Assembly (NCBI RefSeq): GCF_015694525.1
Contig: NZ_JADQDM010000003.1
Span: 124,001 to 188,000 of the forward strand
Reading direction: 5' to 3'
From: Hymenobacter ruricola
GTDB lineage: Bacteria; Bacteroidota; Bacteroidia; Cytophagales; Hymenobacteraceae
Length of the DNA: 64,000 nucleotides
The notes beneath the pieces were generated by a model that saw nothing but the letters and a program-made list of their open reading frames with translations, ran no database searches and was not told the DNA's origin. A program made the position numbers and the translations under genes. This document shows positions 1-64,000 of the stretch, one piece after another (position 1 is the stretch's first letter; each line of letters starts with the position of its first letter).

Positions 1-1062
1 CGCCTGGCCACCAACGGCGCCACCATCCTGTTTCAGAACCAAACGCCGGCCGACGTGCCCGGCCTCGGCAACCTCGAAAACCGGCGCGTGAACTTCCAGA
101 AGCTGCTGGCCCAGTTCAAGTTCAAAGACTCCCAGGGCGGCGTGCGCCAGGCCACCGTGGGCAAGGGCCGCGTGCTGCTGGGCCCCGACGTGGACCAGCT
201 CCTGGCCAAAGCCGGCGTGCGCCGCGAAACGCTGGTCGATAACGGCCTGCAGTTCATCCGGCGCGGCCGGGCGGGCGGCCACACCTACTTCCTGGCCAAC
301 TGGGGCGACCAGCCCGTAGCCGCCTGGGTGCCCCTGGCCACCGCCGCCAAATCGGCCGCCCTCTACAACCCCATGACCGAGCAAAACGGCCTGGCCGCCG
401 TGCGCGCCACCGCCCAGGGCACCCCCGAAGTGTACGTGCAGCTGGCCCCCGGCGAAACCTGCCTCCTCGACACCAACGAAGCCGCTGCCACCGGCCCCGG
501 CTACCCCTACCACACCCTGGCCGCCGCGCCCCAGCCCCTGGCGGCGCCCTGGGACCTGAGCTTCCTCATGGGCGGCCCGGAGCTGCCGGCCAAGCAGCAG
601 GTGCGCGACCTGGCCTCCTGGACCACGCTGGCGGGCGAGGCGGGCCAGAAGTTCTCCGGCACCGCGGCCTACACCACCACCTTCGCTATGCCCGAAGGCC
701 CTGCCGACGGCTGGCTGCTCAACCTGGGCCGCGTGGCCCAGAGCGCCCGCGTGCAGCTCAACGGCCAGCTCGTGGCCACCCTGCTCGGCCCCGTGTACCA
801 GGTGTATTTGCCCAAATACCAGCTCAAACCCACCAACACCCTCACCGTGACGGTGAGCAACCTCATGGCCAACCGCATCGAGGACCTGGACCGCAGCCAC
901 GTCGACTGGAAGGTTTTCTACAACATCAACATGGCTGCCAAGCTCAAGGAAAACCGCGGCGCCGACGGCCTCTTCACCGCCGAGAAGTGGGCGCCGCAGG
1001 AGTCCGGCCTGCTCGGTCCGGTCACGCTCACGCCGGCTTCGGTGGGCGCGCCGGCGCAGTAG
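1..1062 (+). CDS. Alpha-L-rhamnosidase, GH106-type (3' part, 5' end outside window)
   Basis: The frame is open from base 1, so only the last 353 residues are visible. The protein probably removes terminal alpha-L-rhamnose from pectic side chains or glycosides in the periplasm or at the cell surface. The visible part starts in the region around DVPGLGNLENRR and ends in a beta-sandwich carbohydrate-binding domain (about residues 195-350) with W-T-T-L, LNLGRV, VQLNG and the run LMANRIEDLDR, which I recognise from the C-terminus of Bacteroidota GH106 proteins. The catalytic residues lie upstream and cannot be checked. The rhamnose catabolic genes follow on the opposite strand, which agrees with a rhamnose-releasing enzyme. 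The GTG at 55 is internal. A GH2-like exo-enzyme is the main alternative. Confidence 0.8.
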   Translation, partial: RLATNGATILFQNQTPADVPGLGNLENRRVNFQKLLAQFKFKDSQGGVRQATVGKGRVLLGPDVDQLLAKAGVRRETLVDNGLQFIRRGRAGGHTYFLANWGDQPVAAWVPLATAAKSAALYNPMTEQNGLAAVRATAQGTPEVYVQLAPGETCLLDTNEAAATGPGYPYHTLAAAPQPLAAPWDLSFLMGGPELPAKQQVRDLASWTTLAGEAGQKFSGTAAYTTTFAMPEGPADGWLLNLGRVAQSARVQLNGQLVATLLGPVYQVYLPKYQLKPTNTLTVTVSNLMANRIEDLDRSHVDWKVFYNINMAAKLKENRGADGLFTAEKWAPQESGLLGPVTLTPASVGAPAQ

Positions 1063-1138
1063 GGCAGGGGCAGGGCCAGGTTCTTGCCAGGGTTTTCAAC
1101 TGCACAAGTGGCCCGTCATGCGGACAAGTAGTTCGTCA

Positions 1139-1217
1139 GGTCGAGCTTGTCGAGACATCCCGCGTGCAGCAGTAATCAGTTGCTCTGGCCCGCGGGCTGT
1201 CCCGGCTGCGCTCGACC
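1139..1217. repeat. Degenerate intergenic palindrome (GTCATG/GAGC family)
   Basis: The left arm (about 1139-1164, AGGTCGAGCTTGTCGAGACA) and right arm (about 1188-1217, ending GCTGCGCTCGACCT) are imperfectly complementary. The left arm matches the perfect palindrome at 27637-27726, so this looks like a decayed copy of the same element. Confidence 0.5.
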
Positions 1218-1258
1218 TCACGCTTGGTAAGTCAGTACTCACCAGAATTTCCTGATAG

Positions 1259-1303
1259 CAGGAGGGTGCGGGAAGGTTTCAGGTAGTCAGGGTGACAGCT
1301 TTG
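1259..1303 (+). promoter_or_regulatory. CAGGA-repeat promoter upstream of the candidate small RNA
   Basis: CAGGAG at 1259 is followed 10 bp later by CGGGAAG at 1269, and CAGCTTTG ends at 1303, exactly 45 bp from the start of the first repeat. The same geometry is seen before rhaT (also CAGCTTTG), rhaI and the aldolase gene. The 19-mer GCAGGAGGGTGCGGGAAGG recurs identically at 16652-16670. No coding sequence starts downstream on this strand before the terminator at 1501-1535. Confidence 0.5.
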
Positions 1304-1307
1304 TAAT

Positions 1308-1535
1308 TGTGAGTGAATTACAACCTGACTGGCACGCAGCAGAACGGAAAAAGATTGGGTGGGAGTCCTCTTTCGTCCGTCTCTGCGGCGTGCCACGTCA
1401 GTGTTGCCATGTAGCGCCAACGATTAAAATCTGTGGTTGGGGCCGGCCACTACGAAAGCATGAAGGTTACAAGTGAGTTTTAGTGAAACAAGTAGAGTCG
1501 AAGAGGCGGCCTCCCCTGGGGGCCGCTTCTTTTTT
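1308..1535 (+). ncRNA. Candidate structured small RNA, about 230 nt
   Basis: The region between the promoter at 1259-1303 and the intrinsic terminator at 1501-1535 has no convincing reading frame but strong pairing potential. A long hairpin at 1325-1401 pairs CTGAC with GTCAG, GGCACGC (1331-1337) with GCGTGCC (1388-1394), GCAGA with TCTGC, ACGGA with TCCGT (1376-1380) and AAAGA with TCTTT (1369-1373). A second hairpin pairs GTAG (1411-1414) and CCAAC (1417-1421) with GTTGG (1436-1440) and CTAC (1450-1453). It shows no tmRNA, RNase P or SRP signatures that I recognise. The 5' end is estimated from the -7 element. Alternatively this is a structured 3' UTR of the upstream rhamnosidase gene. Confidence 0.5.
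1501..1535 (+). terminator. Rho-independent terminator (plus strand)
   Basis: AAGAGGCGGCC (1501-1511) pairs with GGCCGCTTCTT (1521-1531), with one G-U pair and a 9-nt loop, and is followed by a run of T to 1535. The T-run is on the plus strand, so it terminates plus-strand transcription. The nearest plus gene ends 440 bp upstream, which supports an RNA gene between them. Confidence 0.75.
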
Positions 1536-1550
1536 GGACAGTTTCCTAGC

Positions 1551-2117
1551 TCAGTACAGCAGCACTACGAGGCTGCGCGCGCCGTGCGCCCCAATCACCA
1601 GCGACTGCTCGATGTCGGCCGTCTTGGATGGGCCGGCCACGAACTTGCCGTAGCCACCGGTGCCGGGCAGCTGCGCGTAGGCCTGGTGCATGGTGGCCAC
1701 GATGCGCCGGTGGTCGAGCACCAGCGCCAGGTGCTGGGTGATGGTGGGCAGCGCCCGGTGCAGCATATTGGCCTCCGGGAGCCAGACGGCGCCGTTCTCG
1801 GCCACCCCGATTTCGCCCGGCAGCACGGCCAGGTCGATTTCGGCCAGGATGCCGGTCGACGTCTGCGCATCCACGGGTACCGTGCCGCGGAACAGGGGCG
1901 AGGCCGTGTTGCGCGCCTCTGGGAAAAGCTGCTGCAAAGTGGGCACGAGGCTGCCCAGCCCCTCCAGCCACACCACCGTGCCGCCGATGCCGGCCAGCAC
2001 GCTCGCAAACCGCTCCGCCGTGGCGTCGCCACCGAACAGCGGCACCTCGGGCAGCGGCAGTTCGTCGGGCTTGTTGGCCTGGGCGGCGGCTAAAATTCGG
2101 TCGCGGGAAGCACTCAT
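1551..2117 (-). CDS. lutC: Lactate utilisation protein C, LUD domain
   Basis: This 188-residue protein belongs to the LUD (LutC/YkgG) family and is the third component of the LutABC complex that oxidises L-lactate to pyruvate in the cytoplasm. The family features visible are the N-terminal MSASRDRIL helix, a central segment around GILAEIDLAVLPGEIGVAENG and a C-terminal GPSKTADIEQSLVIGAHG. The ATG is chosen because it overlaps the lutB stop in an ATGA junction, which suggests translational coupling. It is the last gene of the lutA-lutB-lutC run downstream of the rhamnose genes. Lactate is an expected product of the neighbouring rhamnose pathway. Confidence 0.88.
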   Translation of the reverse strand: MSASRDRILAAAQANKPDELPLPEVPLFGGDATAERFASVLAGIGGTVVWLEGLGSLVPTLQQLFPEARNTASPLFRGTVPVDAQTSTGILAEIDLAVLPGEIGVAENGAVWLPEANMLHRALPTITQHLALVLDHRRIVATMHQAYAQLPGTGGYGKFVAGPSKTADIEQSLVIGAHGARSLVVLLY

Positions 2118-3511
2118 GCCGGCAGTTTGGGTTGGGGTTGAGGCGCGGGCTGCGGCTGCTTGGCGTACCACTCGCGGAAGCTTTGCTTCGGCGGCGCGGG
2201 CAGCTCGCGGGCCACGGCCCAGGCATTGAAGGAGGTGGCGTGGGTGAGGCCGTGCGGCAGCAGGCGCAGGGCGCGCCGCGCAAACTGCCCGCCCAGGCCA
2301 TACACCCGGGTACTGGCCAGCACCCGGCCCATGAACTTCATGCCCCACTTTTTCGAGGCCGGGATTTCGTTGGCCTCGCCCAGCACCTGCCGCCACTTGT
2401 AGAGCTGGGTGTGAATGTCGATTTTTACGGGGCACACGTCGGTGCAGGAGCCGCAGAGCGTGCTGGCAAACGGCAGCGAGGCGTGCTTTTTCATGTCGAT
2501 GTTGGGCGACAGGATGGCCCCAATCGGGCCGGGCACCGTGAAGTCGTAGCTGTGGCCGCCGCTGCGCCGGTACACCGGGCAGGTGTTCATGCAGGCCCCG
2601 CAGCGAATGCACTTCAATGAGGCCCGGAAATCGGGCCGGCCCAGCTGCTGCGTCCGGCCATTATCGACGATGACAATGTGCATCTCCTTGCCCGGTGCCG
2701 GCTTGGTAAAGTGCGAGGTGTAGGTGGTAACGGGTTGGCCCGTGGCGCTGCGCGCCAGCAGCCGCGTGAACACGCCCAGGTCCGTGAGCCGCGGAATAAT
2801 CTTCTCGATGCCCATGGCCGCGATGTGCACCTGCGCCAGGTTCACGCCCAAATCGGCGTTGCCCTCGTTGGTGCACACCACCACGCCGCCGGTTTCGGCA
2901 ATGGCAAAATTGACGCCCGAAATGGCCACCTGCCCCGCCAGGAACTTGGCCCGCAAATGCTGCCGGGCGGCTTCGGTGAGGCGCTGCGGGTCGCTTTCGC
3001 CTTTGGTGGTGCCCAAGTGCGTGTGGAAGGTGTCGCCCACGTCCTCCTTCTTCAAGTGAATGGCGGGCAGCACGATGTGGCTGGGCGCCTCGTCGCGGAA
3101 CTGAATAATCCGTTCGCCCAAATCGGTATCCACCACCTCAATGCCGTGCTGAATCAGATACGGATTCAGGTGGCATTCCTCGGTCAGCATCGACTTGCTT
3201 TTCACCACGCGCGTGGCGCCCTGCTGCCGAATAATGTCGAGGATAATGGCATTGTGCTCGGCCGCATCGGCGGCCCAGTGCACGTGCACGCCGTTGGCCT
3301 GCGCGGCGGCCTCAAACTCCTGCAAATACAGGTCGAGCCGGCTCAGGGTGTGGTTTTTGATTTGCGAAGCCAGCTCGCGCAGCTCCTGAAATTCGGGCAC
3401 GCCGTACACGGCCTTGTCTCGCTTTTCGCGCACAAACCACAGGGTTTCGTCGTGCCAGGTGGTGCGGTCGGCATCCAGCAAAAACTTGTCGGCGCGGATG
3501 GCGTGGTTCAT
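2114..3511 (-). CDS. lutB: Lactate utilisation iron-sulfur protein LutB
   Basis: This 465-residue cytoplasmic protein is the electron-transfer subunit of the L-lactate oxidising LutABC complex. It has an N-terminal LUD domain and, further on, two ferredoxin-like 4Fe-4S motifs: CIRCGACMNTCPVYR near residue 300 and CGSCTDVCPVK near residue 351. I place the start at the ATG giving MNHAIRADKF. An upstream in-frame ATG would add 25 residues encoded partly by the palindrome at 3555-3655 and looks artefactual. The stop overlaps the lutC start by 4 bp. A 152-bp gap with that palindrome separates it from lutA. Confidence 0.9.
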   Translation of the reverse strand: MNHAIRADKFLLDADRTTWHDETLWFVREKRDKAVYGVPEFQELRELASQIKNHTLSRLDLYLQEFEAAAQANGVHVHWAADAAEHNAIILDIIRQQGATRVVKSKSMLTEECHLNPYLIQHGIEVVDTDLGERIIQFRDEAPSHIVLPAIHLKKEDVGDTFHTHLGTTKGESDPQRLTEAARQHLRAKFLAGQVAISGVNFAIAETGGVVVCTNEGNADLGVNLAQVHIAAMGIEKIIPRLTDLGVFTRLLARSATGQPVTTYTSHFTKPAPGKEMHIVIVDNGRTQQLGRPDFRASLKCIRCGACMNTCPVYRRSGGHSYDFTVPGPIGAILSPNIDMKKHASLPFASTLCGSCTDVCPVKIDIHTQLYKWRQVLGEANEIPASKKWGMKFMGRVLASTRVYGLGGQFARRALRLLPHGLTHATSFNAWAVARELPAPPKQSFREWYAKQPQPAPQPQPKLPA

Positions 3512-3554
3512 GTGGTGGGTTGGTGGAGTGCGAAGAGCGAAGGTGAAAATGTCC

Positions 3555-3655
3555 GTCATCCTGAGCGCAGCGAAGGACCTTCTCACGCCCGAACAAATTG
3601 CAGTAATTTCAAACTGCGCAGTCGTGAGAAGGTCCTTCGCTGCGCTCAGGATGAC
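3555..3655. repeat. Intergenic palindrome (GAGCGCAGCGA family), 33-bp arms
   Basis: Perfect inverted repeat, 3555-3587 against 3623-3655, with a 35-bp spacer, between lutA and lutB. Its core GAGCGCAGCGAAG is shared with the palindromes at 8564-8660 and 50498-50592, so it is a dispersed REP- or MITE-like element. It may also act as an mRNA hairpin. Confidence 0.85.
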
Positions 3656-3663
3656 AGATGTAA

Positions 3664-4404
3664 TTAGGCAACCACACCATTCAGAATCTCCGCCGCGTGC
3701 ATCACCCGGATAGGCATTTTAGCGCGGCGCACGATGCCTTCCAGGTGCATCAAACACGACATGTCGCTGCCGGTGAGCACCTGCGTGCCGTTCAGCACGT
3801 GGTCGGCCACGCGGTCCTGGCCCATGCGGGCCGAGATGCCGGCTTCGCTCACGCAAAACGTGCCGCCGAAGCCGCAGCACTCGTCGTTGCGGTTGAGGTG
3901 GGTAAGCTCGATGCCATCGAGCGAGGCCAGCAGGCGGCGCAACTGCCCGTCGCGCACCGGCGTCATCTCCGATTCGTTGGCTTGGTGCAGGCCGCGCTGG
4001 CCGTGGCAGCTCAGGTGCAGCCCCACTTTGTGCGGGAAGGCGCCCGGCAGCGTATCCACTTTCAGTACGGTGCTGATGAAGTCGATTAAATCATAGGCCG
4101 CGCCGCGCACGTGCTGCACGGCGGCGGTTTGGTCGAGCTTGTCGAAGTGCTTGCGCACGTGGTAGACGCAGCTGCCGGAGGGCGCCACCACGTAATCGTA
4201 GTCCTGAAACGTCTGCACGAAATGCTGGTAGATGGGCAGGGCGTCGCGCTCGCAGCCGCTGTTGGCCAGGGGCTGGCCGCAGCAGGTTTGCTGGGCCGGA
4301 AAGTGCGCGGTGACGCCCAGCTTCTCAAGCAGCTGCAGCGTCGCAATGCCTACCTGGGGGTAGAACTGGTCGATGTAGCACGGGACGAATAGGGCAACTT
4401 TCAT
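3664..4404 (-). CDS. lutA: Lactate utilisation protein A, cysteine-rich (CCG domain)
   Basis: This 246-residue protein is the LutA/YkgE-type subunit, similar to heterodisulfide-reductase and glycolate-oxidase iron-sulfur subunits, and acts with LutB and LutC in L-lactate oxidation. It opens with MKVALFVPCYIDQFYPQVG. It carries two cysteine-rich CCG motifs: TCCGQPLANSG near residue 40 and ECCGFGGTFC near residue 173. Length is normal for the family. It is first in the lut run and follows the rhamnulokinase gene by about 107 bp containing a palindrome, so it may be read from the rhamnose operon. Confidence 0.9.
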   Translation of the reverse strand: MKVALFVPCYIDQFYPQVGIATLQLLEKLGVTAHFPAQQTCCGQPLANSGCERDALPIYQHFVQTFQDYDYVVAPSGSCVYHVRKHFDKLDQTAAVQHVRGAAYDLIDFISTVLKVDTLPGAFPHKVGLHLSCHGQRGLHQANESEMTPVRDGQLRRLLASLDGIELTHLNRNDECCGFGGTFCVSEAGISARMGQDRVADHVLNGTQVLTGSDMSCLMHLEGIVRRAKMPIRVMHAAEILNGVVA

Positions 4405-4422
4405 TCTTGGTTTTTAGCGTGT

Positions 4423-4495
4423 GTAGCGTGGACTCTGCGAGTCCGCGCGCTGGCGAACGTCCCGGCAAAGCGCGGACTCGCAGAGTCCACGCTAC
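4423..4495. repeat. Intergenic palindrome (GGACTC-tgc-GAGTCC family)
   Basis: Perfect 26-bp arms, 4423-4448 against 4470-4495. Each arm is itself a small hairpin (GGACTC, TGC, GAGTCC). Related copies lie at 7295, 10915, 59774 and 62453. Confidence 0.85.
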
Positions 4496-4511
4496 GACTG
4501 TCCGGCTCTCG

Positions 4512-5897
4512 CTACGCCGTCCGGTTCTGCGCAATCACCAGCGGCAGCTCGTCCTCATCCGTGAACAGCGGCTGGGTTTTCTTCAGCGCCTCGCCCTGCT
4601 CCAGGTGCACCAGAGCGCCCAGCGCGGTGGCCTGCGGCACTTCCAGCGTGCGGATTTCGGCCTTGGGGAAGTTCCAGCTCAGCGTTTGCATGAAGAGTGG
4701 GTTGCGGGCAAAGCCGCCGTCCACGAAGATGGTTTTCTCGCCCTGCCACACCAGATGGATGGATTCGAGCAGGATGTTAATCAGCCCGTGCATGAGGTGC
4801 TGGTAGGCATCGGAGGCAGTGCGGAAACCTGAGAGGTCCCACTCGCCGGCCGGCTCATCGGGGAAGGGGCCGGTGCCGGCCATGCAGCCGGGCCGGAAGT
4901 CGGCCGAGGTTTTGTCGTAGGGCCGGGCCAGCACGATGGAGCGGTAAAAGTCCGGCTTCACGTGGAAGTGCGCGGCAATGCGCTCCACCTGAAAGTCGTG
5001 CTCGCGGCCCAGAAACACGCGGGCGGCGCGGGTGGCTTCGCCGCGCGGCGTCATGAAGCTGAGGCAGTCGCGGCGCAGCAGCTCCGGCGTGAGGGGCTGG
5101 CTGTTGAACGGGTTGATGGTAACCGACCAAGTGCCCGTCGAAACCAGCACGAAGGGTTCGTCGTGCTCGGCCAGGTAGGGCATCACGGCCGAAGTGCTGT
5201 CGTGCAGGCCCACGCCCACCATGATGCCGTCGACCACCGAGGCGATGGAGTCGCGCGTAAGCGGCGCCAGCTTCTCGTCGATGCCCTCGCGGCGCACCCA
5301 CTCGTGGTACTGGCCGCGCTGGTAGTCCCACAGGTTGGTGTGGCAGCCCACGGAAGTATAGTCACTGAATTTCTCGCCCGAAATCAGGTAAGAGAGGTAG
5401 TTGGGCAGGTGCAACGAGGTGTGGATGCGGGCGTACTGCTCCGGCTTGGCGTATTTCAGCCAGTACAGCTGCAGGCCCGAGTTCAACAGGCCGAGCTGTG
5501 GCGAGCAGGTTTCGGCCGCGAATTCTTCCTTCGACTGCCCCAGTTGGGCGTAAAACTGCGCCTCAATCTCAGCCGGAATGGGCTTGAGGTAGTTGTAGAG
5601 CGGCAGCACGGGCTCGCCGTCGGCGCCGAGGTGCACGAAGCTGGCGCCGTAGGCCGTGAAGTTCACGCCCTTTACGGTGTAGTGCGGGTGCTGGCGCAGG
5701 TTGCGCCAGTGGGCCAGCACCCACTCGGTGAGGCGGGGCAGGTGGTCGCACACAAAGCCGTCGTCGTCCAGCACGTCAGTGCACACATGCAACTCCTCGT
5801 CAATAATCTGCTGGTCCTCGTCGAAGAGAATCAGCTTCTTATTGGTCTTGCCGATGTCGAACACGGCGTACACCGACTTTTTCATGGTCTTTTTCAT
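4512..5897 (-). CDS. rhaB: Rhamnulokinase, FGGY family
   Basis: This 461-residue FGGY carbohydrate kinase probably phosphorylates L-rhamnulose to L-rhamnulose 1-phosphate in the cytoplasm. The N-terminal ATPase motif is FDIGKTNKKLILFD, later followed by VLVSTGTWSVTINPF and FVDGGFARNP, as in FGGY kinases. The substrate is inferred from position: its ATG overlaps the stop of rhamnose isomerase by 4 bp (ATGA), which decides the start over the ATG four codons later. The next genes are lutABC. A fuculokinase or xylulokinase role is possible from sequence alone but fits the neighbours less well. Confidence 0.85.
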   Translation of the reverse strand: MKKTMKKSVYAVFDIGKTNKKLILFDEDQQIIDEELHVCTDVLDDDGFVCDHLPRLTEWVLAHWRNLRQHPHYTVKGVNFTAYGASFVHLGADGEPVLPLYNYLKPIPAEIEAQFYAQLGQSKEEFAAETCSPQLGLLNSGLQLYWLKYAKPEQYARIHTSLHLPNYLSYLISGEKFSDYTSVGCHTNLWDYQRGQYHEWVRREGIDEKLAPLTRDSIASVVDGIMVGVGLHDSTSAVMPYLAEHDEPFVLVSTGTWSVTINPFNSQPLTPELLRRDCLSFMTPRGEATRAARVFLGREHDFQVERIAAHFHVKPDFYRSIVLARPYDKTSADFRPGCMAGTGPFPDEPAGEWDLSGFRTASDAYQHLMHGLINILLESIHLVWQGEKTIFVDGGFARNPLFMQTLSWNFPKAEIRTLEVPQATALGALVHLEQGEALKKTQPLFTDEDELPLVIAQNRTA

Positions 5898-7174
5898 AGC
5901 CCGGTCGATACGCTGTGCTTGCCGCGCTGGCCGATGAGCTGCTCGCGCACGCCGGCGGCGCGGTAGGCGGCGAGGGGCTTGAGGGCGCCGCCGGCCCGCA
6001 GGTAGGCTTCTGACACCAGCGGGCGCACGTCGGTGAGGAAGGCGTCGCGCAGGATTTCCTCGGCCCGCACCACGTCGTTGGCTTCCTGGGCTTCGGCGAG
6101 GGCGTCGCGGTCGACTAACAGGGCTTTGGCGTAAGCGGAAAGGATGTTTTCGACGGATTGCAGCAGGTCTTCCAGCGGGTCTTTCACGTTGTGGCTGGCG
6201 TCAATCATGTAGGCCACGGCTTCGGCCGGCACCGATTGGTCGAGGGCGGCGTCCACCAGCTCGTTGAAAATCAGGAAGAGCTGGAAGGGCTTGGCGCTGC
6301 CAGTGGTCAGGTCGTCGTCGCCATACATCGAGCCGTTGAAGTGGAAACCGCCGAGGCGGCCAAACTGGCGCAGGCGGCCCACAATCTGCTCGATGTTGGT
6401 GTTGGGCAGGTGATGGCCCAGGTCCACGAGCACCTGCGCGTTCTGGCCAATGGCCTGGCACAGGGCCAGCGAGGTGCCCCAATCCGGAATCACCATCGAG
6501 TAGAAGTTGGGCTCGTAGGGCTTGTACTCCACCAGCATGGTCCAGTCGGTCGGCATGGCCTCGTAGATGGCCGCCAGCGACTCCTGGGTGCGCAGAAACG
6601 CGCGGCGCAAGTGCTGCTGGCCGGGGAAGTTGGAGCCGTCGGCCAGCCACACGGTCAGCGTTTTGGCGTCGAGCTGACGGCCGTAGCCCACGCAGTCGAT
6701 GTTGTGCTGAATGGCCTGCTCGCGCACGGCTTTGTCGGTGTTGCTGAGCGAGCCAAACTTGTAGGTGTGGGCCTGGTCTTTCTGGTCCTGAAAGGTGTTG
6801 GAATTCACCGAATCAATCACCAAGCCGTTTTGCTTGAGCAACTGCTGGAGGCCGGCGATGTCCTGCGGAATGTCCCAGGGAATGTGCAGCGAAATGGAGT
6901 TGGACGAGCGATTGAGCGCCTGCAGAATGCCCACGTCACCGATTTTCTCTTCCAGCGTGCGGGGCTCACCGCCCAGCGGGAAGCGGCCGAAACGGGTGCC
7001 GCCCGTGCCCAGCGCCCAGCTCGGAATGGCCACCTGGAAATCAATCAGCTTCTGCACCACGGCCGGCACGTCGAGCTGGCGCAGGCGCGGCGACTCGGCC
7101 AAATGCTGGAAATTGTGTTGGTGCTCGGCCAGCAAAGGCTGGTTGAGCTCGGCAAGGCGTTGGTCGGAGAACAT
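5894..7174 (-). CDS. rhaI: L-rhamnose isomerase (RhaI type)
   Basis: This 426-residue TIM-barrel isomerase converts L-rhamnose to L-rhamnulose. Its length matches the Pseudomonas stutzeri type of L-rhamnose isomerase. Family features seen are the N-terminal helix MFSDQRLAELN, WALGTGGTRFGRFP, the stretch VLVDLGHHLPNTNIEQIV and the FHFNGSMYGDDDL segment supplying His/Asp metal ligands. It is translationally coupled to the kinase downstream (ATGA). A CAGGA-repeat promoter ends 47 bp upstream of its start, and a palindrome separates it from the GntR gene, so it likely starts its own transcript. Confidence 0.92.
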   Translation of the reverse strand: MFSDQRLAELNQPLLAEHQHNFQHLAESPRLRQLDVPAVVQKLIDFQVAIPSWALGTGGTRFGRFPLGGEPRTLEEKIGDVGILQALNRSSNSISLHIPWDIPQDIAGLQQLLKQNGLVIDSVNSNTFQDQKDQAHTYKFGSLSNTDKAVREQAIQHNIDCVGYGRQLDAKTLTVWLADGSNFPGQQHLRRAFLRTQESLAAIYEAMPTDWTMLVEYKPYEPNFYSMVIPDWGTSLALCQAIGQNAQVLVDLGHHLPNTNIEQIVGRLRQFGRLGGFHFNGSMYGDDDLTTGSAKPFQLFLIFNELVDAALDQSVPAEAVAYMIDASHNVKDPLEDLLQSVENILSAYAKALLVDRDALAEAQEANDVVRAEEILRDAFLTDVRPLVSEAYLRAGGALKPLAAYRAAGVREQLIGQRGKHSVSTGL

Positions 7175-7220
7175 AAGGCCGTGGAGTAGGATAGGAAAGT
7201 CCGGTGTTGGATGGGTAGAA

Positions 7221-7265
7221 CAAATTACCCGTAGGCAGCGGCCGGAACTGTTCTGGGCTCTCCTG
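7221..7265 (-). promoter_or_regulatory. CAGGA-repeat promoter of rhaI
   Basis: Read on the minus strand, CAGGAG begins at 7265, the second half-site CAGAAC at 7255 (10-bp period), and the -7-like element TAATTTG ends at 7221, 45 bp from the start. It lies 47-91 bp upstream of rhaI. It has the same layout as the promoters of the aldolase gene and rhaT. Confidence 0.55.
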
Positions 7266-7294
7266 TTTGCGGGGAAAAACCTGGCGGCGCGGGC

Positions 7295-7377
7295 GGTAGC
7301 GTGGACTCTGCGAGTCCGCGTATCGTTGTCGTCGTAGGCCGTTCGCTCGGGCGCGGACTCGCAGAGTCCACGCTACC
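7295..7377. repeat. Intergenic palindrome (GGACTC-tgc-GAGTCC family)
   Basis: Perfect 26-bp arms, 7295-7320 against 7352-7377, between the GntR gene (stop at 7379) and rhaI. It ends 1 bp from the GntR stop codon and could serve as its 3' end hairpin. Confidence 0.85.
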
Positions 7378-7378
7378 G

Positions 7379-8389
7379 CTACAACGAGCCCCGCCGAATG
7401 GTGTAGAACGGGTTCTTCACCTTCACGCGCTGCTTTTCCAGCAGCAGGGTGGCCGCGGTGCGGCCCATGGCCTCAAAGTCGGTGGTAATCACCGTCATGT
7501 TCAGCAGCTCTTTCAGGGGCGTTTCGTTGAAGGAGATGATGCCCACTTCGCGGCCCAGCAGGTAGCTGGTCTGGCGGATTTTCTTCACCAGCTCCACCAG
7601 GTCGGTTTCGCGGATGACGACGTAGGCGGTGCCGGCCGTCACCACTTCGTTCATGGCGTTTTCCACCACCGAAAATTCCTTGTTGCGCATCAGGCAAAAG
7701 GAGCGGAAGCCCCAGGGTAATTCTTCCGGGTGGTTGGCGTCGGAAGGCAGCACCAGCACCAGGCGGGAGTACTTTTCCAGCAAATCTTCGGCGTTTTCGA
7801 GGGCCCCGAAAATGTCCTTGTCAAAGTCCTGGAACACGCGCAGACAGTCGTGGGCGAGCTCGGGAATATCCTTATCGAGCAGCACCAGCTCCTGGCTGGG
7901 AATGGTGTTGAGAATGGCGCGGGACAGGGCCTTATCGGTGTCCAGGGTGAAGTGTGGCATCACCACGTAGTAGTTGTATTTGCCTAGGTTCTTTTCAATG
8001 ATTTCCTGAAACAGGTTCACGTTGTAGTGGTGAATCTGCAGGTCGACGGTGGCGCGGTCGCCGAGGGTTTCGAGAAAGGCGTAATAGATGATTTTCTTGT
8101 AGGAGCTGAGCTTGTTGAACACCAGCAGAATCTTCAGTTTCGAGGTGTCGCTGGCTTCCACGTAGTAGCCCTTGCCCTGCACCGAGGTGATAAAACCCCG
8201 CTCGCGCAGCTCACGGTAGGCTTTTTCCACGGTGTCGCGGGCCAGGTAGTGCTCCACGCTCAGCTCGCTGATGCTGGGCAGGTGGTCGCCGTTTTTCAGC
8301 ACGCCGCGCTCAATGTCCATAATCACCGACTGCACAATCTGCTTGTACTTCGGCGTTTTATCCAGCGGCTTGAGTTGTAGTTGGTACAT
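7379..8389 (-). CDS. GntR-type transcriptional regulator with sugar-binding-like domain
   Basis: A 336-residue DNA-binding regulator, probably controlling the rhamnose genes. Residues about 10-75 form a GntR winged helix-turn-helix (KYKQIVQSVIMDIERG, LPSISELS, RDTVEKAYRELRERGFI, GKGYYVE). The remainder resembles a periplasmic-binding-protein/LacI-type effector domain, ending in YVVIRETDLVEL and GIISFNETPLKELL. The ATG giving MYQLQLKPLDK is chosen because GntR proteins start close to the first helix. An upstream in-frame start would add 55 residues with no family likeness. It sits between rhaI and the aldolase gene. Whether it binds the CAGGA sites is unproven: GntR sites are usually inverted repeats. 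Confidence 0.85.
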   Translation of the reverse strand: MYQLQLKPLDKTPKYKQIVQSVIMDIERGVLKNGDHLPSISELSVEHYLARDTVEKAYRELRERGFITSVQGKGYYVEASDTSKLKILLVFNKLSSYKKIIYYAFLETLGDRATVDLQIHHYNVNLFQEIIEKNLGKYNYYVVMPHFTLDTDKALSRAILNTIPSQELVLLDKDIPELAHDCLRVFQDFDKDIFGALENAEDLLEKYSRLVLVLPSDANHPEELPWGFRSFCLMRNKEFSVVENAMNEVVTAGTAYVVIRETDLVELVKKIRQTSYLLGREVGIISFNETPLKELLNMTVITTDFEAMGRTAATLLLEKQRVKVKNPFYTIRRGSL

Positions 8390-8489
8390 CCCGGGGTGGT
8401 GGGGAATCTGGTGTCGTCGGGTGTCAGGTTTTGCTAAAAAACGGGCCTGACGCAACGAGGCGTGGGAAAAAGGGGAGGAGGCGTCACCC

Positions 8490-8497
8490 CAAATGTA
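8490..8497 (-). promoter_or_regulatory. Consensus -7 element upstream of the GntR gene
   Basis: TACATTTG on the minus strand is a full match to the Bacteroidota -7 consensus TAnnTTTG, 101 bp upstream of the regulator start. No CAGGA repeat accompanies it, suggesting a factor-independent promoter. No clear -33 TTG is seen at the expected distance. Confidence 0.4.
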
Positions 8498-8563
8498 GCT
8501 TTTTCCGCAATGCCAGCGGATAGATAGCTCAATAAAAGCAGAACGTCCTGGCAAGGCAAAAAC

Positions 8564-8660
8564 AGAACGTCATGCAGAGCGCAGCGAAGCATCTTTACCG
8601 CAGTAGTAAATGATTACTTCCTGCGGGCAAGATGCTTCGCTGCGCTCTGCATGACGTTCT
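8564..8660. repeat. Intergenic palindrome (GAGCGCAGCGA family), 32-bp arms
   Basis: Perfect inverted repeat, 8564-8595 against 8629-8660, just downstream of the aldolase/dehydrogenase stop. It shares GAGCGCAGCGAAGCATC with the element at 50498-50592. Confidence 0.85.
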
Positions 8661-8682
8661 ACTTGTTCGTCATGCTGTTCGC

Positions 8683-10791
8683 TTAGCGCACAAACGCCAT
8701 GGCCACGCCGCCGTCCACGTTCAGCACGTTGCCGGTCGATTTGCTCAAGGAGCCATCCACGAACACGCGCACGGCCTTGGCGATGTCCTCCGACAGCAGC
8801 TCCTCGCCCAGCAGCGTGCGCTTGGCGTAGTGCGCCGGCAATTCCTCAACCGAGATGCCGTAGGCCTTGGCGCGGCCGGCGGCCCACTCGCCTTCCCAGA
8901 TTTTGGAGCCGCGCAGCACGGCGTCGGGGTTCACGGTGTTCACGCGGATTTTGTCGCCTCCGAGCTCAGCGGCCAGCAGGCGGCTCATGTGCAGCTGGGC
9001 GGCTTTGGCCGTGCCGTAGGCCACGTTGTTGGGGCCGGCCACGAGGCCGTTTTTGCTGGCGATGTTCACGATGTCGCCGCCCAGGCCCTGCTGACGCAGG
9101 ATGACGACGGCGGCCTGGCTCACCAGGAACTGGCCTTTCACCAGCACGTCGTTCAAAATGTCCCAGTCGGCCTGCGTGGTCTCAGCCAGCGGCTTAGAGA
9201 TTGACAAACCGGCGCAGTTCACCACGATGTCGACGCCGCCGAACTGCAGCACGCCGGCGCGCAGCGACTCGGCAATGCTTTCGGCGCTGGTGACTTCGAT
9301 GGGCGCCGTAACGGCGCCGTCTTTGCCGAACTGCTTGCGTAGGTCGGTTTGGGTTTCTTCGAGGCGGTCGCGGTCCACGGCCACCACGCAGGCGCCGAAC
9401 TTCAGCAGCTCCTCGCAGATGGCTTTGCCGATGCCGCCGGTGCCGCCGGTCACGTAGGCCACCTTGCCCGAGAGGGCTTTGGGCGGGGCCATGCGCTGCA
9501 GCTTGGCTTCTTCCAGCAGCCAGTATTCGATGTTAAAGGCTTCCTGCTCGGGCAGGCCCTGGTAGGTGCTCACCGCTTCAGCCCCGCGCATCACGTTGAT
9601 GGCGTTGGTGTAGAATTCGGCGGCCACGCGGGCGGTCTGCTTGTCTTTCGAGAAAGAGAACAAGCCCACGCCGGGCCACAGGATGATGACCGGGTTGGCG
9701 TCGCGCATGGCGGGCGAGTTCGGGTGCTTGCTGCGCTCGTAGTAGGCGGCGTAGTCGGCGCGGTAGGCCTCAAACTGGCTTTCCAGGTAGGTTTTCACGC
9801 CGGCCGCATCCCCTTGCATCACGTCGGCGTCGAGCACGAGCGGACGGATTTTGGTGCGCAGGAAGTGGTCGGGGCAGGAGGTGCCTTTGGCGGCGAGGCG
9901 GGCGAGGTCGTGCGAGTTCACGAATTCGAGCACGCGGGCGTCGTCGGTGTAGTGGCCCAGCATGCGGCGCTGGCTGCTGGCCAGGCCGCGCAGCACGGGC
10001 ATCACGGCGGCGGCGGCGGCGCGGCGCTGGGCCGCGTCCAGGGTTTGCTCGCGCTTCACCCCGCCGAAAACCGGGCCGCGCTGGCCGTAGTTGGCTTCGA
10101 GGTATTTGGCGGCCTGCTCAATCACCTCCAGGGTGTTGATGTAGGAATCGTAAGAGGTATCGCCCCAGGTGAAGAGGCCGTGGCCGCCGAGGATGACGCC
10201 GCGCAGGCCGGGGTTCTCGGCCACAATCTTTTCCAACTGCAGGCCCAGGTCGAAGCCGGGCTTCTGCCAGGGCAGCCAGCCCATGCTGTCGCCCCAGATG
10301 TCGTGCATAATCTGCTCGCCGTCCTTGCTGGCCGCGATGGCAATCAGGGCGTCGGGGTGCAGGTGGTCGATGTGCTTGAAGGGCAGCAGGCCGTGCAGCG
10401 GCGTGTCGATGCTGGGCGTGGCGCACTTGGGGTCGAAGAGGCAGTATTCGAACAAACCCACCATTTCATCTTCAAATTCCAGGCCGCGGTAGCGGTTCTT
10501 GAGCTGGTGCAGCTTCTCGACGTAGAGGTTGGCGCAGCCGGCCTTGGTGAGCGTGCCGATGTCGCCGCCCGAGCCCTTCACCCACATCACCTCGGCGGGC
10601 TGGCCGGTCACGGGGTCGGTTTCCTGGATTTTGCAGGAGGTGTTGCCGCCGGCGTAGTTGGTCAGGCGCAGGTCGGCGCCCAGCAGGTTGGAGCGGTAGA
10701 GGAACAGGGCCACTTCGTCGCCGGCCAGTTCGGCGGCTTTCGTTTCGTCCCAGAGGTAACTCACGTGCTGGAAAGTGAGGGTTTTTTCCAT
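8683..10791 (-). CDS. Bifunctional rhamnulose-1-phosphate aldolase / L-lactaldehyde dehydrogenase
   Basis: A 702-residue two-domain enzyme. The N-terminal class II aldolase domain (about residues 1-430, with HLHPDALIAIA and the GGHGLFTWGD metal-site region) should split rhamnulose 1-phosphate into DHAP and L-lactaldehyde. The C-terminal short-chain dehydrogenase (about 448-702; TGGTGGIG nucleotide loop, NCAG, catalytic Y-G-T-A-K) should oxidise lactaldehyde to L-lactate. This fusion is known from alphaproteobacterial and Bacteroidota rhamnose pathways (RhaEW/RhaD-like). The lactate product explains the lutABC genes in the same block. A CAGGA-repeat promoter lies 51-96 bp upstream. Confidence 0.92.
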   Translation of the reverse strand: MEKTLTFQHVSYLWDETKAAELAGDEVALFLYRSNLLGADLRLTNYAGGNTSCKIQETDPVTGQPAEVMWVKGSGGDIGTLTKAGCANLYVEKLHQLKNRYRGLEFEDEMVGLFEYCLFDPKCATPSIDTPLHGLLPFKHIDHLHPDALIAIAASKDGEQIMHDIWGDSMGWLPWQKPGFDLGLQLEKIVAENPGLRGVILGGHGLFTWGDTSYDSYINTLEVIEQAAKYLEANYGQRGPVFGGVKREQTLDAAQRRAAAAAVMPVLRGLASSQRRMLGHYTDDARVLEFVNSHDLARLAAKGTSCPDHFLRTKIRPLVLDADVMQGDAAGVKTYLESQFEAYRADYAAYYERSKHPNSPAMRDANPVIILWPGVGLFSFSKDKQTARVAAEFYTNAINVMRGAEAVSTYQGLPEQEAFNIEYWLLEEAKLQRMAPPKALSGKVAYVTGGTGGIGKAICEELLKFGACVVAVDRDRLEETQTDLRKQFGKDGAVTAPIEVTSAESIAESLRAGVLQFGGVDIVVNCAGLSISKPLAETTQADWDILNDVLVKGQFLVSQAAVVILRQQGLGGDIVNIASKNGLVAGPNNVAYGTAKAAQLHMSRLLAAELGGDKIRVNTVNPDAVLRGSKIWEGEWAAGRAKAYGISVEELPAHYAKRTLLGEELLSEDIAKAVRVFVDGSLSKSTGNVLNVDGGVAMAFVR

Positions 10792-10841
10792 GATGGTGCT
10801 TCTGTTGCGGTACAGAATTCGGGATGGGGTTGCTTTGGGTG

Positions 10842-10887
10842 CAAAGGTGCCGGGCCGGGCTGGCTACCAACCTCCTGCACTCTCCTG
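10842..10887 (-). promoter_or_regulatory. CAGGA-repeat promoter of the aldolase/dehydrogenase gene
   Basis: Read on the minus strand, CAGGAG at 10887 and CAGGAG at 10877 form a perfect 10-bp-period direct repeat (CAGGAGAGTGCAGGAGG). CACCTTTG ends at 10842, 46 bp from the start. A TTG overlaps the end of the second repeat near the -33 position. The -7 element lacks the TA of the consensus, as expected for an activator-dependent promoter. Confidence 0.6.
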
Positions 10888-10914
10888 CTCGGGCATAAAA
10901 AGTTATTGTGAGCA

Positions 10915-11004
10915 GTAGCGCGGACTTTGTAGTCCGCGTCGCCGCGCCGTTTTGGGTGTCGTTTGGGTTTCCGCTGGGGACGCGGACTACAAAGTCCGCG
11001 CTAC
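10915..11004. repeat. Intergenic palindrome (variant GGACT-ttgt-AGTCC)
   Basis: Perfect 26-bp arms, 10915-10940 against 10979-11004, between the divergent aldolase and rhaT genes. Compared with the copies at 4423 and 7295, the inner hairpin is GGACT/AGTCC around TTTGT, with changes on both sides that keep pairing. Confidence 0.85.
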
Positions 11005-11024
11005 TTTCCGCATTATTTCGCACT

Positions 11025-11069
11025 CAGGAGAGCACAGGAGGGTTGGGGCTCACTTACCGGGCAGCTTTG
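11025..11069 (+). promoter_or_regulatory. CAGGA-repeat promoter of rhaT
   Basis: CAGGAG at 11025 and 11035 is a perfect direct repeat with 10-bp period (CAGGAGAGCACAGGAGG). CAGCTTTG ends at 11069, 45 bp from the start and 18 bp before the rhaT ATG. A TTG at 11044-11046 sits just after the second repeat. Of all copies in the window this is the best formed. Confidence 0.6.
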
Positions 11070-11087
11070 CCCAAAACCGAAAATCGT

Positions 11088-12176
11088 ATGGCTGTCATCT
11101 GGGGAGTTATCCTGCACGCGCTGGGCGGCTTTGCCTCCGGCAGTTTTTACCTGCCCTACAAGAAAGTCAACGGCTGGGCCTGGGAAAGCTACTGGCTGGT
11201 GGGCGGCATCGTGAGCTGGCTGCTGGCGCCCTGGGTGCTGGGCTACCTCACCGTGCCGCACCTGTTTGAGGTGCTGCACCAGGCCGACAATTCCACCATT
11301 TTCTGGGCCTACTTCTGGGGCATTCTCTGGGGCACGGGCGGGCTCACGTTCGGGCTGGCCATGCGGTACCTGGGCCTGAGCCTGGGCATGGCCGTCACGC
11401 TGGGGCTGTGCGCGGTGTTTGGCACGCTGGTGCCACCCATTTACGAAGGCAAGATGGGCGAGCTACTGAGCACCTCCTCGGGCCGCTACATCATGCTGGG
11501 GCTGGGCGTGTGCGTGCTGGGCATCCTCATTTGCGGCCGGGCGGGCCTGCTCAAGGAAAAAACCCTGACCCAGGAGCAAAAGCAGGAATCCATTGCTGAA
11601 TTTGACCTGAAAAAGGGCCTGCTGGTGGCCGTGTTTTCGGGCATCATGAGCGCCTGCTTCTCGTTCGGGCTCACGGCCGGGCAGCCCATTGCCAAGCTGG
11701 CCGAAGCCAACGGCACCAACCCGCTGTTCGTCAATAACGCCATTCTGGTCATCATCCTGCTCGGCGGCCTCACCACCAACGCGGTGTGGTGCCTCTACCT
11801 CAACGTCAAAAACAAGACCTACACCGACTACCTCAACCCCTCGTACCCGGCCCTGCGCAACGTGTTGTTCTGCGCGCTGGCGGGCACCACGTGGTACTTC
11901 CAGTTCTTCTTCTACGGCATGGGCGACAGCCAGATGGGCGCCTACCGCTTCTCGGGCTGGACGCTGCACATGGCCTTCATCATCGCCTTCAGCAGCATGT
12001 GGGGCCTGGTGCTGCACGAGTGGCGCGGCGCCAACCGCAGCACCATGCGCACCGTCACGCTGGGCATCATCGCCGTGGTGCTCTCCACGGTGGTGGTGGG
12101 CTACGGCAACTACCTGGGCGACCCCTCGCGCAAGGCGGCCGCGCAGGACACGGCCAGTGCGAACACGGCAGAGTAG
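11088..12176 (+). CDS. rhaT: L-rhamnose/proton symporter
   Basis: A 362-residue inner-membrane transporter of the RhaT (drug/metabolite transporter-like) family that imports L-rhamnose with protons. About ten hydrophobic helices are visible, beginning with MAVIWGVILHALGGFASGSF and including FWGILWGTGGLTFGLAMRYL and LGLCAVFGTLVPPIYEGK, both characteristic of RhaT. Length is close to that of E. coli RhaT. It is divergent from the aldolase gene and has a CAGGA-repeat promoter immediately upstream, which implies shared control with rhaI and the aldolase. I see no truncation. Confidence 0.93.
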   Translation: MAVIWGVILHALGGFASGSFYLPYKKVNGWAWESYWLVGGIVSWLLAPWVLGYLTVPHLFEVLHQADNSTIFWAYFWGILWGTGGLTFGLAMRYLGLSLGMAVTLGLCAVFGTLVPPIYEGKMGELLSTSSGRYIMLGLGVCVLGILICGRAGLLKEKTLTQEQKQESIAEFDLKKGLLVAVFSGIMSACFSFGLTAGQPIAKLAEANGTNPLFVNNAILVIILLGGLTTNAVWCLYLNVKNKTYTDYLNPSYPALRNVLFCALAGTTWYFQFFFYGMGDSQMGAYRFSGWTLHMAFIIAFSSMWGLVLHEWRGANRSTMRTVTLGIIAVVLSTVVVGYGNYLGDPSRKAAAQDTASANTAE

Positions 12177-12218
12177 GGGGCCTGCGCCTCAGATATCTTG
12201 CCCGGATAAGCCTGGAAG

Positions 12219-12404
12219 CACGGGCAGCGCTGCCCGGTTCATCTTGAGCAGGTAAGAGATACCGGGCAGCGCTGCCGGGTGCATCTCAAGCAGGTGAGAT
12301 AGGCCAGGCAGCGCTGCCCGGTGCCCATTAGGTAGTTAAGATAAGCCTGGCAGCGCTGCCCGATGCTTCTCAGGCGGGTAAGCAGTGCCGGGCAGCGCTG
12401 CCGG
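12219..12404. repeat. Five-copy 42-bp tandem repeat with palindromic cores
   Basis: The core CAGCGCTG occurs at 12225, 12267, 12309, 12351 and 12393, exactly 42 bp apart each time, within longer palindromes such as CGGGCAGCGCTGCCCG. Sequence between cores is partly conserved (AGATA/AAGATA, CAGGTGAG, TCTCA). It fills most of the gap between rhaT and the GH2 gene and ends about 105 bp before the GH2 start. There are no cas genes, and the units are near-identical, so it is not a CRISPR array. Confidence 0.85.
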
Positions 12405-12506
12405 ACTTGCGTCGGGGCCTGCATGTGGGATAGGGCCGATGAGCCGGTAGGCCAGCCTTCGGTTCGCGGCGCACTGCCTGTCGCCCCGTTTGCTTTCCTT
12501 CGCGCC

Positions 12507-15383
12507 ATGTCTACTTTCTCTGTGTGTCGGCTTTTGCTCGTGTGCCTGCTACTGGCCGCCCAAGCCGCCCGCGCCCAGCCTACGGCCCAGAAGCAAATCC
12601 AGTACCTCTCGGGCCGCGACAACCGCCGCGCTGTGAAGTGGGATTTCTACTGCACCGGCGGGCGCCAAAGCGGCTATTGGACCAGCATTGCCGTGCCCTC
12701 GTGCTGGGAGCAGGAGGGTTTCGGCCTCTACAACTACGGCCGCGACTACAAAACCTACGGCAAAAACTTCCGCTTCGCCGACGAGCAGGGGCTGTACAAG
12801 CACGCCTTCCCGGTGCCCGCCGCCTGGCGCGGCCGGCGCGTCGAAATCGTGTTCGAAGGCTCGATGACGGACACCGAAGTGCGGGTAAACGGGCAGGTGG
12901 CGGGCGCCGTGCACCAGGGCGCGTTCTACCGCTTCAAGTATGATATCACCGACAAGCTAAAATTCGGCGAAGCCAATGTGCTGGAAGTGAAAGTCAGCAA
13001 GATGTCGGCCGAGCCCAGCGTGAACAACGCCGAGCGGCTGGCCGACTACTGGATTTTCGGCGGGATTTTCCGGCCCGTCTACCTGCAAGCTTACCCGCAG
13101 CAATACGCCGACAACGTGGCCATCGACGCCCGCGCTAATGGCAGTTTCACCCTCCGCACCAACGTGCGCCACGTGCGGCAGGCCGCCGAATTGCAAGCCG
13201 ACATTCTCGACCCCACCGGCCAGACCGTGGGCACCGCCCGCGCCGCCGTGGCCGCCGGCGACACCCTAGCCCGCCTGACCACCACCGTCAAAAACCCGCG
13301 CCAATGGACCAGCGAAACGCCCGCGCTCTACCGCGCCCGGCTCACACTGCGCACCGGCAATGAAACCCTATACCAAACCACCGAAACCTTCGGCTTCCGC
13401 ACCATCGAAGTGCGGCGCGGCCGGGGCATTTTTGTGAATGGCACGCCGGTGAAAATGAAGGGCGCCAACCGCCACAGCTGGTGGCCCGAAACCGGCCGCA
13501 CCCTCAACGATTCCATACAGCTGCTCGACGTGAAGCTGCTGAAACAGATGAACATGAACGCCGTGCGCCTGTCTCACTACCCGCCCGACGCCGAATTTCT
13601 GCACCTCTGCGACTCGCTGGGCCTCTACGTGCTTGACGAGCTGGCCGGCTGGCAAAAAGCCTACAGCACCCGGGCCGGCACCCCGCTGGTGCGCGCCATG
13701 GTGGAAAAGGACCAGAACCACCCCAGCGTCATCTTCTGGGACAACGGCAACGAGGGCGGCACCAACAAGGAGCTGGACGCCGTTTTTGCCCAATACGACC
13801 TCACCCGGCGGCCCGTCATTCACCCGCACCACCGCCCCGGCAACGCCCACAGCGGCATCGACTGCAACCACTACGAGGACTACTACAGCACCCAAAAAAT
13901 CCTGGCCGACTCGCTCATTTACATGCCCACCGAGTTCCTGCACAGCCAGGATGACGGGGGCGGGGGCGCCGGCTTGGCCGATATGTGGGAGCTGCACTGG
14001 AAAGCCCCGCGCTCGGGCGGCGGCTTCCTCTGGGCGCTGCTAGACGAGGGAATTGTGCGCACCGACCAGAACAACCTCATCGACGTGAATGGCGTGAACG
14101 CGCCCGACGGCATTGTGGGCCCGCACCGCGAGAAGGAGGGCAGCTTCTTCGCCATCCGCGAGATTTTTTCGCCCATCAACATCCGCCTCAAAGAGCTGCC
14201 GGCCAGGTTCAACGGCACTATTGAAGTCGAAAACCGCTACCATTTCACCAACCTCAGCCAGTGCTTTTTTCAGTGGGAGCTGGTGAACTTTCGCAAGCCC
14301 AACGACCCCTTCACGGGCAGCCTCACGCAGCAGAAAAGCCGCTTCAAAAGCCCCGCCGTGGCCCCGCTGGCCACCGGCCGGCTCCGGTTGGACCTGCCCA
14401 AAGACTGGAAGAATTACGACGCGCTGGTGCTCTCGGCCTACGACCCGTTCAAAAACCAGGTGTATAAATGGACCTGGAAAACCGGCGGCAACGCCAAGCT
14501 GCTCGATGGCGTGCTCAGCCTTGAAGCCAAAGACAAATCAGCCGTGGAAGCCACCGAAACCGATACCACGCTGACCCTGAAAGCCAGCAACATCAGCGTC
14601 ACTTTCAACAAGCAAAACGGCCGCCTCACCGGCGTGAAGGGCAACAACGGCGACCGGCTTTCCTTCACCAACGGCCCGGTGCCGGTGGCCGGCACCGCCG
14701 CCTTCGCCGGCCTGCAGCACCACGCCGAGCCCGACGGCGAAGTAGTGGAAGCCACCTACACCGGCGACCTGCGCGCCGTGCGCTGGAAGATGCACGCCAG
14801 CGGCTGGCTGCGCCTCGACTACGAATACGCCCTCACCGGCGACTACCCCTTCACCGGCCTCAGCTTCAGCTACCCCGAAAACTTCGTGATTGGCGCCAAA
14901 TGGCTGGGCCAGGGCCCCTACCGCAGCTGGAAAAACCGCCTGGCCGGCACCGCCCTCAACGTGTGGAGCAACGCCAACAACAACACCCAAACGGCGGCCG
15001 CGCCCTGGATTTACCCCGAGTTCAAAGGCTATTTCGCCGACGTGGCCTGGCTGGAAATGAACACCGTGGAAGGCAAATTCCTCGTCGCCAGCCCCGGCGA
15101 AAACCTGTTCGTCCGCCGCTTCAATTTCTACGGCCTCTCGGGCGTGAAACCCCAGCCCGGCCTGCCCACCGGCGACATTTCCTTCCTCGACGCCATCCCG
15201 CCCATCGGCACCAAGCTCGGCCTCACCATCGACCCCAACCCCCAAAACCTCGGCCCGGCCAGCGAAACCAACCACTTTGCCGGCGCGCCCACCCGGCGCA
15301 CGCTGTACTTCTATTTCGGCCTGCCGCCCACCAGCAGCCAGCCCCAGCCCTACGTCGCACCGGTGAAGGACGACCTGTTTTAG
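12507..15383 (+). CDS. Glycoside hydrolase family 2 protein, secreted
   Basis: A 958-residue exo-glycosidase, probably acting in the periplasm on a side chain of the target polysaccharide. The signal peptide is MSTFSVCRLLLVCLLLAAQA followed by ARAQ. Then come a jelly-roll sugar-binding domain (about 30-205; PSCWEQEGFGLYNYG, GSMTDTEVRVNG), an Ig-like domain (about 210-300) and a TIM barrel from about 310 (MKGANRHSWWPETGR, MNAVRLSHYPPD). The likely acid/base glutamate is in WDNGNEGG. The segment around MPTEFLHSQDDGGGG is where the nucleophile is expected but deviates from well-studied GH2 enzymes. Specificity is unknown (beta-galactosidase, beta-glucuronidase or similar). The first ATG with a signal peptide was chosen. 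Confidence 0.85.
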   Translation: MSTFSVCRLLLVCLLLAAQAARAQPTAQKQIQYLSGRDNRRAVKWDFYCTGGRQSGYWTSIAVPSCWEQEGFGLYNYGRDYKTYGKNFRFADEQGLYKHAFPVPAAWRGRRVEIVFEGSMTDTEVRVNGQVAGAVHQGAFYRFKYDITDKLKFGEANVLEVKVSKMSAEPSVNNAERLADYWIFGGIFRPVYLQAYPQQYADNVAIDARANGSFTLRTNVRHVRQAAELQADILDPTGQTVGTARAAVAAGDTLARLTTTVKNPRQWTSETPALYRARLTLRTGNETLYQTTETFGFRTIEVRRGRGIFVNGTPVKMKGANRHSWWPETGRTLNDSIQLLDVKLLKQMNMNAVRLSHYPPDAEFLHLCDSLGLYVLDELAGWQKAYSTRAGTPLVRAMVEKDQNHPSVIFWDNGNEGGTNKELDAVFAQYDLTRRPVIHPHHRPGNAHSGIDCNHYEDYYSTQKILADSLIYMPTEFLHSQDDGGGGAGLADMWELHWKAPRSGGGFLWALLDEGIVRTDQNNLIDVNGVNAPDGIVGPHREKEGSFFAIREIFSPINIRLKELPARFNGTIEVENRYHFTNLSQCFFQWELVNFRKPNDPFTGSLTQQKSRFKSPAVAPLATGRLRLDLPKDWKNYDALVLSAYDPFKNQVYKWTWKTGGNAKLLDGVLSLEAKDKSAVEATETDTTLTLKASNISVTFNKQNGRLTGVKGNNGDRLSFTNGPVPVAGTAAFAGLQHHAEPDGEVVEATYTGDLRAVRWKMHASGWLRLDYEYALTGDYPFTGLSFSYPENFVIGAKWLGQGPYRSWKNRLAGTALNVWSNANNNTQTAAAPWIYPEFKGYFADVAWLEMNTVEGKFLVASPGENLFVRRFNFYGLSGVKPQPGLPTGDISFLDAIPPIGTKLGLTIDPNPQNLGPASETNHFAGAPTRRTLYFYFGLPPTSSQPQPYVAPVKDDLF

Positions 15384-15448
15384 GGTAAATCAGAGAGTAG
15401 GCAAAAGCCATAAACGGAACGGTCATGCTGGGGGCTTCCGGCAGGGTG

Positions 15449-15482
15449 CAGGAGAGTGGCGGTGCTACCACGAGCTTCCTTG
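15449..15482 (+). promoter_or_regulatory. Possible CAGGA site before the GH43-like gene
   Basis: CAGGAGAGTGGCGGTG starts at 15449 and a CCTTG ends at 15482, giving a 34-bp layout like that before the DUF4450 gene (35 bp). Only one good half-site is present. If real, the upstream GTG at 15456 cannot be the translation start. Confidence 0.25.
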
Positions 15483-15512
15483 CGGCATTCTTCGTCCTTC
15501 AACTTCCCGCCC

Positions 15513-16595
15513 GTGCTTGCCCGTCGTACTTTTCTCACCGGCCTGGTGCTGGCGCCGCTGGCGCGGGCCTGGGCCGGCTTTGCCGCGCCGCGCCTGATTG
15601 ACTATCCCAAAGGAGCTTTCTCGAAGTTCAGCAAGCACCTGAAACCAGTGGGGCGGGCGCTGGAGCTGCCCGACTGCTACGTGTGGTGCAACTCACCCAT
15701 CTACGGGCCCGACGGCCGGGTGCACGTGTTTTTCTCGCGCTGGGCGGCCGGCAAGGGCATGGGCGGCTGGCTGAACGGCTCCGAAATCTGCCACGCGGTG
15801 GCCGACAAGCCGGAAGGGCCCTACGCCTTCGTGGAGGTGGTGCTGGCCCCGCGCGGCCCCGGCCACTGGGACGCCACCACCTGCCACAACCCCAGCATTC
15901 AGCTGGTGGATGGGCAGTACTGCCTGTTTTTCATGGGCAATGCCAACGGCAAAACCGACACCAAGCGCATCGGCCTGGCCACCGCGCCCACCCTGGATGG
16001 CCCCTGGACGCGCCCCGACCAGCCCCTGCTGCTGCCCGGCCCCGCCGGCGCCTGGGACGACCACTGCACCACCAACCCCGCCTTCATCAAGCACCCCAAC
16101 GGCCAGTACTGGCTCTACTACAAGTCCTGGAACACCCGCGAATACGAAGAAGCGAAGGGCCAGGCCATCCGCGGCAATCGCAAGTACGGCCTGGCCGTGG
16201 CCGAGCAGCTGCACGGGCCTTACGTGAAATTTGAGGGCAACCCGGTCATCGACTTCTCGGGGCAGGGCCACAACAAGCAGTTTGAAGATGCCTTTGTGTG
16301 GCGGCAGCACGGCAAGTTCCAGCTGCTGGCCCGCGACATGGGCGTGTACAGCCAGGAAGTGGGCCTGTTTCTGGAGTCGGAAGACGGCAAGGCGTGGAGC
16401 TTTCCCACCATTGCCTTCCGCGCCATCCGCGACTATGGGGTGCCGGAGCCGCCCGCGCCGCCCAGCCTCAAGCGCTACGGCCGCCTCGAACGGCCGCAGC
16501 TGCTGCTGCGCAACGGCAAGCCGGAATACTTGTTCTGCGCCTCGCAGGGCGGTAAATTCATGACGGCTTCGTCGTTTATTCTCAAAATCACCTGA
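15513..16595 (+). CDS. GH43/GH32-like five-bladed beta-propeller glycosidase, exported
   Basis: About 360 residues with a beta-propeller fold like GH43, GH32 and related families, probably a periplasmic glycosidase of this PUL. Visible repeated blade motifs include WCNSPIYGPDGRVHVFFSRW, NPSIQLVDGQYCLFF, NPAFIKHPNGQYWLYY and FEDAFVWRQHGKFQLLARD, supplying conserved Asp/Glu positions. I choose the GTG giving V-L-A-R-R-T-F-L because it begins a twin-arginine-like signal peptide (ARRTFLTGLVLAPLARA). A GTG at 15456 is in frame but overlaps a possible operator. No ATG is available, so the start is uncertain. Substrate cannot be read from sequence. Confidence 0.7.
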   Translation: MLARRTFLTGLVLAPLARAWAGFAAPRLIDYPKGAFSKFSKHLKPVGRALELPDCYVWCNSPIYGPDGRVHVFFSRWAAGKGMGGWLNGSEICHAVADKPEGPYAFVEVVLAPRGPGHWDATTCHNPSIQLVDGQYCLFFMGNANGKTDTKRIGLATAPTLDGPWTRPDQPLLLPGPAGAWDDHCTTNPAFIKHPNGQYWLYYKSWNTREYEEAKGQAIRGNRKYGLAVAEQLHGPYVKFEGNPVIDFSGQGHNKQFEDAFVWRQHGKFQLLARDMGVYSQEVGLFLESEDGKAWSFPTIAFRAIRDYGVPEPPAPPSLKRYGRLERPQLLLRNGKPEYLFCASQGGKFMTASSFILKIT

Positions 16596-16652
16596 GCTTT
16601 TTTCGATTGATAATGAGGCCGCGGCGCTGGCAAGCGCCTGCCGGCGAGCGGG

Positions 16653-16697
16653 CAGGAGGGTGCGGGAAGGCGCTGCGGCGAAAGAAAGAAACATTTG
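16653..16697 (+). promoter_or_regulatory. CAGGA-repeat promoter 270 bp upstream of susC
   Basis: CAGGAG at 16653 and CGGGAAG at 16663 (10-bp period), then AACATTTG ending at 16697: 45 bp in total. The 19-mer GCAGGAGGGTGCGGGAAGG is identical to that at 1258-1276. It precedes a structured region rather than a coding start. Confidence 0.5.
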
Positions 16698-16701
16698 CAT
16701 A

Positions 16702-16858
16702 AATGGTAGAGTGAGGCGCCCGGGCGCTATTTGGGGCGTTGCAGGCGGGCGGCTTTGGAGCGGCCGCCTGCCACACCTCAGGTTCGCCGCCTCACCCGTT
16801 TTGCGAGTCTGGCCAATCGAGTACAGAAACTGGCTAAGATGGTAGCCAAAAGGCCCAA
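16702..16858 (+). ncRNA. Candidate structured RNA or long structured 5' leader of susC
   Basis: Downstream of the promoter at 16653-16697, GTGAGGCG (16711-16718) pairs with CGCCTCAC (16788-16795), enclosing GCAGGCGG (16741-16748) paired with CCGCCTGC (16764-16771) and a GCGC/GCGC mini-hairpin. A further hairpin TGGCTA-loop-TAGCCA lies near 16830-16848. No T-rich terminator follows, so it may be a leader that continues into susC rather than a free RNA. No riboswitch class is recognised. Confidence 0.3.
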
Positions 16859-16859
16859 C

Positions 16860-16904
16860 CAGTAGTCTACAGGAGAGTAAGGGCTCACCCGGCTTCTAAT
16901 ATTG
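16860..16904 (+). promoter_or_regulatory. CAGGA-repeat promoter of susC
   Basis: CAGTA at 16860 and CAGGAG at 16870 have the 10-bp period, with a weaker AAGGG at 16880. TAATATTG (one mismatch to TAnnTTTG) ends at 16904, 45 bp from the first half-site and 63 bp before the susC ATG. It shares GGGCTCAC with the rhaT promoter, which supports common regulation of the PUL and rhamnose genes. Confidence 0.5.
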
Positions 16905-16966
16905 ACTCAATTCCGCCTCTCACCCGCCGCGGTTCAGTTGAACGTCTCACCCAATTCCCACACCCA

Positions 16967-19900
16967 ATGAATACCTTTTACTCCTGGCAACGTTTGCGGC
17001 TTGCGGCTTGCGTGCCACTGTTTCTGATGACGGGGCCGGCGCTGGCCGCGGCGGCCCTGCCCCCGGCGGCGGCGCGGCACGCGGCGGCCGACTGGCAGCT
17101 CACCGGCAAGGTAACTTCGCCCAACGGCGAAGGCCTGCCGGGCGTCACCATCGTGGTGAAGGGCACCACGCTGGGCACCTCCAGCAACGCCGACGGCTCG
17201 TTCAGCCTGGCGGTGCCCGAAACGCCGGGCACGCTGGTGTTCAGCTTCGTGGGCTTTCAAACCCAGGAACGGCCCTTTGCCGGGCCCGAAAACTTCAGCA
17301 TCCGGCTGGCCGACGACACCAAGAGCCTCGACGAAGTGGTGGTGGTGGGCTACGGCACCCAGAAGCGCAGCGACGTGACCGGCGCCATTGCCACCCTGGA
17401 CGCCAGCAAGCTGGAGGAGCGGCCCATCACCCGCGTCGACCAGGCGCTGGTGGGCCAACTGGCCGGCGTGCAGGTGCAGCAAAACACCGGCCTGCCCGGC
17501 CGCGGCTTCACGGTGCAGGTGCGCGGCAACAGCTCCATCACGGCCGGCAACCAGCCGCTGTATGTGATTGACGGCTTTCCGCTGGAAATTGCCTCGCCCA
17601 ACAGCAACGGCAACTACAGCACCGGCAACCCGCTCGACAACATCAACCCCAGCGACATTCAGTCGATAGAAGTGCTGAAGGACGCGGCGGCGGCGGCCAT
17701 CTACGGCTCGCGCGCCGCCAACGGCGTGGTGCTGGTGACCACCAAGCGCGGCAAAACCGGCAAGGCCGTTATCAGCGTGAACGCCTACTCCGGCGTGTCG
17801 CAGATGGCCAAAAAGCTCGACCTGCTCACGCCGGAAGAATGGACGCAGCGGGCCACCGAAATCGTCAACGCGGCCTGGGTGAAATCGGGGGCGGGCCGCT
17901 CCGCCAGCCAGGACAACGCCACGCGGCGGCAGATTCTGGGCCTGGCCCCCGGCGCCTACACCCCCAGCCTGATGCCCGATGACCGGTGGAGCCAGCCCGG
18001 CCACCCCGGCCTGGACTACATCGACTGGCAGGACGCCATTTTCCGCACCGGCGTGGTGCAGAACTACCAGGTGTCGGCCAGCGGGGCCACGCCCAACATC
18101 AACTACTTCGTGTCGGGCAACTTCAACGACCAGCAGGGCATCGTCATCGGCGTGAACTACCGCCGCTACTCGGCCCGCGCCAACGTGGAAGTGAAGGCCA
18201 ACGACAAGCTGAAATTCGGCCTGAACCTGACGCCAACCTACTCCGAGTCGAGCGACCCCGGCGTGGAGGGCAAGGACAACCTGACCCAGAAGTTCGTCAC
18301 CATGGTGCCGGTGGCCGAGTCGTCGGCGGGCCTGCTCACCAACTACGGCGAAAACCCCGTGTACCTGTGGGGCGGCTCGTCCATCAGCCCGGTGGGCGAG
18401 CTCACCAACCGCCAGCAGAGCACCAAAACCTTCCGCAGCCTGGCCACGGTGTACGGCGAGCTGGAGCCGGTGAAAAACCTGCGCCTGCGCTCCACCGTGA
18501 ACCTCGACAACACCGACGCCCGCGCCAAGTCCTACATCCCCAACTCCAAGCTGGTGGGCTCGGGGGCCACGGGCACCTTCAGCGGCTACCGCCACATCAC
18601 GTTCGTGAACGAGAACACGGCCACCTACAGCCGCGTGTTTGCTGAAAAGCACGACCTGACCGTGCTGGCCGGCTATTCCTACAACTACTTCCACACCGAG
18701 TCGGACAAGCTCAAGTCGTCGGGCGGCTTCGTGAACAGCGCCGTGACCACGCTCAACGGCGCCACCAACATCACCGGCACCGCCGACAACGGCACCAGCG
18801 AAACCCAGAACACGCTGGTGTCGCAGTTTGCGCGCCTGCAGTACGCTTTTATGGGCAAGTACCTGCTGATGGCCAGCGTGCGCCGCGACGGCTCCTCGCG
18901 CTTCGGCGAAGACTCGCGCTGGGGCGTGTTTCCGGCTGGTTCGGCGGGCTGGCGCATCTCGCAGGAAGGGTTCATGAAAAACGTGGCCTTCCTGAGCGAG
19001 CTGAAAGTGCGCGGCAGCATCGGCTTCGCCGGCAACAACAACATCGGCGACTACAGCAGCCTGGCCACGCTGGGCGTGAACAGCTACACCTTCGGCGGCG
19101 CCATTGCCACCGGCCAGGCCCCCAACTCCTCGCCCAACGCCGACCTGCGCTGGGAAAAGTCGCGCACCCTGGACTTCGGCCTCGACTACGGCTTCTTCCG
19201 CAACCGCATTTTTGGTTCGTTCGACTACTACACCAAAACCAGCAAAGACCTGCTGCTGAGCGTGCCTGTGCCCTCGGCGTCGGGCTACGGCTCGCAGCTG
19301 CGCAACATCGGCGAAGTGTTGAACCAGGGCTGGGAAGTGGAGCTGAAAACCAACAACTTCACCGGCGCCTTCACCTGGAGCACGGCCCTGAATTTCAGCC
19401 ACAACGAGAACCAGGTGGTGCACCTGGGCCCCGGCGACGCGGCCATCGAGATTCCGTCGTCGTACGGCGCGGCCAGCGCCATTCTGCAAGTGGGCCAGCC
19501 CATGTTCTCGTTCTACTCCATCGTGCAGGACGGCATCCTGACGCAGGCCGACATCGACTCCAAGGTGCCCATCATTCAGGGCGAAACCGTGGGCGACCCC
19601 AAGTACCGCGACGCGGACAACAGCGGCGCGATTGACGACAAAGACCGGGTCATCGTGGGCCAGCCCAGCCCGAAATACACCTGGGGCATCACCAACACGT
19701 TCTCCTACAAAGGCTTCGACCTGAGCGTGCTGGTGCAGGGCCAGAACGGCGGCCAGTTGTACTCGCTCATCGGCCGGGCCATCGACAACACCAACATGGG
19801 CTACAACCAGAACGTGCTGGGCCTGCAGCGCGACCGCTGGATTTCGCCCGAAAACCCCGGCGCCGGCGAGCGCGGCAAGGCCTCGACCAGCTTTACGCCC

Positions 19901-20179
19901 CTGAAAAGCACTTCCTGGCTGTATTCGAGCGACTACTACCGCGTGCGCAACATCACGCTGGGCTACAACCTGAACACCCTCATCGGCACGCGCTTCGTGC
20001 AGGCGGCCCGCGTGTACGCCTCGCTGGAAAACTTCTTCGGCCACGACACCTACCGCGGCGGCTACAACGTGGACGCCGTGAACTCCAACGCGGGCGGCGG
20101 CAGCTTCGGCGTGGGCACCGACTACGGCGGGCTGCCCCTCACCAAGTCCGTCACTTTTGGCCTGAACGTCACCTTCTAG
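16967..20179 (+). CDS. SusC/RagA-family TonB-dependent outer-membrane transporter
   Basis: A 1070-residue outer-membrane barrel that imports oligosaccharides captured by its SusD partner, powered by TonB. A signal peptide (residues 1-28, ending ALAAAA) is followed by a carboxypeptidase-like beta-sandwich (about 43-120; TGKVTSPNGEGLPGVTIVVKG), the SusC signature SLDEVVVVGYGTQKRSDVTGA, a plug domain (PLYVIDGFPLE, VLKDAAAAAIYGSRAANG) and a long beta-barrel ending in an aromatic (GLNVTF). It pairs with the SusD gene 21 bp downstream. The substrate is inferred to be a rhamnose-containing pectin fragment from the neighbouring enzymes and the shared promoter motif. Confidence 0.95.
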   Translation: MNTFYSWQRLRLAACVPLFLMTGPALAAAALPPAAARHAAADWQLTGKVTSPNGEGLPGVTIVVKGTTLGTSSNADGSFSLAVPETPGTLVFSFVGFQTQERPFAGPENFSIRLADDTKSLDEVVVVGYGTQKRSDVTGAIATLDASKLEERPITRVDQALVGQLAGVQVQQNTGLPGRGFTVQVRGNSSITAGNQPLYVIDGFPLEIASPNSNGNYSTGNPLDNINPSDIQSIEVLKDAAAAAIYGSRAANGVVLVTTKRGKTGKAVISVNAYSGVSQMAKKLDLLTPEEWTQRATEIVNAAWVKSGAGRSASQDNATRRQILGLAPGAYTPSLMPDDRWSQPGHPGLDYIDWQDAIFRTGVVQNYQVSASGATPNINYFVSGNFNDQQGIVIGVNYRRYSARANVEVKANDKLKFGLNLTPTYSESSDPGVEGKDNLTQKFVTMVPVAESSAGLLTNYGENPVYLWGGSSISPVGELTNRQQSTKTFRSLATVYGELEPVKNLRLRSTVNLDNTDARAKSYIPNSKLVGSGATGTFSGYRHITFVNENTATYSRVFAEKHDLTVLAGYSYNYFHTESDKLKSSGGFVNSAVTTLNGATNITGTADNGTSETQNTLVSQFARLQYAFMGKYLLMASVRRDGSSRFGEDSRWGVFPAGSAGWRISQEGFMKNVAFLSELKVRGSIGFAGNNNIGDYSSLATLGVNSYTFGGAIATGQAPNSSPNADLRWEKSRTLDFGLDYGFFRNRIFGSFDYYTKTSKDLLLSVPVPSASGYGSQLRNIGEVLNQGWEVELKTNNFTGAFTWSTALNFSHNENQVVHLGPGDAAIEIPSSYGAASAILQVGQPMFSFYSIVQDGILTQADIDSKVPIIQGETVGDPKYRDADNSGAIDDKDRVIVGQPSPKYTWGITNTFSYKGFDLSVLVQGQNGGQLYSLIGRAIDNTNMGYNQNVLGLQRDRWISPENPGAGERGKASTSFTPLKSTSWLYSSDYYRVRNITLGYNLNTLIGTRFVQAARVYASLENFFGHDTYRGGYNVDAVNSNAGGGSFGVGTDYGGLPLTKSVTFGLNVTF

Positions 20180-20200
20180 CATTCCCACCCGACCATTCTC

Positions 20201-21724
20201 ATGAAAAAGACCTTGCTCTGCGCCCTGGCCGCCGCCCTGTTGGTGGCCAGCACCGGCTGCGAAAAAGACCTCGACCAGTCGCCGATTTCCAGCGGCTCGG
20301 TGCCCACGTTTTACAAGTCGGCCGACGATTTTACCCAGGCCATGAACGCGGCCTACAGCAGCCTGCGCGACTACCCGGACCGGCAGCTCACCATGGCCGA
20401 AACCCGCTCCGACAACATTTACGGGGTGAGCACCCAGGGCATCCGCACCTGGGAGCCCATCAACAATTTCTCGACCGCCATTGCCTCCAACGAGTACCCG
20501 GCCGGCACCTGGACGGCCGACTACACCGGCATCTACCGCTGCAACATCCTGCTCGACCAGCTGGCCGCCAACGGCAGCGTGCTCACGCCGGCCCTGCGCA
20601 CCCGCTACGAAGGCGAAGCCAAGTTCCTGCGCGCCCTGTACTACCTCGACCTGGTGCGCTACTTTGGCAAAGTGCCGCTGATTGACCACGCCCTGGAACC
20701 CCAGGTGGTGGCCAAAATCAACCGCTCGCCGGTGGCCGACGTCTACGGCCTCATCATTGCGGACCTGACCACGGCCAGCGCCAGCCTGGCGCCGAGCTAC
20801 ACCGGCGCCGACGTGGGCCGCGCCACCAGCTGGGCCGCCAAAGGCCTGCTGGGCCTCGTGTACCTCACCCGCTCGGGCCCCACCTACGGCATCGAAGGCC
20901 CGGGCCTGGACAGCCACGAATACGACAAGGCCTACGCCCTGTTCAACGACATCACCACCAACGGCCCCTACCAGTTCGCCACCGGCACCAACGCCTACGC
21001 CAACATCTTCTCCTACACCAACGAGAATAATAAGGAGGTGCTGTTCGACGTGCAGTACATCAGCGGCGGGGTGGGGCAGGGGGCTTCGTATCCGTCCATT
21101 CTGGTGACCAACAACTACTTCAACTCCATCGGGGTGGGCACCACCTTCGGCACCGGCGACGAGCTGCGGCCGGCCTCCAACAACCTGCTGAGCACCTTTG
21201 CCGCGGGCGACGTGCGCAAGACCTTTTCCTTGCAGCAGGGCTACACCACCACCACCGCGCCCATCCTGACCGAACCCCGCGCCGCGTTCAAAAAGTACAT
21301 CAACGGCGCGCTGCGGGGCACCACCCGCACCGACTGGCCCATCAACTTCATCGTGATGCGCTACACCGACGTGCTCATGATGAAGGCCGAAGCCATCCTG
21401 AAAGGCGGCGGGGGCGCGCCGGCCGACGTGGACGCCATCATGAGCCAGGTGCGGGCCCGGGCCGGCCTCACCGGCACCGTGACGGGCACCACCTACGCCC
21501 AGCTGATGGAAGAGCGCCGGCGCGAGTTTGTGGGCGAAGGCCTGCGCTGGCACGACCTGGTGCGTTCGGGCAATGCCGTGAACATTCTGAATGCCTGGAT
21601 TGCGCAGGACGACGTGAGCAAGCGCATGCGCTCGCCGCTCAATGCCAACGACTTGCTCTACCCCGTGCCGCAGGCCGAACTGGCCGCCTCGGCCTACCTC
21701 TACGAGCAGAACCCCGGCTACTAG
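20201..21724 (+). CDS. SusD/RagB-family glycan-binding lipoprotein
   Basis: A 507-residue surface lipoprotein that forms the lid of the SusC channel and binds the incoming glycan. It begins MKKTLLCALAAALLVASTGC with a lipobox cysteine at residue 20, followed by the SusD N-terminal region (NAAYSSLRDYP) and TPR-like helices (AKFLRALYYLDLVRYFGKVPL). It ends with the typical RRREFVGEGLRWHDLVRSG and YPVPQAEL motifs. Length is typical. It lies 21 bp behind its SusC and is followed by an inverted repeat at 21747-21828. Confidence 0.95.
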   Translation: MKKTLLCALAAALLVASTGCEKDLDQSPISSGSVPTFYKSADDFTQAMNAAYSSLRDYPDRQLTMAETRSDNIYGVSTQGIRTWEPINNFSTAIASNEYPAGTWTADYTGIYRCNILLDQLAANGSVLTPALRTRYEGEAKFLRALYYLDLVRYFGKVPLIDHALEPQVVAKINRSPVADVYGLIIADLTTASASLAPSYTGADVGRATSWAAKGLLGLVYLTRSGPTYGIEGPGLDSHEYDKAYALFNDITTNGPYQFATGTNAYANIFSYTNENNKEVLFDVQYISGGVGQGASYPSILVTNNYFNSIGVGTTFGTGDELRPASNNLLSTFAAGDVRKTFSLQQGYTTTTAPILTEPRAAFKKYINGALRGTTRTDWPINFIVMRYTDVLMMKAEAILKGGGGAPADVDAIMSQVRARAGLTGTVTGTTYAQLMEERRREFVGEGLRWHDLVRSGNAVNILNAWIAQDDVSKRMRSPLNANDLLYPVPQAELAASAYLYEQNPGY

Positions 21725-21746
21725 CCGGAAGACGCTTAAAAGCACC

Positions 21747-21828
21747 TGTACCCCGAAATTTCAATTCGGCCGCCGGAACGCCGCAGCTTTGCGAAGTTCA
21801 GCGCGCCGAATTGAAAATTCGGGGTACA
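21747..21828. repeat. Inverted repeat downstream of susD
   Basis: TGTACCCCGAAATTTCAATT at the start of the left arm (21747-21770) matches the complement of 21805-21828 with one mismatch over 24 bp. It separates SusD from the DUF4450 gene and may weaken read-through. It does not resemble the other palindrome families in the window. Confidence 0.75.
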
Positions 21829-21873
21829 AGTATTTTCAACGCACCCGCTCCGCCCCGGCCAACCCGCACAGTA

Positions 21874-21908
21874 CAGGACGGTACCGGGCGCGGAAGCCGC
21901 TTCCTTTG
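21874..21908 (+). promoter_or_regulatory. Possible CAGGA site before the DUF4450 gene
   Basis: CAGGACGGTACCGGG at 21874 is followed by CCTTTG ending at 21908, 35 bp later. This equals the distance from the proximal half-site of the rha promoters to their TTTG. A distal half-site is not evident. The gene starts 25 bp further on. Confidence 0.35.
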
Positions 21909-21932
21909 CTCCGTTCCCACCCTTCCCACCCC

Positions 21933-24900
21933 ATGCCGCCACCCGGTTGCGCTTCGTTTCGCCTGCTGCTTCAGCTGCCCGCCTGGGGCCACTGGCTGCG
22001 CGCCGTGGCGTGGCGCGTGGCTTGCGCGGTGGCCCTGCAGGCGTGGGCGGGCCCTGGCACAGTGCAGGCGCAGGCCGCGCCGCTGTGGCACAACCAGCCG
22101 CGCACCCTGCGCTACCACCCCGAAGGCACCGATTTTGTCATTCGTAACGGCACCCGGCGGTTCACGCGGGCACTGTATGGTACCAACACCGCCTTTCGCG
22201 TGGAGGCCGGCGACTTGCCGGAATTTGCGCTCTACCTGCCCGGCATGGGCGGCAACCTGAAATTCGGCCTGCTGGCCAATGGCCAAAGCAAGTGGCTGAT
22301 ACAGGCCGAAAACATCACAGCCCGCTACCGCCCCGGCGCCATGCTCTACGACATCACCGACCCCTTGCTGGGGGCCGGTCGGCTGCACCTGGAAGTGCTG
22401 GCTCTGGCCGGTGCCGAAGGCGTGGTGGTGCGGGCGCAGTTCGAGAACGTGCCCGCCCGTCAGGTGCGGCTGCTCTGGGCGTTCGGCGGGGCCACGGGCA
22501 AGAAATTCAGCCGCGACGGCGACATCGGCGCCGACCCGGAATCGAGCTTTTACCTGAAGCCGGAATACTGCCAGGGCAATGCGTTTGATGTAAACAAGAA
22601 CGCCTTCACGCTCAGCTACGGCCGGCCGCCGGCCCGCCCCGCCGCCGAGCCCGGCGCCAAAGAAACTGCCGCTTCAGTTTCGGCACCGGCCGCGCCGGCC
22701 AGAAAGCTGCTGGGCGTGGTGCCGCCCACTTCCGCCACGCACGTGGCCAATGCCCAGGAGCAGGAAACGCCCCAGCAGCTATTTGCCTCGGCGGTTTCGG
22801 AGGCGCCGGTGCTCACGGGGGCGGTGCCTGTGAAGGCCGGCGAAGCGCTTTATTTCGCGGTGCAAACCCCGACGGCTGCTCCACTGGTTTACGCGGGCTT
22901 GCCAGCGGCTTTCAACCAGGCCGAAGCCGCCCGGCAGGCGCTGGCCGGCCGCGTGAACGTGGTGACGCCCGACCCCTACCTCAACACGCTGGGCGGGGCG
23001 CTGAGCGTGGCCGCCGATGCCATTTGGGAAGCGCCCTCGTACCTGCACGGCGCCGTGGCCTGGCGCATGCGCCTCAACGGCTGGCGCGGACCCTACGCCG
23101 CCGACCCGCTGGGCTGGCACGACCGCGCCCGGCTGCATTTTGGCAGCTACGCCACGTCGCAGCTCACCAGCCCGGCCACGGGCCCCGTGGTGCCCGACAC
23201 GGCCCTGCACCTGGCCCGGCAGCTGGAGAAGCTGGGCACCACTGTGTTCAGCGCCGGCTACATCAGCCGCAACCCCGGCGGCGACTTTCGGGCGCACCAC
23301 TACGACATGAACCTCGTGTTCATCGACGAGCTGCTGCGCCACTTCAACTGGACCGGCGACCTGGCCTTTGCCCGGCAGATGTGGCCGGTGCTGCAGCGCC
23401 ACCTGGCCTGGGAAAAGCGCAACTTCGACCCCGACGGCGACGGCCTCTATGACGCCTACGCCGCCATTTGGGCTTCCGATGCGCTGCAGTACAGCGGCGG
23501 CGCGGTCACGCACTCGTCGGCCTACAACTACTTCGCCAACCAAAAAGCAGCCGAGCTGGCCCGGCTCATCGGCGAAAGCCCCGAGCCCTACCGCCAGGAA
23601 GCCGCCAGAATCCAGCAGGCCCTGAACGCCCGGCTGTGGATGCCGGCCCGGGGCTGGTATGCCGAATATCAGGATGCCCTGGGCCTGAAAAGCCTGCATC
23701 CCGCCGCCGGCCTCTGGACGGTGTACCACGCTCTTGATTCGGAAGTGCCCGACGCTTTTCAGTCCTACCAGGCGCTGCGCTACGTCGACGCCGGGCTGCC
23801 GCACATTTCGGTGCGCGCCGCCGGCCTGCCTGATGCGGGCTACTACTTATTGTCGACCAGCAACTGGCAGCCCTACGACTGGTCCCTGAACAACGTGGTG
23901 CTGGCCGAAAACCTGCACGCCACGCTGGCCAACTGGCAGGCCGGCCGCCCCGAAGAGGCTTTTCTGCTCTGGAAGAGCGCCTTGCTGGAAAGCATGTATC
24001 TGGGCAGCAGCCCCGGCAATTTTCAGCAGATTTCCTTCTACGACGCCAACCGCGGCGAGCTGTACCGCGACTTTGCCGACCCCATCGGCGTGGCGGCCCG
24101 CTCGCTGGTGGAGGGCCTGTTCGGCATCGTGCCCGATGCCTTGCACGGCACCCTGCGCATTCGCCCGGGCTTGCCGGCCGCCTGGAACGAAGCCGCCCTC
24201 ACCGTGCCCGACATCGCCTTTGATTTCAAGCGAAAAGACGCGCGCGATTCCTACACCATCACGCCAGCCTTTGGCCAGTCGCTGAAGCTACAGTTGCAGG
24301 TGCTGGCCCGCGCTGCGGCGGTGCAGTCGGTGGCGGTGAACGGGCGGCCCGCGCCGTGGCGCAATGTGGAAACCGCCGTGGGGCGGCCGGTTATTGAAAT
24401 CGACAGCGAGCCGGCGGCGAAATACGTGGTTGAAATCCAGTGGCAGGGCGCCGCGCCCGATGCGGCCGCAACCAAGGCGGCCTACGCTACCGGGGAAGCC
24501 TTGGCGCTGAGTTTTCCGCACGCCACCATTGCCCGGGTTTTCGACCCGCAGCAGGTGCTCGGGCAGGTGAAAAACTCAGCCCATGAGCTGACGGCCGCGG
24601 TAGGAGGGGAGCCCGGCGCGCGCACGGCATTCGTGCAGCTGCAGCAGGGCGACCTGATGTGGTGGGAGCCGCTGAACCTGAACGTGGCCCGGCCCGTCAA
24701 CGCGACCGCAGCAGCCCCGGCAACGGCGGCCACCAAGTGGGAAACCGTGGACCTGAGCCGCTACTTCAACGACCAGGTGACGCGCATTTTTCAAAACCGC
24801 TACCTCACGCCCCGGCCCACAACTCCTGCTTTGCAGCTGCCCACCCAGGGCATCGGCAACTGGTGCTACCCGCTCACGCAGGCCACCATCGACGACAGCG

Positions 24901-25460
24901 GCCTGCGCGGGTTGGCTGGCCCAAAAAACGAAATCAGGCTGCCCACCGGCGTGCCCCTGCGCACGCCCGGCGCAGCCGATGAAAAGAACATTCTGTTTGT
25001 GTCGCAGTGGGATAATTACGCCGACCACGCCACCGTGCCGCTCGCCGGCCGGGCCAGTCGCGCCGTGCTGCTGCTGGCCGGCTCCACTAACCCCATGCAA
25101 AGCCAGCTCGCCAACGGCGAGGTGCTGGTGACCTACGCCGACGGCAGCACCGCCGCGCTGCCCCTGCGCAACCCCGACAACTGGTGGCCCATCGAGCAGG
25201 ACTACGCCAACGACGGCTTCGCCTTCCAGACCGGCGCCCCCAAGCCTTTGCGCGTCCACCTCAAAACCGGCCTGATGACCCGCGATTTCACCCAGTACAC
25301 CGGCATCAAGGGCTTCAGCACCCGCGCCATCGACGGCGGCGCGGCCACCGTGCTGGAACTGCCCCTGAACCCCGCCAAAAAGCTCAAAAGCCTCACCCTG
25401 CGCGCCCTGGCCAACGACGTGGTGATTGGGTTGATGAGCGTGACGCTGGCTCGCAATTAA
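21933..25460 (+). CDS. DUF4450 protein with (alpha/alpha)6 glycosidase-like domain, exported
   Basis: A 1175-residue exported protein, probably a glycoside hydrolase of unassigned specificity. After an N-terminal hydrophobic stretch (about 15-45), the DUF4450 beta-domain covers roughly residues 50-250 (RTLRYHPEGTDFVIRNG, ALYGTNTAFRVEAGD, YLPGMGGNLKFG). A six-hairpin helical barrel follows at about 340-760 (FNWTGDLAFARQMWPVLQRH, DPDGDGLYDAYAAIWASDAL, YNYFANQKAAELARLIG), with acidic residues in DPDGDGLYD. A large C-terminal beta-rich part starts near residue 840. The ATG giving MPPPGCASF is the first after the inverted repeat; reading frame continues upstream but without a signal peptide. The next gene begins 12 bp after its stop. 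Confidence 0.75.
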   Translation: MPPPGCASFRLLLQLPAWGHWLRAVAWRVACAVALQAWAGPGTVQAQAAPLWHNQPRTLRYHPEGTDFVIRNGTRRFTRALYGTNTAFRVEAGDLPEFALYLPGMGGNLKFGLLANGQSKWLIQAENITARYRPGAMLYDITDPLLGAGRLHLEVLALAGAEGVVVRAQFENVPARQVRLLWAFGGATGKKFSRDGDIGADPESSFYLKPEYCQGNAFDVNKNAFTLSYGRPPARPAAEPGAKETAASVSAPAAPARKLLGVVPPTSATHVANAQEQETPQQLFASAVSEAPVLTGAVPVKAGEALYFAVQTPTAAPLVYAGLPAAFNQAEAARQALAGRVNVVTPDPYLNTLGGALSVAADAIWEAPSYLHGAVAWRMRLNGWRGPYAADPLGWHDRARLHFGSYATSQLTSPATGPVVPDTALHLARQLEKLGTTVFSAGYISRNPGGDFRAHHYDMNLVFIDELLRHFNWTGDLAFARQMWPVLQRHLAWEKRNFDPDGDGLYDAYAAIWASDALQYSGGAVTHSSAYNYFANQKAAELARLIGESPEPYRQEAARIQQALNARLWMPARGWYAEYQDALGLKSLHPAAGLWTVYHALDSEVPDAFQSYQALRYVDAGLPHISVRAAGLPDAGYYLLSTSNWQPYDWSLNNVVLAENLHATLANWQAGRPEEAFLLWKSALLESMYLGSSPGNFQQISFYDANRGELYRDFADPIGVAARSLVEGLFGIVPDALHGTLRIRPGLPAAWNEAALTVPDIAFDFKRKDARDSYTITPAFGQSLKLQLQVLARAAAVQSVAVNGRPAPWRNVETAVGRPVIEIDSEPAAKYVVEIQWQGAAPDAAATKAAYATGEALALSFPHATIARVFDPQQVLGQVKNSAHELTAAVGGEPGARTAFVQLQQGDLMWWEPLNLNVARPVNATAAAPATAATKWETVDLSRYFNDQVTRIFQNRYLTPRPTTPALQLPTQGIGNWCYPLTQATIDDSGLRGLAGPKNEIRLPTGVPLRTPGAADEKNILFVSQWDNYADHATVPLAGRASRAVLLLAGSTNPMQSQLANGEVLVTYADGSTAALPLRNPDNWWPIEQDYANDGFAFQTGAPKPLRVHLKTGLMTRDFTQYTGIKGFSTRAIDGGAATVLELPLNPAKKLKSLTLRALANDVVIGLMSVTLARN

Positions 25461-25472
25461 CGCTTCTTCTCT

Positions 25473-27617
25473 ATGAAAACAGTGGTTGGCATTATCGTTT
25501 TTGGCATTCTCCTGGCCGTGGGGCCCGGGCCTGCGGTTGCGCAGTCGGGACCCATCAACCGGCAGGCGGTGGTGGAGCGCCACAAAGTCGTCGTCACCAA
25601 CACCGACTCGCTCAATTCGCTCTCCGTCGGCAACGGCCGGTTTGCTTTTACCGTGGATTTTACGGGTCTCCAAACCTTCCCGCTGCACTACGAGAAAGGC
25701 CTGCCGCTGGGCACGGAGGCGGAGTGGGGCTGGCACCGCTTCCCCAATAAAGAAGGCTACAAATTTGACCAGAGCCTGCGCACCTACACCCTCAACGGCC
25801 GCCCGGTGAGCTACGCGGTGCAGGTGAAAACGCCCGGCAACAAGGAATCGGGCGACTACTTCCGGGCCAACCCGCATCGCTTGCAGCTGGGCAACCTGGG
25901 CTTCGTCATTCTGAAGAAAAACGGCCAGCCGGCGGGCGTTCAAGACATCAAAAACATTCGCCAGGAGCTGAACCCCTGGACGGGCGAAATCCAGAGCCAC
26001 TTCACGGTGGAGGGGACGGCGGTGGATGTAGTGACCGTAGGGCACCAGGCGCAGGACGCCGTGGCCGCCAAAGTGACCTCGGAGCTGCTGAAAGCGGGCC
26101 GGCTGAAAGTGGCCCTGCGCTTCCCGTTTCCCACCGCCGGCTGGGCCGACATGGCCGTGGACTACAGCCACGCCGAGGCGCACCAGTCGGCCATCGCGGA
26201 GCAGCAAGCCGGCCGCGCCCTGCTCACTCACCAGCTCGACACCAGCCGCTACGTGGTGGCCCTGAGCTGGGCCCAGCCGGCCACGCTGGCCGCCGGCCGG
26301 CCCCACGAGTTCATCCTCACCCCCGGCCGCCAAAGCGCCACGCTGGAGCTAGGCTGCCGGTTTGCGCCCCCAAAAGCGGCGGCTGCCGCGCCCACCTTCG
26401 CCGCCACGCTGGCCAATAGCCGCCAGCAGTGGGCCGCCTTTTGGCGCAGCGGCGGCGCCGTCGATTTCGGCGGCACGCCCGACCCGCGCGCCCGGGAGCT
26501 GGAGCGCCGCGTGGTGCTCTCGCAGTACCTCACCCGCCTGCACAACGCCGGCTCGCAGCCCCCGCAGGAAACCGGGCTGCTGCTCAACAGCTGGTACGGC
26601 CGCCCGCACCTGGAAATGCACTGGTGGCACGCGGCGCATTTTGCTCTCTGGGGCCGCCCCGAAATCCTGGAACGCAGCCTCACCTGGTACGCCCGGCCCG
26701 ACGTGCAGGCCGTGGCCCGCGGCATTGCCCAGCGGCAGGGCTACGCCGGCTGGCGCTGGCAGAAAATGACCGACCCCTGGGGCGAGGAAGGCCCTTCGTC
26801 GGTCGGCGCGTTTTTGCTGTGGCAGCAGCCGCACACCATTTATTTCGCCGAAGAAGCCTACCGCGCCCACCCCAACGCCGCCACCCTGAAACTGTACCAG
26901 GAGCGGGTGAGCCAGACGGCCGAATTCATGGCCTCGTTTCCGTTTTATGAGCAGGACAAGGGCCGGTACATCCTGGGCAAAGGCGTGATTCCGGCCCAGG
27001 AGCGGTTCAAGGCCGAGGAGACGTTTAACCCGACTTTTGAGTTGGTGTACTGGCACTGGGCCCTGCAAACGGCCCAGCAGTGGCGCGAGCGCCAGGGCCA
27101 GCCCCGCAGCGCCAAATGGGACGAGGTGCTGGCCAAGCTCTCGAAATTGCCCCAAGCCAACGGCGTGTACTTAGCCACCGAAAGCGCCCCGGATTCTTAC
27201 ACCAACCCCGAGTTCAAGACTGACCACCCCTCGGTGTTGGCCGCGCTAGGCATGATGCCCGCCACCGGCCAGCAGGACGCCGCTACCATGCGCCGCACCT
27301 TCGACCTGGTGTGGCGCGACTGGAGCTGGGACAAAACCTGGGGCTGGGACTTCCCGATGACGTCCATGACGGCTACCCGCCTCGGCTTGCCCGACAAGGC
27401 CGTAGACGCCCTGCTCATGAAGGTGCAAACCAACACCTACCTCCCCAACGGCCACAACTACCAGGAAGGCCGCCTGCCCCTCTACCTGCCCGGCAACGGC
27501 GGCCTGCTCGCGGCCGTGGCCCTCATGTGCGCCGGCTACGACGGCTGCCCGGAAGCCACCCCCGGCATCCCCAAAAACTGGAAAGTGAAGTGGGAAGGCT
27601 TGCAGAAAATGCCGTAG
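25473..27617 (+). CDS. Exported six-hairpin glycosidase-like protein (GH65/GH95-clan fold)
   Basis: A 714-residue protein with a signal peptide (MKTVVGIIVFGILLAVGPGP, cut near AVAQ). The N-terminal beta-sandwich contains LSVGNGRFAFTVDFTGLQTF. The helical catalytic-like domain contains HLEMHWWHAAHFALWGRPE, YAGWRWQKMTDPWGEEGPSS and a late WGWDFPMTSMTATRLG. The composition recalls GH65/GH95-type (alpha/alpha)6 enzymes, and the Asp-Pro-Trp-Gly-Glu-Glu stretch could carry the catalytic acid. I do not know a characterised member, so activity is inferred only. It follows the DUF4450 gene by 12 bp and is likely co-transcribed with it. Confidence 0.65.
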   Translation: MKTVVGIIVFGILLAVGPGPAVAQSGPINRQAVVERHKVVVTNTDSLNSLSVGNGRFAFTVDFTGLQTFPLHYEKGLPLGTEAEWGWHRFPNKEGYKFDQSLRTYTLNGRPVSYAVQVKTPGNKESGDYFRANPHRLQLGNLGFVILKKNGQPAGVQDIKNIRQELNPWTGEIQSHFTVEGTAVDVVTVGHQAQDAVAAKVTSELLKAGRLKVALRFPFPTAGWADMAVDYSHAEAHQSAIAEQQAGRALLTHQLDTSRYVVALSWAQPATLAAGRPHEFILTPGRQSATLELGCRFAPPKAAAAAPTFAATLANSRQQWAAFWRSGGAVDFGGTPDPRARELERRVVLSQYLTRLHNAGSQPPQETGLLLNSWYGRPHLEMHWWHAAHFALWGRPEILERSLTWYARPDVQAVARGIAQRQGYAGWRWQKMTDPWGEEGPSSVGAFLLWQQPHTIYFAEEAYRAHPNAATLKLYQERVSQTAEFMASFPFYEQDKGRYILGKGVIPAQERFKAEETFNPTFELVYWHWALQTAQQWRERQGQPRSAKWDEVLAKLSKLPQANGVYLATESAPDSYTNPEFKTDHPSVLAALGMMPATGQQDAATMRRTFDLVWRDWSWDKTWGWDFPMTSMTATRLGLPDKAVDALLMKVQTNTYLPNGHNYQEGRLPLYLPGNGGLLAAVALMCAGYDGCPEATPGIPKNWKVKWEGLQKMP

Positions 27618-27636
27618 CCCGCGGCACAACTCGCCG

Positions 27637-27726
27637 GTCATGTCGAGCTTGTCGAGACATCTCGCGTGCCACCACTAATCAATGAATACTGCTCCACGCG
27701 AGATGTCTCGACAAGCTCGACATGAC
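27637..27726. repeat. Intergenic palindrome (GAGCTTGTCGA variant), 32-bp arms
   Basis: Perfect inverted repeat, 27637-27668 against 27695-27726, between two PUL genes. The outer bases GTCATG..GAGC..CGA match the GAGCGCAGCGA elements, so both may derive from one family. Confidence 0.85.
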
Positions 27727-27753
27727 GTTTCGCCGTGACGTTCTTTGCATCCT

Positions 27754-29409
27754 ATGAAAACTGCCTTCCTCCTTAGCCTGGCGGCCTGCCTGGGCCACGC
27801 GACCTGCGCCCAGACGCCCGCTGCCCTGCCGCCCGTGAAAACCACGGCTTTCCGGGCCGACACCTTTTCCATTGCCAGATACGGCGCCGTCGGCGATGGC
27901 CAAACCACCAACACGGCTGCCTTCCAGCAAGCCATTGCGGCCTGCGCCAGCAAGGGCGGGGGCGTGGTGCTGGTGCCGCCCGGCCAGTGGCGCACCGGCC
28001 CCATCGAGTTGCAAAGCAACGTGAACCTGCACGTGGCCACCGGCGCGCTGGTGCAGTTCAGCGAGCGCATGGCCGACTACAAGCTGATAAAAACCAACTG
28101 GGAAGGCCTGGCCGCCGTGCGCAACCAGCCGCTCGTGTATGGTAAAAACCTGGAGAACGTGGCCATCACAGGCCGCGGCATCCTCGACGGCGCTGGCGAA
28201 GCCTGGTGGATGGTGCAGAAGGGCCGCACCCCCGAAAGCGACTGGAAAAAGCTGGTGGCCTCGGGCGGCGCCCTCAACGAGAAGCAGGACCGCTGGTACC
28301 CCACGGCCCAGGCCCTGAAAGGCACCACCGTGAAGGAAGCCGGCGTGCTGACCCCGGAAAAGCCGAACATCGCCGATTTTGAGGACATCAAGGACTACCT
28401 GCGGCCCGATTTCCTGGTGCTCGACGGCTGCCGGCGCCTGCTGATTGAGGGCGTCACCTTTCAGAACTCGCCGGCCTGGACGGTGCACCCGCTGCTGAGC
28501 GACGACGTCATCGTGCGCGACGTGCGCGTCATCAACCCGCCCTACAGCCCCAACACCGACGCCCTGGACCTGGAATCCTGCCGCAACGGCCTCGTGGAGG
28601 GCTGCTCCTTCACGGCCGGCGACGACGGCATCTGCATCAAATCCGGCCGCAACGAGCAAGGCCGCCAGCGCGGCGTGCCCACCGAAAACTTCCTCATCCG
28701 CAACACCACCGTGTACCGCGCCCACGGCGGCTTCGTGATTGGCTCCGAGATGTCGGGCGGTGCCCGCAACATTTACGCGACCAACCTCACCTTTATCGGC
28801 ACCGATATCGGCCTGCGCTTCAAAACCACGCGCGGCCGGGGCGGGGTGGTCGAGAACATTTTCATCGACCACGTCACCATGAAGGACATCCTCAACGAGG
28901 CCCTGCTCTTCGACATGTACTACATGATACGCGACCCCAGCCCGCAGGTGCCCGGCTCGAAGGAGCGCCCCGCCTCGCCGCCCAAGCCGGTGGACGAAAG
29001 CACGCCGCAGTTCCGCAAAATCTACATCTCGGACGTCACCTGCAACGGCGCCAAAACCGGCATCATGGTGCGCGGGTTGCCCGAAATGGCCATTCAGGAC
29101 ATTGGCATCAAAAACGCGGTGCTGCGCAGCGAACAGGGCCTCATCTGCATCGAAGCCGACCGCATCAGCCTCAAAAACGTGGCCCTGCTTTCCACCCAAA
29201 CCGACCCCGTGATGGAGGTGCACAACAGCCGCAACATCGCGCTGGACGGCATCCGCTACGCGCCGGGCGCCGCGGTGCTCCTGCGCGTGTCGGGCCCCGA
29301 AAAGGCCAAAAGCATCACCCTGACCAACACCGATGCCACCAAAGCCAGGCAGGCGCTGGAGCTAGGTGCCGGCACCAGCAAGAAGGTCGTCACGCTACCC
29401 AGAAAATAG
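27754..29409 (+). CDS. Glycoside hydrolase family 28 protein (polygalacturonase-like)
   Basis: A 551-residue exported right-handed beta-helix enzyme, expected to hydrolyse alpha-galacturonide bonds in pectin backbones, or to act as an exo-enzyme on oligogalacturonides. A signal peptide (MKTAFLLSLAACLGHATCA) precedes IARYGAVGDGQTTNTAAFQ. The GH28 catalytic motifs are present in order: NTDALD (NTD), GDDGICIKSG (DD), AHGGFVIGSE (GHG-like) and LRFKTTRGRGG (RxK). Together with the GH106 and GH2 genes this is the best evidence that the locus targets pectin. No frameshift is seen. Confidence 0.9.
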   Translation: MKTAFLLSLAACLGHATCAQTPAALPPVKTTAFRADTFSIARYGAVGDGQTTNTAAFQQAIAACASKGGGVVLVPPGQWRTGPIELQSNVNLHVATGALVQFSERMADYKLIKTNWEGLAAVRNQPLVYGKNLENVAITGRGILDGAGEAWWMVQKGRTPESDWKKLVASGGALNEKQDRWYPTAQALKGTTVKEAGVLTPEKPNIADFEDIKDYLRPDFLVLDGCRRLLIEGVTFQNSPAWTVHPLLSDDVIVRDVRVINPPYSPNTDALDLESCRNGLVEGCSFTAGDDGICIKSGRNEQGRQRGVPTENFLIRNTTVYRAHGGFVIGSEMSGGARNIYATNLTFIGTDIGLRFKTTRGRGGVVENIFIDHVTMKDILNEALLFDMYYMIRDPSPQVPGSKERPASPPKPVDESTPQFRKIYISDVTCNGAKTGIMVRGLPEMAIQDIGIKNAVLRSEQGLICIEADRISLKNVALLSTQTDPVMEVHNSRNIALDGIRYAPGAAVLLRVSGPEKAKSITLTNTDATKARQALELGAGTSKKVVTLPRK

Positions 29410-29873
29410 GCGCCGGCTGAAAGCGGTGACGTGACCGGTTCAATCCACCTGATTGGGCTGGTTGTTCTTGTGGTAATTTGTACAGTTTTCGCCGTTAAAG
29501 TACGAAAGCATATCAGGGCGGCTTTCTGGCTTCGGGCCTTTCCAGATGAATCGTTTATCAAGTGAAATGCTTGCTTACGAGAAGATGCCTCTCTTTTGTA
29601 AGGGGCAAACTGGTAAAGGAATGCCGATTCTCGCTGCCAGGCCCTGCAATGTCAGCTCGTGTTAGCAGCTTTTGTTGCATTCCAACTTTTGCTAATAATG
29701 CAATAGATAAGCCTTGGATTTGACAACTATGCCAGCGAAGAGAATGGAATCCGCTGACAGCCAAAGCAAACAGGGTTTTTGCTGGTAATAATGTAAATAT
29801 TCACTAAAAATTCACTTACAGTTTATTGCGTAAAAATCATCTGAATCAGGGTATTAACTGGCTCGTTTAGGCA
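29410..29873. other. Gene-free AT-richer intergenic stretch
   Basis: About 460 bp between the GH28 gene and the first T9SS protein, visibly richer in A and T than the flanking genes. Short open frames here have no signal, family likeness or neighbour support. I see no terminator hairpin. Confidence 0.6.
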
Positions 29874-29881
29874 TACATTTG
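29874..29881 (+). promoter_or_regulatory. Consensus -7 element of the T9SS protein gene
   Basis: TACATTTG matches TAnnTTTG fully and lies 27 bp upstream of the ATG at 29909, giving a short leader. No clear -33 TTG is found at the usual distance. Confidence 0.45.
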
Positions 29882-29908
29882 GAAAAACAACAATCAGTCA
29901 TTTTTCCT

Positions 29909-32900
29909 ATGAAGAACCTGTTTACGCGAACCTGCCGACCCTTGCTGCGAGCACTGGGCTTAGGCGCATTTCTGGTGGGCGCTGCCCACGCGGCCCCGGT
30001 GCCCGTGGCCGTGACCGGCTACACCGCCGACGTGGTGGCCGACGGCACGGGCGCCGCCTCGGCCCGCACCACGGCGGACTTTGATGGCGTGTCGTACGCC
30101 CTCATGACGCTGGGCTACACCAACCCCGCCGGCGCTTCGGCCACGGTGGGCCTGCCCGCGTCGGGCCTCATCAACAGCACCAACACGCCCGGGCTGAGCT
30201 TTCAGTTGGCTTCTTACACCGCCAACAACTCGTTGCGCATTGCCACGGCGACCACGGGCACCCTCACGCTGACCACGCCCCGCACGGCCGGCGACGTGTA
30301 CGTGCTGGCCTCGTCGGGCAGCGCCATTAGCACGGTGGGCGTGACGGTGACCTTCACCGACGGCACTTCGCAGATATTCTCGTCCATTTCGGTGAGCGAC
30401 TGGTTTGGGGGCAGCGGCGCAGCCATTGCCGGCATTGGCCGGGTGAGCACCGCCGACAACACCATCACCAACAACACCACCGACCCGCGCCTGTACGAGT
30501 TCAAGTTCACGCTGGCCCCGGCCAACCTGGCCAAACTGGTGCAAAGCGTCACCTTCAACAAAACCTCCACCGCCGGCGTGCTGAACGTGATGGGCATTTC
30601 GGTGAACCCGGTGTGCAACAGCGCGCCCACCGCCGGCACGGCCACGGCCACGGCCACCAACACCTGCGCGGCGGCCGGCATTGTAATCTCGCTCACCGGC
30701 ACCTCCACCGACGGCGGCCTGGCTTACCAGTGGCAGGCCTCCACCAACGGCGGCACCAGCTACACCGACATTGCGGGCGCCACCAACCCCACCTACACCG
30801 TGGCCGGCCAAACGAGCACCACCCTCTACCGCGCCCGCGTGACCTGCAGCGCCACGGCGCAGTCGGCCAACTCGACGGCGGTGACCATTTCCTCGACGGC
30901 GCCCAGCTACGCGACGCTGCCTGTGATTGAAAGCTTTGAAAACACCTGGCTGGACGTGTGCAGCACCCGCGACGCCCCGAGTGCGTTCTGGCGCAACTCG
31001 CCGGCCACGGGCAACAACTCCTGGCGCCGCGACGACGACCCCACCTCGGCCAACTGGAGCGCGCCGACTTCCTACCTCTACACGCCGGTGGCCAGCCAGG
31101 GCTCCCGTTCGGCGCGCTTCCACAGCGGCTACACGATGGCCGGCATCATGGGCACGCTCGATTTGTACGTGAACCTGAGCCCGGCCGGCGCCAAGCGCCT
31201 GACGTTTGACATCAACAACTCGGCCGGGACCGACTCGCTGGTGGTGCAGCTTTCCAACGACGGCGGCGTCACCTTCAGCCGCCTGGTGGGCTTTGGCGTG
31301 ACGGGTGCGGGCTTCGTGCCGCAGGCGGTGTCCATCAGCAGCACCTCGGCCACGGCCGTGATTCGCTTCCGCGGCCGCGGCGACTACCTGAGCAATGATA
31401 TCGGCCTCGATAACATCGTGCTGGAATCGGCCACGGGCTGCCTCACGCCCGCTGCCCTCACGGCTTCGGCCATCACGCCCACGAGCGCCACGCTCTCGTG
31501 GCTGGCGGGCGGCACCGGTACCTACACGGTGGTGTACGGCCCCACGGGCTTCAACCCCGCCACGGGCGGCACCACGGTCAGCGGCCTCACCACCGCCACC
31601 ACCACGCTCACGAACCTCACGCCGGGCACCACCTACCAGTTCTACGTGACGCAGAACTGCTCGGCGACCTCCAACTCGGGCACGGCCGGCCCGGTTTCGT
31701 TTACCACCCAGATTGTGAACGACGAGCCCTGCGGCGCCACCACCCTCACGATTAACAACGTGTGCACGCCCCTCAACACCACCACCTTCGGGGCCACCCA
31801 GACGCCCTCTTCGGTGTACGCCACCGGGGGGCAGGGCACCGGCTGCGGTTCCATCTCGGCGCCGCACGACGTGTGGTTTAAGTTCACCACCGATGCAACG
31901 GGCCCCACCAGCACGCAGGTGCGCATCACCGTAACCGGGGGCGCGGCCAGCGTGGTGCGGGCCTACTCGGGCACGGCCTGCACCGGGCCGCTCACCTACC
32001 TGTCCTGCGTGGGCACGGCGTCCAACCAGGCCGCCCCGGTCCTCGACCTGACCGCGCTTTCGCCCAGCACCACCTACTACATCCGGGTGAATGAGTACAG
32101 CACCTCCGGCACGCTCGGCACCTTCAGCATCTGCGCGTCGCCGGTGCCCAACTGCCCGGCGCCCACCGGCCTCGCGGCCGCACCCACCAACACCACCGCG
32201 TCCCTGACTTGGACCGTCCCGGCGGCCACCGGCAGCACCTTCCTGGTAACCTACGGCCCCAGCGGTTTCGTGCCGGGCGGCACGAACAGCACCACCGTCA
32301 CGGCCACTGCCCAGCCGGTTATCATCACCGGCCTGACGGCCAGCACCAACTACTGCTTCTACGTGCAGCAGGTGTGCAGTGGCTTCAACGGCAGCAGCAC
32401 CACCACCGGCCCCACCTGCTTCACCACCACCCTCACGGCCCCGGCCAACGACGAGCCCTGCGGCGCCCTGTCGCTGACCACTGCCCCCCTCACGGCCTCC
32501 AACGTGGGCGCCACCACCGGCAGCCAGGCCAGCATTTTCCTGCCGGCCTGCGCGGGCGGTGCCATCCCCAAGGACGTGTGGTTTGCCTTCACGGCCAGCG
32601 CCACCACTTCCACGTTCACCCTCACCGGCGCGGCCGCCGGCACGGTGCGCGTCTACAGCTCGCCGAGCTGCTCGGCCGGGCCGTTCACGCAGGTGTTTTG
32701 CCAGGGCAGCGGGGCCAGCAACACGGGCTTTGCCAGCCCCGTGGCCGTGACCGGCCTCACGGCGGGCACGCGCTACTACGTAGCCGTGAGCGGCTTCAGC
32801 AGCTCCGATGCCACGGGCAGCTTCACCATTGCGGCCACCAACGTGCTGGCCGCCCGCGCCCAAACCAACAGCAGCGCCCTGAGCGTGTTTCCGAACCCGA

Positions 32901-33112
32901 GCAATACCGGCCAGCTCACGCTCAAGCTCAGCGGCATCGGGGCCAGCCAGGCCACGCTGCTGAACTCGCTGGGGCAGTCGGTGCGGTCGCAGGCGTTGCC
33001 GGCCAACACGGCCGAGCACCTGCTCAGCACCCGCGGCCTGGCCGCTGGCATCTACACCCTGCGCGTGCAGGCCGGTGCCGAAGTGTACACCCAGAAGGTA
33101 GTGCTGGAATAG
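29909..33112 (+). CDS. Secreted multidomain protein with T9SS type A sorting domain
   Basis: A 1067-residue protein exported by Sec and then secreted or surface-anchored by the type IX system. The start MKNLFTRTCRPLL gives a signal peptide ending near AHA (about residue 29). In order: an unassigned N-terminal domain (about 30-235), an Ig-like domain (AYQWQASTNGG), a jelly-roll domain (ESFENTWLDVC) and FN3 (LTASAITPTSATLSWL). Then an NDEPCGA-type beta domain, a second FN3 (GLAAAPTNTTASLTWTV), a second NDEPCGA domain and the T9SS sorting domain (SVFPNPSNTGQLTLKL to QKVVLE). The FN3 plus NDEPCGA pair is duplicated. It has no recognisable catalytic domain, so an adhesin or matrix role is a guess. 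A terminator follows directly. Confidence 0.85.
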   Translation: MKNLFTRTCRPLLRALGLGAFLVGAAHAAPVPVAVTGYTADVVADGTGAASARTTADFDGVSYALMTLGYTNPAGASATVGLPASGLINSTNTPGLSFQLASYTANNSLRIATATTGTLTLTTPRTAGDVYVLASSGSAISTVGVTVTFTDGTSQIFSSISVSDWFGGSGAAIAGIGRVSTADNTITNNTTDPRLYEFKFTLAPANLAKLVQSVTFNKTSTAGVLNVMGISVNPVCNSAPTAGTATATATNTCAAAGIVISLTGTSTDGGLAYQWQASTNGGTSYTDIAGATNPTYTVAGQTSTTLYRARVTCSATAQSANSTAVTISSTAPSYATLPVIESFENTWLDVCSTRDAPSAFWRNSPATGNNSWRRDDDPTSANWSAPTSYLYTPVASQGSRSARFHSGYTMAGIMGTLDLYVNLSPAGAKRLTFDINNSAGTDSLVVQLSNDGGVTFSRLVGFGVTGAGFVPQAVSISSTSATAVIRFRGRGDYLSNDIGLDNIVLESATGCLTPAALTASAITPTSATLSWLAGGTGTYTVVYGPTGFNPATGGTTVSGLTTATTTLTNLTPGTTYQFYVTQNCSATSNSGTAGPVSFTTQIVNDEPCGATTLTINNVCTPLNTTTFGATQTPSSVYATGGQGTGCGSISAPHDVWFKFTTDATGPTSTQVRITVTGGAASVVRAYSGTACTGPLTYLSCVGTASNQAAPVLDLTALSPSTTYYIRVNEYSTSGTLGTFSICASPVPNCPAPTGLAAAPTNTTASLTWTVPAATGSTFLVTYGPSGFVPGGTNSTTVTATAQPVIITGLTASTNYCFYVQQVCSGFNGSSTTTGPTCFTTTLTAPANDEPCGALSLTTAPLTASNVGATTGSQASIFLPACAGGAIPKDVWFAFTASATTSTFTLTGAAAGTVRVYSSPSCSAGPFTQVFCQGSGASNTGFASPVAVTGLTAGTRYYVAVSGFSSSDATGSFTIAATNVLAARAQTNSSALSVFPNPSNTGQLTLKLSGIGASQATLLNSLGQSVRSQALPANTAEHLLSTRGLAAGIYTLRVQAGAEVYTQKVVLE

Positions 33113-33135
33113 CCCAACTTCTCAAGGAGTTAACT

Positions 33136-33170
33136 AAAGAGGGCCGCCCCAACCAGGGCGGCCCTCTTTT
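33136..33170 (+). terminator. Rho-independent terminator after the T9SS protein gene
   Basis: AAAGAGGGCCGCC (33136-33148) pairs perfectly with GGCGGCCCTCTTT (33157-33169) around an 8-nt loop, ending in TTTT. It starts 24 bp after the stop codon. Confidence 0.9.
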
Positions 33171-33947
33171 GTGCGCGTGCAGGCTCTGATTTTATCCGTC
33201 AATCCCACCTGTGCCTGCGGGCACTGGATGAGTCTATTGCATAGGCTTTGTAATGCGATGGCCTGATGCAGCCGCAAATAGGGTTGCTTTCGCAGCTAAT
33301 AAATTGGGTGGCCACGTGGCGAGTATTCTCCAAATGCAAGCGGGCTGGCGCAGCAGGTTGGGTTTATGCTTGAGAGCATATTTCGGGCATACCGCTACCC
33401 GGATGATGGCGCGCACTGACTCACTATTTCATCGATAAGCGACGCATGACAACCGATGTGTGCAGACGCAAAAAACAGTGCCTTCAACGTACTGCGTGCA
33501 TGCCCTTGCCGGCTGTCAGTTCTTTGCATTTATCGTTTAGAAATGGCGAAAACCGGCTTTAACCACTGCGGGATGGCATGCCAGCGTGCATGAACTCATC
33601 GGGGCATATTGAGCCAGCAGTTGGAAGGAATCCTGCAGTTGATGGCCTGAGAACCCAAAGCTCACTGACGGTGAACCTAACGCTTCCATACCGCAACGGG
33701 TTCGGCATTGCCCTGCTGCGAAAATGGCTCTAAACGCGGTGACGCAGGTCAAATAAACCAATATCAAGGCCAGCGCCGCGAGTCCCGATTTCGCTGCCAT
33801 GGCGTCCGATGATTTTGCCGGCTCTGAAACCGTGGGACAAGGCACCTAGACAGGCCGCGCCAGACTAGCACGAGCCCATCGGCGCGTTCGCCGGGCCCGG
33901 CGGGCCTTTGTTCCGGTAAGTAAGTGCGGAATGAATATGCCTTTACA
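33171..33947. other. Gene-free AT-richer stretch between convergent T9SS genes
   Basis: About 780 bp with no supported gene. Short frames on both strands (for example 33253-33438 plus and 33537-33845 minus) lack family likeness and start signals. It is bounded by two terminators. The base composition differs from the flanking genes, so it may be a decayed insertion. Confidence 0.5.
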
Positions 33948-33987
33948 TACAAAAGCCCCGACTGCTCGCGCAGCCGGGGCTTTTGTA
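33948..33987 (-). terminator. Rho-independent terminator of the giant T9SS protein gene
   Basis: TACAAAAGCCCCG (33948-33960) pairs with CGGGGCTTTTGTA (33975-33987), 16 bp beyond the stop of the minus-strand gene. The A and T tracts on both sides would let it work in both directions. Confidence 0.8.
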
Positions 33988-34003
33988 CTTTATGAAAAAG
34001 CTG

Positions 34004-37000
34004 TTATTCCACGACCAGCTTCTTCACAATGACTCCGGCGTCGGTTTGCAGGCGCAGCGAGTACACGCCCGTGGCCAGATTGGTCAGCGGCAGCGTGTGG
34101 GTGGCCAGACCGGCCGGCAGCACCTGCGTGAGCACCACGCGGCCCAGGGCATCCACTAGGCCCGCCGTCACGGCTTTGCGGCCCAGCACGGCGGGCAGTT
34201 CCACAAACACGGCCGTGCTGGCCGGGTTGGGATACAGGCCCACCTGGGCGGCGAGCGCGGCCGGGGCCGTGGCCAGCACGGCCTGCGGCGAGAACACCAA
34301 TTCGAAGCGGGTGGTCAGCAGGGCCGAGGCGTTGCTGACCGTGAACGAATAGCTGGGCTGCTGGGCCAGGTCAATCACCGCCCCCGTCTGCAAGTCGCGC
34401 AGGTAGGTGGGGGTGCTGCCCAGGTTCCGCAGCTCGGCGGCGGCCAGGGTGTAGGTGCCGGCCACGGGCACGCCCACGGCCAGCGGTACCACGCGCTGCG
34501 CGGCGGTGAGCGGGGCCAGGCCGTTGACGCACAGGCGCTGGGCGGCCGAGAGGCTGCTGCTCAGGTTCAGCCCCGAGGGGTTGGCCAGCTTCTCGGCGTC
34601 GTACGCGGCGTCGAAGCCGTCGGTGGCGCCGCCGTCAAAGTAGACGAAGGCGTCGTCGGCCGGGGCGCTGCCGGCGGCGGCGCGCAGGGTCAGGTGCGCG
34701 GCCGGGCGGGCGTCGGCCGTGCGCTGGAAGACGGGGATGGGGTTGGCGTAATCGGTCACGCGGTGGCTATTCTTGAAGGTGAGCGTGCCGCTGGTCTGGC
34801 CCGGGGTCACGCGCACGAAGAAGGCCTTGCCCAACGGCAGCACCGGGCTCACGTTGCCAAAGTCGCCGCTAGGGTTTACTTGGTAGAAGCGGTAGGTGCC
34901 GGCGTACGGGTTGGTCGGGTCGTCGCTGGTGAAAACGTACATGACGCCGTCCACGTTGGGGCGGTCGGTGGCGCCCACCTGGCTCCAGTCCAGGGGCGCG
35001 GGGTAGGGGTTGCCCACCAGGTGTAGCCCTGCGTCGGCGGCCGTGGCCCCGGCGTTGCGGGCCAGCGTCTGCGTCACGGGGCCGTTGTTGAGCGCGCCCA
35101 CAAAGTTCCAGGTCTGGTTAGCCGCCAGGTTCACGGTGTAGCCCTGGCCTACGGCGAGGGGGGCACCCAGCGCGGCGGGCGAGTACCAGCCCTTGTCGAA
35201 CGTGCTCAGGGGGGTGGGAGCGGTAGCCAGGCGGGCCTGGTCGTAGCCGAACACCGTCGGGAAGGGCGTCACGGTGTTGCCTACCGTATTGTAATCCGGG
35301 TTCACCACGGGCGTGAAGCCGCTCGTCGTCAGGCTCGCCACCGTGGCGTTGGCGATGGGCGCCGACACGTGGCGGTAGCCCGCGTTGGGGTTCTGACTCG
35401 GGTCGATGTAGCGCTGCACCGTGGCATTGCCGGTCACCACGGCCCCGCCGTTGTTCACCACCAGGGCCGTACCCGCCGCATCCGATATCAAAGTGAAGGG
35501 GTTGCCGGTGGTGGCGAAGTTGCCGTTGAGCGTGAGCACGCGCCGCACCGAGGTGACGTTCGGGTTGTTCAGCTGCGCGCCGTTGGCGCCCACCGTCAGG
35601 TTCCAGAAGCGGTTCACGCCGCCACCGTTGAGCAGGGCCGGGGCGCTGCCGCCCAGCGCGAGTGTGCCGCCGTTGGGGCCCGCGAAGCCGCTGAAACTCC
35701 CATTGTTGGTCAGGTTGGCAGCCAGCGTGAGCGTGTTGCCGCTCATCGTCAGAGAGGCCCCAGCGGCGATACTCACGTTGCGAGCGTTGGCCTGCGAGGT
35801 ATTGACCGCAATAGTCGGGAAGCGGTTGCCGGTGGGCGAGGTCGGGATGACGGCATCAATGGTGGCATTCGGCACCTGGTTGGGCGTCCAGTTGCTGGCA
35901 TCAAACCAACTAGTGTTGGTGTTGCCCGTCCAGGTCACCACCGTTACAACCGGGGCCGCGATGCTGAGCGTGTAGCTGCGCGAGCCAGTGTAAGGGCCCG
36001 CGCCAGTCGAGGCATCGGTTGCCGTCACCGTAAAGGTGTACGGGCCGTTCACCGTAGGCGTGCCCGAGAGCACCCCGGCCGCCGACAGCGTCAGGCCCGC
36101 CGGCAAGGCGCCGCCCATGATGGCGAAAGTGTAGGGAGCCGTGCCACCCGAAGCCGTGAGGACCTGGTTGTAAACCGTGCCCTGCGTGCCATTCGGCAGC
36201 GTAGGCGGGCTCACGGCGATGGTCGGGGCCGCAATGGTGAGCGTGTAGCTGAGCGAGCCGTTGTAGGGGCCGCCGCTGGCGCTGGTCGAAGCATCGGTGG
36301 CCGTCACCGTGAAGACGAACGAGCCGCCCGCTGTGGGCGTACCCGAGAGCACGCCGGCCGAAGACAAGGTCAGGCCCGCCGGCAGCGCCCCCGCCGTGAC
36401 GGCGTAGGTGTACGGAGCCGTGCCACCCGAAGCCGTGAGGGCCTGGTTGTAGACCACTGCCACCGTGCCAGCCGGCAGCGTGGTCGGGCTCAGGGCGATG
36501 GCGGGAGCCGCAATAGTCAGCGTGTAGCTGCGCGAGCCAGTGTAAGGGCCTGCGCCGGTCGAGGCATCGGTTGCCGTCACCATGAAGGTGAACGAGCCGC
36601 TCGCAGCGGGCGTGCCCGAGAGCACCCCGGCCGCCGACAGCGTCAGGCCTGCCGGCAACGCGCCGCCCGTGATGGCGTAGGTGTAGGGAGCCGTGCCGCC
36701 CAAGGCCGTAATGGTCTGGTTGTAGGTCGCGCCCCGCGTGCCGCTAGGCAACGTAGCCGGCGACACCGCAATGGTCGGAGCCACGATGGTCAGCGTGTAC
36801 GTCTGCGAGCCGCTGTAGGGGCCGCCGCTGAAACCGGGTGAGGCATCAGTGGCCGTGAGTGTAAAGGTGAACGAGCCACCCGCCGTAGGCGTACCCGAGA
36901 GCACGCCGGCCGAAGTCAAGGTCAGGCCCGCCGGCAGCGCCCCCGCCGTAATGGCGTAGGTGTACGGAGCCGTGCCGCCCGAGGCCGTAATTGTTTGGTT

Positions 37001-40000
37001 GTAAGTGGCCGCCACCGTGCCCGCCGGCAGCGTAGCCGGGGTGAGCGTAATGGCGGGAGCTGCAATGCTGAGCGTGTAGGTGCGCGAGCCGCTGTAGGGG
37101 CCCGGAGCCGCCGAGTTGTCGGTCGCCGTCACGGTGAAGGTGAACGAGCCACTCGCCGCGGGCGTGCCCGCAATCGTGCCGTTCGTCAAGATAAGTCCAG
37201 CCGGCAATGCGCCGCCCGTGATGGCGTAGGTATAGGGAGCCGTGCCGCCCAAGGCCGTAATGGCCTGGTTGTAGGCCGTGCCCCGCGTGCCGTTGGTCAG
37301 GGTAGCCGGGCTCACCGTGATGGTCGCGGCCTGGAACTGCACGCTCACGATGTTGCTGAGCGAGTTGCCGGTGTTGTTGGCGTCCTGGGCCACGTTGGCG
37401 GCCAGGCTCACCGATACGAGGCCGAAACCGCTGGGCGTCACGGTGAAGGTGTAGGGGCCTGCGCCGCTGCCGCTGAAGCTGGCTGCATTGAGCGTACCGC
37501 CCGATACCGTCACGTCCGCGGCCGTGAAGGTGGTGCCCACGCTCTGCGGGTTGCCGCCCGCCGTGAAGCTCACCGCGAAGGGAATGGGCGCGGTGCTGGT
37601 GGGGCTGGCCGAGGTGGTGCTCACGGTGGCCGTCAGGGTCGGGGCAAACACGTTGAACGAAGCCGAGGTGAAGGGCTCGTACGTCGGGGTTTGATTGGGC
37701 TGAATGCTGCCCACGAACACGTCGTTGACGAACACGTTCAGCCGCTGGTCGACTGCGGTGTAGTAGCGCTGAGCCGTCTGGAAGTTCACCTGGTAGCTGC
37801 CCGTAGGCACGGCTAGGTTCTGCGAGAGGCTGGCGTTGTTGTCGCCAGCGCTCTGTATCAGGGCCACCGCGTCGCCGTTGGGCGGCAGGGGCTGGGGTCG
37901 GCCCGGGACTTGGGAGTCGAAGGCGCTGCCGTAGCGCGCCACGCCGGCCGTGCCGGTGAAGGCCCAGGGCGCGGCCACCACGGGCGTGGCGTCGGTCGCC
38001 TTCCGGAAGCCGTTGGCCGGCACGTTGTTGGTTTCGAAGCTGCCGTTTTGCAAGCCGTTGGCCACCACCGTGCTCGTGCCGCTTTGCAGCACCTGCACCA
38101 CGTCCACGAAGGCCGTCACGTCGCCGTTGCCGCTGGCGCTGCCCGCCGCCTGGATGCGCAGCGTGGGCGCCGCCGCGAAGCTCTTGGTGATGGTGTAGGT
38201 TTCGCCGGCCGTGTAGGGCACGTTCGACACCGTGGGCGTAATGCCCGTGCTGTTGGCCACGTTCAGCGTCAGGGTGCCGTCGCCCGTGCCCGTGTTGACT
38301 ACCGCCGTGTAGGTCGTGCCTGAGCCCGAGACGCTGCTGATGCTGGCGCCGGTGTTGCTCGTGACCGAGAAGTTGTTGACGGTAACGCCGCTCACGCTGC
38401 CCGAGAACACCACCTGGTAGCTCACCTGGGTCGTGGCCGTGGGCGAAGGCGTCAGGCGCGTGACCGAGGCGACCGTTACGCTCTGGCTGACGGTATAGGT
38501 TTGGCCGCCGGTGAAGCCGCCGCTCAGGCCATTACCCGCCGCGTCGCCGATGCCCGAGCCGCTGCTCTTCACGTCGAGGCGCACGGTGCCGTTGCCGTTC
38601 ACGCCGTTCACCGTCACGTCGTACTGCGTGCCGTTGCTGCCGCTCACGGCCGCCACGCTGGCAACGCTGCCGGTGGTGCTGCCGGTGGTCGTCACGAAGG
38701 TGAAGCTGCCAGTCGTTACCCCCGTCACCGCTTCGCTGAACGTCACGCGGAAGGTGAGCGAGGTGGCGCCGGTGGTGGCCGTGACCGGGTTCTGGCGCAC
38801 GCTGCTCACCACCGTCGGGGCCACGGCATCCACCAGGATGCCGGCCGTCGAGGGCACGTTGTTGAGCGTGAGGGTGGCGTCGTTGCCGATGGCGTCGCGC
38901 AGCGTGCCGCCGTTCAGGGTCAGGGCGCCCAGCGCGATGCCGTCCGTGTCCACCTCGCCGTTCTGCACGGTGTAGCTGAAAACCAGCGCTGTGCTGCCCG
39001 AGCCTGAGGCGTAGACGGCCTGCCGGGCAGTCGAGCCAATGGTCAGGGCCAGCTGCGGGGTGCCCGTCACCGTGACGGCCTCCGAAAAGTTGACCGTGAA
39101 GCTCAGCACCTGCGTGGCGCGGTAGCTGCCATTGGCCGGCACAGCCACGCTGGTCACCACCGGGCCCGTCTTGTCAATGGTATAGGTTTCGCCCGCAAAC
39201 GGCAGCGTCGTCGTGATGTCCGCCGAGAGGTTGGTGTCGTTGGCCAGGTTCAACGTCAGGCTGCCGCTGCCCGTGCCCGTGTTCACCGGCACCGTCCAGG
39301 TGTTGCCCGCGCCTGCTACCGGCGTACCCACCGAAGCCGTGCTCACCGTGCCCGTAGTGGTTAGCGAGAAGTTGGCCGCCGTCAGGCCCGTCACCGGTGC
39401 CCCGAAGGTCACCGTGTAGTTTACCGTGGCGGCGTTGGTGGGGTTGGCGTTGGCCCGCACGATGGAGTTCACCGTGGTTTGCTGCGTGCCGGTGATGCGA
39501 ATGTAGTCGAAAGCCAGCTCCTTGGTGCCGATGCTGCTCTGCTCAACCTTGAAGTCCAGATTGGCCACGGCGGCGCTGTTGGGTATGTTGGTAAAGAGGA
39601 TGTCCTGCAGGGTCGACGTAAGCCGGGGGCTGGTCGTTTCGGCCACGCCGTCCAAGTTGGTGTCCTGGCGCAGCTCATTGGTGGCGTTGTTGCCGTAGAA
39701 CGCCCCAAACAGCACCCAGGTGCCGCCGTTGACCCGGTAGTACAGCTTCACGAAGTCCGTGTTGGCCCAAGGGCTGCTCAGCGAACCCTGGCCCTGGCCC
39801 ATGCGCAGGGTAAAGCGCAAGTTCACATAGCCGGCGGCATTTACCGGGGCCAACTGCACGGCGGCCACCGGGGAGGCGGGGCTGCCCGGGCCATTGGTGC
39901 CTTCGCCAAACCAGTAGCCGGTGCCGTTGTAGTTAGCGAAGGTGGAGTTGGTGGGCGTCACGTTGCCGGGGCCCACGGGCGGGCTGGCCGTGGCCCGGAA

Positions 40001-41206
40001 AAAGCCCGTGCTGGAGGCCGCCACGGCAAAGGTGTTGGCGGTGTAGCGGGTCCCTTCGCCATCCAATTCGAAGTCTTCGGTGTAGGGCAGCCCCGCCGCC
40101 GCATTGAGCGTGGTCGTTACGTTGATGGTGCGCGTGACGGTGTTGCTGTTGGAAGTGCCATCATTCACCGTGAAAGCAACGATACGCGCCCCTCCGGTAG
40201 CCGTGGAGTTATTGCTGTTTCGGTAAGTAACCGAGCGCAACGCCGCTTGGTAGGCACCTAGCGCCGCCGTGCCCGTCAGCACGAGCGTGCCGTTGGCGTT
40301 GGACTGAATTGAGATGCCGTTCTGAGGGGAGAAGGCCAGCAGGTCCTGACCCGCTACGTAGCCGCCCGATTGGATGGCCACCGTGGCGCTTGACAGGGTG
40401 GTGTTGGTCCCGCTATGGCTTACCGCGATGCTGCTGGTAATCTGCGTGTCCGGGTCGCCTTCGGTGTAGCTGAGGGGGGTGTTGGTTTCGGTTGTACTCA
40501 GAGCCAATACCGGCTTGGCGACGTTGTCCTCGTCGCCTATCACCCGGATGTTGTCGAAGGCTATTTCCTCGCTGGCCCCGTGCTCATCCACCACCACGCG
40601 CACGTACAGCGAGCTGCCGGTAGCGGGTACGCCAAAGGTGAATTCCTTAAAATTACTGTCTACAACATCTGCCGTGGCAGTAGTGCCATTCAGGCTCAAG
40701 TCACCCCGGGTGCCATTGAATGCAGTGTTGCCCCTGAAGGTGGCCAGGGTGGTAAAATTCGTATTATCAAATGAGTACTGAACCAACAGTTGGTCATCCG
40801 CTTCGAAAGGCCGGTTTCCTGGGGCCACGGCGCCAGGCCCGCTCTTCGGAGCGGCCAGGGCGATGGTTATTTCCAGGTTTTTGTAGCCGGTGGTGTTTAT
40901 CCCATTCAGCGTTAACACGCCGGCAGGCCCGACGGCCGCTCCGTCACTGGTGCCACGCACCGCCTCCGCCGCCCAGAAGTTGGTGCCCTGCTGGTTGCCC
41001 AGTGCCAACGGAAAGTTGGCGTATTGACTGGTTGGCGTGGCAGTGGTGGCCTTCTGGAAGTACGAGCTGGTGCCGGTGATGGTATTGGCCGTGTAGCCAG
41101 TGGCTGACCCTTCAAAGTTTTCCTGGCCCAGCGTGACGTTCAACTGCTGTGCCCTGGCGCCAAAGGCCAACAGGAACAGAAAGACCCAAAGTATGGATGT
41201 CTTCAT
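34004..41206 (-). CDS. Giant secreted T9SS protein with tandem Ig-like repeats
   Basis: A 2400-residue protein with a signal peptide (MKTSILWVFLFLLAFGARA) and a C-terminal T9SS sorting domain (LYPNPASTAVFVEL to VKKLVVE). The first 550 residues hold two related jelly-roll-like domains (LPYTEDFELDGEG and its counterpart). Cadherin/Big-like segments follow (VPANGSYRATQVLSFTVNFS, FRVTFSEAVTGV), then five putative-Ig (He_PIG) repeats of about 92 residues, each with GGTAPYTYAI and GALPAGL, then a beta-helix-like part (WTGNTNTSWFDASNWTPNQV). It is probably a surface adhesin or matrix protein. No enzyme domain is recognised. Its promoter is consensus and it is monocistronic between terminators. Confidence 0.88.
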   Translation of the reverse strand: MKTSILWVFLFLLAFGARAQQLNVTLGQENFEGSATGYTANTITGTSSYFQKATTATPTSQYANFPLALGNQQGTNFWAAEAVRGTSDGAAVGPAGVLTLNGINTTGYKNLEITIALAAPKSGPGAVAPGNRPFEADDQLLVQYSFDNTNFTTLATFRGNTAFNGTRGDLSLNGTTATADVVDSNFKEFTFGVPATGSSLYVRVVVDEHGASEEIAFDNIRVIGDEDNVAKPVLALSTTETNTPLSYTEGDPDTQITSSIAVSHSGTNTTLSSATVAIQSGGYVAGQDLLAFSPQNGISIQSNANGTLVLTGTAALGAYQAALRSVTYRNSNNSTATGGARIVAFTVNDGTSNSNTVTRTINVTTTLNAAAGLPYTEDFELDGEGTRYTANTFAVAASSTGFFRATASPPVGPGNVTPTNSTFANYNGTGYWFGEGTNGPGSPASPVAAVQLAPVNAAGYVNLRFTLRMGQGQGSLSSPWANTDFVKLYYRVNGGTWVLFGAFYGNNATNELRQDTNLDGVAETTSPRLTSTLQDILFTNIPNSAAVANLDFKVEQSSIGTKELAFDYIRITGTQQTTVNSIVRANANPTNAATVNYTVTFGAPVTGLTAANFSLTTTGTVSTASVGTPVAGAGNTWTVPVNTGTGSGSLTLNLANDTNLSADITTTLPFAGETYTIDKTGPVVTSVAVPANGSYRATQVLSFTVNFSEAVTVTGTPQLALTIGSTARQAVYASGSGSTALVFSYTVQNGEVDTDGIALGALTLNGGTLRDAIGNDATLTLNNVPSTAGILVDAVAPTVVSSVRQNPVTATTGATSLTFRVTFSEAVTGVTTGSFTFVTTTGSTTGSVASVAAVSGSNGTQYDVTVNGVNGNGTVRLDVKSSGSGIGDAAGNGLSGGFTGGQTYTVSQSVTVASVTRLTPSPTATTQVSYQVVFSGSVSGVTVNNFSVTSNTGASISSVSGSGTTYTAVVNTGTGDGTLTLNVANSTGITPTVSNVPYTAGETYTITKSFAAAPTLRIQAAGSASGNGDVTAFVDVVQVLQSGTSTVVANGLQNGSFETNNVPANGFRKATDATPVVAAPWAFTGTAGVARYGSAFDSQVPGRPQPLPPNGDAVALIQSAGDNNASLSQNLAVPTGSYQVNFQTAQRYYTAVDQRLNVFVNDVFVGSIQPNQTPTYEPFTSASFNVFAPTLTATVSTTSASPTSTAPIPFAVSFTAGGNPQSVGTTFTAADVTVSGGTLNAASFSGSGAGPYTFTVTPSGFGLVSVSLAANVAQDANNTGNSLSNIVSVQFQAATITVSPATLTNGTRGTAYNQAITALGGTAPYTYAITGGALPAGLILTNGTIAGTPAASGSFTFTVTATDNSAAPGPYSGSRTYTLSIAAPAITLTPATLPAGTVAATYNQTITASGGTAPYTYAITAGALPAGLTLTSAGVLSGTPTAGGSFTFTLTATDASPGFSGGPYSGSQTYTLTIVAPTIAVSPATLPSGTRGATYNQTITALGGTAPYTYAITGGALPAGLTLSAAGVLSGTPAASGSFTFMVTATDASTGAGPYTGSRSYTLTIAAPAIALSPTTLPAGTVAVVYNQALTASGGTAPYTYAVTAGALPAGLTLSSAGVLSGTPTAGGSFVFTVTATDASTSASGGPYNGSLSYTLTIAAPTIAVSPPTLPNGTQGTVYNQVLTASGGTAPYTFAIMGGALPAGLTLSAAGVLSGTPTVNGPYTFTVTATDASTGAGPYTGSRSYTLSIAAPVVTVVTWTGNTNTSWFDASNWTPNQVPNATIDAVIPTSPTGNRFPTIAVNTSQANARNVSIAAGASLTMSGNTLTLAANLTNNGSFSGFAGPNGGTLALGGSAPALLNGGGVNRFWNLTVGANGAQLNNPNVTSVRRVLTLNGNFATTGNPFTLISDAAGTALVVNNGGAVVTGNATVQRYIDPSQNPNAGYRHVSAPIANATVASLTTSGFTPVVNPDYNTVGNTVTPFPTVFGYDQARLATAPTPLSTFDKGWYSPAALGAPLAVGQGYTVNLAANQTWNFVGALNNGPVTQTLARNAGATAADAGLHLVGNPYPAPLDWSQVGATDRPNVDGVMYVFTSDDPTNPYAGTYRFYQVNPSGDFGNVSPVLPLGKAFFVRVTPGQTSGTLTFKNSHRVTDYANPIPVFQRTADARPAAHLTLRAAAGSAPADDAFVYFDGGATDGFDAAYDAEKLANPSGLNLSSSLSAAQRLCVNGLAPLTAAQRVVPLAVGVPVAGTYTLAAAELRNLGSTPTYLRDLQTGAVIDLAQQPSYSFTVSNASALLTTRFELVFSPQAVLATAPAALAAQVGLYPNPASTAVFVELPAVLGRKAVTAGLVDALGRVVLTQVLPAGLATHTLPLTNLATGVYSLRLQTDAGVIVKKLVVE
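35945..37335 (-). repeat. Five tandem 276-bp repeats encoding Ig-like domains
   Basis: Five units of about 92 codons, alternating between a short form (GTRG near the start, DASTGAGPYTGSR near the end) and a long form (GTVA near the start, SGGPYSGS near the end), in the order short-long-short-long-short. The alternation suggests that a two-domain unit was duplicated. Confidence 0.85.
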
Positions 41207-41229
41207 AAGTTTAAAATTAATTGAAAAAG

Positions 41230-41262
41230 CAAATTTAAGCGTGAAGCGTTATTCTACAGCAA
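41230..41262 (-). promoter_or_regulatory. Promoter of the giant T9SS protein gene
   Basis: On the minus strand TAAATTTG (41237 to 41230) matches TAnnTTTG fully, with a TTG at 41262-41260 and a 22-bp spacer, close to the Bacteroidota -33/-7 layout. The start codon follows 23 bp downstream. Confidence 0.5.
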
Positions 41263-41593
41263 TTTAGTATGAACCATTATGGGAAAGGCTTCCATAATCT
41301 CGCCAGCCCGTATGCCCAGCGCCACTAGCTGCGGGCCGGTGAAGTGGCCTTCGGTAAAAGCCAGCATATAGTAGAGAAACCGGGAGCCGGCACCTGCAGC
41401 ACGGCGGCCGGGACACGCCAGAGAAAGGTGAATGCCCGCACGGCCGCGGGGGCCTGCATCAGCTGTTCGGTTTCGTCGGATGAAGGCAGCCGCGTGCATG
41501 GAGATAAGTACTTGGCAAACAAACCGCGCTGGCAGCCCGGCAGGCGACCTGCCCCGACTGCCAGCGCGGTTGTGGAAAAGCGGGCGGCGGCCG
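41263..41593. other. Gap with possible decayed reading frame
   Basis: Roughly 330 bp between the giant T9SS gene and the tail-collar genes. On the minus strand two frames give protein-like stretches (ETEQLMQAPAAVRAFTFLW in one, FTEGHFTGPQLVALGIRAGE in another) that would join through a single frameshift. I do not recognise the family and do not call a gene. Confidence 0.25.
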
Positions 41594-42127
41594 TTAGCCG
41601 CGCGAGGGGAAGTAGCCCTGCAGGGCAATGGCGTAGTTCATGGCAATCAGCGGCTGGCGGTTGTCGTGGGGCTGGTTGCCGCCCACCGAGGAGGTCGTGT
41701 TCGGCAGGGCATTGGCGCCGAAAGACGCATTGGGCGTGCCCGTGGCAAACTGCGTCGCGGTGCCCTGGGCCGGAAACGCCTGGCTGGCTTCGGCATACTC
41801 CGCGGCGGTGCCCGTCTGAATGGTGCCCTGGTAGCCGTGGCCGTGCGCCGGCATCTGCGCCTGCGTAAGCGTCACGGTTTCCGAGCCGCCAATCTGGCCC
41901 CAGCTGTAGGTCGAGCCACCGGGCATCGCGCCTACCCCCGTGATAAGGCGGCCGCGCAGGTCGGGCAGGCGGAACGTCGTGACGCCGTCGCCGCCGTAGG
42001 TGGTGCCCAGCAGCGAAAACAGCGCCTGGTTCTGGTTAATGGGCAGTGTCTGGCCTTGGCAATAGGCCCAGCCTTTCGGCGCGAAGGGGAAGCTCATGAG
42101 GCGGATTTCGCCAACGAATGCGTCCAT
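41594..42127 (-). CDS. Phage tail-collar domain protein (MdpB-like), copy 3
   Basis: A 177-residue protein of the tail-collar/microcystin-dependent-protein-like family. The N-terminal collar motif runs from GEIRLMSFPFAPKGWAYCQG to TYGGDGVTTFRLPDLRGR, with HGHGYQG in the middle and NQPHDNRQPLIAMNYAIAL at the end. Such proteins are common in Bacteroidota away from prophages and their role is unknown. They have no signal peptide. Third of three tandem paralogues separated by 33-43 bp, so very probably an operon. No tail tube, sheath or baseplate genes are near. Confidence 0.85.
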   Translation of the reverse strand: MDAFVGEIRLMSFPFAPKGWAYCQGQTLPINQNQALFSLLGTTYGGDGVTTFRLPDLRGRLITGVGAMPGGSTYSWGQIGGSETVTLTQAQMPAHGHGYQGTIQTGTAAEYAEASQAFPAQGTATQFATGTPNASFGANALPNTTSSVGGNQPHDNRQPLIAMNYAIALQGYFPSRG

Positions 42128-42170
42128 ATAAGTGAGGAAAGAAAATGAAAAGGGAGAAGAAAAGCGGCGC

Positions 42171-42710
42171 CTATGGCTGCGTCGGGTAAATGCCCGAGGT
42201 GCAGATGATGTAATAGATGGCCGTGAGGGGCTGCAGGTTGGAGTGCGGCTGCGAGCCGCCAGCGGGCGTCATCTGACCGGTGAGGGACGTGGGCGCCAGC
42301 GCATCTGCGCCAGAGGTGTTGATATAAGCCAACGCGCCCTTGTCCGCGAAGAAGGCGTTGGTGGGGTCGGTTACGGGGGTGGTGGCGCCGCTGATGACGT
42401 TGACCGTGCCGCTGAACGGGTGCTGGTGCACCGGCAGCTGGTTGCTGGTGAGCGTCACCGTCTCCGTGCCCTGCATCTGCCCAATGACGTAGCTCGACAG
42501 GCCGGGCCCCTGGCCCTGGCCAACGGCCACGCGGCTGGCCATGTTGGGCACGGCAAAGGTGGTTTGCCCGTCGCCGCCGTAGGTGGTGCCGATGAGGGCA
42601 TACAGCGCGTCGTACTCGCTGATGGACAGCAGGCTGCCGTTGCAGAACAGCCAGCCAACGGGGGCGAATGTGCCGCCGAAAATGCGGATTTCTCCGAGGT
42701 AAGGTTCCAT
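42171..42710 (-). CDS. Phage tail-collar domain protein (MdpB-like), copy 2
   Basis: 179 residues, same architecture as its neighbours: GEIRIFGGTFAPVGWLFCNG, then LIGTTYGGDGQTTFAVPNMA, VHQHPFSG and a C-terminal SQPHSNLQPLTAIYYIICT. It is the most divergent of the three copies in the last third (ADALAPTSLTGQMTPAGG). The cysteine at the end of the collar motif (FCNG) is kept in all three copies. Function unknown; an assembly of mixed subunits encoded by the three genes is possible but unproven. Confidence 0.85.
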   Translation of the reverse strand: MEPYLGEIRIFGGTFAPVGWLFCNGSLLSISEYDALYALIGTTYGGDGQTTFAVPNMASRVAVGQGQGPGLSSYVIGQMQGTETVTLTSNQLPVHQHPFSGTVNVISGATTPVTDPTNAFFADKGALAYINTSGADALAPTSLTGQMTPAGGSQPHSNLQPLTAIYYIICTSGIYPTQP

Positions 42711-42743
42711 GGTTGAAAATCGAATGAGGGGGAGAACGGACGG

Positions 42744-43280
42744 TTAGGAACGCTGCGGGAAGACACCCTGCAGGGCAATGACGTAATACATGGCCAGGAA
42801 GGGCTGACGGTTTTCGTGGGGCTGATTGCCCCCCACGATGCCGCCCGAGCCTTTCACCGAGCCGGCGGCCATGGTCTTGGTGCTGGCGGTGGCCCCGTAC
42901 TGCGGGTCCACGGTGTCGCTGAGGTAGTTTCCGCTGGGCGAGGCAGCGTTGCCCGGTTGGGAATTGACGTTTACCGAAGCGCTGAGGGTGTGGGTGTGGG
43001 CCGGCATCTCCGGCTGCTGCAGCGTCACCGACTCTATGCCAGTCATTTCACCCGGCGTGTAAGAGGTCAGCCCAGCGCCAGCGCCCGCGTCCACGATGAC
43101 GCGGCCGCGCAAGTCGGGCAGGGCGAAGGTCGTCGTGCCGTTGCCGCCGTACTGCGTGCCGAGAATCGAGAACAGGGCTGTGTTCGAGCGGATTTGTATC
43201 AGCGAACCGTCGCAGATGGCCCAGCCCCGCGGAGCGAAGGAAAAAGCGACAGCGCGGATTTCTCCGAGTAATGGTTCCAT
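42744..43280 (-). CDS. Phage tail-collar domain protein (MdpB-like), copy 1
   Basis: 178 residues from the ATG giving MEPLLGEIRAVAFSFAPRGW. An in-frame upstream start would add 37 hydrophobic residues absent from the other two copies and is not chosen, although it could in principle be a signal sequence. It shows the family features LGTQYGGNGTTTFALPDLRG, HTHTLSASV and NQPHENRQPFLAMYYVIAL. It is the first gene of the three-gene run. An inverted-repeat motif at 43644-43681, also found before the two-component gene cluster, lies 364 bp upstream. Confidence 0.85.
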   Translation of the reverse strand: MEPLLGEIRAVAFSFAPRGWAICDGSLIQIRSNTALFSILGTQYGGNGTTTFALPDLRGRVIVDAGAGAGLTSYTPGEMTGIESVTLQQPEMPAHTHTLSASVNVNSQPGNAASPSGNYLSDTVDPQYGATASTKTMAAGSVKGSGGIVGGNQPHENRQPFLAMYYVIALQGVFPQRS

Positions 43281-43643
43281 AGAGTGAACGAGAAAAAGGT
43301 GAAGGTGAAAAAAGCAAGCCCTCGCAACCGCGCCGGCCCGTAACAAAGCAGTGGTACTAATCAGGAAAAAGGAGCAGTGGCCGGCTCCCACAGCTTGCGG
43401 TAGGTGGTGGGTTGCGGCATGGCTTGGCGAGCCATTGCGCGGTAGTTAACCTGTTGGCCAGTGAGAGAGAAAATGCATCACTGCCAAAAGTACCAGCCTT
43501 CGGACAGCGCAGAGAGTGGAATGCTCAGCGTGCACATTTTTCTGGTCACTAACGTAGTAAATGCTTGAGAACAAGGAATAGAAATTCGCGAAGCTAAACG
43601 GTTTGCGTCAGCAAAGAAAGGGGGTATGAGCCGTCAGCGTTAG
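43281..43643. other. Intergenic region upstream of the tail-collar genes
   Basis: About 360 bp without a supported gene, lower in GC than its surroundings. It must hold the promoter of the tail-collar genes if they are not read from the response-regulator transcript. I find no clear TAnnTTTG match close to the first gene. Confidence 0.5.
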
Positions 43644-43681
43644 CGTAGAAATACGGGGGTTAGCAAGCACGTATTTCTACG
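43644..43681. promoter_or_regulatory. Inverted-repeat operator candidate, copy 1
   Basis: CGTAGAAATACG (43644-43655) pairs perfectly with CGTATTTCTACG (43670-43681). The whole 38-bp segment, including the off-centre GGGGGTTA, resembles 46752-46790 in the same orientation. It lies 40 bp beyond the response-regulator stop and upstream of the tail-collar genes. Confidence 0.5.
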
Positions 43682-43721
43682 TGTATGGCCTCCCCAAATT
43701 AGTCGCCGCCACGGCATGTTG

Positions 43722-44390
43722 CTACATTTTCAGCATGCCGTGCTTGGCGGCAAACACCACCAGGCCGGCCACGTTGCGGGTGCCGGTTTTTTCCAGCAGC
43801 CGCTGCCAGTGGCCTTCCACCGTGCGCTTGCTGATGAAGAGGTGCGCGGCAATTTCGGCGGCCGTGAGCCCTTCGCAGATGAGGCGCAGCACGGCTTCCT
43901 CGCGCGGCGTGAAATGGTCGGACTCCAGCAGCCGGGCCGCCGGCAGCCGGGTGGGCTGCTGCACGCCCCGCATCAGGGCCCGCGAAATGCGGGGGGTGAA
44001 GTGGTGGCCCGTGGTGAGCACCTCCTCAATGGCCCGGACAAGCTCGTCCGGGCTGGCGTCTTTGGGCAGGTAGCTGCGGGCGCCCAGCTTCATCATCTGG
44101 GTGATGAACTTGTCGGCCGAGTGCATCGACAAGACGATGATTTTCAGGTTGGGGTACTGGGCGAGGAGGCGCTGGGCCACTTCGGGCCCGTCCATGTGGG
44201 GCATCTGCAGGTCGAGCAGCAGCACGTCGGGCAGGCGCCGCTCGCACACGGTCAGCAACTCGGGCAGCGTGGCGGCCTCGTCCACCTGCTCGACGTAGGG
44301 CAGGGCCTGTAGAATGTAGCGCAGCCCCTGCCGGAACATGGGGTGGTCGTCGAGCAGGGCAATGTGGGCGGGAAAAGAAGGGGAAGCCAT
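43722..44390 (-). CDS. LuxR-family (NarL/FixJ) response regulator
   Basis: A 222-residue cytoplasmic regulator. The receiver domain (about 8-125) has the acidic pair in LLDDHPMF, the phosphoacceptor aspartate in VLLLDLQMPHMDG and the conserved lysine in YLPKDAS. The LuxR helix-turn-helix (about 155-215) reads FTPREEAVLRLICEGLTAAE and FISKRTVEGHWQRLLEKTG. It is paired with the histidine kinase gene 60 bp upstream. LuxR-type regulators often bind inverted repeats, and one is found on each side of this gene cluster, so it is the leading candidate to bind them. Confidence 0.92.
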   Translation of the reverse strand: MASPSFPAHIALLDDHPMFRQGLRYILQALPYVEQVDEAATLPELLTVCERRLPDVLLLDLQMPHMDGPEVAQRLLAQYPNLKIIVLSMHSADKFITQMMKLGARSYLPKDASPDELVRAIEEVLTTGHHFTPRISRALMRGVQQPTRLPAARLLESDHFTPREEAVLRLICEGLTAAEIAAHLFISKRTVEGHWQRLLEKTGTRNVAGLVVFAAKHGMLKM

Positions 44391-44450
44391 TGCAGCGGGG
44401 TAGCCTAAGATGGGCGAAAGTAGGCAGTAATAATCAGACGAATGCCTACA

Positions 44451-45260
44451 TTATTCCGGGGTTTGCAGCTCAATCAGGAAATGCGTGCCGGGGGTGGCAA
44501 GGGCCGGCTGGTGCAGGCGCGCGCCCAGCATTTGCACGCGCACGTCGATGTTGCGCAGGCCCAGGCCGGCCACCCCGGCCGGCTGCAGGCCGCCCGCCGC
44601 CGGGGCCCGCAGCCCGCAGCCGTCGTCTTCCACCGACAGGGTCAGCCGCTGGCCCTGCTGCTGCAGCTTCACGCTGAGGCGGGTGGCGCCTTTGGCGTGC
44701 TTCAGGGCGTTGTGCACCAGCTCCTGGCAAATGCGGTAGAGGGCCAGCTCCTGGCGCAGGGGCAGTGGGCGCGGGTAGTGCAGCTCCAGGGCGATGGGCA
44801 GGGCGCCGGTTTCGTTGCCGATGTCGACGAGGTGTTGCAGGGCATCGGCCAGGCCGAAGCGGGCCAGCACCGCCGGGTAAAGGCTGTGCGAGATGCTGCG
44901 TGCGTCCTGCACGGCCGTGGCCATGAGTTCCTCGACCAGCGCCAGCAGCTCGGGCGAGTTGGCGGGCGTGGGCTGGCTGCTGAGGCGGTTCACCAGCAGC
45001 TTGGCCGTGGCCAGCGTGGAGCCGATGCCGTCGTGCAAATCCTGGCCAATGCGCTCGCGCTCGCCTTCCTGCGCTTCGATGATGGCGGCCAGCAAGGCCT
45101 GCTGGTGCTCGGTTTCGGCGGTGCGCAGGCGCAGCTGCTGCTGCAGCAGGCGCTTTTGGTAGGTGAAGAGGAACAGCAGCAGGCAGCCCGCCGCCAGCAG
45201 CATCATGCCAATGCCCCAGAACAGCAGTGAGCCAAAAGCTACTTCTTCGGGGGAAGCCAT
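44451..45260 (-). CDS. Sensor histidine kinase, HisKA_3 type
   Basis: A 269-residue kinase with one N-terminal membrane helix (about 9-33), no extracellular sensor domain, a HisKA_3 dimerisation domain with the phosphorylated histidine in GQDLHDGIGSTLA, and a HATPase_c domain (ELVHNALKHA for the N-box, DDGCGL and GLGLRNI for G-boxes). I choose the ATG giving MASPEEVAFG, which overlaps the previous gene by 22 bp; an ATG 21 bp upstream is possible. With almost no sensor of its own, it may sense through the membrane protein encoded just before it. Confidence 0.88.
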   Translation of the reverse strand: MASPEEVAFGSLLFWGIGMMLLAAGCLLLFLFTYQKRLLQQQLRLRTAETEHQQALLAAIIEAQEGERERIGQDLHDGIGSTLATAKLLVNRLSSQPTPANSPELLALVEELMATAVQDARSISHSLYPAVLARFGLADALQHLVDIGNETGALPIALELHYPRPLPLRQELALYRICQELVHNALKHAKGATRLSVKLQQQGQRLTLSVEDDGCGLRAPAAGGLQPAGVAGLGLRNIDVRVQMLGARLHQPALATPGTHFLIELQTPE

Positions 45261-45901
45261 AGGGCCAGGCTGTAGCAGCAATAAAGCGTGATAAACAGCA
45301 GGGTGTGCACCATCCAGACGTTCATGTTCAGGCCGTGCGAATAGCGGAGCAGAAAATTGCTAAACAAGGCAATCTGCAGGTAGCCCAGGCAGTAGATGGT
45401 GAGCCCGGCCGACACCCAGAACATGGGCTCGCGCTTGAGCTGCTGCACGCGCAGCTCGTGCAGCAGCTTGCGAAAGTAGAGGCCGATGAGCCCCAGCACC
45501 AGCACGCTTTGCAGCACCTGCTGGCCGGGGCGGAACTTCCAGAGGCTCCCCGCCGCGTAAAAGCTGTCGAACAGCACGTAGGCCGTGAAGCCGCCCACCA
45601 GCCAGGGCAGGGCCCGGGTGAAGCCCGGCGAGCGCAGGGTTTTGTCGTAGACCAGGGCCAGCAGCCCAAACTCGCCAATGGCGCACACGGGCATCAGAAA
45701 CAGGTTGTTCTGGTGGTAGAGCATCATCACCAGCCCCACGAGTTCGAGGGGCAGAATGAACCACATGAGCGCGGCCAGGTAGCGCAGGTTGAGGGGCAGG
45801 GAGCGAAAGCGCACCAGCCCAATGAAGGCCGCCACCACCACCGGCGCCGGCGAAACCCGGGCCAGAAGATGCGGCAGCGAAAGGTGGAAGAGGTCGGCCA
45901 T
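45239..45901 (-). CDS. Multi-pass membrane protein of a two-component cluster
   Basis: 220 residues with six or seven hydrophobic helices (for example VVVAAFIGLVRF, LAALMWFILPLELVGLVMML, VWMVHTLLFITLYCCYSLAL). No enzyme or transporter family is recognised. The gene overlaps the histidine kinase start, which suggests coupled expression and a partner role, perhaps as the sensor. The first ATG is used. Similar membrane proteins next to short LuxR-type kinases are familiar in Cytophagales, but I cannot name a characterised one. Confidence 0.7.
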   Translation of the reverse strand: MADLFHLSLPHLLARVSPAPVVVAAFIGLVRFRSLPLNLRYLAALMWFILPLELVGLVMMLYHQNNLFLMPVCAIGEFGLLALVYDKTLRSPGFTRALPWLVGGFTAYVLFDSFYAAGSLWKFRPGQQVLQSVLVLGLIGLYFRKLLHELRVQQLKREPMFWVSAGLTIYCLGYLQIALFSNFLLRYSHGLNMNVWMVHTLLFITLYCCYSLALWLPPKK

Positions 45902-45946
45902 CGGGGCAGCGGAAAGCTTCGGTGGGCAGGAGCGGCCGGGGCGCGG

Positions 45947-46639
45947 CTAGTCCATGGGCGGGCAGGGCGTCGATAGGTCGAAGAACCCGGCGCTGGCGGC
46001 CTTCGCTTGGGCCTGCTGGCTGGGGTCGAAGCGGCGCACCACCAGGCCAAAGGTTTGCGAGGGCGAGGTGGCCCCGGCCGCAACGTACTGGTGCAGGCCC
46101 AGCTTCAGGCGGATTTGCTGGTCGGTGTAGTCGGCCGTGTCGGTGAAGAGCGGCGCCAGAAAATCGTCGATTTCAAAGTTGTAGCCTTCGAGCGGCCCGT
46201 AGCTGGTCGTGAACATGGCCGTGGTCAGCGTGTCGGCGCCCAGCCAGTTGGCTTCCCACAGGCCGGCTAGGCCGCCGGGCACGGGCTCGGTGGGGAGCGA
46301 CGGGAACGGGGCCGCCATGGCGTCGGGCAGGTAGAAGGCCGTTAGCTGCCGGTTGTCGTCGTCGGAGGCAAACAGCACCAGCGAAAACCGGTACTGCTCG
46401 TCGGTTTGGACCGGCAGCAGCACAAAGCGGGCCTTGATGCGGCGCACGCCCACGGCCGAAACCAGCTCGATGATGCGCTGGATAGAGAATGTAGCGTAGG
46501 CCACGCGCTGGTCGCCATCGTTGAAATAGCCGGGGAGGTCGGGGTTGTCCAGCTCACTTATTTTGTTCAGCCACTGGGCAGCGTATTCCGTGTACAGTTC
46601 GGGGTCGAGGATGCTTTCGGAAGTAACGGTTGGGCGCAT
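45947..46639 (-). CDS. Hypothetical cytoplasmic protein upstream of the two-component genes
   Basis: 230 residues from the ATG giving MRPTVTSESILDPELY; an upstream in-frame start would add 31 low-likelihood residues. It has no signal peptide or membrane helix. It is rich in acidic and aromatic residues (FTTSYGPLEGYNFEIDDFLAP) with a conserved-looking QRIIELVSAVGVRRIKARFVLLP segment. I do not recognise the family. It is 45 bp upstream of the membrane-protein gene and preceded by the inverted-repeat motif at 46752-46790, so it probably heads the four-gene cluster. Confidence 0.6.
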   Translation of the reverse strand: MRPTVTSESILDPELYTEYAAQWLNKISELDNPDLPGYFNDGDQRVAYATFSIQRIIELVSAVGVRRIKARFVLLPVQTDEQYRFSLVLFASDDDNRQLTAFYLPDAMAAPFPSLPTEPVPGGLAGLWEANWLGADTLTTAMFTTSYGPLEGYNFEIDDFLAPLFTDTADYTDQQIRLKLGLHQYVAAGATSPSQTFGLVVRRFDPSQQAQAKAASAGFFDLSTPCPPMD

Positions 46640-46751
46640 GGGAAATGTGGGCGTAAAAAGTGGTGAAAAAAGCGGTGGCCGGGTTGCCGGTGGCCCGAAG
46701 CCAGCGCTTCGGACCTGGCAAAGGAACAGCACTGCCGGGGTTCGGACAGCG

Positions 46752-46790
46752 GGTAAAAATACGGGGGATTAAAAACCACGTATTTCTACG
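46752..46790. promoter_or_regulatory. Inverted-repeat operator candidate, copy 2
   Basis: GTAAAAATACG and CGTATTTCTAC form an inverted repeat with one mismatch, with ACGGGGGATTA between, closely matching 43644-43681. It ends 113-151 bp upstream of the first gene of the two-component cluster. Confidence 0.5.
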
Positions 46791-46879
46791 GGGTACCGGT
46801 CCTGTTTTCCGGTGGTTTTCGGGCTGCTTGAGTTTGCAGGACTCGGAGGGCGCCGTGGGCCCGGCCGGTGAGAAGTCCT

Positions 46880-47896
46880 TCAGTCCAGCTCTACCATGGC
46901 CTTGATGACGCCGTTGGCAGGGTCGAGCCAGCCCTCAAACTCGGTTTTTACTGCATCGAACCGCACGCGGTGCGAGATGTAGGTGGTGGGCTGCACCAGG
47001 CCCTGCTTCACGGACCGGATGACGTGCTCAAAATCGGCCCGGGTGGCGTTGCGGCTGCTCATGAGCGTGGCTTCGCGCTTGTGAAATTCCGGGTGTGAAA
47101 AGCTGATGTCGCCCTTTTGCAAACCCACCAGCACGAAGCGCCCGCCGTGCGCCAGGTACGGAAACGCGCCCAGAATGGCCTGCCGGCTGCCCGTGGCGTC
47201 AATCACCACGGTGGGCATGTCGCCGTGGGTGAGGGCGGCCAGCTGCGCCGCCACGTCGGGCGCCAGCGCGTTGAGGGTGTGGGCCACGCCCAGCTTCTGC
47301 TGGCAAAAGGCCAGGCGCTGCTCGTTGATATCCAGGGCAATGACCTGCCCGCCCGCGATGCGCGCAAACTCCATCACGCCCAGCCCGATGGGGCCGGCGC
47401 CCACCACCAGCACAAACTCGCCGGGCTGCACGCCGGCCCGCCGCACGCCGTGCGCGCCGATGGCCAGCGGCTCGACCAGGGCCAGCTCGTCGTAGCTCAG
47501 GCCTTCGCCGTGCACCAGCTTGTCGGCCGGCACCGCCACCACATCGGTCATGCCGCCGTCCATGTGCACGCCAAATACCCGGATGCTGGCGCAGCAGTTG
47601 GGCAGGCCCCGGCGGCAGGCAATGCAGTGCCCGCAGTTGAAATACGGAATGAACGTGACGGCCTCGCCCGGCGCAAAGCCCGGCGCGCCGCCGGCGTCCA
47701 GCAGCTCGGCGGCCAGCTCGTGGCCCAGCACCCGCGGGTAGTTGAAAAAAGGCTGCGTGCCCTGAAACGCGTGCAAATCGGTGCCGCAGATGCCAATGCG
47801 CCGGATGCGCAGCAGCGCCTGGCCGGGCTGGGCGGTGGGGTGGGGGTGCTGCTGGTAGGCAAACTGGCCGGGCTCAAGGCAGACGAGGGTATTCAA
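46880..47896 (-). CDS. Zinc-dependent medium-chain alcohol/sugar dehydrogenase
   Basis: A 338-residue NAD(P)-dependent dehydrogenase of the threonine/sorbitol dehydrogenase type. The catalytic zinc site shows GICGTDLHAF and GHE. The structural zinc loop shows NCGHCIACRRGLPNCC with its four cysteines, and the Rossmann loop is VVGAGPIGLG. It is last in a run of sugar-acid genes. By context it may oxidise a sugar, a deoxy-sugar acid or lactaldehyde in the oxidative fucose-type pathway. Which step cannot be told from sequence. It is separated from the preceding SDR gene by an AT-rich inverted repeat. Confidence 0.8.
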   Translation of the reverse strand: MNTLVCLEPGQFAYQQHPHPTAQPGQALLRIRRIGICGTDLHAFQGTQPFFNYPRVLGHELAAELLDAGGAPGFAPGEAVTFIPYFNCGHCIACRRGLPNCCASIRVFGVHMDGGMTDVVAVPADKLVHGEGLSYDELALVEPLAIGAHGVRRAGVQPGEFVLVVGAGPIGLGVMEFARIAGGQVIALDINEQRLAFCQQKLGVAHTLNALAPDVAAQLAALTHGDMPTVVIDATGSRQAILGAFPYLAHGGRFVLVGLQKGDISFSHPEFHKREATLMSSRNATRADFEHVIRSVKQGLVQPTTYISHRVRFDAVKTEFEGWLDPANGVIKAMVELD

Positions 47897-47913
47897 GGGA
47901 ATTGTGAATTAGG

Positions 47914-47981
47914 AATTATGAATTCTGAATTAGAAACCAGAATCAGAATGCGCCAAAAGCGCCAATTCAGAATTCATAATT
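47914..47981. repeat. AT-rich inverted repeat
   Basis: AATTATGAATTCTGAATT (47914-47931) is the exact complement of 47964-47981. It is strikingly AT-rich within GC-rich flanks and fills the 103-bp gap between two sugar-catabolic genes. It is unlike the other palindromes. Confidence 0.8.
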
Positions 47982-47999
47982 TTTAATTCATACTTAAAA

Positions 48000-48788
48000 T
48001 CAAGCGTTGGCCAGGGCGCGGTCGAGGTGCACGTAGCCGCCGTCGATGTGCAGAATCTGGCCGGTGGTGTGGCTGCTGCGGTGGGAGAGCAGGAAGGCCG
48101 TGGTGTTGGCCAGCTCCTCGGCGGTGGTCATGCGGTTGCCGAGCGGAATTTTGCTGGTGATTTCGCGCAGCTTTTCCTCGGGGTTGGGCAGGGTCTGAAT
48201 CCAGGTTTCGTAGGCGGGCGTCCAGCATTCGGCCACCATCACGGCGTTCACGCGGATGCCGTACTTGAGCAGCTCCACGGCCCACTCGCGGGTGAGGGCG
48301 TTGCGGGCGCCGTTGGCGGCGGCGTAGGCGGAGGTGTTGCCCTGGCCGGTTTCGGCGGTTTTGGAGGTGATGTTGACGATGGCGCCCTGCGACTTTTTCA
48401 GCTCGGGCAGCGCGTGGTGGGCCATGAGGTAGTAATGCACCACGTTGCGGTGCAGGCTCTGCATGAAGCCCGCGTAGTCGCCGCTTTCCAGGCCCACGCC
48501 GTCGTTCACGCCGGCGTTGTTCACCAAGCCGTCGATGCGGCCAAACTGCGCGACGACGGCCTGCACGGCACGGGCGCACTCGTCGGGTTCGGATAACTCG
48601 GCAGCTACCTGCCAGGCCTGGCCGCCAGCGGCTGCAATGGATACTACGGTTTGCTGGTTATCGGCTTCGTTGCGGCCCACGATGACCGGAATGGCGCCCT
48701 CCTGGGCCAGCACGCGCGAGATGCCTTCGCCGATGCCCTTGGCCCCGCCCGTGACGATGATGACCTTGTGTTGAAGCTGCAAATCCAT
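48000..48788 (-). CDS. SDR-family dehydrogenase, L-fucose dehydrogenase-like, atypical active site
   Basis: A 262-residue short-chain dehydrogenase, by context probably oxidising L-fucose (or a related sugar) to the lactone. It has TGGAKGIG (nucleotide loop), NNAG and the catalytic serine in NITSKT (S142). The usual Tyr-x-x-x-Lys is Y155-A-A-A-N159: the codon is AAC, so the lysine is replaced by asparagine. The following segment ARNALTREWAVELLKYGIRV is well conserved, so the gene does not look decayed. Start at ATG giving MDLQLQHKVI. It sits 12 bp after the amidohydrolase gene. Confidence 0.8.
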   Translation of the reverse strand: MDLQLQHKVIIVTGGAKGIGEGISRVLAQEGAIPVIVGRNEADNQQTVVSIAAAGGQAWQVAAELSEPDECARAVQAVVAQFGRIDGLVNNAGVNDGVGLESGDYAGFMQSLHRNVVHYYLMAHHALPELKKSQGAIVNITSKTAETGQGNTSAYAAANGARNALTREWAVELLKYGIRVNAVMVAECWTPAYETWIQTLPNPEEKLREITSKIPLGNRMTTAEELANTTAFLLSHRSSHTTGQILHIDGGYVHLDRALANA

Positions 48789-48799
48789 GCGAATGGGGA

Positions 48800-49630
48800 T
48801 TATAGATGGTAGAAAGCCACGGCGTTGTCGCCCCAGAACCCGGCCTGCTCGGCGGCGGAAAAGGGTTTCATGTAGTCTTCCAACATGCCCAGTGCCCGGC
48901 TGTAGCCGCCGGCCACGTTGCACACCGGCCAGTCAGACCCGAACATCAACCGCCCGGGCCCGAAGGCATCAAAAGCGGCGTCCAGATACGGCCGAAAATC
49001 GGCTGGTTGCCAATGCTGCCAGTCGGCTTCCGTCACCAGTCCCGATACTTTGCAACTCACGTTTTCGTGCGCGGCCAGCGCCTGCAAGTCCCGGCGCCAC
49101 GGCTCCATTTCGCCCGCCTTGATGAGGGGCTTGGCCAGGTGGTCGAGCACGAAGGGCTGGTTTGGAAAGGCGGCTGCCAGTTCGGCGGCGTAGCCCAGCT
49201 GGTCGGGAAAAATCAAGACGTCGTAAGTGAAGCCGTGCGCGGCCAGTGCGCCGATGCCTTGCCGAAAATTGGGCTTCAGCATCAGGGCACGGTCGGCTTC
49301 GCCTTGCAGCACGTGCCGGAAGCCTTTCAGCTTCTCGAACCGGCTGTAGTAAGCCAGTCGCTCGGCCACGTTTTGCGCTTGCAAATCAACCCAGCCCACC
49401 ACGCCTCGGATGAAGTCGTGCGCGGCGGCATTGGCTAGCTGAAACTCGTTCTCGGCTTCGGTCTGGTCAGATTGCACCGCCACGCAGCCGTCGAAGCCGT
49501 GCTGCTGCAGAATGGGCGCCAAATCCGCCGGCAAAAAGTCGCGCCGGATGGTGGCCATGTCGTCGCTTATCCAGGCGTCGCGCACGGCATCGAACCGCCA
49601 GAAGTGCTGGTGGGCGTCAATTCTGGCCAT
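48800..49630 (-). CDS. Amidohydrolase family 2, L-fuconolactonase-like
   Basis: A 276-residue TIM-barrel metal hydrolase of the amidohydrolase-related family that opens sugar lactones such as L-fucono-1,4-lactone or L-rhamnono-lactone. It starts MARIDAHQHFW with the HxH metal motif. It has FVLDHLAKP and GSDWPVCNVAGGY with the catalytic aspartate near the C-terminus. It overlaps the FAH gene by 14 bp and is followed 11 bp later by the SDR gene, a tight operon. Lactone type is inferred from neighbours. Confidence 0.85.
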   Translation of the reverse strand: MARIDAHQHFWRFDAVRDAWISDDMATIRRDFLPADLAPILQQHGFDGCVAVQSDQTEAENEFQLANAAAHDFIRGVVGWVDLQAQNVAERLAYYSRFEKLKGFRHVLQGEADRALMLKPNFRQGIGALAAHGFTYDVLIFPDQLGYAAELAAAFPNQPFVLDHLAKPLIKAGEMEPWRRDLQALAAHENVSCKVSGLVTEADWQHWQPADFRPYLDAAFDAFGPGRLMFGSDWPVCNVAGGYSRALGMLEDYMKPFSAAEQAGFWGDNAVAFYHL

Positions 49631-50474
49631 AGGCTTTCACGGTTTGGCGCGAGGTGCCCAGGCCGGTGATGCCCAGCTCCACCACGTCGCCGGGCTTCAG
49701 GTACACGGGCGGCTTCAGGCCCAGGCCCACGCCGGCGGGCGTGCCCGTCGAGATGATGTCGCCGGGCAGCAGCGTCATGAACTGGCTGAGGTAGGAAATC
49801 AGGAAGGGAATCCGGAAAATGAGGTTGGCCGTGGTGCCGTCCTGCATCATCTGCCCGTTCACGCTCAGCCAGAGGCGCAGGTTGTCCACGTCGCCCACCT
49901 CGTCGGGCGTGGCCAGGAAGGGGCCCACCGGCGCGAAGGTGTCGCAGCCCTTGCCCTTGTCCCAGGTGCCGTGGCGCTCCAGCTGAAACTCGCGCTCCGA
50001 CACGTCGTTGTGCAGCGCGTAGCCGGCGATGTACTCGTGGGCGTCGGCCTCGTCCACGTAGCTGGCCCGCTTGCCTATGACGACGGCCAGCTCCACTTCC
50101 CAGTCGGTTTTCACCGAGTTTTTGGGAATCACCAGGTCGTCGTTCGGGCCCACGTAGGCCGTGGTCGATTTCATGAACAGCACCGGCTCGGGCGGCGGGG
50201 TGGCGCCGGTTTCGCGGGCGTGGTCGGCGTAGTTCAGCCCGATGCAGAGCAGCTTGGACGGCCGGGCCACCGGCGGGCCCAGCCGCTCGCCGGCCGGGAT
50301 TTCGGGGAGCGTGCCGTCGTTCGCTTGCAGAAACTGGGCGAGGCGCGCGAGGCCGTCGGTGGCAAAAAAGGCTTCGTTGTAGTCTTCGCCAAAAGCCGAG
50401 GCGTCGTAGCGCCGGTCGTGGAGGATGACGCCGGGCTTTTCCTGGCCGGGCTGGCCGTAGCGGATGAGTTTCAT
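49617..50474 (-). CDS. Fumarylacetoacetate hydrolase family protein, 2,4-diketo-3-deoxy-fuconate hydrolase-like
   Basis: A 285-residue FAH-family metal-dependent C-C hydrolase. In the oxidative fucose pathway this enzyme cleaves 2,4-diketo-3-deoxy-L-fuconate to pyruvate and L-lactate. It has the family motifs CIGLNYADHARETG, DWEVELAVVIGKR (metal ligand region), GKGCDTFAPVGPFL and ISTGTPAGVGLG. I start at the ATG giving MKLIRYGQPGQ; the frame upstream runs into a palindrome. Ureidoglycolate lyase or fumarylpyruvase are alternative labels in this family. Confidence 0.85.
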   Translation of the reverse strand: MKLIRYGQPGQEKPGVILHDRRYDASAFGEDYNEAFFATDGLARLAQFLQANDGTLPEIPAGERLGPPVARPSKLLCIGLNYADHARETGATPPPEPVLFMKSTTAYVGPNDDLVIPKNSVKTDWEVELAVVIGKRASYVDEADAHEYIAGYALHNDVSEREFQLERHGTWDKGKGCDTFAPVGPFLATPDEVGDVDNLRLWLSVNGQMMQDGTTANLIFRIPFLISYLSQFMTLLPGDIISTGTPAGVGLGLKPPVYLKPGDVVELGITGLGTSRQTVKAYGQN

Positions 50475-50497
50475 GGGGATGTTCTGGGTTGGTGTGA

Positions 50498-50592
50498 GAA
50501 CGTCATGCCGAGCGCAGCGAAGCATCGTTACCTCGGAAGTAAATAATTACGCTGCTCGGTAAAGATGCTTCGCTGCGCTCGGCATGACGTTC
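50498..50592. repeat. Intergenic palindrome (GAGCGCAGCGA family), 29-bp arms
   Basis: Perfect inverted repeat, 50498-50526 against 50564-50592, between the two genes of the fucose-type run. Nearly the same arms as at 8564-8660. Confidence 0.85.
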
Positions 50593-50605
50593 CTGTAGTG
50601 TCCTG
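50560..50605 (-). promoter_or_regulatory. Possible CAGGA site upstream of the FAH gene
   Basis: On the minus strand CAGGACACTACAGGA begins at 50605, with half-sites 10 bp apart as in the rha promoters. CTTTA (not TTTG) ends at 50560, 46 bp away. It overlaps a palindrome, so chance overlap is possible. Confidence 0.3.
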
Positions 50606-50631
50606 TATGGCCGGACTACCGTGAATGCGCG

Positions 50632-51396
50632 CTACGTGTTCAGCTTGATGAACCCGCCGTCCAGCGGGTAGTCGCAGCCGGTCACGAAGCCGGCTTCATC
50701 CGAGCTCAGGTACAGGGCCAGGGCGGCCACTTCGTCGGGCTGGCCCATGCGGCCGATGGGCTGGCTTTGGGAAAGCTTGTCGAAGATTTCGGTTTCCCGG
50801 CCGGCGTAGTTTTTGGCGATGAAGCCGTCCACGAACGGCGTGTGCACGCGGGCCGGCGAGATGCTGTTGCAGCGGATGTTGCTGCCGAGGTAGTCGCGGG
50901 CCACCGAGAGCGTCATGGCGAAAAGGGCGCCCTTGCTCATGGAGTAGGCCAGGCGGTCGGTGAGGCCCACGTGGGCCGCGATAGAGGCCATGTTCACGAT
51001 GGCGCCGCCGCCCTGGGCCTTCATTAGCGGCACGGCGGCGAAGAGGCAGTTGTAGGCGCCCTTCACGTTCACCTGGTACACACGGTCGAAATCGGCCTCG
51101 GAGGTGGTTTCCACGGTGCCCACGTGCGCGATGCCCGCGTTGTTGACCAGAATATCGACCCGGCCCAGGGCCTGGAAGGTGGCCACCACAGCGGCCTGTT
51201 GGCTGACGTCGGCGGCGTGCACGGCGGCCGTGCCGCCGGCCTCTTGGATTTCGGCCACCACTGCCTGGCCGGCGTCGGCGTTCAGCTCGATGAGGTGGAC
51301 GGCGGCGCCCTGGCGGGCAAAGAGCAGCGCAATGGCCCGGCCAATGCCGCTGCCGCCGCCGGTGATGACGGCGGTTTTTCCGGTTAAACTAAACAT
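50632..51396 (-). CDS. SDR-family dehydrogenase, 2-keto-3-deoxy-L-fuconate dehydrogenase-like
   Basis: A 254-residue short-chain dehydrogenase. Complete motifs: TGGGSGIG (residues about 11-18), NNAG, catalytic serine in NMASIAA and YSMSK. By context it probably oxidises 2-keto-3-deoxy-L-fuconate at C4 to feed the FAH hydrolase downstream. The ATG giving MFSLTGKTAVITGG is the natural SDR start; longer frames upstream are unsupported. It follows the SusD gene by about 160 bp. The L-fuconate dehydratase needed for a full pathway is not in the window. Confidence 0.82.
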   Translation of the reverse strand: MFSLTGKTAVITGGGSGIGRAIALLFARQGAAVHLIELNADAGQAVVAEIQEAGGTAAVHAADVSQQAAVVATFQALGRVDILVNNAGIAHVGTVETTSEADFDRVYQVNVKGAYNCLFAAVPLMKAQGGGAIVNMASIAAHVGLTDRLAYSMSKGALFAMTLSVARDYLGSNIRCNSISPARVHTPFVDGFIAKNYAGRETEIFDKLSQSQPIGRMGQPDEVAALALYLSSDEAGFVTGCDYPLDGGFIKLNT

Positions 51397-51557
51397 AGGG
51401 AAGGAACTAGGAAGAGAGTAGCGAATGAAGGCGAGAGGGCGTCCGGCCGTAGCCGGCCGGGGGCTCATGGCCCGCCAGATATGCCAATGCGCCGCCATCC
51501 GGGTAGGACAACGACGCATTGACAGGTAAGCTGTTAAATCAGCGTGGCCGCGGGGCC

Positions 51558-53369
51558 TTACATCATGGGGTCGAAGCTGCCGCCCCAGCCCTTGTTCTGC
51601 TGGATTTGGGGGTCGTTGTCGATGGCGGCCTGCGGAATGGGGAAGAAGTAGTAGTTGGCGTCCCACTTGATGCCGGTCGTCGAGATGGGCGTCGTTTCCA
51701 GCGTCTTGGACGTTATGGTGAAGTAGTTGGTGTACACGTCGTCCAGGTTCCGGGTGTCGCGCGTGGTGGCGAAATCAGCCGGCGCGGTGGTGCTCAAGGT
51801 GATGGTTTTGCCGGTGCGCTTGAGGCCGTTGAGGCTTTCCATCTTGCGCCAGCGGCGCAGGTCCCAGAAGCGCTTGCCCTCAAAAGCCAGCTCCAGCTGC
51901 CGCTCGTAGAGGATGGCGTCGAACATCTCGGTGCGGGTCATGTTGGGTTTGAGGCCGTAGAGCTGGTCGGCGCCTGGCTCGATGCCCGCCCGTAGCCGGA
52001 TGGCTTTCAGTTCGGTGTACGCTTCGTTGAGCTTGTTCACGCCGCAGGCGCTTTCCGCCAGGTTCAGCAGCACTTCGGCGTAGCGGATTTCAATCCAGTC
52101 GGTGCCCAGGTACTGTACTTCGCTGGCCGACGCCGTGGGGTTGATGGCCTTGCGGGTGTAGAAGCCGGTGTTGGTAGAGCCGCCGGTTTCGACCGTGCTG
52201 CCGTTGCGGATGTACGTCCAGAGGCGGTAGCCGGTGTTGCCGTTCAGGGGCCAGGTAGAGCCGTTGTAGGCAATGGTTTTGTCGAAACGCGGGTCGCGGT
52301 TTTTGTAAAACAGCTGGTCGGTGTAGGCGTATTTGGTCGACTCGTTGCGCTTCTTGCCGTCCAGCATGGGGAAGGCCTGCACCATTTCCCAGGTGGGCTG
52401 GTTCTGGCCGCCGCCGGTGCCGTTGGCGGCGGGGCGGGTGGAGTTGTCGTACTGGTTGTTGCGCTTCAGCTGGTCGCCGGTGGCGGTGTTGTAGCTGGTC
52501 ACAAACACCGCTTCCGGGTTGCCCACTTCCTGAAACCAGAGCTGGTCGAAGGACGTGTGCAGGCGGTAGCCGTTGGCCAGCAGCGTGGCTTTGGCCTGCA
52601 CGTTGGCGTCGTAGGCAGCCTGCCACTTGTCGGTGGTGGTAAACTGGGGGCTGGCGGCGTACACCAGCACCCGGCCTTTGAGGGCCAGGGCGGTGCCTTT
52701 GTTCACGCGGCCCCAGTCGGCGTTGGCCGTCCATTTGGGGGGCAGCGTCTGGAAGGCCGAATCCAGGTCGGCCACGATGGCGGCGAAGGTTTCGGCGGTG
52801 GTGTTGCGCGGCAGGTAGGTCAGGTCCCGCGCTTCGGGCCCTACGCCGTTGAGGGGGCTCATCACCAGCGGCACGCCGCCGTACTGCCGCACGAGCTCGA
52901 AGTAGCGCCAGGCCCGGAAAAACTGGGCCTGGCCCCGCAGGCGGCCTTTGGTGCCGGCGGGCAGCGGGCCGTTGCGCACGTTGCTCAGGAACATGTTGAT
53001 GGTCCTGATTTTGCCGTAGTTGTTGGTGGCGCTCAGGCCGGTGCCAAACTCACCGCCCACGTCCGACACGAGCAGCGTGCCGGCCAGTAGGCGGTTGCTG
53101 GAGTAGGCCTCGTCGGTCAGGCCGGCCACGTTGAAGTTGCTGGCGTTGTTGTTGGCCGTGTTGATGGTGGCGTTGATGATGGGGTCGCCCCACTCCGGCA
53201 GGTTCTGGTTGTAAATGAAGCTCAGGTTGAGGTTGGCCAGCGTGGAGTCTTTGAACACGAGCTCCGTGGTGGACTGCCCCAGGTTCTCCTTGTCCAGCAC
53301 TTTCTCGCAGCTGCTCAGCCCGAACGCGGAGCCGATGGTGGCGAGGGCGATGTAATGAAATGGTTTCAT
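51558..53369 (-). CDS. SusD/RagB-family glycan-binding lipoprotein (second pair)
   Basis: A 603-residue surface lipoprotein. MKPFHYIALATIGSAFGLSS precedes a lipobox cysteine at residue 21. SusD features are AQFFRAWRYFELVRQYGGVPLV near residue 150, WIEIRYAEVLLNLAESACG and the C-terminal ERQLELAFEGKRFWDLRRW and FPIPQAAIDNDP. It is longer than the first SusD and not closely similar in the N-terminal half, so it probably binds a different glycan. It lies 18 bp behind its SusC partner and upstream of the fucose-type genes. Confidence 0.95.
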   Translation of the reverse strand: MKPFHYIALATIGSAFGLSSCEKVLDKENLGQSTTELVFKDSTLANLNLSFIYNQNLPEWGDPIINATINTANNNASNFNVAGLTDEAYSSNRLLAGTLLVSDVGGEFGTGLSATNNYGKIRTINMFLSNVRNGPLPAGTKGRLRGQAQFFRAWRYFELVRQYGGVPLVMSPLNGVGPEARDLTYLPRNTTAETFAAIVADLDSAFQTLPPKWTANADWGRVNKGTALALKGRVLVYAASPQFTTTDKWQAAYDANVQAKATLLANGYRLHTSFDQLWFQEVGNPEAVFVTSYNTATGDQLKRNNQYDNSTRPAANGTGGGQNQPTWEMVQAFPMLDGKKRNESTKYAYTDQLFYKNRDPRFDKTIAYNGSTWPLNGNTGYRLWTYIRNGSTVETGGSTNTGFYTRKAINPTASASEVQYLGTDWIEIRYAEVLLNLAESACGVNKLNEAYTELKAIRLRAGIEPGADQLYGLKPNMTRTEMFDAILYERQLELAFEGKRFWDLRRWRKMESLNGLKRTGKTITLSTTAPADFATTRDTRNLDDVYTNYFTITSKTLETTPISTTGIKWDANYYFFPIPQAAIDNDPQIQQNKGWGGSFDPMM

Positions 53370-53387
53370 GATGCGGATGGGTGGGAA

Positions 53388-56300
53388 TTAGAAGCCGACG
53401 TTCAAACCCAGCGAGAGCGAGCGCAGCGTGGGGTACGCGTCGAAGGCGCCCGAATAGGTTTTGTAGCTGTAAGGGTTGTAAAAGTTCACGGGGTTGATGG
53501 CCGTGAAGAACACGCGCACCGAGCCCACGCCCACCCGTTCGGTGAGGGAAGCGGGCAGGCTGTAGGAGATGTTGGCGTTGCGCATGCCCGCCGAGAAGGA
53601 GTTGCGGAACCAGAACGCCGAGTTCACGTCATAGGTGGAGCCGTAGGCCGGCGCGGGGTACGCCGCGTTCGGGGTTTCGGGCGTCCAGTGGTCGGCCCAG
53701 AATTCGGGCCGGTTCGAGGTGGCCGTGCCCTGCTTGCGGGCCCCTGATTCCACCATGTCCTGGCCGCCCCAGGACATGCCCATCGTGGCCGAGATGCTCA
53801 GCGACTTGTAGCTGATGGTGGGGTTGAAACCGATGCTGTAGTGGTTGCTGGCCTTGGGGGTCAGGAAAGTCTGGTCCACGTCCGTGATTTTGCCGTCCGG
53901 GCCGGTGTAGTTGCCCGACGCGTCTTTGGGGCCGCGGATGTCCCGGTAGTAGAGCATGCCGGGCTTGGGGGCCGTCCCGAACAGGGTGTAGGTTTTGTCG
54001 TAGCCGGGGTTGGCCTGGAAGTAGGCGTCGATGTCGGCCTGGCTCCGGAACATGCCCTGGTAGTCGTAGCCCACCACGCCCATATCGGTCGAGCGGCCCG
54101 TGGGGTCGTCCCACTGGCCGAGCTGGCCGCGGCTCACGTCCACTTTCACCTGCTTGTTGTCGCTCCAGGAGAAGAAGGTGTTCACGCGGAACCCGAGGTC
54201 CTTGGTGATTTTGTCGCCGTAGCCCACCGACACTTCGTAGCCGAAGCCGTCCACCGACGAGAAGTTTTCCGAGGGCAGCGCGGCCCCAATCACCAGCGGG
54301 GCCGAGTTCACCAGCTGAGTGAGCATGTTGTAGCGGTGGTCGTAGAAGCCGTCCACGGTCAGCGAGAGGCGGTTGCCCAGGAACTGGGCGTCGATGCCGG
54401 CGTTGTACTTGGTGTCGTCGTCCCAGCGGGCGGCGCGGTTGGCCATGGCGTTGTTGGCCGCAAACACCAGCGACCGGTCGCCGTTGCCGCCGAACACGGC
54501 GCCCTGGCCGGTTTTCAGGCCGTAGCTCGTCTGCCAGTTGTAGGGCTTGGTGGCGTCGCCGCCCAGGAAGCCCAGCGAAGCGCGCAGCTTCAGCAGGTTC
54601 ACAAACGACACGTTGTCCTTAAAGAACCGCTCTTCCGACATTACCCAGCCCACCGACACCGACGGGAACAGGCCCCAGCGGTACTCCGGCGCGAAGTTGG
54701 TGGAGGCGTCGTAGCGCAGCGTAGTTTCCAGCAGGTACTTGCCGTCGTAGTCGTAGTTGAAGCGGCCGGCGTAAGACAGGGTGCCCGCCTCGCTGGCGGT
54801 TTCCGTGGTGGTTTGGGCGCCGGTGGCAAAGTTCTGGTAGTCGAGGTTGGGCACATCCTGGGCAATGATGGCACCCTCGGCCATGGCCGCCACGCCGTCC
54901 TGCATGGTTTCCGACTGCTCAAACAGGGCAATGGCCGACACGTGGTGCTTACCAAACTGCCGGTCGTAGCTCAGGTAGCCGTTCAGCTGGTAGCTGTCGA
55001 AGGTGGTCGGGTTCAGGCGCACCCGGTCGCCGTTGTTCAGCACGATGGGCGCGCCGCTCACGTCGCCGCCGTAGATGTGCTTGTTGGTGCCCAGCATGGT
55101 CAGGCGGTACACGTTGTACTTCGTGCCGTACTGCTTGCCGAAGCCGTTGTCCATGGTTTTGCCAAACAGCACCCGCGCTTTCAGGCCCTTGATGAAGGGC
55201 AGCTCGTACTCGGCGCTGGCCGTCACGTTCAGGCCGGTGTTGCGGGTCGAGGTGTAGTTGTCCGAGTTCTGCACCTCAAAAAAGTGGAAGGCGTCCACCG
55301 TGTTCAGGTTGGCGCCGTTGGCGTTGGTCAGCAGCGTCGGCAGGCCGTTCACGTACGTGGGCACCCACTGCGGCGTGTAAAGCAGGCCCTTCATGTCGTT
55401 TTCCACGTTTTCACCGCCCTGCTTGAGGTAGTACATCCGCTTCTGCGACAAGTCGCCGCTCACCGACAGCGCCACTTTCAGGCCGCGGGCCACCTTCACG
55501 TCGGTGCTGGCCCGGTAGGTCCACTTGTTGGCGTTGATGTTGTCGAAGTTGGCGTTCTGGTAGTTGTAGCTGATGCCGGCGAAGTAGGTCACCCGGTCGG
55601 TGCCGCCGCTCATGTTCAGGGCGTGGCGCGTCACGGTGGCCGGTTTCCAGGCCGTTTTCAGCCAGTCGGTGTTGTTGTTGGCAAAATAGGCCAGCTCGTC
55701 CGGCGCGTAGTACGCCGTGTTGGTGGGGGCCACGTTGTTGCCGCGGTTGATGTCATTCAGGTAGGTGGCCTGCTGCACGGCATTCATCATTTTGGGCAGC
55801 TGCACCGCGTCGGTCACGCCCACCGAGCCGCTGTAGCTGAACTTGGGCGCACCCAGCTGGCCGCGCCGGGTGGCCACCAGCACCACGCCCTGGGCGCCGC
55901 GGGCACCGTAAATGGCCGCCGCCGCGTCCTTCAGCACCGAAATGGATTCTACTTCTGACTGGTCGAGCACGTTGAAGTCGTCCTCCGTCCGCACCACGCC
56001 GTCGATGACGAACAAGGGGCGCAGCGTGCCGCCGTCCTTCGACAGGATGATGGGGTTGCGCACCGTGATGGCGCCCGGGTCGCCGGGGCGGCCGGTGCCG
56101 CCCGCCACGCCCACGCCCGGCAGCTGGCCCGACAGTGCCGTGGAGAGGCTGCCTACCGGCAAATCCTGAATTTTCTGCATGTCGACCACCGCCACGGCCC
56201 CGGTCAGGGTGGCGCGGGTCTGCGTGCCGTAGCCCACCACCACCACTTCTTCCAGGGCGGCGTTGTCGTCTTCGAGGGCCACTTCCAGCGTGGTGCGGCC

Positions 56301-56651
56301 GTTCACGGCCACTTCCTGGCTCTTAAAGCCGATGAAGCTGAAAATCAGCGTCTCGTTGCCGGTGGGCAGGTTGAAGTGGAAGGTGCCGTCGGGGCCCGAG
56401 CTGGTGCCGCTCTTGGTGCCCTTGATGAGCACCGTCACGCCGGGCAGCGGGTTGCCCTTCGAGTCTTTCACCAGGCCGGTGAAGCCCACGGTGATGCCTT
56501 TGCCGGACTTGGTTTTGACCGGCGGGCCAGCCACGGCGGCGGCCTGAGCAGGGTCGGTGCCCAGCAACACGCCGCCCACAAGCAGCGCGCAGGCTAGCCG
56601 GGTGGGCGCCCCCGCGGGCAGGGGCAGTTGGGCTCGTAACGATTGGGACAT
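53388..56651 (-). CDS. SusC/RagA-family TonB-dependent transporter (second pair)
   Basis: A 1087-residue outer-membrane transporter with a signal peptide (RLACALLVGGVLLGTDPAQA), a carboxypeptidase-like domain (FTGLVKDSKGNPLPGVTVLI), the signature LEEVVVVGYGTQTRATLTGA, a plug domain (PLFVIDGVVRTEDDF, SVLKDAAAAIYGARGAQG) and a barrel ending SLGLNVGF. It should import oligosaccharides with the SusD partner. Substrate is unknown; the genes around it suggest deoxy-sugar- or apiose-containing pectin fragments. No CAGGA-type promoter is seen upstream, so it may be under different control from the first pair. Confidence 0.95.
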   Translation of the reverse strand: MSQSLRAQLPLPAGAPTRLACALLVGGVLLGTDPAQAAAVAGPPVKTKSGKGITVGFTGLVKDSKGNPLPGVTVLIKGTKSGTSSGPDGTFHFNLPTGNETLIFSFIGFKSQEVAVNGRTTLEVALEDDNAALEEVVVVGYGTQTRATLTGAVAVVDMQKIQDLPVGSLSTALSGQLPGVGVAGGTGRPGDPGAITVRNPIILSKDGGTLRPLFVIDGVVRTEDDFNVLDQSEVESISVLKDAAAAIYGARGAQGVVLVATRRGQLGAPKFSYSGSVGVTDAVQLPKMMNAVQQATYLNDINRGNNVAPTNTAYYAPDELAYFANNNTDWLKTAWKPATVTRHALNMSGGTDRVTYFAGISYNYQNANFDNINANKWTYRASTDVKVARGLKVALSVSGDLSQKRMYYLKQGGENVENDMKGLLYTPQWVPTYVNGLPTLLTNANGANLNTVDAFHFFEVQNSDNYTSTRNTGLNVTASAEYELPFIKGLKARVLFGKTMDNGFGKQYGTKYNVYRLTMLGTNKHIYGGDVSGAPIVLNNGDRVRLNPTTFDSYQLNGYLSYDRQFGKHHVSAIALFEQSETMQDGVAAMAEGAIIAQDVPNLDYQNFATGAQTTTETASEAGTLSYAGRFNYDYDGKYLLETTLRYDASTNFAPEYRWGLFPSVSVGWVMSEERFFKDNVSFVNLLKLRASLGFLGGDATKPYNWQTSYGLKTGQGAVFGGNGDRSLVFAANNAMANRAARWDDDTKYNAGIDAQFLGNRLSLTVDGFYDHRYNMLTQLVNSAPLVIGAALPSENFSSVDGFGYEVSVGYGDKITKDLGFRVNTFFSWSDNKQVKVDVSRGQLGQWDDPTGRSTDMGVVGYDYQGMFRSQADIDAYFQANPGYDKTYTLFGTAPKPGMLYYRDIRGPKDASGNYTGPDGKITDVDQTFLTPKASNHYSIGFNPTISYKSLSISATMGMSWGGQDMVESGARKQGTATSNRPEFWADHWTPETPNAAYPAPAYGSTYDVNSAFWFRNSFSAGMRNANISYSLPASLTERVGVGSVRVFFTAINPVNFYNPYSYKTYSGAFDAYPTLRSLSLGLNVGF

Positions 56652-56693
56652 AACAGTTTGGTGGGTTAAACTGAAAAAAAGAGGTGAGAATGC

Positions 56694-57395
56694 TTATTGG
56701 GGAGCGGGCGTGCCGGCGCCGGCGGCTTTGCGGGCCGCGATGCGGGCCTGCCAGTCCTTACCGGCCTGGTTCATGTCAATGCCGGCGGCCGAGAGGTAGT
56801 TGTTAATCCGGCCTTTGTACTTGCCAAACCAGGCGTGCTTTTGCTCGGAGGTGCCGCCGTCCATGGCGTGCTCGCGGGCTTCCGTCAGCCAGGCCAGCAT
56901 CTGGGCGCGCTGCTCGGCGGTGAGGTTGGGCAGCATGTCGTTGTAGGCCGTCATCGTGAGGGGCAGCACGCCGTAGGTCATGCCGTCCTTCACCTGCTCA
57001 ATCTGGGCCGGCGTGAGGCGGCGGCTTAGCTTCTTGAGGTACTGCGGGTGCAGCTTGGCCAGGGCCGCTTCGGTGTCGGCGTCCACCCGGGCGAGTTCGG
57101 CCTTGGTGGCGTCGGTGGCGGGCTGGGCTTTGAGGGCGGCCTTGCGGGTCTTTTGCTGCTCGTAGATGTCGTTGAGCTGGCGGTACTGGTCGGCAATGAG
57201 GTCGCGCACCAGCACCGAGTCCTTGTCTTTCAGGCCGTCGATTTTGGCCACAATCTTGGCCGCGCGCTCCGTGATGGTGCGCGTGTAGGCGGCTTCTTTG
57301 GTTTCGGCCGGCGCGGGCGCCTGCGCCGATGCCTGGCCGAGGGCAGTTGCAGCAAACAGACCCGTTAAAAACAGGCCCCGGATTGTTTTATTCAT
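56694..57395 (-). CDS. DUF3826 domain protein, exported
   Basis: A 233-residue protein with a signal peptide (MNKTIRGLFLTGLFAATALG, cleaved near ASAQA). It is mostly helical and charged (ERAAKIVAKIDGLKDKDSVL, RRLTPAQIEQVKDGMTYGVL, LTAEQRAQMLAWLTEAREHA), ending KYKGRINNYLSAAGIDMN. I recognise it as DUF3826, a family of unknown function that accompanies pectin-type PULs in Bacteroidota. It is 42 bp upstream of the second SusC gene and probably heads that operon. A binding or scaffolding role in the periplasm is speculation. Confidence 0.82.
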   Translation of the reverse strand: MNKTIRGLFLTGLFAATALGQASAQAPAPAETKEAAYTRTITERAAKIVAKIDGLKDKDSVLVRDLIADQYRQLNDIYEQQKTRKAALKAQPATDATKAELARVDADTEAALAKLHPQYLKKLSRRLTPAQIEQVKDGMTYGVLPLTMTAYNDMLPNLTAEQRAQMLAWLTEAREHAMDGGTSEQKHAWFGKYKGRINNYLSAAGIDMNQAGKDWQARIAARKAAGAGTPAPQ

Positions 57396-57691
57396 GTTTC
57401 ACAGATACCGCTAGGATAGTAGCAAGTTATCTGTGTTTTTTAGGCTAATTCTGTCTGTTTTAACTAACTTATTGTACGATATTATCATGAGTATGAAGTT
57501 TCGATTAAGATTGGGCTAATATGTAAGAGAACCCCCTTCTTAAGAGGCTCTAACGTGCTTAGGTATAGAGTTTAAACAGGATACGTCCACGGCTGACCGA
57601 ACGGCCGCCCAACTGCCAAATGGGCTCGAAACGGACCCAAACGTTACCATTTTCCAGGCCTTTGTAACGCGCACTGCCTTTGGAATCAGCG
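57396..57691. other. Intergenic region upstream of the DUF3826 gene
   Basis: AT-rich near 57420-57535. CACAGATA (57400-57407) and TATCTGTG (57428-57435) form a short inverted repeat just before the DUF3826 start and may be an operator. From 57690 down to 57559 the minus strand has an open, protein-like stretch without a start codon (GLENGNVWVRFEPIWQLGG), perhaps a gene remnant. Confidence 0.4.
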
Positions 57692-59017
57692 CTAGCTCCC
57701 GGGCACCGCCGCCAGCGGCTGTGGCACTGCTGCCGCCGCGGCAGCAGTGGCGGGCCGTTTGCGCCAGTAGTTGGCCAGAATGGAGCCCGAAATGTTCATC
57801 CACGGGCTAAACACGGCGGCGGGCAGGCCCACGGTGCCCAGCTTGCCCATGCTGCCGGCCAGCCCGGAGGCCATGCCGCCGTTTTGCAGCCCCACTTCAA
57901 AGGCCACCGTGCGGGCCGAATTCACGTCGAGCCCAAACAGCCGGCTCAGCCAGTAGCCGAAGAAATAGCCGGCCGCGTTGTGCAGCACCGACGCCAGAAA
58001 CAGCAAAAAGCCCACCCGCAGCAAATTGTCGTGGCCGGCCGCCGTGGTCACGGCCGTGAAGTAGATGATGCCGAACATGGACAGGTAGGGCATCAGGCCG
58101 TCGAGCCCGGGCCGGCGCCGGGCCACCTGGTGGTAGAGCACGCCCACCACCAGCGCGGCCAGCAGGAAGCTGAAAATCTCCAGCATCTGCCGCACCTCGG
58201 CGCCGGCGAAGGTGCGCTCCAGCCAGGCCCACAGGCCCAGCGGCAGCGCCGCCAGCCACCCCGCGCCCAGCCCGGCCAGCCGGCCCACCGTGCGCCGGCC
58301 CCGCCCGGAAGCGGTTTTGAGGTAGTCGTGCAGCAGTGCGGCCAGTATGGGCACGATGACGATTTTGATGATTTCCATCATCATGTTCACGAAATGGACC
58401 TCGATGAGCGTGCCGGCCAGCAGCTTCAGCAGCAGGGGCGTGAGGAAGGGCGCCACCAGCGTGGCCATGGCCGTCACCACCACCGACAGCACCATGTTGG
58501 CCCGGGCCAGGTACACCATCACGTTGGAAGCCAGCCCGCTGGAGCAGGAGCCGATGAGGATGATGCCGGCCGCGATTTCGGGCTCGAAGTGAAACACCCG
58601 GGTGAGCGCAAAGCCCATGAGCGGCATCACCGAAAAGTGGCACAGCAGGCCAATGAGCACGCCTTTGCCGGTGCTGGCCAGCCCCGCAAAGTCCCGAATG
58701 CTCATCTGAATGCCCATGCCAAACATCACCAGCTGCACCACCACCAATATCAGCCATTTGTGGCGCAGGTCCACGCCGCCCCACTGCCGGAACGCGCCGG
58801 GGTACACCAGGCCCGCCACCACGGCCACGACTATCCAGGCCGTGTATTGGTAGCTGCGCAGCCCGGGCACGGCCTTGAAACCCAGCGCCAGGGCCACCGC
58901 CCCGGCCACGGCCGCCGGCTGCCACAGAGCCGCCTCGTGCCGGCTAAGGCCCAGCAGCAGCGCCGCCGCGGCCAGGCCGCTGAAAACCAGGCAAAGCTGA
59001 AAGACTCGGTTCATCAT
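57692..59017 (-). CDS. Bile acid:sodium symporter (BASS) family transporter
   Basis: A 441-residue inner-membrane protein with about ten helices (VVQLVMFGMGIQMSIRDFAG, GVLIGLLCHFSVMPLMGFAL). Family marks are GSCSSGLASNVMVYLARAN at the broken-helix sodium site and EVGLQNGGMASGLAG near the C-terminus. BASS proteins carry organic anions with sodium. Here, behind the acid-sugar kinase, RuBisCO-like and racemase genes, the likely cargo is a sugar acid rather than bile acid. That is inference. An extra N-terminal helix pair of about 80 residues makes it longer than minimal BASS proteins. Confidence 0.85.
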   Translation of the reverse strand: MMNRVFQLCLVFSGLAAAALLLGLSRHEAALWQPAAVAGAVALALGFKAVPGLRSYQYTAWIVVAVVAGLVYPGAFRQWGGVDLRHKWLILVVVQLVMFGMGIQMSIRDFAGLASTGKGVLIGLLCHFSVMPLMGFALTRVFHFEPEIAAGIILIGSCSSGLASNVMVYLARANMVLSVVVTAMATLVAPFLTPLLLKLLAGTLIEVHFVNMMMEIIKIVIVPILAALLHDYLKTASGRGRRTVGRLAGLGAGWLAALPLGLWAWLERTFAGAEVRQMLEIFSFLLAALVVGVLYHQVARRRPGLDGLMPYLSMFGIIYFTAVTTAAGHDNLLRVGFLLFLASVLHNAAGYFFGYWLSRLFGLDVNSARTVAFEVGLQNGGMASGLAGSMGKLGTVGLPAAVFSPWMNISGSILANYWRKRPATAAAAAAVPQPLAAVPGS

Positions 59018-59071
59018 GGGACGCGGGAAATGAAAAATGGTAGGATGCTACAAGCCGCCGGAAGCCGTCGG

Positions 59072-59734
59072 CTATGCCAGCTCCGCGGCTAGATGCCGGA
59101 TGGCAATGCCGGGGCTGGCCAGGATGGGCACCGGGCGGTCGGCGGGGGCCAGCGCATCCACCACCCGTGCCATCGAGGCCTGGGCCAGCACCACCACGTC
59201 TACCTTGGCCACCAACTCTTTGAGCGCCGCCGCCACAATGGCGTCGTGCCGGGCGCCGTCGCCGCTCATCAGGGCCTCGAAGGCGCCGGCGCAGAGCACG
59301 GAAGTCAGCTCGATTTCGCGGCCGGCCCGGGCGGCGCGGCGCTGCACCAGGTCGGCGGTGGGGACGAGGGTGGTGGGAAGCGTGGCAATGACGCCGATGC
59401 GCCGGCCGGTGCGCACGGCCTGGTCGGCCATGGGCTGGTCGACGCGCAGTACCGGCACCCCGCTGAGCCCGGCCGCCTGCTCCACCGCCGCGCCGATGGA
59501 CGAGCAAGTGACCAGCACGTAATCGGCCCCACCGGCTTCGGCCGAAGTCACGTAGCCGACCACGCGTCGGGCGACGGCGGGCGTCAGGGCTCCCTCGCGG
59601 GTAATGGTTCGGACCAGGCTGTCGTCCACGATGTTGAAGACCTGCACGCTGGGCAGGTGCTCGGCGCAAAGCTGCTGAAACACGGGCACCAGCGTGGCGG
59701 AGGTGTGGATGAGGCCGAGGGTTTTGGTGGGCAT
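59072..59734 (-). CDS. Asp/Glu racemase superfamily protein with a single active-site cysteine
   Basis: 220 residues from the ATG giving MPTKTLGLIHTSATL. The Asp/Glu/hydantoin racemase fold is indicated by GADYVLVTCSSIGAAVEQA (first cysteine, C77), GRRIGVIATLPTTLVPT and DVVVLAQASMARV. In true racemases a second catalytic cysteine is expected near that last motif; here it reads LAQAS, so a classic two-base racemase mechanism is unlikely. An isomerase, lyase or decarboxylase role on a sugar-acid intermediate is more plausible. It lies between the kinase and the BASS transporter in the same orientation. Confidence 0.8.
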   Translation of the reverse strand: MPTKTLGLIHTSATLVPVFQQLCAEHLPSVQVFNIVDDSLVRTITREGALTPAVARRVVGYVTSAEAGGADYVLVTCSSIGAAVEQAAGLSGVPVLRVDQPMADQAVRTGRRIGVIATLPTTLVPTADLVQRRAARAGREIELTSVLCAGAFEALMSGDGARHDAIVAAALKELVAKVDVVVLAQASMARVVDALAPADRPVPILASPGIAIRHLAAELA

Positions 59735-59773
59735 ATTAATGATTTTAAGAAGAAATAGCGTCTGGACTGACTT

Positions 59774-59848
59774 GTAGCGTGGACGCTGCGAGTCCGCGCC
59801 CGTTTGGTTCCGTTTCGACAATGCGCGGACTCGCAGCGTCCACGCTAC
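59774..59848. repeat. Intergenic palindrome (GGACGC-tgc-GAGTCC variant)
   Basis: Perfect 26-bp arms, 59774-59799 against 59823-59848, between the racemase-like and kinase genes. Same family as the elements at 4423 and 7295. Confidence 0.85.
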
Positions 59849-59857
59849 CGCCTAGTG

Positions 59858-61201
59858 CTAACCAGCAGGCATCCGGCCTTCCAGTAGCACGCCGAAATAC
59901 TCCGGCGCGCCTACCTGGCCGCCTTTGAAGTTGACTTCGAGGCCGTGCAGCGGCGAGCCGGGCGCGGAGGCGCGGCACAGCGGCGCGCCGGGGTAAAACG
60001 GCGCTATCATTTCCACCGCTTCAATGCCCATGGCACGGGCGGCGTAGCTGGAAGTGTCGCCGCCGGCCACCACCACGCGGCGCACGCCGGTTTGCCGCAC
60101 AGCCTCGCGGGCGATGCGGCCCAGCGCCGTACCGAGAGCTTCGGCCGAAAGGCCCGGCGCGGGGCTGCCGGTGCCGCCGTTGGTGTGGACGATGACGCTA
60201 CGGCCCTCCAGCAAGTAAGCAACGGCCGGCTGCTGCCAGGCCGCGAGCGAATCCGGCGAAGCGTTGCCACCCGCGGGCCTCGCCGCATCCAGCACCAGTT
60301 CCGCAAACCCGTTGGCCTGGGCCCAGGCCACCTGCCCGGCCGTGACGGGTGAGCAACTGCCCGACACCACCAGCAGCGGCGCGGCGCGGCCGGGCGCGGG
60401 CCAATCGGATGCGGCCTTGAGGGTGCCATTTTGTTGCCATAGCTGCCCCAGCGCCATTTCAACGCCCGACGAGCCCACCGAAAACAGCGGGCCTGACGCG
60501 CCAGCGTAGCCGTCAATGGCCGCCCCGATGCCGAGCAACTGCTCTTCATAAAGTGCATCGAAGAGGATGACTTCGGCGCCGGCCTGCACCTGCGCGGCTA
60601 TTGCTTCCTGTATTTCGGCCAGCGGCCGGCTGATGTGCAGGAGGTCGAGCAGACCGGTTTGGACGTGGGTTTGGCGGGCGAGGTGCCGGCGCAGGTCGCT
60701 TTCGTCGGCGGGCGTGGTGGGGTGCCGGCTCATCGACGGGTGCCGGTCGAGCCGGAAGATGCCGCCGTTGCTGCCGATGCCCAGGCGCGCAAACAGGTTG
60801 CCAAAGGCGCAGTAGCGGCCCAGCGGCGGCGCGGCCACCAGCAGCGGCACAAAGACACCGGGAAACACTTGCCGTCCCACTTCCACCGCCCGCCCAATGC
60901 TGCCAATGGTAGACGACGAATCAAACGTGGAGCACACTTTATAATGCACGTGCCGCGGCCCGAGCGCCCGCAGCTGCGCAAAGGCCGGCTCCAAAACGGC
61001 CTGCATGGCCTCCGGCGCCATGGCGCGGGTCAGGCCGGCCACGCCAATGGCGTCCAAGCCCGGGTAGGCGGCGAGCTGGGCGGGCGTGGGCGGCTCGATG
61101 AATAAGGCGGTGCGCGCGCCGGCTCGGCTCAGGAATTCGAGCGCGTCGGTGCTGCCAGTGAAATCGTCGCCGTAATAGGCCAGGAGGAGCTGCTTGCTCA
61201 T
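59858..61201 (-). CDS. Four-carbon acid sugar kinase family protein (DUF1537)
   Basis: A 447-residue kinase of the DUF1537 family, members of which phosphorylate threonate, erythronate, 3-oxo-tetronate or 3-oxo-isoapionate. The N-terminal domain has YYGDDFTGSTDALEFLSRAG. The C-terminal nucleotide-binding domain has VVSGSCSPVTAGQVAWA, VVVAGGDTSSYAARA and the ending LEVNFKGGQVGAPEYFGVL. Its ATG overlaps the stop of the RuBisCO-like gene by 4 bp (ATGA), so the two are translationally coupled. That pairing matches the known kinase plus RuBisCO-like decarboxylase steps of D-apiose catabolism (OiaK and OiaX), the best hypothesis for its substrate. Confidence 0.88.
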   Translation of the reverse strand: MSKQLLLAYYGDDFTGSTDALEFLSRAGARTALFIEPPTPAQLAAYPGLDAIGVAGLTRAMAPEAMQAVLEPAFAQLRALGPRHVHYKVCSTFDSSSTIGSIGRAVEVGRQVFPGVFVPLLVAAPPLGRYCAFGNLFARLGIGSNGGIFRLDRHPSMSRHPTTPADESDLRRHLARQTHVQTGLLDLLHISRPLAEIQEAIAAQVQAGAEVILFDALYEEQLLGIGAAIDGYAGASGPLFSVGSSGVEMALGQLWQQNGTLKAASDWPAPGRAAPLLVVSGSCSPVTAGQVAWAQANGFAELVLDAARPAGGNASPDSLAAWQQPAVAYLLEGRSVIVHTNGGTGSPAPGLSAEALGTALGRIAREAVRQTGVRRVVVAGGDTSSYAARAMGIEAVEMIAPFYPGAPLCRASAPGSPLHGLEVNFKGGQVGAPEYFGVLLEGRMPAG

Positions 61202-62442
61202 TGGCCGCCGAATTTTTGAACTGCGGCCGCGAATTCCGGGTGCCGGGCGGCGGTTTCGGTCAGGCTGCGGCCGTCCACGGCGCCTTGCCAGGCTTGCTGC
61301 AACGCCTGCACCCCGGCGGCCGGGCCCATCGGGTGGGCCAGGATGCCGCCGCCGGCCATGTAAAGCAAATCGGTGGTGCGGGTGCGGCGGTAGGTTTCAA
61401 AGGCCTGCCCGCCCCACTGGCCCGACGACACCACCGGCAGCACCGAGTAGCCGCCCAGTAGCGGCGTTTGACAAGCTTCGATGGACGCCACCACGCTGTC
61501 GTCCGACTCCCAGAATTTGTTCTGGATGCCGTTGACGTGCAGCTGGTCGACGCCCGCCAGCCGCCACAGCTTCTGGTAGGCGCGGAAATCGATGCCCAGC
61601 AGCGGGTGGCGCGTGAGCATGCCCCAGCCGTTGCGGTGCCCGTGGATGGCCAGGGCCCGCTGCTCGCAGATTTTGCGGGTGCCGGCCAGCCCCACGCTGT
61701 TGATGCTGACCATGGCGCAGGTGCCGCCGGCGCGCACCACGTACTCGTAGCGGCGCAGCATGTCGTCGATTTCCCCGCTGAGGTTGAAGGCATACATTAC
61801 CTTTTTGCCGGTGCGGTCGGCGTGGCGGTTGACGACGGCCATTACGGCATCCACGCGGGCTTCGAAGGGCGAATTGGCGGCGGCCATCTGCAGCTCGTCG
61901 TCTTTCACAAAGTCGATGCCGGCTTCGGCCAGCGTGCCCACCAACTCCGCCGTTTGCCCGGGCGTGAGGCCGATGCTGGGCTTGATGATGGTGCCGATGA
62001 GCGGCCGCCCCTGCACGCCCGTCAACTCGCGGCAGCCCGCCACGCCGAACGCCGGCCCGGCAAAGTGCTGCGCGTACGAAGCGGGCACGTCAATGTCCAT
62101 CAGCTTCAGCCCCGTAAACTGCCGGATTTCATACAGATTGCCTTGCAGCGTAGACACCAGCAGCGGCAGGTTGTGCCCAAAATTCTCCACCGACCACGAC
62201 ACCCGCACCCGCGCCCGGTGGTAGCGCCCGCTGCTGCTCTCCGCGCCGGGAATGGCTGGCTGGCTCACGGTTTCCAGGTGCTCTACCGATTCCACGCGGG
62301 CGGCGAAGCGCTGCTTGAGCTCGGCGGTTTCGCCGGGCACCGCCACGAACGTGCCCGAGGACTGCTCGCCCGCCAGCACGGCCGCCGCGTCTTCGGGGCG
62401 GAAAGGGGTTTCGATGTAGTAGGTGGCGGTGATGCGTTCCAT
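61198..62442 (-). CDS. RuBisCO-like protein (form IV), candidate acid-sugar phosphate decarboxylase
   Basis: 414 residues homologous to the RuBisCO large subunit but not part of carbon fixation. The N-terminal domain begins MERITATYYIETPF, followed by a TIM barrel. It keeps a lysine in GTIIKPSIGL (K154), the carbamylated-lysine motif K180-D-D-E with metal ligands, the histidine in IHGHRNGWG (H269) and a lysine in NGIQNKFWE (K309). The pocket therefore looks competent for enolate chemistry. Coupled to the DUF1537 kinase by an ATGA overlap, it probably decarboxylates or hydrolyses the phosphorylated 3-oxo acid, as OiaX or OiaT do for 3-oxo-isoapionate 4-phosphate. Substrate is unproven. Confidence 0.88.
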   Translation of the reverse strand: MERITATYYIETPFRPEDAAAVLAGEQSSGTFVAVPGETAELKQRFAARVESVEHLETVSQPAIPGAESSSGRYHRARVRVSWSVENFGHNLPLLVSTLQGNLYEIRQFTGLKLMDIDVPASYAQHFAGPAFGVAGCRELTGVQGRPLIGTIIKPSIGLTPGQTAELVGTLAEAGIDFVKDDELQMAAANSPFEARVDAVMAVVNRHADRTGKKVMYAFNLSGEIDDMLRRYEYVVRAGGTCAMVSINSVGLAGTRKICEQRALAIHGHRNGWGMLTRHPLLGIDFRAYQKLWRLAGVDQLHVNGIQNKFWESDDSVVASIEACQTPLLGGYSVLPVVSSGQWGGQAFETYRRTRTTDLLYMAGGGILAHPMGPAAGVQALQQAWQGAVDGRSLTETAARHPEFAAAVQKFGGQ

Positions 62443-62452
62443 GTGGTGGGAT

Positions 62453-62525
62453 GTAGCGTGGACGCTGCGAGTCCGCGCATGGTTGGGCTATTCGCGTGGG
62501 CGCGGACTCGCAGAGTCCGCGCTAC
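62453..62525. repeat. Intergenic palindrome (GGACGC/GGACTC family)
   Basis: Near-perfect 26-bp arms, 62453-62478 against 62500-62525. The right arm reads GAGTCCGCGC where the left predicts GCGTCCACGC. The copy sits between the RuBisCO-like gene and the TIM-barrel gene and ends next to the latter's stop. Confidence 0.8.
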
Positions 62526-62526
62526 A

Positions 62527-63429
62527 TCAGCTCTGGAAAATCGACTTCAAATAGGCCGCGTTGGCCCCGAAGTTCTTCTTCACGTTGCGGGCGTCGTTGG
62601 CGTCGCGCGAGCGTTCAATCACCAGCCAGCCTTCCCAGCCCATGTCGGCCAGGGTTTGCTTCACCTTGTTCATGTCCAGGCGGGTGTTGTTTTGCAGCCA
62701 CACGCCGTCCTCGTCGGTGGCGTGCATCTGGCAGATGCGCTTGCGGCCCAGGGTTTTCAGCTCCTGGTGCAGGTCGCGGCCTTCCTTGAGCGGGTTCGAG
62801 AAGTTGAAGTAAATCTGGATGTGTTTCGAGCCGATTTCGCGCAGCAACTCCACCTCGCCTTTGGCATCCAGCGCCGTTTCGATGCCGATGACGACGTCCG
62901 CTTTCTGGGCCATTTTGCCCACCACTTTCAGCCGCTCCACGATGGCGGGCCGCAGTTCGGGGTTCTTGCGCAGGTCGCCCTGCGTGCCGAGGGGCAGAAA
63001 AGCAACCTTCACGTTCAGTTGCTTCATGGTGTCGATGCAGTCCTGAATCATGCGCTCATAAGTCGGGCGCGTGGCGAAGGACTGGGCGTAGAAACCGGTC
63101 ATGGCCAGCGAGCAGATTTCCAGGTTCAGCTCCTTGGCCTTGTCGATGAACTGCTGGCGGATTTCGGGCTTGGCAAGCTGATTGTCGAAGGTTTCGCGCT
63201 GGCCCAGGCCGCCCATGTCGATTTCCACGCCGTCGGCCCCGATGTCCTTAGTAAGCTGCAACGCGCCCAGCTTCTGGCGCTTCAGAATCATCAAATCAAC
63301 CACCGCCACTTTGTAGGTCAGCTTCTTTTTGGTGGGTACAAGGGCATTGGCCCAATTGGGCAGGAGCAGGCCGCCGGTTAATAAGGCGCTGGTGGAAAGG
63401 AAATTGCGGCGGGAAAGGGGTTGGGGCAT
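62527..63429 (-). CDS. Sugar phosphate isomerase/epimerase-like TIM-barrel protein, Tat-exported
   Basis: A 300-residue xylose-isomerase-like TIM barrel. The N-terminus SRRNFLSTSALLTGGLLLPN is a twin-arginine signal, so the protein should act folded, with cofactor, in the periplasm. Barrel motifs include ADGVEIDMGGLGQRETF, VIGIETALDAKGEVELL, HIQIYFNFSNP and CQMHATDEDGVW, which supply Glu, Asp and His metal ligands. Exported members of this family are frequent in Bacteroidota carbohydrate loci; activities are mostly unknown. The ATG at the signal peptide is chosen over a longer frame that runs through a palindrome. It is upstream of the RuBisCO-like gene. Confidence 0.82.
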   Translation of the reverse strand: MPQPLSRRNFLSTSALLTGGLLLPNWANALVPTKKKLTYKVAVVDLMILKRQKLGALQLTKDIGADGVEIDMGGLGQRETFDNQLAKPEIRQQFIDKAKELNLEICSLAMTGFYAQSFATRPTYERMIQDCIDTMKQLNVKVAFLPLGTQGDLRKNPELRPAIVERLKVVGKMAQKADVVIGIETALDAKGEVELLREIGSKHIQIYFNFSNPLKEGRDLHQELKTLGRKRICQMHATDEDGVWLQNNTRLDMNKVKQTLADMGWEGWLVIERSRDANDARNVKKNFGANAAYLKSIFQS

Positions 63430-63444
63430 AACAAGTTGAACGGT

Positions 63445-63531
63445 GTAGGGGCGGGGCCTGTCCCCGCCCGTCGTTGAGCGAAATCGTTGCAGCGGTGCAG
63501 GCGCCCGGGCGGGGACAGGCCCCGCCCCTAC
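63445..63531. repeat. GC-rich intergenic palindrome
   Basis: GTAGGGGCGGGGCCTGTCCC begins a 26-bp left arm (63445-63470) exactly complementary to 63506-63531. It ends next to the stop of the esterase gene. It is a distinct sequence family from the others. Confidence 0.85.
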
Positions 63532-63532
63532 A

Positions 63533-64000
63533 TCAGGGCCGGTCGGTTCTAAAAGGCCGGGCCGGCAGCCCCGCCGTTGAAAAAAGGTTGGGTTGGGCCA
63601 CTTCGTCCCAGCCGAAGCGCACGGCCGTGGGGTGCGCCACGCCCGGCGCCGACACCAGCACCTGCTGACCCTCGATGCGGGCCTGCGCGGGCACAAACAC
63701 GCCATCCGGGCCGGCAATGACGAAATTCGTCAGCGCCTGGCCGTCTTTGCTGACAAGCGGCGTGGCCGAGGCAAACGAAACCGCGGCCACGTTGCCCTTC
63801 ACTTTCAAGCTGCGGAAAACCGGCCCTTCGGCCACCACGCCGGGCATTTTGTAAGTGTCGGCGAGCGCCAGCAAGGCCAGCCGCCGCCCAATTTCCCACT
63901 TGAAGCCGGGGTGAATGCCGCCTTCGGCGGTGGCCAAATCGGTGGTTTCTATCATGCCCGTGTGCGGCTCTTGCAGCACCGCTGCCTGCGCCTCACGGAA
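63533..64000 (-). CDS. Sialate O-acetylesterase-like protein (C-terminal part, 5' end outside window)
   Basis: The frame is open to the window edge on the minus strand, so only about 155 C-terminal residues are visible. They match SGNH-type sialate/9-O-acetylesterases of Bacteroidota: FREAQAAVLQEPHTGMIETT, then GGIHPGFKWEIGRRLALLAL with the catalytic histidine (IHP), and a C-terminal beta domain (ALTNFVIAGPDGVFVPAQAR, VRFGWDEVAQPNLF). In PULs such enzymes often remove acetyl groups from pectin or xylan rather than sialic acid, which fits here. The catalytic serine lies outside the window. Confidence 0.8.
   Translation of the reverse strand, partial: FREAQAAVLQEPHTGMIETTDLATAEGGIHPGFKWEIGRRLALLALADTYKMPGVVAEGPVFRSLKVKGNVAAVSFASATPLVSKDGQALTNFVIAGPDGVFVPAQARIEGQQVLVSAPGVAHPTAVRFGWDEVAQPNLFSTAGLPARPFRTDRP

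Follow-up and report, generated by a model that had tools for sequence, protein, structure and literature searches.

A conserved RuBisCO-like protein cassette in Hymenobacter ruricola with a proposed role in the breakdown of L-aceric acid from rhamnogalacturonan II

Hymenobacter ruricola encodes a cassette of four genes, for a RuBisCO-like protein (RLP), a DUF1537-family kinase, an Asp/Glu-racemase-fold protein (RAC) and a BASS-family transporter, which is conserved together with its own clade of RLPs and is tied to the presence of a BT1003-type GH127 gene. We propose that this cassette allows cells to degrade, after uptake, a branched sugar acid set free from the pectin rhamnogalacturonan II (RG-II). 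The likeliest candidate is the rare plant sugar L-aceric acid, and we assign this reading a probability of roughly 0.58; every substrate and every chemical step of the route outlined below is what we infer from gene content and protein families. About 13 sugars make up RG-II, and enzymes able to cleave it are known.

The cassette lies in a stretch of 64,000 nucleotides (contig NZ_JADQDM010000003.1, positions 124,001 to 188,000, referred to as the window), and its genes and their neighbours are listed in Table 1. The set of RLP, kinase, racemase-like and BASS genes that the original prediction had described is found there in this order, including the ATGA overlap between the RLP and kinase genes that can be read in the sequence, and the predicted SusC/SusD setting is borne out by a pair that follows after the DUF3826 gene. 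The DUF3826 gene is outside the core cassette, and so is the gene for the TIM-barrel protein, which according to the neighbourhoods belongs to the RLP unit in many, not all, related loci. Further upstream, the window encodes a sialate-type esterase and a pectate lyase (both named by eye) and a DUF6298 protein.

Table 1. Genes of the cassette and its surroundings (positions within the window)
Gene product	Position	Strand	Assignment
RLP, OiaX-like, proposed decarboxylase	61198-62442	minus	Pfam PF00016 + PF02788
DUF1537-family kinase, OiaK-like	59858-61201	minus	Pfam PF07005 + PF17042
RAC, Asp/Glu-racemase-fold protein	open frame 59072-59821, likely ATG 59734	minus	PF01177
BASS-family transporter, proposed sugar-acid importer	57692-59017	minus	PF01758
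TIM-barrel protein (AP_endonuc_2), signal-like N-terminus, upstream of RLP	62527-63717	minus	PF01261
DUF3826 protein, between cassette and SusC/SusD	56694-57395	minus	PF12875
SusC	53388-56651	minus	named by eye
SusD	51558-53369	minus	Pfam

That the four genes stand together is more than a chance arrangement. The OiaX model has a match in 18 of the 204 genomes of the window's family (window included), and RLP, kinase, RAC and BASS genes occur in the same order in 17 of the 18 loci from the 17 other genomes, the exception being the locus L034, where the RLP is accompanied by no more than a 74-aa kinase match. In a sample of 395 genomes from the phylum, 125 have matches to the OiaX model at E 0.001 or better; only eight of the 395, including the window's own, score above 490 bits (next best 225 bits), and all seven new loci from these more distant members contain the cassette in the same order. 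A scan of GTDB contigs yielded 568 loci, of which the best 80 were taken. With the window and the duplicates L071 and L072 set aside, 56 loci fall into the RLP clade described below, 49 of them with at least 4 kb of downstream sequence, and kinase, RAC and BASS genes are present in 45 of these 49 (GTDB loci from the best 80 of 568). The exceptions are L115 and L119 without BASS, and L077 and L122 without kinase, RAC and BASS genes nearby; in L112, L116 and L120, the RAC and BASS genes are placed ahead of those for RLP and kinase. RAC genes outside the clade were found in L130, L139, L151 and L146 among the best 80 of 568 GTDB loci, the last by BLAST but not in the neighbour clustering. The racemase-like and BASS genes had been regarded as additions to a known gene pair, a view that these counts do not bear out: both are conserved partners of the RLP. 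Gfo/Idh-type genes, named in the original prediction as ones to look for close by, are present near some related cassettes, although not consistently.

Both the RLP and the kinase are most similar to enzymes of the OiaK-OiaX branch of D-apiose/D-apionate catabolism, reportedly described by Carter et al. in 2018 (cited in PMC6302742), without reaching the scores that define these enzymes. The best NCBIfam model for the RLP is OiaX (NF042437) with 522 bits against a cut-off of 700, a value exceeded in none of the 204 family and none of the 395 phylum genomes, and the kinase scores 400 bits with OiaK (NF042436, cut-off 700), followed by 188 bits for 3-oxo-tetronate kinase. The closest solved structure to the RLP is 3nwr (406 bits; next 196 bits). 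For the BASS transporter, PanS is the best NCBIfam model, at 218 bits against a cut-off of 400. Type III RuBisCO reaches 237 bits and the two MtnW-type models 173 and 127 bits, the latter value (126.5 bits) lying far below the cut-off of TIGR03332 (513.6 bits). These scores rule out a methionine-salvage enolase, an identity that had been named as fatal to the original prediction. The cassette RLP shares the superfamily and the metal-site residues with MtnW-type RLPs and RuBisCO but differs from them in its low scores with their models, and the loop-6 lysine of RuBisCO has no counterpart in the RLP (alignment to 8dht).

In a quick tree of RLPs of at least 380 aa, the window protein is placed inside a clade of 59 of the 94 rows (SH-aLRT 100; GTDB loci from the best 80 of 568), with 3nwr on a long branch and of unsure placement. 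L129 has a 314-aa RLP piece and a whole cassette, and was counted outside the clade because of this length limit. K154, K180, D182 and E183 are the same in all 54 clade rows and 21 other rows compared, and ten positions are specific to the clade in the same rows (GTDB loci from the best 80 of 568), among them Gln300, two before His302 and a histidine in 20 of the 21 others. These clade-specific residues are suggestive only. The cassette thus resembles the OiaK-OiaX branch in the pairing of an RLP with a DUF1537 kinase, the best model matches, the metal-site residues and the proposed type of reaction, and is distinguished from it by its own RLP clade, the scores below the cut-offs, the apionate oxidoisomerase ApnO and the apionate lactonase ApnL not being found, and by RAC, BASS and the RG-II-related GH127 neighbour.

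This neighbour provides a link to a substrate. Neighbour clustering was done for 10 of the 25 family and phylum loci and the best 80 of 568 GTDB loci, and after antisense frames were set aside (two large antisense clusters are shadow frames of the RLP), GH127 is the commonest family outside the cassette near the RLP, at 25 of 90 loci. Among the clade loci (GTDB loci again from the best 80 of 568), a GH127 gene is found within the examined flank in 23 of 56; in 13 of the 51 with enough upstream sequence, it is the immediate upstream neighbour of the RLP gene and shares its strand. The GH127 protein of L084, the only copy compared with 5mqo, matches this structure, which we take to be that of BT1003, with 823 bits (next 394). 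BT1003 is an aceric-acid (3-C-carboxy-5-deoxy-L-xylose) hydrolase according to two papers (PMC5698469, PMC10850190). Searched with the L084 protein, the window genome gives 926 bits for its own GH127, and the family separates into 34 genomes at 905-955 bits, to which G128 with its gene in two pieces can be added, and a remainder that does not exceed 378 bits.

The distribution of this GH127 type follows that of the RLP. In the family sample, it is present in all 18 RLP genomes vs 16 of the 186 others, or 17 if G128 is counted (Fisher p 8e-17 or 2e-16, kinship not corrected), and in the phylum sample, at 800 bits or more, in 8 of 8 vs 12 of 387 (p 9e-12, kinship likewise not corrected), giving 25 of 25 RLP genomes for both samples together. 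Shared ancestry and the use of RG-II in general make these co-occurrence counts higher than they would otherwise be. Outside the family sample, intermediate scores of 530-720 bits occur, so the GH127 class is less sharply bounded there. In the best 80 of 568 GTDB loci, 19 of the 21 clade genomes that have no GH127 gene in the flank have one scoring 630 bits or more in another part of the genome, and outside the clade GH127 is found in 2 of 29 genomes (L130 and L136), with L127 unclear at 536 bits. This genome-wide search left out the short loci L078, L079, L096, L104 and L134 and, outside the clade, L121 and L143; seven more clade loci lacking a flanking GH127 belong to genomes of the family sample and were counted there. 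L130 has the gene order GH2-GH127-RLP-kinase-RAC and no ApnO. We conclude that the cassette is tied to the BT1003-type GH127. Some genomes depart from this pattern in ways that count against aceric acid: 16 family genomes have this GH127 and no RLP, the draft genomes of L088 and L118 contain the cassette, with no GH127 of the BT1003 type found in them, and in L077 and L122 the RLP has none of its three partners nearby.

In the window genome, the BT1003-type GH127 gene (C24:248766-250811) is on the same contig as the cassette, 62 kb away, and the lack of direct adjacency is a further observation that counts against aceric acid. The GH127 gene is flanked by GH106 on one side and by genes for an esterase and then a DUF5703 protein on the other. 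L087, L090, L091 and L093 share the order GH106-GH127-[RLP-kinase-RAC-BASS]-esterase-DUF5703; as the same genes surround GH127 in the window genome, with the cassette 62 kb off, that genome can be regarded as having the same operon minus the cassette. Between the two are genes for an apiosidase (C24:217012), a BT_1020-like propeller, GH141, GH88 and rhamnosidase-like proteins, and this gene content identifies the stretch as a predicted RG-II-type region. BT1003 and BT_1020 are, we assume, genes of the RG-II degradation loci of Bacteroides thetaiotaomicron, which the window genome resembles in having a BT1003-type GH127, a BT_1020-like propeller, GH141, GH106 and an apiosidase in one region; unlike these loci, it also has the RLP cassette. 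One Bacteroides control genome gave no match to the OiaX model, but its apiosidase was matched.

An RG-II-like neighbourhood would also suit another acidic RG-II or pectin sugar or an oxidation product (e.g. Dha, Kdo or a branched aldonate) degraded by the same kinase-decarboxylase logic. The BASS transporter suggests an acid of some kind, and the DUF1537-family sugar-acid kinases, judged by their models, act on several acids. However, no other neighbour is as frequent or as tightly placed as the BT1003-type GH127 (best 80 of 568 GTDB loci), and the OiaX reaction requires a tertiary hydroxy-acid carbon, which Dha and Kdo do not have. We regard such a substrate as distinctly improbable.

A variant of the D-apiose pathway takes up one of the two readings in the original prediction. 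Kinase and RLP would then act on 3-oxo-isoapionate in the manner of OiaK and OiaX, non-homologous enzymes (RAC or others) would replace the lactonase and oxidoisomerase, and BASS would import D-apionate. One part of that prediction that stands is the closeness of RLP and kinase to OiaX and OiaK; both remain far below the cut-offs, and ApnO and ApnL, whose presence in the genome would be needed to make the OiaX substrate, were not convincingly found. The suggestion that the missing apionate genes might be located elsewhere in the genome finds no support in the 25 RLP genomes, as ApnO has matches in only four of them, at most 25.3 bits and none convincing, and ApnL in none. The result for ApnL is the weaker of the two because its search matched no control genome either, although the ApnL model scores 454 bits with a single protein beside an RLP outside the clade. 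In the best 80 of 568 GTDB loci, ApnO and ApnL are absent from all 56 clade loci vs presence in 17 and 8, respectively, of 32 other loci, and in 50 further genomes from this set, 19 of 29 outside the clade gave a match to ApnO, whereas L115, with the gene split into two pieces, was the only one of the 21 clade genomes to do so, which indicates that the ApnO query works. The cassette RLP clade is thus separate from the apionate genes.

Some of these organisms also have a different route for D-apiose. Genes of the transketolase-type pathway (AptB) are found near the cassette in 10 of the 56 clade loci (best 80 of 568), and the clade proteins AptA, AptB and AplK, with gene names as in PMC13001218, are 45-52%, 37-43% and 33-38% identical to those of E. 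coli SE15. True-type AptA (462-479 bits) is present in 6 of the 204 family genomes, all among the 18 with an RLP. With these genes beside the cassette, the genomes in question have a separate apiose route. Like the cassette, this pathway serves an RG-II sugar, but it contains neither RLP nor DUF1537 kinase, and AptA was not found in the window genome (best match 192 bits), which leaves room for the variant D-apiose pathway there. The same can be said of the strong apiosidases (PF13204, at least 370 bits, members of which need not all act on RG-II), as they occur in 55 of the 204 family genomes, including all 18 with an RLP and the window genome among them, a co-occurrence that speaks against aceric acid to the extent that it speaks for apiose. 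Their distribution nevertheless points the other way when GH127 is considered: the RLP is present in none of the 21 family genomes with an apiosidase and no intact BT1003-type GH127, and in 18 of the 34 with both. As the variant D-apiose pathway also leaves the GH127 neighbour unexplained, we consider it unlikely. Aceric acid is preferred over apiose because of the GH127 adjacency, the gene order of L130 outside the clade, and the apiosidase-only genomes that are free of the RLP. The original prediction had also offered another branched or oxidised sugar acid, the option that we consider probable.

The AlphaFold2 model of RAC (pLDDT 95.9) has the Asp/Glu racemase fold, with Foldseek TM-scores of 0.6-0.8 to racemases. 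Cys77 and Gln185 do not vary among 42 aligned RACs (41 of the 48 RACs of L076-L155 plus the window) and are present in 60 of 60 in a check that covers the dropped ones (GTDB loci from the best 80 of 568). In a profile alignment, they stand where hydantoin/allantoin racemases have their two cysteines. RAC therefore shares the fold and the first catalytic cysteine with the superfamily of hydantoin, aspartate and glutamate racemases and arylmalonate decarboxylase, and differs from it in the second, which is Gln in all 60 (best 80 of 568 GTDB loci). Since an Asp/Glu racemase has two catalytic cysteines, this replacement makes a two-base racemase appear unlikely. A one-base isomerase is proposed instead, since aceric acid, as an aldose, has the required oxidation level from the start; we know of no isomerase activity for the racemase fold, and put forward the isomerisation of aceric acid by RAC as a tentative assignment, with the odds slightly against it. 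Caution is called for because RAC adjoins ApnO in L146 and L151, in both of which genomes the GH127 query is unmatched, a placement that tells against aceric acid and would be expected if RAC served the variant D-apiose pathway.

RAC occurs in loci that have ApnO (L146, L151) as well as in the clade loci, which do not, and this would also fit a step common to both routes. RAC could then act after the RLP in an aceric-acid pathway and epimerise or isomerise the phosphorylated product, with a general cellular isomerase making the ketose. Most OiaX-type loci outside the clade, however, have no RAC (best 80 of 568 GTDB loci), and the cassette has no other conserved isomerase as far as the neighbour clustering of related loci extends (GTDB loci from the best 80 of 568), so we see this arrangement as unlikely.

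In the route that we propose for aceric acid, the BT1003-type GH127 would free the sugar outside the cytoplasm and BASS would import it. L-aceric acid is 3-C-carboxy-5-deoxy-L-xylose, and an aldose-ketose isomerisation, perhaps by RAC, would move the carbonyl from C1 to C2, beside C3 bearing OH and COOH, which is presumably the arrangement of 3-oxo-isoapionate. The kinase would phosphorylate O1 of the ketose, and the RLP would decarboxylate the resulting beta-keto acid to a 5-deoxy-pentulose 1-phosphate; its substrate would, by our reckoning, differ from the OiaX substrate 3-oxo-isoapionate 4-phosphate only in carrying CH(OH)CH3 where the latter has CH2OH. Cleavage of the product by a class II aldolase could yield dihydroxyacetone phosphate and acetaldehyde. 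The case for this cleavage is weak, as the aldolase family PF00596, found in 25 of 25 RLP genomes, is also present in 12 of 14 controls and is thus uninformative.

Taken as a self-contained sequence of import, isomerisation, phosphorylation and decarboxylation of L-aceric acid, with the RLP as decarboxylase and a one-cysteine racemase-fold protein as isomerase, the complete route is doubtful. Among the matches listed in the open-licence literature, no published account of aceric-acid use inside cells was found. RLPs of this kind should not be named OiaX in genomes that have no apionate genes. If the proposal is true, the four genes would make up an aceric-acid route in which a BASS transporter acts on a sugar acid and a conserved racemase-fold protein gains a function. 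It would also bring a new substrate for RLPs and a new reaction for the racemase fold, and would show what becomes of an RG-II sugar inside the cell.

The L-fucose dehydrogenase model scores 419 bits in the window, above its cut-off of 300, while the neighbouring L-fuconolactonase-like and 2,4-didehydro-3-deoxy-L-rhamnonate hydrolase-like proteins score under the cut-offs of their models. These L-fucose oxidation genes are consistent with RG-II or a fucose-bearing substrate. Another gene set, which we take to be an L-rhamnose operon, includes an aldolase that could catalyse the proposed last step of the putative aceric-acid route, cleavage of the RuBisCO-like protein (RLP) product.

L146 and L151, both acidobacterial, are a mix of two gene sets, that of the racemase-fold protein (RAC) and that of the apionate oxidoisomerase ApnO. 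At L139, the frame directly upstream of an RLP from outside the clade of window-type RLPs is GH127-like but divergent (32% over 262 aa), and RAC lies nearby on the opposite strand. The RLP of L034, the second copy in its genome, adjoins only a short kinase match, and neither RAC nor the BASS transporter was found beside it; it is perhaps a decaying copy.

Features and their coordinates
Feature	Location	Strand	Basis
FGGY kinase, TIM-barrel isomerase, GntR regulator, aldolase II/short-chain dehydrogenase fusion	window 4512-10791	minus	
2400-aa open frame	window 34004-41206	minus	
L-fucose oxidation genes	window 48000-50525	minus	model scores
RLP locus with RAC and ApnO together	L146 6632-8797		
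RLP locus with RAC and ApnO together	L151 7421-8494		
GH127-like frame, RLP	L139 8193-9962		
Locus of the second RLP copy	L034 (G175:C46:51200-71199)		

Finally, 16 family genomes (G012, G015, G025, G038, G047, G057, G060, G100, G110, G122, G126, G196, G197, G198, G201, and G202) encode a BT1003-type GH127, the proposed aceric-acid-releasing hydrolase, and an apiosidase without an RLP. These organisms may leave aceric acid unused or employ another route.
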